Assembly: GCA_029262415.1 (NCBI GenBank)
Contig: JAJCZL010000021.1
Location: forward strand, 1-37,028
Length of the DNA: 37,028 nucleotides
Direction: 5' to 3'
Origin: Deltaproteobacteria bacterium
GTDB taxonomy: Bacteria > Desulfobacterota > Binatia > UBA1149 > JAJCZL01
Shown here: positions 1 to 37,028 of the stretch, in pieces
Numbering within the stretch: the stretch's first letter is position 1
How the letters are laid out: every line of letters begins with the position of its first letter
The notes under the pieces: model-generated
Databases searched by the model: none
What the model was told of the DNA's origin: nothing
The model's input: only the letters and a program-made list of their open reading frames with translations
Position numbers and translations under genes: made by a program

Positions 1-461
1 GGTCGCGGTGCTGATGTCGGCTCCTCGCCATCAGCGCGGTCGAGCGGTTCAAGCTCTACGATCAGGATCAAGGTCAGCTATTGCCTGCGCATCTGAGCGA
101 GCAGCGAGCGCGTGCATGGACCGTACGCTGAGGTTGCCGTGTGCGAAGCACTGCCATGGCCGACGCAAAAGCCAGAGAGAGAAGGACAGGCCCGGCTGCA
201 CATTCCGCGCGGAATGTGGATAACCTCCATGGCCCGCCCCGCGGCCTTGCTCGACGATCTCGCGCTCGATTTCGCCACATCGCTGATCAACTCGCCCGAG
301 CGGGGGAGTCTTGAGTCGGTCTCCTAGATCACCTCACGCTGCTTCCCAACGGATATGGCGCTCGTCGCTGAGGTAAGCGCCGCCAAGAACCTCGGGGGTC
401 CCTGTGCACCACGCTGCCCCGGGTTTCCATGTCTTCAATCCTGACACCAGTCGCTTACCGA
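1..461. other. Gene-poor integron flank with IS-like remnant
   Basis: I see no convincing intact gene here. One plus-strand frame (about 36-137) reads AVERFKLYDQDQGQLLPAHL and then stops. It loosely resembles the N-terminus of IS1182-type transposases (an aromatic/basic start followed by LLP), so it may be a transposase scrap, but the match is weak. The stretch also holds a 12-bp palindrome joined to a DnaA-box sequence at 203-224, repeated in inverted orientation at the other end of the window. It adjoins the attC-like site at 462-530, so it may be what is left of a neighbouring cassette. The window edge cuts it off. Confidence 0.35.
203..224 (+). repeat. Palindrome plus DnaA-box element, copy 1
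   Basis: The 12-bp perfect palindrome TTCCGCGCGGAA (203-214) overlaps TGTGGATAA (215-223), the exact complement of the consensus DnaA box TTATCCACA. The same 22 nt occur in inverted orientation at 36295-36316. Flanks differ between the copies. Sequence identity and palindromy are direct observations. That it is the end of a mobile element is inference: IS50 ends are a known case of DnaA boxes inside transposon termini. Confidence 0.6.
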
Positions 462-530
462 GCCTGACGACCAAGCTCAGCAGCGGACAAGCCGCGTGGC
501 GGGTTGTCCGCAGCTGCCGCGCGGTTAGGC
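462..530. other. attC-like recombination site beside TA cassette
   Basis: The site is bounded by GCCTGAC (462-468) and GTTAGGC (524-530), which match or nearly match the integron core sites RYYYAAC and GTTRRRY and pair along their whole length with one wobble. Inside, GCGGACAA (483-490) pairs perfectly with TTGTCCGC (504-511), and CAGC/GCTG extends the stem. The arms are unequal by 2 nt, as expected for extrahelical bases. The perfect GTT-type core lies on the right and the longer arm on the left. By attC conventions this favours plus-strand cassette orientation, opposite to the toxin-antitoxin genes. The right core ends 1 nt before the toxin stop codon. Confidence 0.7.
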
Positions 531-531
531 A

Positions 532-825
532 TCAACTGCGTCTCTTCCAGACCTGCGGAGCTCTCCGACCATGAAGACAGGCAATGACGACAATTCGCTC
601 GTCGAACACGCGATAATACAACGCATACGGGAAGCGTGATAGGAAAAGCCGTCTTGTGTCACGATGTAGGACTGCGGCAATCTCAGGGTGCCGCTGCAGT
701 GCCAGGATGGATCGCCGAAGTTCAGCTAGAAACTCGCTCCCCAAGCCCTCGCTCTGCTGCTCGTACCAGCCGTGCGTATCTTCAACGTCCGCGGCGGCGG
801 CGGGACGGAAGACAACCGGTTTCAC
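532..825 (-). CDS. RelE/ParE-family toxin
   Basis: This 97-residue protein has the size and pattern of the RelE/ParE toxin superfamily. An N-terminal beta strand (VVFRPAAAADVEDTHGWYEQQ) is followed by two helices with the typical GLGSEFLAELRRSI stretch, then the beta-sheet segment RLFLSRFPYALYYRVFDERIVVIACLHGRR. The RFPYALYYRV/ACLHGRR core is characteristic of the ParE branch. Members either cleave mRNA on the ribosome or poison gyrase; sequence alone does not say which. It starts with GTG, and that codon overlaps the antitoxin TGA stop (GTGA), so the two genes are translationally coupled. It lies between two attC-like sites, a common setting for integron toxin-antitoxin cassettes. Confidence 0.88.
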   Translation of the reverse strand: MKPVVFRPAAAADVEDTHGWYEQQSEGLGSEFLAELRRSILALQRHPEIAAVLHRDTRRLFLSRFPYALYYRVFDERIVVIACLHGRRAPQVWKRRS

Positions 826-1043
826 GCGGTGCCGTTCTGGATTCGCGTGAGTACCTCCTCCCAGGGAATGCCGATGGGTCCCTCTCGCTCAAGGTCGTCA
901 AGTCTTCGATCGAGTTCGGCCCGCTGCGCCTCAGTCAGAGGCACCGCATTGGGATTCTTGCTGAGGCTCTCCCAAAGGTCTTCTAAGAGGGCCAGCCGCT
1001 CTTCTACTGAAAGTGCATCGATATCTATCGCCGGTTTGGCCAT
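822..1043 (-). CDS. Addiction-module antitoxin, unstable-antitoxin family
   Basis: This 73-residue acidic protein (DIDALSVEERLALLEDLWES, then LTEAQRAELDRRLDDLE and a GIPWEEV tail) matches the short addiction-module component family paired with RelE/ParE toxins (TIGR02574/Unstab_antitox type). The N-terminal half forms amphipathic helices. The family's acidic C-terminal helix with WEEV normally wraps the toxin. It is first in a two-gene minus-strand operon, overlaps the toxin start by 4 nt, and has the 12-bp palindrome GGTATCGATACC 41 bp upstream that could be its operator. The pair should act as a stabilising module for the cassette region. Confidence 0.88.
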   Translation of the reverse strand: MAKPAIDIDALSVEERLALLEDLWESLSKNPNAVPLTEAQRAELDRRLDDLEREGPIGIPWEEVLTRIQNGTA

Positions 1044-1083
1044 CGGGTGGAGTGTGCCACAGAAGCATCGGCCTCGCCAGAGT

Positions 1084-1095
1084 GGTATCGATACC
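1084..1095. promoter_or_regulatory. Palindromic candidate operator for TA operon
   Basis: GGTATCGATACC is a perfect 12-bp palindrome between the antitoxin start (1043) and the cassette boundary (1123). Antitoxins of this type usually autoregulate at upstream palindromes, so an operator role is inferred from position and symmetry. Confidence 0.4.
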
Positions 1096-1122
1096 TATGA
1101 CAGATGTGAATCGAGCCTTGAT

Positions 1123-1249
1123 GCCTAACTTCTATTCGGCGTCTCAATCGACGCGTTATCACACGGATATCGTTGAACGGATTTCACAATATGGGTCTTA
1201 CCAGACCGTGTTATGGCGTGGCAAGCGGTCTGGGCGTTTTGCGTTAGGC
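1123..1249. other. Long attC- or attI-like site next to integrase fragment
   Basis: The core sites GCCTAAC (1123-1129) and GTTAGGC (1243-1249) are perfect inverted 7-mers 127 nt apart, a length typical of the long attC sites of chromosomal integrons. Internal stems include CCAGACCG/CGGTCTGG (1201-1208 with 1226-1233) and GCGTC/GACGC near 1138-1153. The left end, GCCTAACTTCTA, is identical over 12 nt to the site at 35801 near the other integrase fragment. The integrase-like ORF starts 44 nt to the right. This may be an attI/first-cassette junction or a complete attC; orientation cannot be fixed from sequence. Confidence 0.55.
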
Positions 1250-1292
1250 TGCGAGATAGCGGGCGAAACCGAATTCGGCATCGTAAGTGCCC

Positions 1293-1415
1293 ATGACGCT
1301 TGTAGACCAGCTGCGTGTTGTGCTGCGAACCAAGGGGTACAGCTATGGTACTGAGAAAACGTATTCGCAGCGGGTCCGGCGGTCCATTCTTTACTCGGGG
1401 ACCCGGCATCCGCAG
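1293..1415 (+). pseudogene. Truncated integron integrase, N-terminal fragment
   Basis: From ATG 1293 the frame reads MTLVDQLRVVLRTKGYSYGT, EKTYSQRVRRSILYSG, TRHPQ. This is the N-terminal SAM-like core-binding start of IntI/Xer-type tyrosine recombinases, closest to IntI (usual form LLDQVR...HYS..TE.AY..WI.RFI.FHGKRHP). Homology ends at about residue 41 after RHP. The remaining frame is low-complexity Arg/Pro/Ala sequence running into tRNA-Leu, so at least 280 residues including all catalytic residues are missing. The only integrase C-terminal sequence in the window is about 34.5 kb away on the opposite strand (36292-35967). The gene reads away from the attC-like site 44 nt upstream. Confidence 0.72.
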
Positions 1416-1511
1416 CGGCAAAGGCCGCCGCGGTTTCGTCGCACGCGCCGGCTCGCAGCTCGCGCTCCGCGCTCGGTTCCGGCCGCTCGACAGCTCGCGG
1501 CCTCATTCAAG

Positions 1512-1595
1512 TGCGAAAGGGGGGACTTGAACCCCCACAGCCTTGCGGCCACAGGATCCTGAATCCTGCGCGTCTGCCAATTTCGCCACTTTCGC
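1512..1595 (-). tRNA. tRNA-Leu (anticodon CAG)
   Basis: This is a class II tRNA of 84 nt with acceptor GCGAAAG/CTTTCGC (1589-1595 with 1513-1519), anticodon stem CAGGA/TCCTG enclosing loop TTCAGGA, a long variable arm (GGCCGCAAGGC region) and T loop GTTCAAGTC. The anticodon CAG is complementary to plus-strand positions 1559-1561. CCA is not encoded; ACTT follows on the minus strand. The integrase fragment and degenerate DNA end directly against its 3' side, a position where integrating elements commonly insert. Confidence 0.93.
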
Positions 1596-1641
1596 GCTTA
1601 GAGAACCGCACCCGGCCAAAGGCCGGCAACGTGAACGGGCG

Positions 1642-1669
1642 ATTCTATCCGAACGCCTCATGCCCGCAA
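1642..1669 (-). promoter_or_regulatory. Predicted sigma-70 promoter for tRNA-Leu
   Basis: On the minus strand TTGCGG (1664-1669) and TAGAAT (1642-1647) are separated by 16 nt. This gives an acceptable -35 and a 5/6 match at -10, upstream of the tRNA 5' end at 1595. A short GC palindrome (CCGGCC/GGCCGG, about 1615-1629) lies in the leader. Predicted from pattern only. Confidence 0.4.
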
Positions 1670-1725
1670 GCCCTACCCGCAACCTTAGATTGTCTGCCCG
1701 GACTGCGCCCCCTATCATGTGACAC

Positions 1726-2331
1726 ATGGCGCGTAGATCCACCATGGTCATCACCCGCGAGCACCGCAGAGCCTCGATCTGGACGGCTCTGGTACTGCTC
1801 GGGTCACTGGTGTGTGGATTTGGCCTGGTCACGCTGCTTCTCACCCACAACCACAGCTGGACCGACGCTTTGCTGCGTCGGCTGCCCTCGCCGGGCGGGC
1901 GCTCGAGCCTTGCCGCCGGCGCCGGACTGATCGCGCAGATGCGCACCAAGAATGCCGCTGCGCGGCTCGCCCATCTCTCGGATAAGTCGACGGCGCTGAT
2001 CGTTCGCTCCGATGTCGTCAATGAGTCGATGATCCCGGTCTCGAACATTGTGGTAGAGGCGGTGGTCTTGACCGACAACCATAGGATTGTTTCGGCACGT
2101 TCGCAGTGTGGAAAGGTCGTCTCCGAGACCCTGCTGAATAGGTTGCCGCGCGACGAACTGGATACTTTGCTGGAAGTTCCGGTACCCAGCGATACAACGC
2201 TCGCACCCGGCGCGACGCTGCAGTGTCAGATCGCGTTGCCGGGGATCGGCGAAGCCGCCGACGAGGTCGAGTTCAGGGTTGCTTCGGTGGAACCTTTTCC
2301 CGGTCATCCGCGGCCGAGTCTTGGTCCTTAG
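1726..2331 (+). CDS. Membrane-anchored protein with DUF3426/FxLYD-like domain
   Basis: This is a 201-residue protein. A basic N-terminus ([16 protein letters not shown]) precedes one membrane helix at about residues 17-39 ([22 protein letters not shown]), so the rest should lie on the outer face of the inner membrane. Residues about 85-195 form a beta-rich domain with the pattern [12 protein letters not shown]...[11 protein letters not shown], two Cys residues (SQCGK and LQCQIAL) and a closing [10 protein letters not shown]. This resembles the DUF3426/FxLYD immunoglobulin-like domains of zinc-ribbon membrane proteins, but the zinc ribbon is absent. Function is unknown. A second ATG lies 6 codons in. 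The 3' end overlaps the convergent tatA by 59 nt. Confidence 0.7.
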
Positions 2332-2488
2332 GGGTGACGTCAATTTCGTCGGGTTGCTTGGTGGCCTTGCGGAAGTTGCGGATACCGCGCCCCAGCCCCT
2401 CTCCGATCTCGGGCAACTTGCCCGCGCCGAACATGATCAAGATGATCACCAGGATGATGAGAAGCTCAGGTACGCCAAGTCCGAACAT
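2273..2488 (-). CDS. tatA: Sec-independent translocase protein TatA
   Basis: The 71-residue protein has the TatA/E architecture: a short N-terminus with [19 protein letters not shown] as the single membrane helix (about residues 3-21), the hinge GAGKLPEIG, then the amphipathic helix [12 protein letters not shown] and a charged acidic/basic tail. TatA oligomers form the membrane passage for folded twin-arginine substrates together with TatC, which is not in this window. It lies 69 bp downstream of gcvPB on the same strand and is probably the last gene of the long unit. It overlaps the 3' end of the convergent gene at 1726-2331. Confidence 0.94.
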
Positions 2489-2556
2489 GTGTTTATACTA
2501 GTCCAACGCCCCTGCCGAGGCCAGAATTTTTTCGTACACGCGAAAACCCCCCGACC

Positions 2557-4035
2557 TTAGGCGGTCTCGGCTGGTTTCGGCGACCAGGCCAGTACCGGGG
2601 AGCGTGCCGCGCGGGTCTCGTCGAGCCGCGCCAGCGGGGTCTCGTAAGGCGCATTGCGCGGCACATCGGGGGTCTCGGCGGCTTCGCGAGCGATCGCGAG
2701 CAACGCATCGGCAAACCCGTCCAGGGTCTCGAGCGACTCACTCTCGGTGGGCTCAATCATCAGAGCACCCGCTACTACCAGCGGAAAGTAGATCGTCGGG
2801 GCGTGAAACCCGAAATCGAGCAGACGTTTAGCGATGTCCAAAGTTTTGACGCCGGTCTCATTCTGGAACTTGTCGGTAAAAACGACCTCGTGCATCGAGT
2901 CGGCCTGATAGGGCAAGTGGAAGACACCCGACAAGCGCGCGCGCAGGTAGTTGGCGGCGAGAACCGCGCTTCGTGTGGTTTGGCCGAGCCCGTCGCCACC
3001 GCAGGCAAGCATGTACGTGTAAGCGCGTACCAGGATGCCAAAGTTGCCGTAGAACGAACGGACCCGGCCGATTGAGTCGGGACGCTCGTAGTCCCAACGA
3101 TACAGCCCATCGCGTTCGACGACGCGCGGGCCGGGCAGAAAACGTTCGAGATCGGCGCGTACCGCAACCGGACCGGCACCGGGGCCGCCCCCACCGTGGG
3201 GCGTAGAAAAAGTCTTGTGCAGGTTAAACTGCAAAACATCGGCACCCATGTGGCCCGGCTTGGCCACACCCATCAGCGCGTTCATGTTGGCACCGTCCAT
3301 GTACACGAGTGCACCGGCTTGGTGCACCGATTTCGCGATGCGCTCGATATCCGCTTCAAAAAGACCCAAGGTATTCGGATTTGTCACCATCAATGCGGCG
3401 ACATCCTCGTCGAGAAGCGCTTCGACTGCAGCGGCCGCAACCAAGCCACGTTCATCCACCGGCACCACGATTGAATCGTAGCCGCAAAGGTTAGCGCTGG
3501 CAGGATTGGTTCCGTGCGCGCTCGCCGGGATCAGCACCTTCTTGCGCGCGTAGCCGCAGGCAAGGTGATGGGCACGGATAATCTTCATGCCGGTCAGTTC
3601 GCCCTGCGCACCTGCGGCGGGCTGTAGCGTCACCGCGGCCAAGCCGCAAATCTCGGCTAGCCAACGCTCGAGTTCGCGAACCAGTTCGAGCGCACCCTGC
3701 ACGTGTTGGTCGGGCGCGTACGGGTGCAAACCCGCGAACCCGGGCATCGCCGCAGCGGTCTCGTTTGCAACCGGGTTGTACTTCATCGTGCACGACCCGA
3801 GCGGATAGAAATTGGTCGCCGCCGAAAAGTTGAGTTTGGAAAGCCGCGTGTAATGCCGGATGACCTCGGGCTCGCTGAGTTCGGGAAAACCGGCGAGATC
3901 CTCGCGCAACAACACGGCGTCGATCGGCACCGGGCCGCCGGGGTCGGGCACGTCGATCCCCGAACGTCCGCTACTGCCCTTCTCGAAGATCGGCTCTTCC
4001 ATGACGCTCTTCTTCACTGTGGGCTGTTCGCCCAT
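2557..4035 (-). CDS. gcvPB: Glycine dehydrogenase (decarboxylating) subunit 2
   Basis: The C-terminal half of the P-protein of the glycine cleavage system, as a separate 492-residue subunit. It carries the PLP site: NLHKTFSTPHGGGGPG with Schiff-base Lys274, preceded by YMDGANMNALMG and the glycine-rich AHGTNPASA. With GcvPA it decarboxylates glycine and passes the aminomethyl group to lipoyl-GcvH. The ATG overlaps the gcvPA stop by one base (TGATG), so equal translation of the two subunits is likely. Split P-proteins are usual in Firmicutes, Thermotoga and many deltaproteobacterial lineages, unlike the fused form of E. coli. The length is normal. Confidence 0.97.
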   Translation of the reverse strand: MGEQPTVKKSVMEEPIFEKGSSGRSGIDVPDPGGPVPIDAVLLREDLAGFPELSEPEVIRHYTRLSKLNFSAATNFYPLGSCTMKYNPVANETAAAMPGFAGLHPYAPDQHVQGALELVRELERWLAEICGLAAVTLQPAAGAQGELTGMKIIRAHHLACGYARKKVLIPASAHGTNPASANLCGYDSIVVPVDERGLVAAAAVEALLDEDVAALMVTNPNTLGLFEADIERIAKSVHQAGALVYMDGANMNALMGVAKPGHMGADVLQFNLHKTFSTPHGGGGPGAGPVAVRADLERFLPGPRVVERDGLYRWDYERPDSIGRVRSFYGNFGILVRAYTYMLACGGDGLGQTTRSAVLAANYLRARLSGVFHLPYQADSMHEVVFTDKFQNETGVKTLDIAKRLLDFGFHAPTIYFPLVVAGALMIEPTESESLETLDGFADALLAIAREAAETPDVPRNAPYETPLARLDETRAARSPVLAWSPKPAETA

Positions 4036-5402
4036 CAGGCCGTCTCACGCTTGGCTTGGAGGTGCGTAACAAGCGACGCGACCAAAGCATCGATGTCGTC
4101 GTCGCTGTTAGTCTCGGTCACCGTAACGATAACGCGTTCGTCGCCTGCGTCGGCCGCGAAGCCGCGCTCGCTGAGGCGCACGCCCGGACAAAGCCCGCCG
4201 GCAACCGCGCTTTCGAACCACGCTTGGCTGCCCGGCACTTCGATCGTGAACTCATTGAAAAACGGCGCGGCGTACAGCGGAGCGAAACCGGCGGCTTCAA
4301 GGCGCGTGGCAACCCCGCGTGCGCGTACGGCGTTATACTCGGCGAGCTTGCGCAGCCCGTTGCGACCGGCCAGGCCGAGGTAAACTGTCATCCCGAGCGC
4401 TGCCAAGCCCTGGTTTGTACAAATATTAGAAGTCGCCTTCTCTCGCCTGATGTGCTGTTCACGAGTCGAGAGCGTCAGCACGTAACCACGGCGGCCCTCT
4501 TCGTCGACCGTCTCGCCGACCAGACGTCCGGGCATTTGCCGCACGTGGACCCGACGCGTCGCGAACAAACCGAGACCCGGCCCGCCGTACGACATCGGCA
4601 GGCCAAGACTTTGCCCTTCGGCCACCGCGATGTCGGTGCCGCATGCTCCGGGGGCGCGTAACAGCGCGAGCGCCAAGGCCTCGGTGGTCACGCTGACCGT
4701 AAGTGCGCCGATGCGTTTCGCGAGTCGGGCTGCGTTAGACAAATCGTCGATCACGCCGAGGAAGTTCGGGTAACCGATACATACCGCCGCAACATCGGCG
4801 GACAACGCGGCCTGCAAAGCTTTGAGATCGGTACGTCCGTCGGCTGCAATCCCGATGGTCTCGATGCTGCCGCGACCGTGTCCATCCAGGTAGGTGCGCA
4901 CTACCTCGATGTACTCGGGATGAACCGCTTCAGAGATGAGAATTTTGTTGCGCTTGGGGGCCAGCCGCAGAGCCATGAGCACGGCTTCGGCCAGCGCCGA
5001 GGCGCCGTCGTACAAGCTCGCGTTGGCGACTTCCAAACCGCTCAAAATCGACACGTAGGTCTGGAATTCGAAGCACGCCTGTAGCGTTCCCTGGCTGACC
5101 TCGGGTTGGTAAGGCGTGTAAGCGGTTGCGAACTCGCCGCGCCCGAGGATTGCTACTACCGCGCTCGGCACGAAATGATCGTAGGCCCCCGCACCTTGGA
5201 AGCTACGGCCGGTCCGGTTGCGGGCCGCCAGCGCGGCCATACGCTCGAGCACCTGTTGCTCGCCAAGCCCATCGGGCAGTTCCAGCCGTGCGCGCCCGCG
5301 AAGCTCCGCGGGGACACTCTTGAAAAGATCTTCGGTATCGCTCGCGCCGATCGTCGCCAGCATGTGATCGATGTCGCCCGGCGTGTGCGGAATAAACCTC
5401 AC
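4035..5402 (-). CDS. gcvPA: Glycine dehydrogenase (decarboxylating) subunit 1
   Basis: This 455-residue protein corresponds to the N-terminal half of P-protein. It starts MRFIPHTPGDIDHMLATIGA, which is typical of GcvPA, and contains FQGAGAYDHFVPSAV, AYTPYQPEVSQGTLQ and the LYDGASALAEA segment of the fold-type I PLP family, but no PLP lysine, which is supplied by subunit 2. It lies between gcvH (37 bp upstream) and gcvPB (1-nt overlap). Together with gcvT, gcvH and folD it links glycine breakdown to the tetrahydrofolate one-carbon pool. I saw nothing unusual in it. Confidence 0.97.
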   Translation of the reverse strand: MRFIPHTPGDIDHMLATIGASDTEDLFKSVPAELRGRARLELPDGLGEQQVLERMAALAARNRTGRSFQGAGAYDHFVPSAVVAILGRGEFATAYTPYQPEVSQGTLQACFEFQTYVSILSGLEVANASLYDGASALAEAVLMALRLAPKRNKILISEAVHPEYIEVVRTYLDGHGRGSIETIGIAADGRTDLKALQAALSADVAAVCIGYPNFLGVIDDLSNAARLAKRIGALTVSVTTEALALALLRAPGACGTDIAVAEGQSLGLPMSYGGPGLGLFATRRVHVRQMPGRLVGETVDEEGRRGYVLTLSTREQHIRREKATSNICTNQGLAALGMTVYLGLAGRNGLRKLAEYNAVRARGVATRLEAAGFAPLYAAPFFNEFTIEVPGSQAWFESAVAGGLCPGVRLSERGFAADAGDERVIVTVTETNSDDDIDALVASLVTHLQAKRETA

Positions 5403-5439
5403 GCCACGGCTCCGGGCTGCGCAACTTGCCGCATCCGGG

Positions 5440-5832
5440 CTAGCTCAATTCGTCGATGAAGCTCTGATAATCTTTCGCTGAGAGCAACTCTTCGAATTCT
5501 TCTGTGTCCGACGGCTTCAAGCGCACCAGCCAACCGTCGCCGTAGCAGTCTTGGTTGAGGACTTCGGGACTGTTCGGCAATTCGTCGTTCACCTCGGTAA
5601 TCTCGCCACTTATGGGAACGTAGATGTCCGAGACCGCTTTGACCGATTCGACAACGGCAAAAGGTTCGTCTTTGGTCACCGGCTCGTCGCTAACTACCGG
5701 GAGTTCAACGTAGACGATATCGCCAAGAGCGTCTTGTGCGTAATCGGTGATTCCCATGAGGACAGTACCGTCGTCTTCGAGCCGGACCCATTCGTGTTCT
5801 TTCGTGTAGTGAAGGTTGTCTGGGAACTCCAT
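5440..5832 (-). CDS. gcvH: Glycine cleavage system H protein (lipoyl carrier)
   Basis: The 130-residue carrier protein moves the aminomethyl intermediate between P-, T- and L-proteins on a lipoyl arm. The lipoylation motif FAVVESVKAVSDIYVP contains the acceptor Lys65, and the hammerhead-fold landmarks KEHEWVR, GITDYAQDALGDIVYVELP and GDGWLVRLK are all present. I chose ATG 5832, because AGGTGGAG sits 9 nt upstream; an in-frame GTG at 5847 lies inside that ribosome-binding site. It lies 35 bp after gcvT and precedes gcvPA. Confidence 0.97.
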   Translation of the reverse strand: MEFPDNLHYTKEHEWVRLEDDGTVLMGITDYAQDALGDIVYVELPVVSDEPVTKDEPFAVVESVKAVSDIYVPISGEITEVNDELPNSPEVLNQDCYGDGWLVRLKPSDTEEFEELLSAKDYQSFIDELS

Positions 5833-5866
5833 GCTTCTGCACTCCACCTCTTATGACCCCTGCCTT

Positions 5867-6958
5867 TTACTGCGCTCGTTTGTAGAACGGCAGCGGCAGG
5901 ACCTGGGCTGGATAAGATTCTCCTCTTACCTCAACCGCTATGTCGGCATCTATAGCGTTTGCGTTCACAAGTGCAAGAGCCGCGGCCCGGCCTAAACTCG
6001 GACAATGCGAACCGCTGGTGACCTCGCCGACCACGGTGTCGCCCTGTAGGACTTTGTATCCTTCACGCGCGATGCGACGGGTCAAACCAAGCCCGACCAG
6101 CCGCCTGCGTGCCTTGTCTACCTTGGCGGCCCGCAGCTGGGCAAATCCCGTCATATCGGGCCTGTTTAACTTCACCGCCCACCCGACCCGCGCCTCCCAG
6201 GGCGTTATTTCCTCGCCGAGTTCGTGCCCGTAAAGCGGCAGCGCGGCTTCGAGACGCAGAGTGTCGCGCGCACCCAAACCGGCAGCAACGACACCGTGTG
6301 GTGCGCCCGCCGCCGATAGCGTCGCCCATAACCCCGGTGCGTCGCGGTTTGCACAGAAAAACTCGAAGCCGTCTTCTCCGGTGTAACCGGTGCGCGCAGC
6401 CAGCACAGCGATACCCGCGATTTCGCCCGCAGCCACTGCGAAGCGTTCGAGCGCAGCCAGCGACGGCGCCAGCGGAGCGAGGATTGCGGCGGCCGATGGG
6501 CCCTGCAATGCAATCAACGAGGTCTGCGCGCTGCGGTCTACGATACGCGCCGCGTCGGTCGCGAACGCCTTGAGGTGTTCATAGTCATGCTCGGCATTCG
6601 CGGCATTTACGCAGACCAGAAAACGCTCTGCGCCGGTTCGGTACACGATGACATCATCGAGAATCCGTCCGCGGTGATCAGGCAACAGGCTGTACTGCGC
6701 GCTGCCGACTTCAAGACTACGTGGGTCGTTGGTGAAAGCCCGAGCACAAACATCGAGAGCACCCGGCCCTTCGATCTCGACTTCGCCCATATGACTGACA
6801 TCGAACATGCCGGCCGCGGAACGCACAGCGAGGTGTTCTTCGATGATCGAGGTGTATTGGACGGGCATGTACCAGCCGGCGAAATCGACCATGCGCGCGC
6901 CGGCGGCAACGTGCATATCATACAAAGGCGTACGTCTGGGCGCCGATCCGGTCGTCAC
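5867..6958 (-). CDS. gcvT: Glycine cleavage system aminomethyltransferase T
   Basis: This 363-residue T-protein transfers the one-carbon unit from aminomethylated GcvH to tetrahydrofolate, releasing ammonia. The start [27 protein letters not shown], the FDVSHMGE motif, the folate-binding segment [13 protein letters not shown] and the [21 protein letters not shown] stretch are all diagnostic. [12 protein letters not shown] (as [17 protein letters not shown]) marks the C-terminal domain. Its GTG start overlaps the folD stop by 4 nt (GTGA), so 5,10-methylene-THF production and interconversion are translationally linked. No glycine riboswitch is possible in front of it because the upstream DNA is coding. 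Confidence 0.97.
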
Positions 6959-7815
6959 CGTTGGTCACCGTCGCGGAGCTCGCAAGCGGTAAGCGTATTT
7001 TCCAACAGCATCGCAACGGTCATCGGCCCGACTCCGCCGGGAACCGGCGTGATCCATCCGGCGCGCTCGGCGGCAGCGGCGGTATCGACGTCTCCCACGA
7101 GCTTGCCGTCGACCCGGTTAATCCCGACGTCGAGCACGAACGCACCGGGCTTGATCCATTCGCCGCGAACCAGCGCCGGACTGCCGACGGCGGCAATGAC
7201 GATATCGGCACGGCCGACTTCGGCAGCAAGATCAGCTGTGCGTGAGTGACAGATCGTTACTGTCGCGTGTCGATCCAACATCATGATGGCGATCGGCTTG
7301 CCAACCAAGCGACTTCGCCCGACGACGACAGCGTGCTTACCGGCGGGGTCGTAACCGCAGGATTCCAGTAGCCGCATACAGCCGGCAGGCGTACACGGCC
7401 TCATTCCGGGCTTGCCGGTGAACAACGCCCCCTGATTCATCGGGTGCAGGCCGTCAACGTCCTTACACGGGTCGATTGCGCGAATCGCGGCATCCTCGTC
7501 CAGTCCCTTCGGTAGCGGCATCTGCACAAGGATGCCGTCGATATCGGGGCGTTGGTTATAAGCCACAATGGTGGCGACCAGTTCTTTCTGAGTGCAATCG
7601 ACGGCGAGCACCGCCGATTCAGAGTGCATGCCGATCTCTTTCGACTCGCGCTGCTTGCGACCAACGTAGACTTTTGAGGCGGGATCGTCGCCGACCAAAA
7701 TCGTAACCAGTCCCGGCCTACGCTCTGCGCGGCCGGTGCGCTCGGCAATACGCTGCGCCAGGGCTGCTCGGGTTTGCGCGGCAATCTTCTTGCCATCGAC
7801 GATCTCAGCCACCAT
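6955..7815 (-). CDS. folD: Bifunctional methylene-THF dehydrogenase/cyclohydrolase FolD
   Basis: The 286-residue enzyme converts 5,10-methylene-THF to 10-formyl-THF. Recognisable parts are [21 protein letters not shown] with the catalytic Lys54, the substrate loop [13 protein letters not shown], the DVDGLHPMN motif, the NADP-binding [18 protein letters not shown] and the C-terminal [19 protein letters not shown]. The length is usual. It follows the lipoprotein gene by 6 bp and overlaps gcvT, placing it functionally with glycine cleavage. Confidence 0.97.
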
Positions 7816-7821
7816 CCGGCC

Positions 7822-8454
7822 TCAGGATGCAGCGACAGACTTGGCCATCGACTTAATCAGTTTACGCGCGCCGACTTGAAGATATTCGAGGGCATCAGCC
7901 CAGCGCTTGTCGCCGCCGTTGACCAGTCGGTTGTAGGTGACGCGTATGCGCCCGTTTTTCTTCTCGTCCTCGTCGAAGGTTCCCGACCAGAGCTTCTCGC
8001 CGGTGCGCGCATCGAGCAAGGCGGCATAGACCGCCGCCCCGGCCGGACGCAGCGGGCCCAGCGCCGATCCTTGGCGTTCACGCAGCTCGATAAGTGCGCC
8101 AACGACGACCACGTCGATATCGTCCAGCGTCTGAAACAGTTCAAGCCCGTCCTGCATCGACACGCTCGCCAGCGCATTGACGCGGCGCGGGTCGGATACC
8201 ACGAAGCGCGGGTATTGGGTGATCTGCTCGAAGAAGAACGCTGTAGCGAGCACCGCTTTTTCCTTCGAGGTGTCGCGCATCACCACCGGTTCAGGGCACA
8301 AATCGCAAGCGCGCCCGCCATCGGGCCCGGCGTAGGCGAATGGAATGATCGCGATTCTCTGCAGCCTATCGACGGCCGCGTCGTCGCCGCCGAGCCCGGG
8401 AATCAGACTGCAGCCCGCAACCAACACCGCTACTGCGACAACGACCGCCCTCAC
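7822..8454 (-). CDS. Predicted lipoprotein of unknown function
   Basis: This 210-residue protein begins with a lipoprotein signal peptide (MRAVVVAVAVLVAGCS, lipobox LVAG-C at Cys15). The mature part contains the Cys pair in ACDLCPEP, a strand-rich section RIAIIPFAY and DVVVVGALIELRER, and a late section LLDARTGEKLWSGTFDEDE that looks like the beta hairpin of GNA1162/TolB-N-like outer-membrane lipoproteins. I do not recognise a defined family. The GTG start overlaps the aspS stop (GTGA), and folD follows after 6 bp, so it is co-translated with housekeeping genes, although no functional link is obvious. Confidence 0.75.
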   Translation of the reverse strand: MRAVVVAVAVLVAGCSLIPGLGGDDAAVDRLQRIAIIPFAYAGPDGGRACDLCPEPVVMRDTSKEKAVLATAFFFEQITQYPRFVVSDPRRVNALASVSMQDGLELFQTLDDIDVVVVGALIELRERQGSALGPLRPAGAAVYAALLDARTGEKLWSGTFDEDEKKNGRIRVTYNRLVNGGDKRWADALEYLQVGARKLIKSMAKSVAAS

Positions 8455-10214
8455 GAGGTCTGCACCGTGCGCAGGCCGAGTCCACGAAGCTGGTCACGGT
8501 CAACGCTCGAGGGTGCCTCCGTCAACAAGCACGCGGCGCGCTGGGTTTTGGGAAACGCAATCACGTCGCGGATCGATTCGCCGCCGACCAGCAAGGTGAC
8601 TAGACGGTCCAGACCGAGGGCGAGTCCCGCATGCGGCGGCGCACCGTGCGCGAGTGCGTCGAGCAAGAACCCGAACTTTTCACGGGCTTCGGCCTCCTCG
8701 ATGCCAAGGACCTTCAACACACGCTGCTGCATCGCCGGCGAGTGGATACGCACCGAGCCTCCCCCGAGTTCAACACCGTTGAGCACGATGTCATAGGCAT
8801 CGGCTCGAACCGAGAGCGGATCTGTTTCGAGACGCTCGCCGTCGGCGGGGCGTGGGGCCGTGAAAGGATGGTGCAAGGCGTAGTGCCTGTCCTCACCGGC
8901 ATCGTACTCAACCAGCGGAAAGTCCGTGACCCATAGGAATTTCCACGCACCAGCAGGGATCAGCTCACGCTGCGCAGCGATACGACAGCGCAGCGCGCCG
9001 AGCACATCGTAGACGACTTTGCTGGTGTCGGCACCGAACAAGAGCAGATCTCCGTCTTCGGCACCCATGGCTGCGGCAAGCGCTTCGCGTTCATCATCGC
9101 TGAAGAACTTCACGATCGGGGATTGCCACTCTCCACCGGCGACCTTGATCCAGGCGAGTCCTTTCGCTCCGAATTCGCAGGCATAGTTGCCGAGGTCGTC
9201 GATCTCCTTGCGCGACATGTCGGAGCCGCCTTTGAGGTTGAGGGCACGCACGGCACCTCCCCCTTCAATCGCTGCACGGAATACCTTGAAGCCACTCTCC
9301 TTGAAGACCTCAGAGAGCTCGACTATCTCGAGCGCGAAGCGCGTGTCCGGGCGGTCACTACCGAAGCGGGACACCGCTTCGTCGTAGGTCATTCGCGGAA
9401 AAGCGCCGTCAAACTGAACGTCGGCGAGCTCACCGAAAAGCTTACGCAATAGGTCCTCAACGATAGCCATGACGTCATCGGAGGTCACGAACGACATCTC
9501 GATATCTATCTGCGTGAATTCGGGCTGGCGATCGGCGCGCAGATCTTCGTCGCGGAAACAACGCGCGATCTGGTAGTAGCGGTCGACACCACCGACCATC
9601 AACAGCTGCTTGAACAACTGTGGGGACTGCGGGAGCGCGAAAAAGCTGCCGGGGTTCACCCTGCTCGGAACCAAGTAGTCGCGTGCCCCTTCAGGCGTGG
9701 AACGCGTCAGCATCGGCGTCTCGACCTCGATGAAACCCGCCTCATCGAAATGATTGCGTGCGATCCGGCAGGCCTGGTGCCGTACGCGAAGATTACGTTG
9801 CATGACCGGACGGCGCAGATCCAGGTAGCGATGCTTGAGGCGGACGTTCTCAGTGATGTGGGCGTCATCGTCGAGTGCGAACGGGGTGGGCAGCGAAGTA
9901 TTTAAGATCTCGAGTTCCGAGGCCATCAACTCGACCCGTCCGGTGGGCAGCCCGGGGTTGATGGTTTCGTCTGTGCGCGCACGCAAAGTCCCAGTGACGC
10001 TGAGGACGAATTCGTTACGAATATCGCCTGCGAGCTGGTGGGCATCGCCGGAAAGCTCGGGGTTAAAGACCACCTGTAGCAGCCCGGTATGGTCGCGAAG
10101 ATCGACGAAGATAACCCCCCCATGGTCACGGCGTGAGTGTACCCATCCCATCACGGTGAGGTTTTCCCCGATTTGTTCGGTGGTTACCAGTCCATTCCTA
10201 CAGCTTCGCTTCAA
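8451..10214 (-). CDS. aspS: Aspartate--tRNA ligase, bacterial type
   Basis: The 587-residue class II synthetase charges tRNA-Asp. An N-terminal OB-fold (GWVHSRRDHGGVIFVDLRDHTGLLQVVF, about residues 22-50) is followed by the catalytic core with motif 2 FRDEDLRADRQPEFTQIDIE, a GAD insertion domain around residues 280-410 (typical of bacterial rather than archaeal AspRS) and motif 3 GLALGLDRLVTLL. It starts at TTG 10214, which overlaps the hisS TGA stop (TTGA), mirroring the junction upstream of hisS. Whether it is discriminating or also charges tRNA-Asn cannot be decided here. Confidence 0.96.
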   Translation of the reverse strand: MKRSCRNGLVTTEQIGENLTVMGWVHSRRDHGGVIFVDLRDHTGLLQVVFNPELSGDAHQLAGDIRNEFVLSVTGTLRARTDETINPGLPTGRVELMASELEILNTSLPTPFALDDDAHITENVRLKHRYLDLRRPVMQRNLRVRHQACRIARNHFDEAGFIEVETPMLTRSTPEGARDYLVPSRVNPGSFFALPQSPQLFKQLLMVGGVDRYYQIARCFRDEDLRADRQPEFTQIDIEMSFVTSDDVMAIVEDLLRKLFGELADVQFDGAFPRMTYDEAVSRFGSDRPDTRFALEIVELSEVFKESGFKVFRAAIEGGGAVRALNLKGGSDMSRKEIDDLGNYACEFGAKGLAWIKVAGGEWQSPIVKFFSDDEREALAAAMGAEDGDLLLFGADTSKVVYDVLGALRCRIAAQRELIPAGAWKFLWVTDFPLVEYDAGEDRHYALHHPFTAPRPADGERLETDPLSVRADAYDIVLNGVELGGGSVRIHSPAMQQRVLKVLGIEEAEAREKFGFLLDALAHGAPPHAGLALGLDRLVTLLVGGESIRDVIAFPKTQRAACLLTEAPSSVDRDQLRGLGLRTVQTS

Positions 10215-11497
10215 TTATTGCCTACCTTTCGAATCGCTTCGAGCACGGCTTCGGCATCGTCGTCGAGGCCGAAGCATCCGGGATAATCGGCTTTCCTTAT
10301 CATGTCGCGGACGACCGGTCTCCCCGCGGCCAGTTCCTCGGGCCCGATAAGCACGACAAATCCAGCCCCGGCCTTATCGGCGCGCTTCATCTGCGCCTTT
10401 AGTTTGCGCGCGCCTGACTCGACTTCGACCGCGGCACCGGCCAGCCGCAGACGGCGCGCCAACAACGCCGCAGCAACCTCACAGCTTTCACCCACCGGCG
10501 CGATGAGTATGGAGTCGGCGTAGACTGCTTCGGCCTCGGCACCGCCGGCCAGTTCCATGCGCTCGACACCAAGCGCAAAACCGATCCCCGGGGTGTCTGC
10601 GCCGCCGAGTTGTGCGACCAAGCCGTCGTAACGCCCACCGCCGCCGATTGCGTTCTGCGAGCCGAGGTCTTTGTGGTCGGCGACAACCTCAAACGCCGTT
10701 CGTACGTAGTAGTCGAGCCCACGCACCATTCGTGGGGTGCGCTGCAGCTTAACGCCCGAAGCTTCGGCGAGTTCGATGACACGCCCGTAGTGACGCTCAC
10801 ACGGGTCGCAAAGATGGTCGGCCATCAATGGGGCGTCGGCAGTGGCTTCGGCGCATCCCGGGTTCTTGCAATCGAGGATACGCAAGGGGTTTCGTTCGAG
10901 CCGAGCGCGACAGTCCGCGCAAAGCGACTCGATGCGGCTGCGCGCGAAGTTGGTAAGGGATTCACGGTAGGCCGGTCGGCATTCGCGGTCACCGAGTGAG
11001 TTGACGAGGATACGTGCGCCATGGATCCCTGTAGCGCGGCAGATGTCGTCAACCAGACAAAGCGTCTCTGCGTCAGCCGCGGGATCGTCACGACCGAGGT
11101 ACTCAGCACCGATCTGGTGAAACTGACGCAGCCTGCCCTTTTGCGGTCGCTCACGCCGAAACATCGGGCCGGTGTAAAAAAGGCGCGCAACCGGAATCTC
11201 TCTAGCGCCACCCGCTTCGATGAACGCACGTACCACGGAGGCGGTTCCTTCGGGCCGCAGCGCGACGAGGGTCGCGTCTTTGTCCTTGTCGGTGAACGCG
11301 TACATCTCTTTTTCGACGATGTCGCTACTCGCCCCAACCGCACGGACGAACAACTCGCCCTTCTCGAGCAACGGAAGCTCGATGCGGCCGTATCCATAGG
11401 ATTCGAGTACTCGGCATGCACGCGTTGTCATGCGCTCACGCCGGGTGCCGGCGGGCGGGAAAACGTCCTTGAATCCTTTGATCGAGGTTACTTTCAA
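10211..11497 (-). CDS. hisS: Histidine--tRNA ligase
   Basis: This class II synthetase is 428 residues from the chosen TTG start (MKVTSIKGFKDVFPPAG). Key parts are motif 2 LFYTGPMFRRERPQKGRLRQFHQIGAE split around the RRE loop, PEGTASVVRAFIEAG, the histidine motif GLDYYVRTAFEV, AIGGGGRYDGLVAQLGG, and the anticodon-binding domain from about residue 325. I chose TTG 11497 because it overlaps the comEC stop (TTGA) and yields the standard N-terminus. The longer frame adds only the shadow of the comEC repeat tail. A Cys-containing insertion (CADCRARL and CKNPGCAEA, about residues 190-215) resembles the zinc-binding insertion seen in some HisRS. Confidence 0.96.
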   Translation of the reverse strand: MKVTSIKGFKDVFPPAGTRRERMTTRACRVLESYGYGRIELPLLEKGELFVRAVGASSDIVEKEMYAFTDKDKDATLVALRPEGTASVVRAFIEAGGAREIPVARLFYTGPMFRRERPQKGRLRQFHQIGAEYLGRDDPAADAETLCLVDDICRATGIHGARILVNSLGDRECRPAYRESLTNFARSRIESLCADCRARLERNPLRILDCKNPGCAEATADAPLMADHLCDPCERHYGRVIELAEASGVKLQRTPRMVRGLDYYVRTAFEVVADHKDLGSQNAIGGGGRYDGLVAQLGGADTPGIGFALGVERMELAGGAEAEAVYADSILIAPVGESCEVAAALLARRLRLAGAAVEVESGARKLKAQMKRADKAGAGFVVLIGPEELAAGRPVVRDMIRKADYPGCFGLDDDAEAVLEAIRKVGNN

Positions 11498-13992
11498 AAT
11501 TGGCAAAATGGGCAAAACCAGCAATACCAGCAAAAACCGGGTTCGGAACCGCCTCCCCTAGTCCCCGAGACGCTGACGCCGTCTGCGCTCAGACGGACCG
11601 ATACCGCGCCATCAAGATCGGTACGGTAGAACCTTATAGAACGGCTTTCAAACAGCGTACGCACGCGGGCGTGCGGAAACCCGTAGCGGTTGGCCGCTCC
11701 GAGCGAAGCTACCGCGTATCGTGGCGCAACCGCATCGACGAAACCCGGGTGCGAGGATGTCCCACTGCCGTGATGCCCGGCCTTGAGAACATCGGCTCGG
11801 AGCAGCCGCCCTGAGGCCAACAGGGCTTGCTCGGCGGGACCTTCAGCATCTCCGGTAAGCAGCACGGAGTGTCCGGCAAATGCGAGGCGTAAGACGATCG
11901 ACGCATCGTTGTCATCGCAAGCAAGCTCAGCGCCGGGCGGGCTGAGCACCTCTACGTGCGCAGCGTGCGGCTGAGTTCGCGGCAGCAGTCCCCAGCGTTT
12001 CGCCGCCCACGGCTCCTGCCGATCCCACGCAGCGATCTCGTGCACCGGAATTCCCAGGCCCTCGGCTCGCTCGACAAATTGATTGAATACCGCGTGCGAG
12101 CACGCGCCCGCCGGACGCCAGACCTCGCCGATCTCATAGCCGGCGAACAGTTCCGGTGCAGCGCCCCAGTGATCGGACTGCACATGGGTCAGAACCAGGT
12201 AATCGATGCGGCGAATCCACAGCCGCCGTAGCTCGCCATCGACCGCCAAGCGCACGCGCCCGGGCGGACCGGTGTCCACCAGCATGGTTTTGCCGCCAGG
12301 CAGCCGCACGATCGTGGCCTCGCCCTGTCCGACCGAGACGAACAGAACGTCGAGACTGTGGGACCCATAACGCCCGTGAAGCCCGGCAGCGACGAGCAGG
12401 ACTAAACACGAGGTCCAAACGGCAATCGCACCCAACCGCATCCGTCCGCGCGCGGTGAGCACCAGCACCGGCGCGGATAACCAAAGGCCGATCAATGGCC
12501 ACCCGGGAGCAACCGTCGGCGCCGAGGCCCACGGCCAGGATGCACACCAGTGCACAACGGCGATCACTGCTTGTGCGCAAAAGCAGGCTGCACCCATAAG
12601 TAACGTGGCACCGGGCATCGCAAACGCCGCCGCCAACGCACCGGCCAGCGCGAACCACAGTGCGGCAGCCAGCGGCAAGAGCGCAAGGACGCCGGTAGCA
12701 ACCCCGACGAAAGAAACACGGCCGAAGTGTTGCGCCGCCAGTGGTGCGGTCGCCGACCACGCGACCGCACCAGCGACGGCGGTATCGGCAGCGAAGACGC
12801 ACGCACGAGCAAAGACCGGTGCGCAGCGATCGATGCGTGCCGAGAGCGACACACCAGCGAACAGCAACAGCGCACCCACCGCCGCAAACGAGAGTTGGAA
12901 CGAGGCCTCACGAACGGCGCCCGGCATGGCCAGTGAAACCGCGATCGCCGCCAAGCCGAGCGCCGGCCACGCGTCCGCTCGCCCCCCGCGCCACAACCAG
13001 CGCAACGCGGCTGAGGCCATAATCGCGGCGCGAGCTACCGATATCCCCCCGCCGCTTACACCGGCATACCCGAGCATCGCTGTCAGCGCTGCAACGACGC
13101 TGGGCCGCATGACGTCGTGGTAGGCCGAGAAGACCGGTAAGCGCAGTAGCAACCAGCGCACGGCCTGAAGGACCGCGCCGACCACCACCGCCATGTGCAT
13201 CCCCGAGATCGCCAACACGTGCGACGCACCGGCATCGCGGAACGTCTGTTGCAATTCGCGTCCCAGTCTAGAACGGTCTCCAAGCAGCAGCGCTTCAACT
13301 AACGCACTACCTTCGGTGTCACCTCTCTCGCGTATTGCCGCGCGCAGCCGGATGCGCGCGGCCTGCAGGAGCGAAACATCCAGCTGGTCACGCCGACCTA
13401 GAGATTCGATCTCACGTGTGTCTGTGTCTTTCCAAAGGTAGGCCGACACACGGACACCCCTGCGGGCGTTCCAACCAGCCCAATCGAAGCCACCTCGATT
13501 GCCGAAGCCTTCGATGCGTCGAAGGTAGCTGCGCACCCGTAACCGTTCGCCCACGAGGTAGCCACGCCCAGGATGTTTGATGGTTAGCAGAAGCTTCCCA
13601 CACTGCGGTGCCAAGACCTGAACCCGTAACCGCAACGAGCCGTCCTCATGCGGCTCGATGCGAAACACCCGAGCCTCGAGTGTCACGCGCACGGGAGAGC
13701 GCGGCTGCCCCTCGAGCAAGCGCACGACGTCACAGCCGGGCGGCGGCGCTGCATCGAGCGCGTGAACGGTGCCAACCGCGACGGCACCCACCAGCGTCCA
13801 GATAACGACGCTGCGTGAGAGGATCCGCGCCGCGGCAAGTGACGCGACCAGCAACGCGATGAGTACGGTCGGAACCCAGCTCGCCGTTTGTGGGTACGGG
13901 TCAGACAACGCCCATCCCATCGCGAGCACTACCCCCGCTACGGTCATCACTCCCACCATACCGCGCCTACCCGCAGCGGCTCGGCGCGGCAA
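11494..13992 (-). CDS. comEC: DNA internalization competence protein ComEC/Rec2
   Basis: This is a membrane protein of up to 832 residues for passage of single-stranded DNA during transformation. The N-terminal third has early membrane helices and a DUF4131-like segment. The Competence domain carries LLLGDRSRLGRELQQTFRDAGASHVLAISGMHMAVV (about residues 230-265) and many helices. The C-terminal metallo-beta-lactamase-like domain has LFVSVGQGEATIVRLPGG, THVQSDHWGA and KAGHHGSGTSS. The start is uncertain: TTG 13992, or ATG 13959 or 13947, the last with GGAG just upstream. It ends in an odd repeat tail (FCWYCWFCPFCQF) encoded by a 9-nt tandem repeat that leads into hisS. Confidence 0.95.
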   Translation of the reverse strand: MPRRAAAGRRGMVGVMTVAGVVLAMGWALSDPYPQTASWVPTVLIALLVASLAAARILSRSVVIWTLVGAVAVGTVHALDAAPPPGCDVVRLLEGQPRSPVRVTLEARVFRIEPHEDGSLRLRVQVLAPQCGKLLLTIKHPGRGYLVGERLRVRSYLRRIEGFGNRGGFDWAGWNARRGVRVSAYLWKDTDTREIESLGRRDQLDVSLLQAARIRLRAAIRERGDTEGSALVEALLLGDRSRLGRELQQTFRDAGASHVLAISGMHMAVVVGAVLQAVRWLLLRLPVFSAYHDVMRPSVVAALTAMLGYAGVSGGGISVARAAIMASAALRWLWRGGRADAWPALGLAAIAVSLAMPGAVREASFQLSFAAVGALLLFAGVSLSARIDRCAPVFARACVFAADTAVAGAVAWSATAPLAAQHFGRVSFVGVATGVLALLPLAAALWFALAGALAAAFAMPGATLLMGAACFCAQAVIAVVHWCASWPWASAPTVAPGWPLIGLWLSAPVLVLTARGRMRLGAIAVWTSCLVLLVAAGLHGRYGSHSLDVLFVSVGQGEATIVRLPGGKTMLVDTGPPGRVRLAVDGELRRLWIRRIDYLVLTHVQSDHWGAAPELFAGYEIGEVWRPAGACSHAVFNQFVERAEGLGIPVHEIAAWDRQEPWAAKRWGLLPRTQPHAAHVEVLSPPGAELACDDNDASIVLRLAFAGHSVLLTGDAEGPAEQALLASGRLLRADVLKAGHHGSGTSSHPGFVDAVAPRYAVASLGAANRYGFPHARVRTLFESRSIRFYRTDLDGAVSVRLSADGVSVSGTRGGGSEPGFCWYCWFCPFCQF
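11497..11535 (-). repeat. 9-nt tandem repeat at comEC/hisS junction
   Basis: On the minus strand four degenerate 9-mers (TTTTGCTGG, TATTGCTGG, TTTTGCCCA, TTTTGCCAA) followed by TTT encode the ComEC tail FCW-YCW-FCP-FCQ-F. The hisS TTG start and the comEC TGA stop fall at the repeat's end. The unit length is a codon multiple, so gain or loss of a unit would preserve the frame. Confidence 0.8.
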
Positions 13993-14030
13993 AAATTGCT
14001 AGACGGTCTATGACGGAGAGGGAATGTTCG

Positions 14031-14047
14031 GCCGAACCAGATTCGGC
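14031..14047. other. Short hairpin between uvrC and comEC
   Basis: GCCGAA (14031-14036) and TTCGGC (14042-14047) form a 6-bp stem in the 64-bp gap between the two genes. No T-run follows on either strand, so it is not a standard terminator; it could mark an RNA processing or pausing point. Confidence 0.3.
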
Positions 14048-14056
14048 TTCGGAATA

Positions 14057-15943
14057 CTAGCGGTCGGCATCGCGACCCAGGTGCTCCAGAATCGCTTCGG
14101 CGTTTGCGGCGGTAATTCCCGGCACGCCGGCAAGCTCTTGCAAGTTAGCCGCAGCAACCCCACTTACACTGCCGAACCTTGTCAGTAAAGCCTTGCGTTT
14201 GCTCGGCCCGATGCCGGCGATACCATCGAGTTGTGAAACGAGTCGCTCCTTGGAGCGCACGCTGCGGTGGAATGTTATAGCGAAGCGGTGGGCTTCGTCG
14301 CGAAGCTGCTGCAGCAGAAACAGTGCGTTCGAGTTGCGGCGCAGCACGATGGGATTCGACCGCCCGGGCCGGAAGACCCGTTCTTCGCTGTGGGTAATCT
14401 CGGCAGATGCCGGATCGCGCGCCACCTTGTCTTTCGCAAGCGATGCCAGCGCCACCCCTTCGATACCGAGTTCCTCGATGGCCGCAACCGCCATCGCCAG
14501 TTGCCCTTTGCCGCCGTCAACGACGATGAGGTCGGGTAAACCACCCTCTTTCAGACCACGGGTGAGCCGACGCGAGAGAACCTCGCGCATCGCCGCGAAG
14601 TCGTCGTTGCGTTGGACCCCTTTCAGCTTGAAGCGGCGGTATCCGGCTTTGTCCGGAACCCCCTCGTCAAAAGCCACAAGTGATGCAACCACGGCGTCGC
14701 CCTGCGAGTGAGAGATGTCGAAACACTCGATACGCTTGGGCATGCTCGTCAACCCCAGCTTGCGCTGCAGCTCTTCGAGCATTTTCTGCCGTCTGCTACT
14801 CTCGTCGTTGCGCTCGGCGAACGCATGCGCGGCGTTCTCCAGCGCCATCTCGACAAGACTACGTCGCTCTCCGCGCTGCGGCACCAGAACCTTTACGCGA
14901 CGACTTCGGGTCTGGCTGAGGTAGTCGGCAAGAACCTCGGCTCCCTCGACAGACAATGGGAGTAAGACCTCTTCGGGCACAAAGCGTTCAGCCTGATAAA
15001 AACGTGAGAGCAACGACGATAGCACTTCTTCGTCGGGTAGCTCGTGGTCTTCGAAATTATAGCCGTGGTTGCCCACGAGTTTACCGCCGCGGACAACAAG
15101 GACCTGAGCCTCGATGAACCCGCCTTCCCGGTACAGACCGAATACGTCGCGGTCGCCGCCACCGTGGTCGACGACCTTTTGCTGCTCGGCGACTTTCTCC
15201 ACCACCGCAACTCTATCGCGCATTCGCGCCGCATCCTCGAAACGTTGCTCCTCCGAAGCCTTCGTCATTCGCCGTGTTAACTCTTTAGAAAGCGCCTCGG
15301 TCTTGCCCTCGAGCAACTGTACCGCACCGCGCAAGTGCTGCTCGTACTCTCCGCGATCGATATCGAGCACGCACGGTGCCATGCAACGCTTGATCTGATA
15401 CTCCAAGCAAGGGCGCGAGCGGTTGCGGAACACGGCATCCGAACAACTACGCAGTGGGAAGATTTTGCGGATGACATCGACGGTTTCGCGCACCCCCGCA
15501 GCCGAAGCGAAAGGGCCGAGGTAGGTATTGCCGTCTTTACTGATCTTGCGGGTGACGATAATGCGCGGCCACTCGTCTTTGGCCGTCACCTTGACCGAGA
15601 CATAGCTCTTGTCGTCTTGAAGCCTGATGTTGTAACGCGGCTTGTATTGCTTGATGAGATTGTTCTCGAGAATCAGCGCCTCGGTCTCATTGGCGGTGAC
15701 CAGCGTCTCGATATCGGCCGCGCGACTCATCAAAAAACCGATTTGATAGCGACCGTCACCTCCCCTGACATAGCTCCGCACACGCTCTCGTAAGCTTTTG
15801 GCCTTGCCTACATAGATGACCTTGCCGCGCTTGTCCTTAAACAAGTAGACGCCGGGCCGCGGCGGGAGCCCTTCTGCCTTGGTCTCGAGTGGGCTCGGCA
15901 GCTCCCTTGCTTCCTCCTCCGACCTGGAGTCGCCATCAGCCAT
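14057..15943 (-). CDS. uvrC: Excinuclease ABC subunit C
   Basis: The 628-residue nuclease makes both incisions in nucleotide excision repair. The N-terminal GIY-YIG domain has [19 protein letters not shown] (about residues 29-47). The UVR domain follows near residue 220 ([23 protein letters not shown]). The C-terminal RNase H-like nuclease carries [11 protein letters not shown] and [11 protein letters not shown], with paired HhH motifs at the end ([16 protein letters not shown] and [13 protein letters not shown]). I chose ATG 15943, which overlaps the uvrB end by 8 nt. The longer open frame upstream is a shadow of uvrB. Confidence 0.97.
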
Positions 15944-17945
15944 CGATGCCGAGCTCCTCGCTTTCCAGTCGGTTGGCCCGGTCGCGCAACTCGGCGGCAC
16001 GTTCGAAGTCCAAGCGTTGCGCGGCGCTACGCATTTCCTTACGCAGGCGGTCGACCTCTTTGCGCAGGTTCGCGCCGCCCGCGTAGGGCGAAGCTTCTTC
16101 AGCAATCTCGGGGAGCGGGCCGTAGTCGGCCTCGGCCATGCGCACCAGTGGATCCTCGATCGCCCTGCTGATTGATCGTGGGATAATGCCGTGCTCGGCG
16201 TTGTAGGCCTCCTGGACCGCGCGACGGCGCTCGGTCTCATCCATCGCCTGTCTCATCGAGCGAGTTATGGTGTCCGCGTACAGGATCGCCTTACCGTTGA
16301 TGTGACGTGCGGCGCGTCCCATCGTCTGGATCAACGAGCGCGTTGAGCGCAAGAAACCTTCTTTATCTGCGTCGAGAATAGCGACCAGCGAAACTTCCGG
16401 CAGATCGAGACCCTCGCGCAACAGGTTGATCCCGACCAGTACGTCGAACTCACCCTTGCGAAGATCACGAATGATTTCGACGCGCTCGAGCGTATCAATC
16501 TCTGAATGCAAGTAACGTACGCGCACCCCGACATCGTGGTAATAGTCGGTCAGATCCTCCGAAAGCTTCTTGGTAAGCGTAGTGACGAGAACGCGTTCAC
16601 CGGCCTCGGCGCGAATGCGGATTTCGCCAAGTAAGTCGTCGACTTGGCGACCGGCAGGCCTGACCTCGATCTCGGGGTCGGTCAATCCGGTCGGACGGAT
16701 GAGCTGCTCGACCACGGCGCCACCGGTCTTTGCAAGCTCGAAATCACCCGGCGTCGCCGACACGTAAACTGTTTGCCCCACAGTTGCCTCGAATTCTTCA
16801 AAGTTCAGCGGCCTGTTGTCAAGCGCCGAGGGCAGACGGAATCCGAATTCAACCAAAGTTTCCTTGCGCGAACGGTCACCGCGAAACATGCCGCCGACCT
16901 GTGAGACCGTCACATGGCTTTCATCGATAAAGGTCAGCATGCCGCCACGATCGAAATAGTGCAGCAGAGTGGGCGGCGTCGCTCCCGGCTCGCGCCCCGT
17001 CAAGTGGCGCGAATAGTTCTCTACCCCAGGACACGTGCCCATCTCCGAGAGTAGTTCGATGTCGTACATAGTCCGCTGCTCGAGCCGCTGCGCTTCGAGC
17101 ATCTTGTTCTCGCGCCGTAACTCGACGAGCCGGGTGCCTAGCTCCTGTCGAATCCCCTCGATGGCCTTGACCAGACGATCGGGAGCGGTCACGTAGTGAC
17201 TCGCCGGATAGATACACATGCGCTCGATCTTGGACAGGACCTGCCCACGTAACGGGTCGATCTCCTTGATTGCCTCGACCTCGTCGTCGAAAAACTCGAT
17301 ACGCACCGCACGCTTGTCTTCGTAGACCGGAAACACCTCGACGACGTCGCCGCGCACGCGAAATGTGCCGCGATGAAAATCGTAGTCACCGCGTTGGTAC
17401 TGAATCCGCACGAGCTTGGCCAAAAGCTCGTCGCGATCAACCTTCATGCCCTCCTCGAGAAAGAGCAGCATATCGAAGTAATCCTCGGGCGAACCTAGAC
17501 CATAGATGCAGGAAACCGAGGCGACGATCAGGACATCGTTGCGTTCGAGCAACGCCCGCGTCGCCGAATGGCGAAGTTTGTCGATCTCATCATTGATCGA
17601 GGAGTCTTTCTCTATGTAGGTATCCGAACTCGGGACGTAGGCCTCCGGCTGGTAGTAGTCATAGTAGGATACGAAGTAGCGGACCGCGTTGTCGGGGAAC
17701 AAGACCTTGAATTCACTGTAGAGCTGGGCCGCCAGCGTTTTATTCGGAGCCAGCACCAGAGAGGGGCGATTCGCCTGGGCGATTACGTTCGCGATCGTGA
17801 ACGTCTTTCCCGACCCGGTAACTCCGAGCAGCACCTGGTGGCTCTCGCCCGCCGACAGCGCTTTCGAGAGCAACTCGATCGCCTGCGGCTGGTCACCGGC
17901 AGGATCGAAGTCGGTGCTCAGACGGAAGGTTCCCGGCTTAGTCAC
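15936..17945 (-). CDS. uvrB: Excinuclease ABC subunit B
   Basis: The 669-residue helicase-like damage verifier of nucleotide excision repair. It has Walker [16 protein letters not shown] (about residues 42-56), the beta-hairpin region with [21 protein letters not shown] as motif II, helicase motifs V and VI ([26 protein letters not shown], then QTMGRAARH) and the C-terminal UVR motif that binds UvrC ([24 protein letters not shown]). It starts with GTG. It is the first gene of the long minus-strand unit and overlaps uvrC by 8 nt, a direct uvrB-uvrC pairing that is uncommon in gammaproteobacteria. Confidence 0.98.
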
Positions 17946-18068
17946 AGCCGATTAACGTATACGAAACCGCGATTGTTTTGCACTCCGCTCGCACTGACCC
18001 GTCGCTTGGGTTAGCGTTTACTTGTTCAGGAGAACTCTCCGGGACGATAACCTTCAGGGAGACTCGAC

Positions 18069-18521
18069 GTGATCAAACTTATCGGCTTCTCGACCGCACT
18101 ACTGATAGCTGTCTTCGCAATTTCCAGCGGCGATACATTCGCCCAGGGACAGGCAGACCTGATCACCCCCGATTTCGACGCGCCGAAGGCCGGCCACGAC
18201 CCCAAGCATACGCCGAAAATCACCGCCCCGGAAAAAGTCGTGGCCGGCGAATGGTTCGACGTGACCATTGAAATCGGCACCGATGCCCGTCACCCGTCCT
18301 TCGTCGAACACTTCGTGCGCTGGATCGAACTTTCGATCGATGACGTCGAAATCGCACGCACTTACCTGCACCCGGTGTTCAGCTCGCCTAAGGTCACCTA
18401 TACGATCGCGCTGAAGCGCTCGGGCACGCTCAAGGTTCGCGAGGCCCCGAACCACACCTCGGCGTGGACGGCCACCCGAGCGATTACGGTTACGGCGAAG
18501 GCTCCCTCGACCAAACAATAG
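18069..18521 (+). CDS. Exported class II SORL-type protein without Cys ligand
   Basis: This 150-residue protein has a signal peptide (about residues 1-26, IGFSTALLIAVFAISSGDTFA) and a superoxide-reductase-like immunoglobulin fold. The iron-site histidines are recognisable: H47 in KHTPKITAPE, H75 and H81 in HPSFVEHFVRWIEL, and H129 in EAPNH. In genuine superoxide reductases the last motif is CNxH, with Cys as axial Fe ligand. Here that position is Ala126 (APNH), and the protein contains no Cys at all. It may bind a metal through four His or be a non-catalytic relative; SoxZ has a similar fold. An AGGGAGA sequence lies 9 nt before the ATG. It converges with the cupredoxin-like gene, overlapping it by 32 nt. 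Confidence 0.72.
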   Translation: MIKLIGFSTALLIAVFAISSGDTFAQGQADLITPDFDAPKAGHDPKHTPKITAPEKVVAGEWFDVTIEIGTDARHPSFVEHFVRWIELSIDDVEIARTYLHPVFSSPKVTYTIALKRSGTLKVREAPNHTSAWTATRAITVTAKAPSTKQ

Positions 18522-19248
18522 CTGGGTTTTCGCCGCCCGCGCGCAGCAGGGCTTCGCGTTCGCCGAGTTCCTGGTGCCAAAGCCTTACCTGGTGCTCGCC
18601 CGCGGGCAGCCCATCAATAGAAAATCGTCCACGCGAGTCACTGACTGTAATGTAGCGGTGCGGCGCCACCACGATGACCGCGCTCATCCAGTGGTGAACG
18701 TCGCATTCGGCCACCACAATCTCGGGTTCCGAGAACATCGCCTTCGCGGCGATTCCACTCGGCTGCCCACGGTTGACGGTTTTGTTGAGCTTGGCGCGTG
18801 TGCGGAAGTTGTGAAACACCTTGTCACCGTTGGTCACTTTAACTTCAGTTCCTGGTGCGACCACGCTCAAGTGCGGTCGGAACACGCAAGCCTGCTGCTC
18901 CATCGTGACCGTTGCTGTCAGCGGGTAAGGGTCGTCGCCGGGAGGCGACACTAGCGTAATGACTACGTCGGCAAGTCCCCGGTCGGGGCCAAGCACGAGG
19001 CGCGGGTCAGGCGTTGTCCCTTCTCGGCCGCACTCCCATTCATCGATGGTTATCTTGATCGGAGGACGGCGTTGGACCCCATCCCCTGCAAACACCCGCC
19101 CACTTAGCGTCGCAGTGGCACTCAAAGCCTGAGTGTCGTCTGCGACCGGATTGGTGCGAGGCTCGGGGACCTCGCTACAGGAGATGGCGAGCGCACAAAG
19201 AGTTATCGCGGCAGAGTTGAGACCGGCGAAGTAGCGGCTGCGCAGCAT
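18490..19248 (-). CDS. Cupredoxin-like lipoprotein with regulatory-like C-terminus
   Basis: This 252-residue protein has a lipoprotein signal (ITLCALAISCS, lipobox Cys about residue 24). A central domain resembles plastocyanin-type cupredoxins: GTEVKVTNGDKVFHNFRT supplies a His, and ECDVHHWMSAVIVV gives the Cys-His-Met set expected of a type 1 copper site. The C-terminus (YITVSDSRGRFSIDGLPAGEHQVRLWHQE) is a carboxypeptidase-regulatory-like beta domain. This combination is a known family, often with the form CDxHPWM. Electron transfer or copper handling at the outer membrane or periplasm is inferred. It converges on the SORL-type gene. Confidence 0.75.
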   Translation of the reverse strand: MLRSRYFAGLNSAAITLCALAISCSEVPEPRTNPVADDTQALSATATLSGRVFAGDGVQRRPPIKITIDEWECGREGTTPDPRLVLGPDRGLADVVITLVSPPGDDPYPLTATVTMEQQACVFRPHLSVVAPGTEVKVTNGDKVFHNFRTRAKLNKTVNRGQPSGIAAKAMFSEPEIVVAECDVHHWMSAVIVVAPHRYITVSDSRGRFSIDGLPAGEHQVRLWHQELGEREALLRAGGENPAIVWSREPSP

Positions 19249-19309
19249 GGGCCGGATGCTAGCAGCCTCCGGCCCTACATGAAACGCGCAGCCTTAAGAA
19301 AGAAAACCG

Positions 19310-20248
19310 TCAGCCTGGAAGGTTCGCTTTGACCGACATCATGGCCGGTCCGAGGATGACCAGAAACATCGTCGGAAAGATGAACAGGACCAGCGGAAAA
19401 AGTAATTTGACGGCTGCCTTGTTGGCCATCTCCGACGCGCGCTGGCGACGTGCGACACGCGATTCATCCGCGTAAATGCGCAGTGCATCGGCGACATTGG
19501 TGCCCAGCTTCTCGCTTTGGATCATGAAAGCGGAAAGTGATTTGAGCTCGTCAACGCCATTGCGCTCGGCCAGGTCACGGAAGGAATCCTCACGCGTACG
19601 TCCGGCCTGCAACTCGTGCGTCATCTGCCGAAGCTCCAAGCCCATCACATCAGCGCCAAGCTTGCAGCGTTCATCGGCTACACGCTTAATCGCGGTGTTC
19701 AGTCCAAGGCCCGATTCGACGCACAGAATCAGCATGTCGATGACATCGGGCACCGTCCTCATGATGCTTTCCTGACGTTTCTTAACCTTGTGATTGACTA
19801 ACAGGCGCGGGATTAGGAAACCCACAACCAGCGCACACATGCCCAGGCCGAGCGACTTGTCCGCCTTGCCCGCCGCAACCAAGCTGGCGCCGACAATCCC
19901 GCCTAAACCGGCAGCGCTGACAATCATTGCACCGGAGTAGATTGCGACCGCTCCTGAAGAACGCCAACCCGCCATCGACAGCATCAGTTTCGTCGCTGAC
20001 ACGCTCTGTTCATCCGATTTCATGCGAACCTGGTACCAGTTACCGAGATCGAGCAAGAAACGCGCGATGAACGTCCCTTCAGTCTTACGTTGGAATCCGA
20101 CCGGCTCGTCGCTGACCCCGTACCCACCGCTGCTCGACACTGCGTGGAGCCGCTCGCTTGCGGAAGTGTCTGCCTGCGTAGCCTGGTACGTACCGACACA
20201 AATCAGCACGAGTCCGCCCGCGACCGCTAGTGAGATGATAAAAACCAT
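19310..20248 (-). CDS. tadC: Tad pilus inner-membrane platform protein TadC
   Basis: This 312-residue type II secretion F-domain protein has a membrane helix at the N-terminus, two near residues 95-150, and a C-terminal helix (LLFPLVLFIFPTMFLVILGPAM). Between them is the cytoplasmic helical F domain with DVIDMLILCVESGLGLNTAIKRVA and LRQMTHELQAGRTREDSF. With TadB it forms the platform on which the TadA/CpaF ATPase assembles Flp-type pilins. It is the last gene of the operon, 12 bp after tadB. Confidence 0.92.
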   Translation of the reverse strand: MVFIISLAVAGGLVLICVGTYQATQADTSASERLHAVSSSGGYGVSDEPVGFQRKTEGTFIARFLLDLGNWYQVRMKSDEQSVSATKLMLSMAGWRSSGAVAIYSGAMIVSAAGLGGIVGASLVAAGKADKSLGLGMCALVVGFLIPRLLVNHKVKKRQESIMRTVPDVIDMLILCVESGLGLNTAIKRVADERCKLGADVMGLELRQMTHELQAGRTREDSFRDLAERNGVDELKSLSAFMIQSEKLGTNVADALRIYADESRVARRQRASEMANKAAVKLLFPLVLFIFPTMFLVILGPAMMSVKANLPG

Positions 20249-20260
20249 TCTCCTGACTCC

Positions 20261-21235
20261 TTAGAATTTAACCTTGCAAACCCTGCGAATCCAGATGAAC
20301 CCGATCGTCTCACTGCACATCGCGGCCATCAGCAGCTTATTGCCCTGCTCAGTGTCGAACAGAGGCATCAAGTACTCGGGTTGCATCAAACTGATGATGA
20401 GGCAAAGCGCGATCGGCAGAACGGCGATGACGATACCGGAAATCCGGCCTTCCGCGGTAAGCGATTTCACTTCGGCCTCGAGCCGAAACCTCTCACGAAT
20501 CGTCCTTGAGATATTGTCGAGCAGTTCAGTCAAGTTACCGCCGACTTCGTGCTGGATGAGCACTGCGGCGACAAAAATATTCAGGCTGTCGTTCGGCATC
20601 CGGGTTGCGAGGTTGCCCATCGCACGCGTAAGCGGAAGCCCCAGGCGCAGCTCTTCGACGGTATCGCGGAATTCGGTACCAAGCGGTGCCGGCATTTCTT
20701 CGGACACGATCGCCATCGCCTTGCCGAGCGTATGACCCGCGCGCAGAGCGTTTTTGATCATCGTCATCGAGTCAGGAAGCTGGCGCGAAAACTCGGCCAT
20801 GCGCTTATTCTTCTTGCGAATGACGTGCATGATCGGCAGCACAGCGAAAATAGCGCCGCCGACGAGGCCGGAGGCTGCGTAACCGGTGCTCGAAGAGAAC
20901 GTGAAGAAGCCGATTGCCGCTAGGATTGCGCACTTGATGATAACGTCGCCCGGCCTGGCATTCGACCGAGACTGGATGAGCAAGCTTTCCAGGTTCCCGG
21001 TGATCGAGAAGTTCTTGAGAGCCCTGTTGAGCCAACCGTGCTTGCCGTCGCCCATGTCGCGCCGGATCGAAGCCTGGATCTGCGCGTCGGTGACTCCTTG
21101 CTGCGCAGCCCCCTCGTCGAGCAAACGACTTCGGAGTTCGTCACGTTTCTTTCCACCGCCGGTGCCGGAAATCGCACCGACTATGATGAATAGTAGAGCC
21201 GCTGCGAAGGCCAGGGATATTAGGAGTGGGAGCAT
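20261..21235 (-). CDS. tadB: Tad pilus inner-membrane platform protein TadB
   Basis: This 324-residue paralogue of TadC has an N-terminal membrane helix (LISLAFAAALLFIIVGAI), central helices near residues 100-135, the F-domain sequence LPDSMTMIKNALRAGHTLGKAMAIVSEEMPAPLG..F, and a paired helical C-terminus (GIVIAVLPIALCLIISLM). It partners TadC as the pilus assembly platform. It lies 5 bp after cpaF and 12 bp before tadC. Confidence 0.92.
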   Translation of the reverse strand: MLPLLISLAFAAALLFIIVGAISGTGGGKKRDELRSRLLDEGAAQQGVTDAQIQASIRRDMGDGKHGWLNRALKNFSITGNLESLLIQSRSNARPGDVIIKCAILAAIGFFTFSSSTGYAASGLVGGAIFAVLPIMHVIRKKNKRMAEFSRQLPDSMTMIKNALRAGHTLGKAMAIVSEEMPAPLGTEFRDTVEELRLGLPLTRAMGNLATRMPNDSLNIFVAAVLIQHEVGGNLTELLDNISRTIRERFRLEAEVKSLTAEGRISGIVIAVLPIALCLIISLMQPEYLMPLFDTEQGNKLLMAAMCSETIGFIWIRRVCKVKF

Positions 21236-21240
21236 CGCGG

Positions 21241-22827
21241 CTAGTTCAACCTCCTATGCGCAAAGAAGTTCGGATCGAACTTCGAACCGTAGATGTTCAA
21301 ACGTTCGATGCACTTAGGACGAATACCGCAACACTCGTGGTAACCGACGACCTTGCCATCCTCGTCGAGCCCCGTCGTCACAAACTGAAAAATATCTTGC
21401 GAGGTGATCATGTCACCTTCCATCCCGACGACCTCGGTGATCTTGACGATCTTTCTGCTGCCGTCCTTCATGCGAGCGGCCTGAATGATCACATCGACTG
21501 CCGACGAGATCTGTTGGCGCATCGCTTGCACCGGAAGATCAACGCCGGACATCAGGATGAGCATCTCGAGACGACTTAGAGCGTCGCGCGGATTGTTCGC
21601 GTGAATGGTCGTCTTTGAACCATCGTGACCGGTGTTCATGGCCTGGAGCATATCCAGGGCCTCGGCACCACGCGTCTCGCCAACGACGATCCGGTCGGGA
21701 CGCATACGCAGCGCGTTCCTGACCAGATCACGTGCGGTTATCTCACCCCTACCTTCAAGGTTCTGGGGGCGGGTTTCCAGACGGACCACGTGCGGTTGTT
21801 GAATCTGAATTTCGGCTGCGTCTTCGATCGTAACGATTCGTTCGTCGTGCGGGATAAAGCTCGACAGACAGTTCAGCAGTGTCGTCTTGCCCGAACCGGT
21901 ACCGCCTGACACGATGACGTTCAGACGCGCTTTTACGATCGCGTCCATGAACTCGGCCATCTCTGCTGCGACCGACTTGAACTGGATCAACGAGCCGATC
22001 AGCAGCGGGTCTTTACCAAAACGCCGGATCGAGACGCAGGGTCCGTCCAAGGCGATTGGCGGGATAATTGCGTTCACACGTGAACCGTCTTGCAAGCGGG
22101 CGTCAACCAGCGGCGATGACGCATCCACGCGGCGCCCGACCTGCGACACGATGCGGTCGATAATCTGCAGCAGATGCTCGTCGTCGCGAAACTGGCAGTC
22201 GGCAAGCTCGAGCTTACCTTTACGTTCGATGTAAACCTGCGAGGGGCTGTTGACGAGGATATCGCTGATGGTGTCGTCGCGGATCAACGCATCGAGGGGA
22301 CCGAGCCCCAACACCTCACTGGTGATTTCCGCAATCAGTTTTAGCTTGTCGTTACGTGAGAGCGGAATCCCGTTGGTTTCAAGCAGCTCACCGATGATCT
22401 GCTTGATTTCCTCGGACAACCCACCGACACCAACCTCGCCGACCGCGCTCAGATCGAGACGCTCGATGAGTTCCGCGTGCACGCGCATCTTCAGATCGGT
22501 ATTGCCCGCGTTGGGATTGGCGGGCCCATGGCGCCTCACGCGGGCTTCGGCGGCCTGCTTGTTCGATTCCTGCGCGCGCTGTTGCATCGTAGCACGGCGC
22601 GGTTCCACGCCGCCGGCAGCCGCCGGCGGAGCCGGCTGTTGCTTGGGGGCTGCTGGTGCGGGGTTGGTCGCAACGGGCATAGTATCGCCTTCGCGCGGCG
22701 CGCCGCCCGAGGGGGCGGAGGGACTCGGAGTCTTTGTGGACACCGCCTCTCCGTTCGCCGAACCATTGACTTTCGAGTCCGAATCGCCGGAGCCTTCACG
22801 CGCCCTGAGTCGTTCTAGTAGGCTCAT
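21241..22827 (-). CDS. cpaF: Tad pilus assembly ATPase CpaF/TadA
   Basis: This 528-residue secretion ATPase of the VirB11/GspE class powers Flp pilus assembly. The first 100 residues are a Pro/Ala/Gln-rich, probably disordered extension. The conserved part contains [42 protein letters not shown], Walker [15 protein letters not shown], the Asp-box [12 protein letters not shown], and Walker B-like [30 protein letters not shown]. The first ATG is supported by the short 3-bp gap to cpaE. The length exceeds many CpaF proteins because of the extension. Confidence 0.95.
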
Positions 22828-22830
22828 GCC

Positions 22831-24024
22831 TTAGGGCCTCGCATCGGAGAAGAATCTACCAAAGAGCCTCCCTTTACTGTCGTAGGTTTCGTTCGTGCCG
22901 GTCAAGGCCCGGCCTATGTCGGTAATGCCACTAACCAGGGGACTTTTCGGGTTAATCTCGTACAAAGGAACACCTCTGTTGGCGGCTTCGATTGCAGTGA
23001 GCGAATCGCATGGAAGCGTGTACTTTACCTCGAGCTTTACGACATCGGTGATGTCGTGCGTCGAAATCTTGGAGCGCTCAACCGGGCTGTTCAGGACGAG
23101 CTGCAGATTCGCCATATCGACCCCCAAACGTTCCAGGGTATTTACGACCCGCTGCATCGCACGCACCGACGGAACCATGTTGTCGGTGAGCAAAAAGACT
23201 TTCTCCGCACTTTCGATCACTGAGAAGGTCAGATCGTTCAAGAACGACGAGGTATCGACGATCACGTACTGAAATGCATTCTTCAGGTGATTCAGTACGT
23301 CGGCAACGTTCTGGGCCGAGATCGATTCACCGTCCTCCAGCATCGGCGGCGGAGGTAGCACTTCAATGCCCGAGCTGTGGTGAAACAACGTTCCCTGGAG
23401 AAAAACCGGATCGAGATTCTCAATGTGTTCGCACACGTCGAGGATCGAGTACGGATGCTTGAAATTGAGATAGACGGGCGTATCGCCGTTTTGCAGATCG
23501 AGATCAACCAGACAGACGCTCGCGTCGGTCAGGCGATGAATCGTCGTGGCCAGGTTGGTCAGGAACGTGGTCACGCCCGCACCGCCGTGCGGCGAGAATG
23601 CCGTGATGATCTCGCCGACACTGTGCGGACCTTGCGCCCCGCGGCGGCGCCCGTCAGCGATCTTGATAACCGGCGGGAGCAACTCTTGAATGCTAGGTAC
23701 CGCCGAGCTCAATTCGTCCGCCCCGGATCTAATCGCCTTTACAATCAGCTCGGCACTCCGGTCGCTCGAGATCGCGAAGGTAAACACCCCAGGTCTGGCC
23801 TGTTTCAGTCGGGCCAGCAGCGCGCACCCGACGTCCGGTCGTTCGTCTAAGAACACCACCGCTACGTCGGCCGACATCGTCTCGACTTTCTGTACTGCGT
23901 TCGCAAAATCAGCCGACTCAACCACAACCTTGAAGCCAGGGAGGCTTGTGAAAACCTCCGACATGGCTTGTTGGTTGGAGCGATCTTTGCCAATAACGAC
24001 CGCGACAATGCTCTCTGCGTTCAC
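22831..24024 (-). CDS. cpaE: Tad localisation ATPase-like protein CpaE/TadZ
   Basis: The 397-residue protein combines an atypical receiver-like N-terminal domain (about residues 1-125) with a ParA/MinD-type domain, the family layout for CpaE/TadZ, which positions Tad machinery at the pole. The P-loop reads FSPHGGAGVTTFLTNLA. Both lysines expected in a deviant Walker A (KGGxGKT) are replaced, by His and Val, so ATP hydrolysis is doubtful. The LVDLDLQNGDTPVYLN segment and YVIVDTSSFLNDL are the Walker A' and B regions. It follows cpaC by 42 bp and precedes cpaF by 3 bp. Confidence 0.92.
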   Translation of the reverse strand: MNAESIVAVVIGKDRSNQQAMSEVFTSLPGFKVVVESADFANAVQKVETMSADVAVVFLDERPDVGCALLARLKQARPGVFTFAISSDRSAELIVKAIRSGADELSSAVPSIQELLPPVIKIADGRRRGAQGPHSVGEIITAFSPHGGAGVTTFLTNLATTIHRLTDASVCLVDLDLQNGDTPVYLNFKHPYSILDVCEHIENLDPVFLQGTLFHHSSGIEVLPPPPMLEDGESISAQNVADVLNHLKNAFQYVIVDTSSFLNDLTFSVIESAEKVFLLTDNMVPSVRAMQRVVNTLERLGVDMANLQLVLNSPVERSKISTHDITDVVKLEVKYTLPCDSLTAIEAANRGVPLYEINPKSPLVSGITDIGRALTGTNETYDSKGRLFGRFFSDARP

Positions 24025-24066
24025 CTTAACCCCTCGTAGTACCGGTTCATGCCCTGGGCGCGGGTC

Positions 24067-25296
24067 CTACTGCTGACGTATGACGTCAGTCTTCCTCTGG
24101 ACGAGCCCCAGTGATCCATTTTGATTGAGTGACAGGTCCTCGTTTGTTCTTTTCTCGAGCCCGGTGCCGGCACCCGAGTCGTCACCGCGCACAATGTGCG
24201 GCTGGATGATGATCACCAGCTCGGTCTTCTCACGCGTCTTGCTTGACGAGCGGAAGAAGTAGCCGAGAACCGGGATGTCGCCGAAGAACGGCATTTTGCC
24301 CGTCACCTCACCCGAGGTCTCACGCATCAATCCGGCGATCACCAGGCTTTGGCCGTCCATGAGAGACACATCGGTCTCCGCACGTCGCGTCACGAACGCA
24401 GGAACCGAAAACGAATTGAGAATCACCGAATTGCCCGGATCGGGTGCACTCACCTCGGACATCACCGTCAACCGGATCATGCCGTCGGGCTCTACGGTCG
24501 GTTGAAACTCCACCCTAGTGCCGAACTCTTTGTATTCGATGGTGGTCTGATCGTTCTCTGCGATGACGATCGGCAGTTCGCCGCCCGAAAGGAACTTAGC
24601 CTTCTGGCCGCTGCGCGCCATCAGTTTCGGTTCGGCGAGGATATGCGCGAAGTCGGCCTCCTCGATCATCTTAACGTAAGCCGCGATGTCGTTCTTGAAG
24701 TCAACGATGGCCCAGGAGATCTCGCCGCCGAGCGACACTGGGAACGTCGGCTGTGAGCCCGTAGGCGGATCCACGCCACCTGTCGGCGCGACGTTGCCGT
24801 ACTGAGTGATGGCGCCAAATCGGCCACCCATCGTGCGGAGGTCAAAGCCATGGCGTTCGGCCTCGGTGCGGTTGACCTCGGCGACGGTAACCTCGAGCAC
24901 GACCTGCTCATGAAGCGAATCTGCGATGATGAGGCTGTACATCTTGTAGTTGTTCAGCCGGTCCCAAACGATGACCGCGGTCTCGCCCGTCTTGAGAGCG
25001 TTGACCTGGAGCTGATGCTCATTAATCAGCACTACGTCGGCGGTCTCGGGGTTTGCGACCGAGACCTTCCGGATGCTGTTCTGCATCTTCAGGACGATCG
25101 ATTTACCGGTGACCAGACGTAGGACGTTTTCTTCACTGCCGATACCGGCGACGATATTGGTCGGACTTACCGACCAGCCTCGTCCCCGCGACGCGGAACC
25201 CGCGAAAGCATCACTCGAAAATGCTCCAGCGACGGTCAGCGCCACGGTCAAAACGGCCGCACCCGCAATACTCTTGTTGGCAAACTTAGAATTCAT
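24067..25296 (-). CDS. cpaC: Tad pilus outer-membrane secretin CpaC/RcpA
   Basis: This 409-residue protein has a signal peptide (SIAGAAVLTVALTVAGAFSSDAFA). Next come an N-terminal pilus-secretin domain (ENVLRLVTGKSIVLKMQNSIRKVSVANPETADV), a BON-like segment (LQVNALKTGETAVIVWDR), and the secretin channel domain, recognisable by EVTVAEVNRTEAERHGFDL, LSGGELPIVI and VSLMDGQSLVIAGLM. It should form the outer-membrane pore. I chose ATG 25296, with GGAGAG a few bases upstream; the longer frame from 25317 covers the ribosome-binding site. Confidence 0.94.
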   Translation of the reverse strand: MNSKFANKSIAGAAVLTVALTVAGAFSSDAFAGSASRGRGWSVSPTNIVAGIGSEENVLRLVTGKSIVLKMQNSIRKVSVANPETADVVLINEHQLQVNALKTGETAVIVWDRLNNYKMYSLIIADSLHEQVVLEVTVAEVNRTEAERHGFDLRTMGGRFGAITQYGNVAPTGGVDPPTGSQPTFPVSLGGEISWAIVDFKNDIAAYVKMIEEADFAHILAEPKLMARSGQKAKFLSGGELPIVIAENDQTTIEYKEFGTRVEFQPTVEPDGMIRLTVMSEVSAPDPGNSVILNSFSVPAFVTRRAETDVSLMDGQSLVIAGLMRETSGEVTGKMPFFGDIPVLGYFFRSSSKTREKTELVIIIQPHIVRGDDSGAGTGLEKRTNEDLSLNQNGSLGLVQRKTDVIRQQ

Positions 25297-25318
25297 TGTC
25301 TTCTCTCCGCCTCCCACC

Positions 25319-26080
25319 TTAGAAGTTAACCGTCTGGACTTTCTTGCCGCGGATCACTTCTACAGAACCCGAGCCGAACGCGGATGTGATCTGGTCGATC
25401 GTGCGTCCACCGGTGAATACGTCGAGCTTGTCCAGGTCGTTGCGGAGGGCGAGATGCAAGCTGCCTTCATTGGCTGCGAGCGTCAGCACCTCGGCACTCG
25501 ACGGAGTGACATCCAGCGTAACCGTGTTCACCACGACCGGCTTGTTGTCGACTTGCTCGATGATTTGATCGACTGCGAGAACCTCGAGGCCCTGCAGGAT
25601 GATCTTGGACTTGGCCGGTTCGTTGTCACGTTCGCGGACGCTCATGAGAACGTCGACGCGGCTGCCGGGACCGACGAAACCGGAAATTCCCGTCACCTCG
25701 TTCACTTTTACTGACATTGCCCGGTGGCCTTGCGGCACCAGCATACTCAGAAGAGAAGAGCTGCGGTTCTTAGCGAGCTTACTCTCGGTGATCGGCTCGT
25801 TTGCGATCATTCCGATGCGGGTCAGCTTTCCGATCAACGCTGCCGGGTCGGAAACTGCCCCCTCGGGAACGGCGTGTGCCGGCCAGTCGACAACTTTGAT
25901 GTGATCGACGTCGAGCAGTTCGCCACGCGAGACATCCAGCGCAGCGACGGCGACCTGACGGTATTCGACTTTTTGTTCGACGACACCATCTGTCTGACCG
26001 CTCAAGTAAGAGTAGGTCATGAAGAAAGCGCCGATTGCGATCGCGACGCCGATACCGATTAAAACTGAGGGCTTACCCAT
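25319..26080 (-). CDS. cpaB: Tad pilus assembly protein CpaB/RcpC
   Basis: This 253-residue periplasmic protein is anchored by an N-terminal helix (VLIGIGVAIAIGAFFMTYSYLSG). A SAF-type domain follows (QVAVAALDVSRGELLDVDHIKVVDWP), then MLVPQGHRAMSVKVNEVTGISGFVGPGSRVDVLMS, the signature of CpaB/RcpC, thought to stabilise the secretin. I chose ATG 26080 because it overlaps the cpaA stop by one base (TAATG); an upstream in-frame start would lie inside cpaA. Confidence 0.94.
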   Translation of the reverse strand: MGKPSVLIGIGVAIAIGAFFMTYSYLSGQTDGVVEQKVEYRQVAVAALDVSRGELLDVDHIKVVDWPAHAVPEGAVSDPAALIGKLTRIGMIANEPITESKLAKNRSSSLLSMLVPQGHRAMSVKVNEVTGISGFVGPGSRVDVLMSVRERDNEPAKSKIILQGLEVLAVDQIIEQVDNKPVVVNTVTLDVTPSSAEVLTLAANEGSLHLALRNDLDKLDVFTGGRTIDQITSAFGSGSVEVIRGKKVQTVNF

Positions 26081-26601
26081 TATACCAACCTCCAAGTGTG
26101 AGCTACGATCGCGCCGGCAAAGCCGATCGCGAGCATCACTCCGTACGGAATCGTATGAACAGCAGCCGTCTGCTTGAGCGTGTCGGGCTTAACGCCCGAT
26201 GAAAGACTGTATAAATCTCCCCACAAGTTCTTCATCGCTACAGACATCCGTCCCTGAGAGACCAAGGATATCACCCCGACAACCCCGCCGATGATTATTC
26301 CACTTGCCAGTCCTACCAAGAGAATGCGCCATCCAAGGAAGGCACCGACCGCCGCAGCGAATTTGACGTCGCCGCCGCCGAGTAAACCGCAGGCAAAGGG
26401 TGCGAGAAGAACCGCAAAACCAACGCCCAATCCTAGTGCCGCGGTCAACAGACCGGCAGTACCGTTGGTCACAAACTGCAAGGCAAATGCGACCGCAGCC
26501 GCTGTGATATTGAGGCGATTGGAAATAGTTCGAGCGCGCAGATCGGCAAGCGCCGCTGCGACGAGAAAAAGGCCTGCCGCTGCTGCGACTATGGGATCCA
26601 T
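26080..26601 (-). CDS. cpaA: Prepilin peptidase CpaA/TadV
   Basis: This 173-residue membrane protease of the type IV prepilin peptidase family (A24) cleaves Flp-type prepilins. The catalytic aspartates are visible in LADLRARTISNRLN (first Asp) and GGGDVKFAAAVGAFLGW (GxGD motif). Around six hydrophobic helices are present. There is no N-methylase/zinc domain, consistent with TadV. ATG 26601 is my choice, with in-frame GTG 26610 as an alternative. It is the first gene of the Tad operon. No Flp pilin or TadE/F pseudopilin gene is found nearby, so its substrate is encoded elsewhere. Confidence 0.92.
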   Translation of the reverse strand: MDPIVAAAAGLFLVAAALADLRARTISNRLNITAAAVAFALQFVTNGTAGLLTAALGLGVGFAVLLAPFACGLLGGGDVKFAAAVGAFLGWRILLVGLASGIIIGGVVGVISLVSQGRMSVAMKNLWGDLYSLSSGVKPDTLKQTAAVHTIPYGVMLAIGFAGAIVAHTWRLV

Positions 26602-26954
26602 CCCATCCACTCCAACACCTCTATTGTTAGTCTGGTCCGGGCGGGGATCTCCCACCCTGACCAGCGTCGAAAAAATCAATTAGCTGCCGACTTGCCCTGC
26701 GGTGGACAGAGCCGTGGGCTCGTTGGTGCCTACAGGGCAGCAAGGCGTGTGCCAGCACCGTAGGGCGCCCTTTACCCTGGTTTGCGCCTCCCGAGGCATC
26801 CACTCGCTGTAGACAACCGTACATTCATGGCCGCTGACCGTCACTAAAATGGCCGTGACATTTACGCCGCTGAGTCGCATCCGTCCAGCAATGCCCGGCG
26901 CTGTAACAGGTTTGCGCACCGGCGGCCTGCCCCACTGAAGAACGCCGGCACACG
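26602..26954. other. Tad-operon leader and divergent intergenic region
   Basis: About 350 bp without a convincing gene separates cpaA from the divergent gene at 26955. A weak minus-strand frame, 26680-26919 (79 codons, GTG start, ending CWHTPCCPVG...STAGQVGS), has mediocre codon bias and no recognised family. The region is rich in inverted repeats on the minus strand: a 33-nt hairpin (CTGGTC 26632-26637 with GACCAG 26659-26664, further GC pairs inside) just upstream of cpaA, the small stem GCCTC/GAGGC near 26790, and GGGCGCCC near 26762. It may hold a structured leader or promoter control region, but I could not match it to a known riboswitch. Confidence 0.4.
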
Positions 26955-27425
26955 TTGACTGCCGAAGCTCCGGTCTCTACCCTGACTCTCGTGGTCAAAC
27001 GCCTTGTCGAAATCGCATTCGTAGTGATCTGTGCCTTCGGGATCGGCTACTTGGTGTGGGGTTCCCGCATAGACTCGCTTACGAGCGAGCTCGCTTTCTT
27101 AAGCGACGTGGTCAGCCACCAAACACGCCAGGTCCAGCGCCTGGCTGCGGTTTCGGGCGCGGCACGCGTGGTTGCCACCGAGCCGATCGACTGCCCGCCG
27201 GTCCCCGAACCCGTACAAGTGAAGATCGGCCCGGAGGTAGAGCAGTGTCTCCAAGACCGCGAGAGGTTGACCGAGAACCTGGAAGACTGCCTGTTCGACA
27301 ACGCCCGCCTCAACAGCCAGGCTTCGGCCGAATCGACACGACCACGCCTGTCGCCAAGAAGCGGAACCGCGCTCATCGAACAAATCGTCGAACAGCCCGT
27401 TCGACGTCGCTCATCCGGCCGCTGA
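26955..27425 (+). CDS. Membrane-anchored hypothetical protein, coiled-coil-like
   Basis: This 156-residue protein has one membrane helix (LVEIAFVVICAFGIGYLVWG, about residues 17-36), then a heptad-like stretch (SRIDSLTSELAFLSDVVSHQTRQVQRLAAV). After that comes an acidic section with paired Cys (EVEQCLQDRERLTENLEDCLFDNARLNS) and a basic tail (PVRRRSSGR). The layout suggests a periplasmic scaffold or accessory protein. The start is TTG 26955 in this frame; GTG at about 26991 is an alternative. It is divergent from the Tad operon, which hints at but does not prove a link. I do not recognise a family. Confidence 0.6.
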   Translation: MTAEAPVSTLTLVVKRLVEIAFVVICAFGIGYLVWGSRIDSLTSELAFLSDVVSHQTRQVQRLAAVSGAARVVATEPIDCPPVPEPVQVKIGPEVEQCLQDRERLTENLEDCLFDNARLNSQASAESTRPRLSPRSGTALIEQIVEQPVRRRSSGR

Positions 27426-27760
27426 TCCCTTTAAAACCGATTGTTTGGTGCCGTTGCGCACGTTTCCGTGCACCTGCGCAACGGTCGAACACGCGAGCCC
27501 GACGCCGCCCTACGCGCAATATTGTGCGCAACTCTCTGCGCGCCGCCATGCCCTTTGATAGGCCACGGCCGGCGTTGTACGCGTCGATCGCTGCTTGTGA
27601 CCAAACGCGTCATGGCCGTCCAAGCCCGTGCGAGGCGGCTTTCACCCATCCAGCCGACCACCCTTGCGTCGCTTCGGGCACCACACCAAGATGCTTGTCG
27701 TTCACACGGCACGGCCGTGTCCACCGCGACAGCCCGCCTGGCACGTATCTTGTTATTGAT
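27426..27760. other. Intergenic region with TTGCGCA-type inverted repeats
   Basis: About 335 bp with no supported gene. It begins with a 10-bp perfect stem, CCGTTGCGCA (27451-27460) with TGCGCAACGG (27475-27484), lacking a T-run and placed 26 bp after the upstream stop codon. The same GTTGCGCA/TGCGCAAC word recurs in the imperfect palindrome GCGCAATATTGTGCGC (27514-27529). These could be a terminator-like structure or operator half-sites for the gene at 27761. The rest shows no clear signal. Confidence 0.4.
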
Positions 27761-28015
27761 ATGCCTACGATGAACTCACAGGCCAGCATACACCGCACCG
27801 TGCGCGCGCCGATTACGGCACGCGATCTCGAGGACACCTCGCACGACACGTTGTTCCTTGTAATCGAGTTGTCAGACGCCATGCGCCGTGGTGTCGAGTA
27901 CTTCTCGCTGGGTGGGATCCCGCTGGACTGCCTAAACGAGGTACTCGATGCGCTGATCAGCGACGGCGAAATCGTATTCGACGACGACCGCGCAGATGGG
28001 CCCGTAGGTCACTGA
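27761..28015 (+). CDS. Small acidic hypothetical protein
   Basis: An 84-residue protein from ATG 27761 (alternative ATG 27770). After a Thr/Arg-containing start (HRTVRAPITARDLEDTS) it has a predicted alpha/beta core, TLFLVIELSDAMRRGVEYFSLGGIPLDCLNEVLDALISDGEIVF, and an acidic end DDDRADGPVGH. I do not know the family. The C-terminal half looks like a helix-turn-strand of a small regulator, for example winged-helix-like LNEVLDALISDGEIV. No strong ribosome-binding site is visible. The long frame extending upstream to 27056 overlaps another gene and is unlikely. Confidence 0.5.
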   Translation: MPTMNSQASIHRTVRAPITARDLEDTSHDTLFLVIELSDAMRRGVEYFSLGGIPLDCLNEVLDALISDGEIVFDDDRADGPVGH

Positions 28016-28052
28016 ACCGCTATCGGGCGCACACCGCAGTCAATTCTAGTCT

Positions 28053-29492
28053 TTAATCTTTACGCCGCGGCGCACCGTCGACGTAACCTAACCCACGCAA
28101 CTGCTCCCAGGTCGCCGCGTCCACCGGCAGATCAGAACCCGGCTTGGCCAGGGTCTCATAGCTGGCTATCGGCTCGCGTGCAGGCCCATGCACGGAAAGT
28201 AGTGATTCCGGTAACTTACCTGCGATATCCTGAGCACTTTCGAGACCCAAGAGATAAAGAATCGCCGGCGTAGCATCTTCGATGTTAATACGGGGCCCCT
28301 CGCTGCCGAGGATCCCTGGTCCGGCGAACAGGTAGATGCCCTCGAATCGATGCGTTCCGATCATGGACTTGGCGTTGTTACTTGCGCCGAAGCCATGATC
28401 GGACAACACGACAAAGTAGAAATCCTCGCTCCCGACGGCTTCAAGAACCTGGCCAAGCTGACGATCGGTTTCGCGGTAAGCGTTGCGCACCGCCTCGCTA
28501 TATTTAGCAGCCTTTCGCGCGTCCATCTCAGGGAACGCTTGCGGTTGAAAGTAAGCCCAGTACGGATGCGAGACACGATCTACTAAGGTGTTCACATAGA
28601 TAAACAGGTCCCAGTCATCACCGACAAAACCACGCGCGGTTGCCGTCTGCACCCGCGAAACATCTACTAGGTGGTCGTAAAGGTATTCGGGAGTATCGGC
28701 CTCAGCGTGCAGGCTCCAGCCCGGCCCCTCCGGGATATAGAACTCCCCCATCCTCTCGGGCTGGGTTTTGCGTAGGTCGCTAGGGTAGGTCACCACCAAC
28801 TCGTCATCGATGCGGTAAAAAGGAGAGAAGTAGTAGCTGTCGTCGTCGAGCCGCTTGATCTTCATGACTCCGGCGGCCTTGCGCGCGGGAAACTTAACTT
28901 TGACCCACGGCGACCAGGCCCCGACCTCGAGCGGCACAGCCTGCGGACGCAATGCCAATGCATTCAAGCGGTAGACCGCAGCGGTGGTGCGGTCGTCGAG
29001 AGCGTCGAGCGTGAGGACACCGCCGGTGTTCCCGCCCACCGTAGAACCGCTTAGCGGGAACCCCGAGACCATCACCCCGTTGATCTCCTGCGCAGGCCAG
29101 GTCGACGGAACGTTGAACACGTAAGTCTTCAAGCTGCGGTCAGAGGTCATCTCCCAGATCGCCTTTACTTTGCGGTGGGTCGAGTGCGAGGTTTTCCAGT
29201 CTTTGACGCCGTGATCGCCGGGCAGCCTGCCGGTGAAGATCGTTGACCACACCACCGGCGACAAGGCCGGCGGACGCGAGCGGAACTCCCCATGGACACC
29301 GTCGTTATAAAACCTGGCCAGGTTCGGCAACTCGCCGGCTTCGATCATCGGCTCGATGACCGCCCAGGTACCACCATCTATGCCGAACACCAGAACCCGG
29401 TTGCGGCTATCGGACGTGGAGAAATCCCCCATCACGTATGCGGCGCCCCCGAGCAGGGCGAGACCCAGCAACCCCCTAACGACGAACTGCAC
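28053..29492 (-). CDS. Alkaline phosphatase family protein (phosphodiesterase type)
   Basis: This 479-residue protein has an N-terminal signal or anchor (VVRGLLGLALLGGAAYVMG). It belongs to the alkaline-phosphatase superfamily, type I phosphodiesterase/nucleotide pyrophosphatase branch. The first metal Asp is in LVFGIDGGTWAVIEPMI, the nucleophile region is PALSPVVWSTIFTGRLPGDHGV, and the second metal cluster is VVLSDHGFGASN. Its substrate is unknown; such proteins act on phosphodiesters or sugar- and lipid-phosphates outside the cytoplasm. The C-terminus EQLRGLGYVDGAPRRKD carries the LGYVD signature shared with the divergent sulfatase-like neighbour, which starts 123 bp away. Confidence 0.82.
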   Translation of the reverse strand: MQFVVRGLLGLALLGGAAYVMGDFSTSDSRNRVLVFGIDGGTWAVIEPMIEAGELPNLARFYNDGVHGEFRSRPPALSPVVWSTIFTGRLPGDHGVKDWKTSHSTHRKVKAIWEMTSDRSLKTYVFNVPSTWPAQEINGVMVSGFPLSGSTVGGNTGGVLTLDALDDRTTAAVYRLNALALRPQAVPLEVGAWSPWVKVKFPARKAAGVMKIKRLDDDSYYFSPFYRIDDELVVTYPSDLRKTQPERMGEFYIPEGPGWSLHAEADTPEYLYDHLVDVSRVQTATARGFVGDDWDLFIYVNTLVDRVSHPYWAYFQPQAFPEMDARKAAKYSEAVRNAYRETDRQLGQVLEAVGSEDFYFVVLSDHGFGASNNAKSMIGTHRFEGIYLFAGPGILGSEGPRINIEDATPAILYLLGLESAQDIAGKLPESLLSVHGPAREPIASYETLAKPGSDLPVDAATWEQLRGLGYVDGAPRRKD

Positions 29493-29615
29493 GTAACCTT
29501 CCGTTCATGCCGCTCTTGTAGCGGCTACGGCCTGCGAGTGCACCAGGCGGCGCTCGACATCGCCGCTGCGCCTTTTTAGTGTGGCACGACGTCGTCGTCG
29601 CCCGACACCTCCCAC

Positions 29616-31016
29616 ATGCTCTCGTTTCTCAAAAGACTTACCGCGCTCACCATCGTGTCGTCTATTTGCCAAGCCTGCACATCCGGTACCCAGCCACCGT
29701 CAGGCGCAGCGGTCTGTGCGGGCTGTAACGTCGTGCTGATCTCGCTGGATACGGTTCGCGCCGATCACCTCGGCAGCTACGGTTACGCCAATCCCACTTC
29801 ACCCAACCTCGATGCTTTCGCGCAGACTGCAGTCGTTTTCGAAGAACCGATCTCACAGGCGGCATGGACGCTGCCGGGACACGGCTCAATGTTCACCGGG
29901 CTATATCCCGGCGAGTTGGGCTTGGCCCGCTATCCTGCCGCGCGCAAGATCCCGCCCGGCGCCGCAACGTTGGCGGAACGCTTTCGCAAGGCGGGCTATG
30001 CGACGGCAGGATTTACCGGCGGCGGTTTCGTCGCCGGTGATTGGGGTTTTGAGCGCGGGTTCGATAGCTACGTCAGCGACGGCAGGCGCTTCGAGCACAA
30101 CATGCAAGAAACGCTCGGCTGGCTGGCGCTCAACCGCGAACGGCGGTTCTTTCTGTTTCTGCACGGCTATGACGCGCATCGCCCCTACTACTCCACAGCT
30201 GAGGACAAACGCGCGGTCGGCCTGCCCGACGGAATTCCCGCACAGCGCGACGGGTTTTGTACGCGCACTAAACGCGAGCGACCTTCAGATCTCGAGTTGC
30301 AGCAACTCATCGGTTACTACGATGCCGCGATCCACCACGCTGACCGCGCGCTGCAACGGGTCCTCGATGCCCTTGACCACCTTCGCTTGTCGAAAAACAC
30401 TATAGTCCTCATAACCGCCGACCACGGAGAGGAGTTCTTCGAGCACGGCAACTGCGACCACGTCCGTTTCCTTTACAAGGAGATCGTTCACGTACCTTTA
30501 CTTGTGCGGATTCCCGGCATCCAGCCACGTAGAGTCGCCGGGATCGTACCGGCCACGGTCGCCGTGCCAAATACGCTGCTGACGTTGACCGGCGTCGGCC
30601 CTGCGCTGCCCGGGCCGGATCTCGCCACCATCGCTGCCGGAGCAGAGAACGGATTCAAGGAGGTCTACAGCCACACCAATAGCTACCTGGGCCGACTTGG
30701 TGGTCGCGGCGAGAGCTACGCCGTCACGACCCAGGATCGCAAACTGATCGCCTACCCCGAACAAAACCAGCTGGAGATATACGACCGCCAGCGCGACCCT
30801 GATGAGCGCGACCCATTGCCCCATGACAAGATGGTCGATTCGGCTGCCACGGCACTGCGCGGCTGGCGTAGTGCACTGGTGACCCTGCCGGCGGAGGTCT
30901 TCAGGCGTAGTTCGTCCAGACATGCGGCGGACGGTGCCGCTGGAGACGCGGACGCTCCCGCGCTGCCGTCTAAGGAGGTCGAGGAGAGTCTGCGCTCGCT
31001 CGGGTACGTAGACTAG
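29616..31016 (+). CDS. Sulfatase-like lipoprotein hydrolase
   Basis: This 466-residue protein starts with a lipoprotein signal (TALTIVSSICQACTSG). The sulfatase fold is clear: VVLISLDTVRADHLGSYGY with the metal Asp, SPNLDAFAQTAVVFEE, and later VLITADHGEEFFEHG. The nucleophile motif is AAWTLPGHGSMFTG. The Cys/Ser-x-Pro-x-Arg formylglycine motif of true sulfatases is absent and Thr takes that position, so phosphatase or phosphoethanolamine-transfer-like chemistry is more plausible than sulfate-ester cleavage. It ends EESLRSLGYVD, nearly the same C-terminal signature as the divergent gene at 28053. It lies just before tRNA-Asn. Confidence 0.82.
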   Translation: MLSFLKRLTALTIVSSICQACTSGTQPPSGAAVCAGCNVVLISLDTVRADHLGSYGYANPTSPNLDAFAQTAVVFEEPISQAAWTLPGHGSMFTGLYPGELGLARYPAARKIPPGAATLAERFRKAGYATAGFTGGGFVAGDWGFERGFDSYVSDGRRFEHNMQETLGWLALNRERRFFLFLHGYDAHRPYYSTAEDKRAVGLPDGIPAQRDGFCTRTKRERPSDLELQQLIGYYDAAIHHADRALQRVLDALDHLRLSKNTIVLITADHGEEFFEHGNCDHVRFLYKEIVHVPLLVRIPGIQPRRVAGIVPATVAVPNTLLTLTGVGPALPGPDLATIAAGAENGFKEVYSHTNSYLGRLGGRGESYAVTTQDRKLIAYPEQNQLEIYDRQRDPDERDPLPHDKMVDSAATALRGWRSALVTLPAEVFRRSSSRHAADGAAGDADAPALPSKEVEESLRSLGYVD

Positions 31017-31038
31017 AGGTAAACGAAAGACGCCACGT

Positions 31039-31067
31039 TGCCCGTTTGCCGGGTCTCAGTTATAAGG
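31039..31067 (+). promoter_or_regulatory. Predicted promoter for tRNA-Asn
   Basis: TTGCCC (31039-31044) and TATAAG (31062-31067), 17 nt apart, lie 15 bp upstream of the tRNA 5' end and after the sulfatase-like stop codon. Consensus agreement is good at -10 and moderate at -35. Confidence 0.45.
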
Positions 31068-31082
31068 CTTCGTCGAGCGTGC

Positions 31083-31158
31083 TCCCCGGTAGCTCAGTTG
31101 GTAGAGCAGGTGACTGTTAATCACCCTGTCGCTGGTTCGAATCCGGCCCGGGGAGCCA
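31083..31158 (+). tRNA. tRNA-Asn (anticodon GTT)
   Basis: A complete 76-nt cloverleaf: acceptor TCCCCGG/CCGGGGA, D arm AGCTCAGTTGGTAGAGC, anticodon stem GGTGA/TCACC with loop CTGTTAA (anticodon 31116-31118), T loop GGTTCGAATCC. The CCA is encoded (31156-31158). It marks the left border of the accessory region. tRNA 3' ends are common insertion points, but I found no second copy of its 3' end within the window. Confidence 0.97.
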
Positions 31159-31203
31159 GTATTTCAAGTACGTAGGCCCCTGCTGCCATGCCCGAAACTT
31201 TTT

Positions 31204-31252
31204 TAGCAGGCGCGTAGTAGGCGGTAGGTTGCCTGCAGGCACAGCTGGGGGT
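31204..31252. repeat. 49-nt imperfect direct repeat, right-hand partner at 33475
   Basis: Gapless alignment with 33475-33523 gives 34 of 49 identities, concentrated in the first 20 nt (consensus TAGYAGGCGYGTAGTAGGCG, a near-duplicated decamer) and the final GGGGGT. The two copies lie in the same orientation on either side of the propeller/dockerin gene, making that gene a repeat-bounded unit next to tRNA-Asn. Confidence 0.55.
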
Positions 31253-31341
31253 CACGTCAATCCGAGTACGGCAGGCGCACGCCGCGACGTTCTCGTCATC
31301 TGCAGCGGGCAGGACCAACCGAGAGCTACCCGTCGGCGTGT

Positions 31342-33024
31342 CTAACAAGCCGGGCAATTCAACACGACGGGCTGCCCGACGGCGAAGCGCAAGACCGCCA
31401 GAGCATCGGTCGCCGTGATGCTCCCGCTGCTGTCTACGTCGCACACGCACGCCTCACATACCGAACTTCCCACGGCGGACTGCAGCACGATGAGCGCGTC
31501 CGTCGTGTTGATGCTCCGTAGGATCTTCTTCGGCCGGGATCTGGCCGAGGTTACCAACACAGGATCGCCGCATCCGCTCGCCGGCAGCGTGGTGGTAGTG
31601 GTTCCCGACACGAGCGTTCCCGCCGCGTAGAGATCTGAAACGCCGTTAGTATCTTCGATCACAAGCGCGGCAGAGGATTCAAGCACGAGGAGCATCCCGT
31701 TGGCGCTAATGCCGCCGTTAAGGGTCGATAGATCCGGATCGAAGTTCCCGTTGGCGACGCGGATCGTGGTCGAGGCGGCGCGATCGCGGACGAATGGGTC
31801 CGAGGTTCCGATCGTGAGGCCGGGCTGCGGGTGGATATTCGCGACTCCTTGAAAGGCGACCTTTGAGCCGTCCGCGCTTACACCTGCGATTGAGTTTCCG
31901 CAACACGTAGTTCCAGGCGGACCACCGTCCGGCACGCGCCCGAACAGTTCCAGCGCTCCGGTTGCCAGGTCGCGCACAAAGACATCCGAGCCCCCGGGGT
32001 TCGGATCCGTCGGCCCCAGGGTACTCGAGAACGAGGTGAACGCGGCAACCGAGCCGTCGCCGGCGATCGCCGTTTGGCCTATAACTCCATGATCAGTCAC
32101 CTCGCCTCCAGTTGGTGTTACGCTGATCCGGACGGTGCTCGTCCCGCTGGGCTCGTCCATGACGCCGTTACCGTCGACGTCGCGATCGTGCAGAAACGCG
32201 TCCTCCTCATTATTGGTGTCATCGGGGGCGAGGTTGGTGGCCTCGGAGGCGAAGACCACGAATCTGCCGTTGTCGCTTATGTCGGGATGGTACTGCACCA
32301 AGGGATCCCGGTTCGCCGGCGTTCCGTCGCCGGCGACGTCGACCCGCACAGTTCGGCTCGTCTGCAGGTCGTGCACGAATAAACAACTGCCCAACCGGGC
32401 CGAGCGGCAGTCCGCGCCCCCTCCCGAAAGATCGAACCTCGAACCGAACAGAACGTGCCTGCCGTCGCCGCTGATCGCGTAGGGCGCGGCTGTCAGGTTG
32501 AAGGATTGCCCAGCGTTATCGACGCTGGCACGTGTTATCGTCGCAGGCGACACGCAACGGTCTCGCACATACACCTGGCTTGCCGAGAAGAATCCCGGAA
32601 GATCGGGCCGTAAGTTGACGGAGGTATCGAACGCGATCCTGCAGCCGTCACGGCTGATGCTCGGCGTAAGCCCGCCCGTCGCAGCAGTGCCCGAGGGGCC
32701 GACACTTAAGAGTTCCGTCGTACGCAGTTCCAGATCGCGAAGGTAGACGTCGTTGGCGTTGTTCGTGTCGACGCCCGGCGGCGCGTGGTCGGCGCCCGTT
32801 ACGTAGACGACGTAGCGCCCGGTCTCGCTCATAATCCTGCCCCCGCTACGACGCGTATTTATCGGCGTAATCGACGCTTCGCTCGGCACGCTTACGAGCC
32901 CGAGGATGGGATAGTCCGTGCCGGGGCCGGCCACGGCGAACGAGTGAAAGAGAGTCGAAAGGAAAATCACGACAAGCGTCGCCCGCGTAAGCTTCGCCCG
33001 ACCGAGCCCTAGATAGTAGCGCAT
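31342..33024 (-). CDS. Secreted beta-propeller protein with dockerin-like C-terminus
   Basis: This 560-residue protein has a signal peptide (LTRATLVVIFLSTLFHSFAVA). Next comes a chain of TolB/PD40-like blades with the recurring pattern ISxDGRxVxF.S.ATNLxxxDTNxxxDxFxxD (about residues 40-470). A Thr-rich linker (SGTTTTTLP) leads to a C-terminal dockerin-like module: ILRSINTTDALIVLQSAVG, then CDVDSSGSITATDALAVLRFAVG between CEACVC and NCPAC. The module has an EF-hand-like calcium loop, DVDSSGSITATD. Such ends are frequent in Binatota-like genomes. I chose ATG 33024 because GGAGG lies 3-4 nt upstream; the longer frame to 33087 lacks a ribosome-binding site. Confidence 0.82.
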   Translation of the reverse strand: MRYYLGLGRAKLTRATLVVIFLSTLFHSFAVAGPGTDYPILGLVSVPSEASITPINTRRSGGRIMSETGRYVVYVTGADHAPPGVDTNNANDVYLRDLELRTTELLSVGPSGTAATGGLTPSISRDGCRIAFDTSVNLRPDLPGFFSASQVYVRDRCVSPATITRASVDNAGQSFNLTAAPYAISGDGRHVLFGSRFDLSGGGADCRSARLGSCLFVHDLQTSRTVRVDVAGDGTPANRDPLVQYHPDISDNGRFVVFASEATNLAPDDTNNEEDAFLHDRDVDGNGVMDEPSGTSTVRISVTPTGGEVTDHGVIGQTAIAGDGSVAAFTSFSSTLGPTDPNPGGSDVFVRDLATGALELFGRVPDGGPPGTTCCGNSIAGVSADGSKVAFQGVANIHPQPGLTIGTSDPFVRDRAASTTIRVANGNFDPDLSTLNGGISANGMLLVLESSAALVIEDTNGVSDLYAAGTLVSGTTTTTLPASGCGDPVLVTSARSRPKKILRSINTTDALIVLQSAVGSSVCEACVCDVDSSGSITATDALAVLRFAVGQPVVLNCPAC

Positions 33025-33474
33025 CTGCCTCCGAATCCTCGTGGTTAAACCGCGTCGCATGATAATATTCCCCGCCCCGAGCGACACAAGAAATTCGAGG
33101 TTCCCCCCCCAGCGAGCTTGTTGTGTTCTTGCGGTTGCTAAGTCGATAGTCGTTTTAGGCGATGTTTTCCGTATCAGCGTCTTGCGCGGTAAGAAAGGTC
33201 CCCACTCGGACGCTGCCAGCAGTGTAGCGACCGCCGCTTCCAGTCTTGACGGCCGTATGATCTCTGAGTCAGCCCCCGTCGCCCAGAATCGTCGCGGGGG
33301 CCGCTTGCATGCCGGGTGCGGCCTCAGTCACGGAGCAAGATCGAGCGCGTGACCCGCCTCGAATATCCCTCGAACACCGGGCGGCGGCGCGATACAGAGG
33401 GTTCGATATGCGTCCACGAAGGGGAGCCAATTCTTCAGGCACTTAGAGGCCCTCACCTAAAGTAGAGATTCGGC
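33025..33474. other. Non-coding leader upstream of propeller gene
   Basis: About 450 bp with no gene I can support. A run of nine C (plus strand, about 33104-33112) may be a slippage-prone tract. Nothing resembling a tRNA, attC site or IS end is visible in it. A promoter for the minus-strand propeller gene presumably lies here, but I could not identify one confidently. Confidence 0.4.
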
Positions 33475-33523
33475 TAGTAGGCGTGTAGTAGGCGCTGCGT
33501 TTGTGGTGCGCGCAGACGGGGGT
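33475..33523. repeat. 49-nt imperfect direct repeat, left-hand partner at 31204
   Basis: This is the second copy of the repeat described at 31204. It abuts the integron-type core GCCTAAC at 33524-33530 without a gap, so on the minus strand the repeat begins immediately after GTTAGGC, exactly where a cassette would begin. Confidence 0.55.
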
Positions 33524-33585
33524 GCCTAACTAGCGTCGCGCGCGCATCCGCTCGGCTTGTGACAAGTCTCAACGCGGCTGATGCA
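33524..33585 (-). other. Partial or decayed attC-like site
   Basis: GCCTAAC (33524-33530; GTTAGGC on the minus strand) is a perfect core. To its right GCATCCGC and GCGGCTGATGC can pair with a 3-nt bulge, and CTTGT/ACAAG forms an inner stem, but I find no matching RYYYAAC partner. It may be the eroded attC of the small ORF at 33669-33983. Confidence 0.35.
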
Positions 33586-33668
33586 GGAATCCCCGCACGC
33601 CTTTCCCTTCGAGCATGTCCGGCAACACGCATCGTCGGCACTGGGCGTGGATTGCACAACTGGCCTCT

Positions 33669-33983
33669 CTAAGTGCGCAATGGCCTGATCGAGCAACTTG
33701 CCCGGTTTATCGTGCCTAAGACGTGCACCTCGGCCACGTTGAGTTCGTTGAGATCCGTGAACAGGGTGCAGAAGTCACGGATCAGTGAAATCTCCGTGCT
33801 CGGATCTTCGCCAAAGCCGAAATCCTCGAAGGTCGCGATGAGGATATGCCCCGAGCCGTAGCGGTCCTTCTTTGCCGCCTTCTTGTTGATAGCGTCACGA
33901 AGCAACGCGAGTGCTCCGGCTCGCTGAGTTTCCGCTGACTACATAGTCGCCCCGGCTTCTACGTCGTCTTGCGTGATTTTCAT
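33669..33983 (-). pseudogene. Small cassette ORF interrupted by amber codon
   Basis: From ATG 33983, which lies 17 nt inside the cassette boundary at 34000, the frame reads MKITQDDVEAGATM and then TAG (33941-33939). It continues open for 89 more codons (SAETQRAGALALLRDAINKK ... GHILIATFEDFGFGEDPST ... VLGTINRASCSIRPLRT). Either the gene is inactivated, the amber is read through, or translation starts at TTG 33905, giving 78 residues. The family is unknown; the later part looks alpha/beta (HILIATFEDFGF, then LNVAEVHVLGT). Its position between attC-type sites makes it a cassette gene. Confidence 0.55.
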
Positions 33984-33999
33984 CGCGGTCGCTCCATCC

Positions 34000-34080
34000 G
34001 TCTAACGTGCCTCCTGACCGGCTTAAGTAAGCCGTGCGAATCGCGGCTTACTTGCGTACGTGTCCAGGGGATTGTTGGGC
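34000..34080 (-). other. attC recombination site after methyltransferase cassette
   Basis: GTCTAAC (34000-34006) and GTTGGGC (34074-34080) both fit the integron core consensus and pair fully with wobbles. A perfect 10-bp stem AAGTAAGCCG/CGGCTTACTT (34025-34034 with 34044-34053) lies inside, and CCTCCTGAC/GTCCAGGGG pairs with extrahelical bases. The right arm is 2 nt longer, which puts L'' on the minus-strand 5' side and orients the cassette like its gene. The methyltransferase stop is 22 nt away. Confidence 0.8.
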
Positions 34081-34102
34081 ATCCGTAGATCAACCACGGT
34101 CC

Positions 34103-34933
34103 TCACGCCTTTCGGGCAATCAGTTCAACCGGTGCAATGCTGCCCTGGGCAACATTCGAGACCATGTTCTGGATCTTGGTTGGCGCTGCCACCCCCATAA
34201 TGACGTGAAGCCCGAGCGGAGGTGGGCCAGCGGTTGCCGCCGACTGGGCTTTCAGGCCTTCGAAAAACTCGATTGCAAAATCCCTGCGATTACGCTCATT
34301 GACGATCTCAAAACCCGCAGCCGCCAGTGCGCGTTTGTAGTCTTCAGGCGACGCAAGGAAACTTGCCTCAGGAACGGTGGCCCAGGGAACAGGGAAAGAA
34401 AGCGGCTTGTCATCGATTTGCATGATGTCGTAGATTCCGAACACTGCTCCCGGTTTCAGAACCCGCCGAATTTCTTTCGCTAGAGCGACTTTATCGGAGA
34501 TGTTCATCCCTACGTGAAGCATGAAAGCCTTGTCGAAGGCAGCATCGGGAACACTCAGATCGAATACATTTCCCTGAACTAGGCTGATGCGGGACTCCTG
34601 CCCCAGCCACCTACACAGCGCAGTTCCCGTTTCAACGTATTCGTTCGTAAGGTCAACTCCGGCAACACGACATCCATACTCCTTTGCAGCGTATCTACTT
34701 GCACCACCGATTCCGCACCCCACGTCCAACACATGTTCATCCGCTGCAATGGACAATTGGTCAAGAAAAGCACGAGTGGCCACTCGACCGCCGATGTGAA
34801 ACTCATCTACAGGCGCAAGATCATCAATCGTGACCGTTTCCGGTGTTTTTCCCAGCTTCTCGACCCCGGCAAGAATTGCACTAAGAAGATCGCCCCGGGT
34901 GTAATGGTTTGCTAACAACTCTAAGTCTTTCAT
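34103..34933 (-). CDS. Glycine/sarcosine N-methyltransferase-type SAM enzyme
   Basis: This 276-residue class I methyltransferase has an N-terminal segment LLANHYTRGDLLSAILAGVEKLG and the specific stretch DLAPVDEFHIGGRVATRAFLDQL. That stretch precedes motif I VLDVGCGIGGASRYAA, resembling the sarcosine/dimethylglycine N-methyltransferase group involved in glycine betaine synthesis. Motif II-III regions are VAGVDLT and NVFDLSVPDAAFDKAFMLHVGMNI. Substrate assignment is by resemblance only. I chose ATG 34933 with an AGAGGA upstream; the longer frame to 35155 runs over the attC sites. It is a cassette gene between attC sites, an unusual cargo. Confidence 0.75.
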   Translation of the reverse strand: MKDLELLANHYTRGDLLSAILAGVEKLGKTPETVTIDDLAPVDEFHIGGRVATRAFLDQLSIAADEHVLDVGCGIGGASRYAAKEYGCRVAGVDLTNEYVETGTALCRWLGQESRISLVQGNVFDLSVPDAAFDKAFMLHVGMNISDKVALAKEIRRVLKPGAVFGIYDIMQIDDKPLSFPVPWATVPEASFLASPEDYKRALAAAGFEIVNERNRRDFAIEFFEGLKAQSAATAGPPPLGLHVIMGVAAPTKIQNMVSNVAQGSIAPVELIARKA

Positions 34934-34959
34934 TTGGATCGATCCTCTCGTGGGTGGAC

Positions 34960-35005
34960 GCCCAACGTCCTTGCCGTTCAGCGGCCGGGCGAAGCCTGGT
35001 TGACG
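34960..35005 (-). other. Possible short attC-like site
   Basis: On the minus strand CGTCAAC (35005-34999) and GTTGGGC (34966-34960) bracket CTTCGCCCG and CGGCAAG, which pair with two extrahelical C residues, a hallmark of attC arms. At 46 nt it is shorter than classical attC sites, and the first core departs from RYYYAAC at one base. If real, the stretch between it and the site at 35104 is a very short, gene-less cassette. Confidence 0.42.
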
Positions 35006-35103
35006 TGCCCCCAGTTTTTCCCGCGGGCTATCTGCTAGTTTAGGGCCGTCATCCGGCGATGTGGATTCTTGACTGTCGAGAATTCCATGCCGCTCTCTGA
35101 GCT

Positions 35104-35163
35104 GCCTAACGCTTACGCTGAGCGGCACGCGAAGCGTGCCCGCTCCAGCGAGCATGATTAGGC
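35104..35163 (-). other. attC recombination site between methyltransferase cassettes
   Basis: Cores GCCTAAC (35104-35110) and ATTAGGC (35157-35163) pair over six bases. The inner stem GGCACGC/GCGTGCC (35124-35130 with 35134-35140, GAA loop) extends through AGCG/CGCT and CTG/CAG with two extra G/C bases on the right arm. The perfect GTT core, GTTAGGC on the minus strand, and the longer L'' arm both give minus orientation, matching the genes. The TAA stop of the preceding methyltransferase lies inside the first core, as is typical of gene cassettes. Confidence 0.85.
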
Positions 35164-35781
35164 GAACTTTATCGCCACAATAAAAACTGCTTTATTTCTT
35201 CCGGGCAACCATTCATGCTCGATCATAAAGCCGGCATTGGTCATGCTGCTTTTAAGTTCATTGACGGTAAAGATGCTAACCAACGGTAGCAACGGGACGA
35301 GATGGAATACCGGTGCGATAATCCTGAAAAATAAAGACATGTCTCGAACACAGGCGGTGCTGCTAACGAAAACGCCGCCCGGCTTGAGCAGGTTATGAAC
35401 TCTGGCTATCGCTTCTTCCTTGTCAGGCACTAAGTGCAGGACGTTAAGCCCGAATACGGCGTCGAAAGCTTGATCGGAGGTGCCGAGATCATCAAGGGTC
35501 GCGCATTTGAAAGCGACGTTTTCGATATTCTGCTCGGAGGCTTTGACTCGGGCGATCTCGATCATCTTCGGAGAGATGTCGATTGCTTGGATCTGCTTTA
35601 CATAACGTGCATGGATGAGGGCTGTTGAGCCGGTCCCGCAGCCAAACTCCAATACGTCCATATCCGGCCGAAGATATTCCCGCGTGATCTGTAGCTTTTT
35701 CTGGTATGCCACCTCATCGGAGATGGGCTGCTTCGCGTAGCGGTTCGCGATCCAGTCCCAAAACCTAGCCGATTGATTCAT
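35158..35781 (-). CDS. Class I SAM-dependent methyltransferase (cassette gene)
   Basis: The 207-residue enzyme contains motif I DVLEFGCGTGSTALIHA, an acidic motif II region (IQAIDISPKMIEIARVKA), the motif III/IV region FDAVFGLNVLHLVPDKEEAI and the post-motif LKPGGVFVSSTAC. This is the ubiquinone/menaquinone-methyltransferase-like (Methyltransf_11/25) pattern with unknown substrate. A hydrophobic patch (FFRIIAPVFHLVPLLPLVSIF) suggests membrane contact or a lipid-like substrate. Three ATGs occur in a row; the third (35781) has GGGAG at the best spacing, and 35787 is the first. The stop codon falls inside the attC site downstream. Confidence 0.85.
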   Translation of the reverse strand: MNQSARFWDWIANRYAKQPISDEVAYQKKLQITREYLRPDMDVLEFGCGTGSTALIHARYVKQIQAIDISPKMIEIARVKASEQNIENVAFKCATLDDLGTSDQAFDAVFGLNVLHLVPDKEEAIARVHNLLKPGGVFVSSTACVRDMSLFFRIIAPVFHLVPLLPLVSIFTVNELKSSMTNAGFMIEHEWLPGRNKAVFIVAIKFA

Positions 35782-35800
35782 CATCATCTCCCTAATTGTC

Positions 35801-35837
35801 GCCTAACTTCTAAGTATGCGGTTTCCGCCTATTGGGC
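35801..35837 (-). other. attI/attC-type junction upstream of first methyltransferase
   Basis: GCCTAAC (35801-35807) faces ATTGGGC (35831-35837), with a GCGG/CCGC hairpin between. The plus-strand word GCCTAACTTCTA recurs at 1123-1134. On the minus strand it gives TAGAAGTTAGGC followed by the cassette start. It is short for an attC site, so it may be an attI-type half-site for the integrase fragment upstream. Confidence 0.5.
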
Positions 35838-35966
35838 GGGTTTCGAAGCAGCGCGGTATATGCCGGAATCGGTGATCGCCGAATCCGTCGCTCCTGCAAG
35901 GAGTTGCGGGCGGGGAAAATGCGCGTTCGGTGATACGCGGTTTCGGCATAGATCGTGACCGTTTTC

Positions 35967-36292
35967 CTACAAGGCGTCGATGGGGTTTTGCACGCCGCGG
36001 CCGCCTCAGTTGAGCACGTGTGTATAGACCATCGTTGTTTGTACATCCTTGTGGCCGAGGAGTTCCTGAACCGTGCGGATGTCGTATCCAGCCTCCAGTA
36101 AATGTGTCGCGAAGGAATGACGCAAGGTGTGACAGGTCGCTCTCTTCGTGATGCCCGATCCGTCCACAGACCCGCCTGCGGGAAGATCCATTGCCATCGC
36201 CATTCGGAGGATGCGCCTGGATACTTGCGAGCCAATGCCCCCGGAAGCCGCACTTCTCCTTCCATGCAAGCCAGATCGGTGTCATCCGGGGC
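35967..36292 (-). pseudogene. Decayed integron integrase, C-terminal half
   Basis: The first frame gives [19 protein letters not shown] then [20 protein letters not shown], the KYP..EW.WQ..FP insert that distinguishes IntI from XerC/D. After a frame change and a loss of about 25-30 residues, a second frame gives [49 protein letters not shown]. It has the HTLRHS box (H-x-x-R), LLGH, and the nucleophile Tyr in VYTH. VLN is followed by TGA where IntI usually has Arg, and the read-through frame GGRGVQNPIDAL is the normal IntI ending. So there are at least three lesions: a missing N-terminal half, a frameshift/deletion and a nonsense codon. The 3' end faces the cassettes. Confidence 0.85.
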
Positions 36293-36294
36293 AA

Positions 36295-36316
36295 GTTATC
36301 CACATTCCGCGCGGAA
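36295..36316 (-). repeat. Palindrome plus DnaA-box element, copy 2 (inverted)
   Basis: TTATCCACA (36296-36304), the exact DnaA-box consensus, overlaps the palindrome TTCCGCGCGGAA (36305-36316). It is the inverted 22-of-22 match of 203-224. It lies between the transposase fragment (36379-36485) and the integrase fragment (from 36292), precisely at the point where integrase homology is lost, which suits the terminus of an inserted element. Confidence 0.65.
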
Positions 36317-36378
36317 CGTTACGCGGTCTTTGCTTCGGCTTGGCCGCGGGCCACCGCTATCCGGCCTGGTTTGCGGCT

Positions 36379-36485
36379 TCAGAATCGGCACGCCGCCTCC
36401 GGCCGCAGTAGCTGTCGGCCCACCATGCACAGGTTTGCCAGACCGAACATCGCGCAGGCCCGAGTGAGATTCTTGGCCAGGGGGC
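36379..36485 (-). pseudogene. Transposase fragment, IS5/IS4-type C-terminus
   Basis: The minus strand encodes LAKNLTRACAMFGLANLCM then VGRQLLRPEAACRF and a stop at 36379-36381. This resembles the C-terminal end of IS5-group DDE transposases (usual form YRGLAKN...LFALANLWM.RR.LL). The upstream part of the transposase is missing, cut off near 36485 next to the fatty-acid-hydroxylase-family gene. About 60 bp after its stop lies the DnaA-box/palindrome element, which may be this IS's end. Confidence 0.6.
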
Positions 36486-36488
36486 CAT

Positions 36489-37028
36489 TTACCGAGGTTG
36501 CCTGACCACCCGCGGGTGACGCGCGGCGAGTTCGGCTCGGTAGCCGCGGCAGAGCGTGCCGAACACCAGGTCAGTCCAGTACAAGAACCCGGCGTAGTTC
36601 CCCTTCACTTTGGCGTGATGGACGTCGTGATGAATGGCTCCGTCGTTGAACGGAAGCAGGTGGGTGGGAGTCCAGGGGAACTCATAGCCGCAGTGTCCCT
36701 CTGCGGCTTCCCACTGACGAAACACCAACCAGACCCAAAGCGTGACGAGGTGTGCGCCGACCAGGATCGGACCCGTCAGCGCAACGGTGCCGATCAGCAC
36801 GTATTCTAGAGGGTGCATGTAGTTGCCGGTCACCGCCCACGGTGTGTAAATACGGTGGTGCCACGCGTGGACGCGCCTAAACAACACAGGCGTGTGTAGT
36901 CCCCGATGCATCCAATAGAAAAGGAAGTCGTCGAGGTAGATAAAGAATATCAACTGACCAACTATCACATACCAAGCGGGCAACGGGCCCCCGTGGAGTC
37001 CGGACAGACGCAGCTCCGGCCAAGCGAC
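36489..37028 (-). CDS. Fatty acid hydroxylase/sterol desaturase family protein (partial)
   Basis: The frame is open to the right window edge, so the N-terminus is missing; at least 179 residues are visible. The di-iron histidine clusters of the family are present: YWMHRGLHT (HRxLH), RVHAWHHRIY (HxxHH) and AIHHDVHHAKVKGNY (HHxxHH), with membrane segments such as YVIVGQLIFFIYLDDFLFYW and YVLIGTVALTGPILVGAHLVTLWVWLVF. It should be an integral membrane oxygenase of lipid or sterol-like substrates; the substrate is not predictable. The stop lies a few bases from the transposase fragment, so the natural C-terminus may have been altered. Confidence 0.85.
   Translation of the reverse strand, partial: VAWPELRLSGLHGGPLPAWYVIVGQLIFFIYLDDFLFYWMHRGLHTPVLFRRVHAWHHRIYTPWAVTGNYMHPLEYVLIGTVALTGPILVGAHLVTLWVWLVFRQWEAAEGHCGYEFPWTPTHLLPFNDGAIHHDVHHAKVKGNYAGFLYWTDLVFGTLCRGYRAELAARHPRVVRQPR

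Follow-up and report, generated by a model that had tools for sequence, protein, structure and literature searches.

The gene at 18069-18521 on the forward strand of the 37,028-nucleotide stretch of DNA analysed here (the window) encodes a protein of the superoxide reductase (SOR) fold that has lost the cysteine of the SOR metal site; it belongs to a subfamily in which five histidines are conserved almost throughout and whose genes are linked to a cupredoxin gene, and often to sensor genes as well. We propose, at a probability of roughly 40%, that this Cys-less protein is a redox partner of the neighbouring cupredoxin and would use a poly-His metal site; its metal, the electron exchange, the substrate and the connection to signalling we infer. 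Loss of the Cys, fixation of a Pro, an extra His and a copper-protein neighbour, found together over several phyla, amount to a natural experiment on the SOR fold without its thiolate, and the conserved gene set makes the function testable in a cultured genus, Variovorax. In the open-licence literature (titles and abstract openings), neither a Cys-less SOR subfamily nor an SOR-like/cupredoxin gene pair was found described among the matches listed, and the words "desulfoferrodoxin" and "cupredoxin" occurred together in one paper, on short linear motifs. The features concerned are the following.

18069-18521, + strand: Cys-less SOR-like secreted protein, 150-aa ORF with a GTG start
18069-18143, + strand: predicted signal peptide, residues 1-25; hydrophobic segment, cleavage site placed by eye
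18204-18209, + strand: K46-H47, corresponding to KH in the EKH motif of SORs; conserved in all 39 distinct members
18291-18311, + strand: H75-x5-H81, with E80, the HX5H of SOR centre II; 39 of 39
18369-18371, + strand: H101, a further conserved His (the fifth), on the loop that follows strand C'; present in 38 of 39 and replaced by Asn in L045
18447-18455, + strand: P127-N128-H129, aligned with the Cys, the Asn and the residue after it in SORs; P and H in all 39
18490-19248, - strand: cupredoxin-like protein with a C-terminal CarboxypepD_reg-like domain, 252 aa, convergent; both Pfam matches below curated cut-offs
18685-18813, - strand: putative type 1 copper ligands H146, C182, H185 and M188 (C-D-V-H-H-W-M loop)

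Fold and putative metal-site residues of the Cys-less protein

The first-pass annotation of this gene had described a secreted protein of SOR family and fold, devoid of Cys and with His residues at positions 47, 75, 81 and 129, and all of these points hold. The protein scores 64.2 bits against PF01880 (desulfoferrodoxin; cut-off 22.2), its hydrophobic leader has a mean h-region hydropathy of 2.52, not one Cys occurs among its 150 residues, and the four His numbers are correct. Against TIGR00332, the NCBIfam model of the canonical iron-binding domain, it reaches 31.7 bits, under the curated cut-off of 61.9, as do the Cys-less members L046 (25.8), L042 (21.1) and L045 (40); the Cys-bearing L066 clears this cut-off with 62.5 bits.

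Structure prediction, which had been proposed as a check, also returned the SOR fold. The AlphaFold model was built from 29 sequences and replaced a five-sequence model (pLDDT 72.5), reaching a mean pLDDT of 88.0 and a pTM of 0.79. In a VIA-align comparison, the best match is the SOR TM0658 (Z 15.1, rmsd 2.7, 112 residues), followed by the SORs of Ignicoccus (14.7) and Nanoarchaeum (13.8) and then by a SoxYZ chain (13.3), assigned to SoxZ by its length, the entry naming the complex only; at lower ranks stand other SORs (13.2 down to 10.4) and SoxY (10.6). The top of the Foldseek ranking agrees with VIA-align (4brj, E 3.7e-9). Judging from the strand order in the model topology, the B-C loop (H75, H81), the C'-E loop (H101) and the F-G loop (H129) would share one end of the sandwich.

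The nearest solved structures are those of 1Fe class II SORs (neelaredoxins, PF01880), from Ignicoccus hospitalis (4brj/4bk8) and Thermotoga maritima (TM0658; 2amu/3qzb). The Cys-less protein has in common with them the Ig-like fold, the KH and HX5H motifs, and a strand that ends at the metal loop with a Trp after it. However, it lacks the Cys of the site, reads P-[NT]-H-[STA] in place of C-N-x-H, carries the extra His101, is predicted to be secreted, is linked to a cupredoxin gene and falls under the TIGR00332 cut-off. Textbook accounts of superoxide reduction are built on the Fe(His)4Cys site of SORs; the Lys of their KH motif guides superoxide.

The register of the missing Cys differs from that given at first. 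C-N-x-H aligns without gaps to P127-N128-H129-T130 alike in phmmer (against the Ignicoccus and Thermotoga SORs), in hmmsearch (PDB sequences searched with a profile built from 29 relatives) and in HHalign (the profile against 15 Cys-bearing relatives, namely 14 of 30 canonical loci plus L066). The Cys column is thus occupied by Pro127, and H129 lies one column ahead of the fourth His of SORs. This rules out the earlier claim that an Ala replaces the axial Cys, as all three aligners put Pro127 and not Ala126 in that column; position 126 is Glu in 35 of the 39 members and Ala in one, the window protein. The family spacing attributed to the four His residues likewise stands for H47, H75 and H81 and fails for H129, so that by sequence alignment three of the equatorial His ligands of SORs are in column here and the fourth is shifted by one, while a fifth near-invariant His, H101, had been missed. 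The defining motifs of SOR centre II, as worded in an excerpt of the SORGOdb paper (PMC3116461), are HX5H and CX2H; the former is matched by H75-x5-H81 in all 39 members, the latter lacks its axial Cys in all 39, with Pro in the Cys column, and therefore the 18069-18521 protein is not a superoxide reductase by the motif that this excerpt gives.

Conservation, distribution and origin of the subfamily

Members were chosen by a profile E value below 1e-40 and a pattern requiring P-[TN]-H; the pattern excluded one strong match only, the truncated L063, and so hides no exceptions. The resulting 39 distinct proteins are members taken as loci, two of which (L059 and L064) stop at contig edges; outside the count are the truncated L063 and L067, the Cys-bearing L066 and some matches from the class search around a Rokubacteria genome. 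Invariant across the 39 are D44, K46, H47, P49, W62, H75, P76, E80, H81, R97, Y99, P127 and H129. Two members, L048 and L050, bear a Cys elsewhere in the protein, and L050 has Arg in place of W133. All 39 share the His/Pro pattern, so chance or a decayed gene is rejected, and the Cys-less proteins are, as judged from their sequences, a family. The His set as a whole, kept in 38 or 39 of the 39, is consistent with the His-only metal site without thiolate that had been considered possible, and would place such a site under strong conservation.

Scanning GTDB contigs yielded 30 loci, distributed over Binatia, Rokubacteria, Deltaproteobacteria MAGs, Variovorax and other Burkholderiales or Betaproteobacteria, Poribacteria, and MAGs of Pyrinomonadaceae, NC10 and Planctomycetota, the Planctomycetota locus (L066) being the one that retains the canonical Cys. 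Within the window's class, the SOR-like gene matched in 9 of 148 genomes. In the family around a Variovorax genome, the single match in 299 genomes was that genome itself. The class to which a Rokubacteria genome belongs gave matches in 26 of 95 genomes, one of them at E 9.5e-4 and two of them partial. A plasmid search with the Variovorax protein gave no match.

In the phylogenetic tree, the 39 Cys-less members form one side of a branch (support 100/98), apart from 28 Cys-bearing rows (27 distinct, two being identical). These rows were kept from 35, seven without the motifs needed for trimming having been dropped, and they come mostly from the window's phylum plus one Planctomycetota genome. 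A single origin of the Cys-less subfamily is likely on this topology, short of proof, since the alignment has few columns and long branches join at that split.

Linkage to a cupredoxin and to signalling genes

The SOR-like gene converges on the gene at 18490-19248 (- strand) and overlaps it by 32 bases, in agreement with the first-pass annotation, which had called the latter a cupredoxin-like lipoprotein gene; the lipoprotein part is doubtful, as the lipobox looks weak by eye. Its product fits cupredoxins with a C-D-x-H-x-W-M loop plus a CarboxypepD_reg-like domain (weak amicyanin/plastocyanin similarity) and scores 14.5 bits against Pfam Copper-bind, under the cut-off of 21.2. All 22 aligned proteins have H146, C182, H185 and M188, a set suggestive of type 1 copper in the partner.

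Conservation of the neighbourhood, a further check proposed at the outset, is pronounced. A cupredoxin gene is present in the locus of 36 of the 39 distinct members, within about 0.5 kb in 25 and at about 2.1-2.2 kb in 11, where kinase and regulator genes lie between; the three loci without one are L059 and L064, at contig ends, and L050, with none within 6 kb. At 30 canonical PF01880 loci, the best-scoring ones retrieved, no cupredoxin gene was found in flanks of up to 1.5 kb, and the like-for-like comparison within 1.5 kb is 25 of 39 Cys-less loci versus 0 of 30 canonical ones. Such linkage argues for the periplasmic pair with the cupredoxin that had been suspected from the window.

Linked cupredoxins also appear to differ from selected unlinked copies at the residue after the loop His, which is Ser, Thr, His or Tyr in 35 of 38 linked pieces (the exceptions being both L045 copies, with Pro, and one fragment without the loop) versus Gly in 13, Pro in 5, Asn in 1 and Glu in 1 of 20 unlinked copies hand-picked from the class list, counts that ignore kinship. 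Adjoining the unlinked genes is a cytochrome c gene cluster in 10 of the 20 loci and a COX15/CtaA one in 5. Pairwise distances of the SOR-like protein correlate with those of the cupredoxin (r = 0.92, n = 35, L053 left out) and of the response regulator (r = 0.86, n = 28); transfer as one block would also give such correlations. In G026, the linked cupredoxin gene (L005 2136-2801, L073) is broken by an in-frame TAG, and the adjoining SOR-like gene is intact.

A histidine kinase, receiver or receiver-cyclase gene (L042-related) lies within 5 kb in 31 of the 39 loci, versus 0 of the 30 canonical loci (flanks up to 1.5 kb). Three layouts recur: cupredoxin-kinase-regulator-SOR-cyclase in 10 loci, cyclase(reverse)-kinase-regulator-SOR-cupredoxin(reverse) in 8, and kinase-regulator-cyclase-SOR-cupredoxin(reverse) in 3, the rest being shorter or cut-off versions. 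Three kinases examined have a HAMP domain and at least two hydrophobic segments about 150 residues apart. No signalling gene is nearby in eight of the 39 loci, including the window and L041, whose flank there is just 158 bases; the SOR-like/cupredoxin pair stands alone in the window, as it does in G001 and G002, which are most closely related to it. In L045, the SOR-like gene sits between two cupredoxins, behind genes for a Rieske-like protein (a match under NCBIfam cut-offs), cytochrome b, a petD-like protein and a multi-domain cytochrome c; this region (261-7148) resembles an alternative bc complex of which the Cys-less protein would be a part.

Proposed role, alternatives and other genes of the window

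In the proposed mechanism, the SOR-fold protein would be exported and bind a single redox metal (Fe or Cu) via H47, H75 and H81 of the old SOR site together with H129 and perhaps H101. It would exchange electrons with the type-1-like cupredoxin, and its open site may meet a small molecule, either an oxygen or a nitrogen species. The membrane histidine kinase, the response regulator and the response-regulator/cyclase present in most sampled loci could report on or control the redox state; the window's lineage would run the pair without signalling genes nearby. Against redox pairing stand L050, which keeps the SOR-like protein with no cupredoxin within 6 kb, the abundance of the cupredoxin family without an SOR-like gene (138 versus 9 of the 148 class genomes), the one-column offset of H129 from the SOR ligand and the partner's score under the Copper-bind cut-off. 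A bolder form of this proposal, which we regard as somewhat unlikely, would see in the locus a new periplasmic module, in which a thiolate-free poly-His site and a dedicated blue-copper protein sense or remove reactive oxygen or nitrogen species, with their own kinase, regulator and cyclase as readout in most sampled loci, and which in the window's lineage might replace the missing superoxide dismutases.

The signalling genes invite a reading in which the SOR-like protein serves, together with the cupredoxin, not as an enzyme but as a periplasmic ligand or redox receptor that binds the sensor region of the linked kinase. Their frequency in several gene orders, their absence from the flanks of canonical loci and the kinase segments with some 150 residues between them are all consistent with it, but we consider it unlikely, given the eight loci with no such gene nearby and the cytochrome cluster that L045 has instead. 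Copper handling, with the poly-His protein holding or delivering copper for the cupredoxin as a metallochaperone or buffer, would account for the near-constant cupredoxin linkage and the His-only site without thiolate, and an Ig-like fold is found in some other periplasmic copper carriers. Yet inspection by eye showed neither a Met-rich nor an N-terminal His motif, the protein retains K46 and the HX5H of SORs as expected for an anion-facing redox site, and across the class genomes the cupredoxin family mostly occurs without such a partner, which together make this role quite unlikely in our view.

A superoxide role of the Cys-less protein is possible but not favoured, and its strict form, a genuine superoxide reductase or dismutase that uses a His-only site and takes the place of other defences, we hold to be very unlikely. 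Searches for Fe/Mn-SOD (PF02777) and Cu/Zn-SOD (PF00080) found neither in the genome that contains the window (96.8% complete), nor in G001, G053 and G436; no PF01880 gene besides 18069-18521 was found in the window's genome; Fe/Mn-SOD occurs in 0 of 3 carriers versus 7 of 10 non-carriers within the window's order; and K46 is invariant. However, the axial Cys belongs to the definition of SORs, 7 of the 11 carriers examined own an Fe/Mn-SOD or Cu/Zn-SOD, three non-carriers of the order are also without Fe/Mn-SOD, and the Ni-SOD search, which matched in no control, is uninformative and lends no support to absence of Ni-SOD. Extremely improbable is a SoxY/SoxZ-like sulfur carrier or a metal-free scaffold. 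SoxY and SoxZ (PF13501, PF08770) are likewise periplasmic with a related Ig-like fold, the SoxYZ chain (Z 13.3) outranks several SORs, L004 shows weak SoxY likeness (23.7 bits against a cut-off of 28.4), L046 scores 23.4 against 172 on the SoxY-related TIGR04487, and a SoxY-SoxZ fusion, L007, is a distant match. But the Cys of SoxY sits on a C-terminal arm, and the window protein, without any Cys, has no carrier arm and has a His site instead; it gave no match to PF13501 or PF08770 at E 1, and the close homologues, which the first-pass annotation had allowed might prove SoxZ-like, score with PF01880, no scanned family member reaching the cut-off of the SoxY or SoxZ model. A sulfur carrier is rejected on sequence models and the absence of Cys, although the fold is close, and a scaffold would not need five near-invariant His residues. 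L007 itself (E 8.8e-6) bears a Cys and is not of the subfamily; its fusion gene (1078-1878, - strand) adjoins one for a membrane protein that by eye is YeeE/YedE transporter-like.

Elsewhere in the window, two genes upstream at 14057-17945 (- strand) read as UvrC and UvrB, and the genes downstream at 19310-26679 (- strand) read as Tad/Flp pilus-like. A 581-residue ORF at 31342-33087 (- strand) has no Pfam match at E 1e-4. Among Pfam-searched ORFs at 2557-11533 (- strand) are glycine cleavage P and T proteins, a folate dehydrogenase/cyclohydrolase, and class II (D/K/N) and His-tRNA synthetase-like genes, and at 28053-31016 a phosphodiesterase/nucleotide pyrophosphatase gene (- strand) and a sulfatase gene (+ strand) are divergent.
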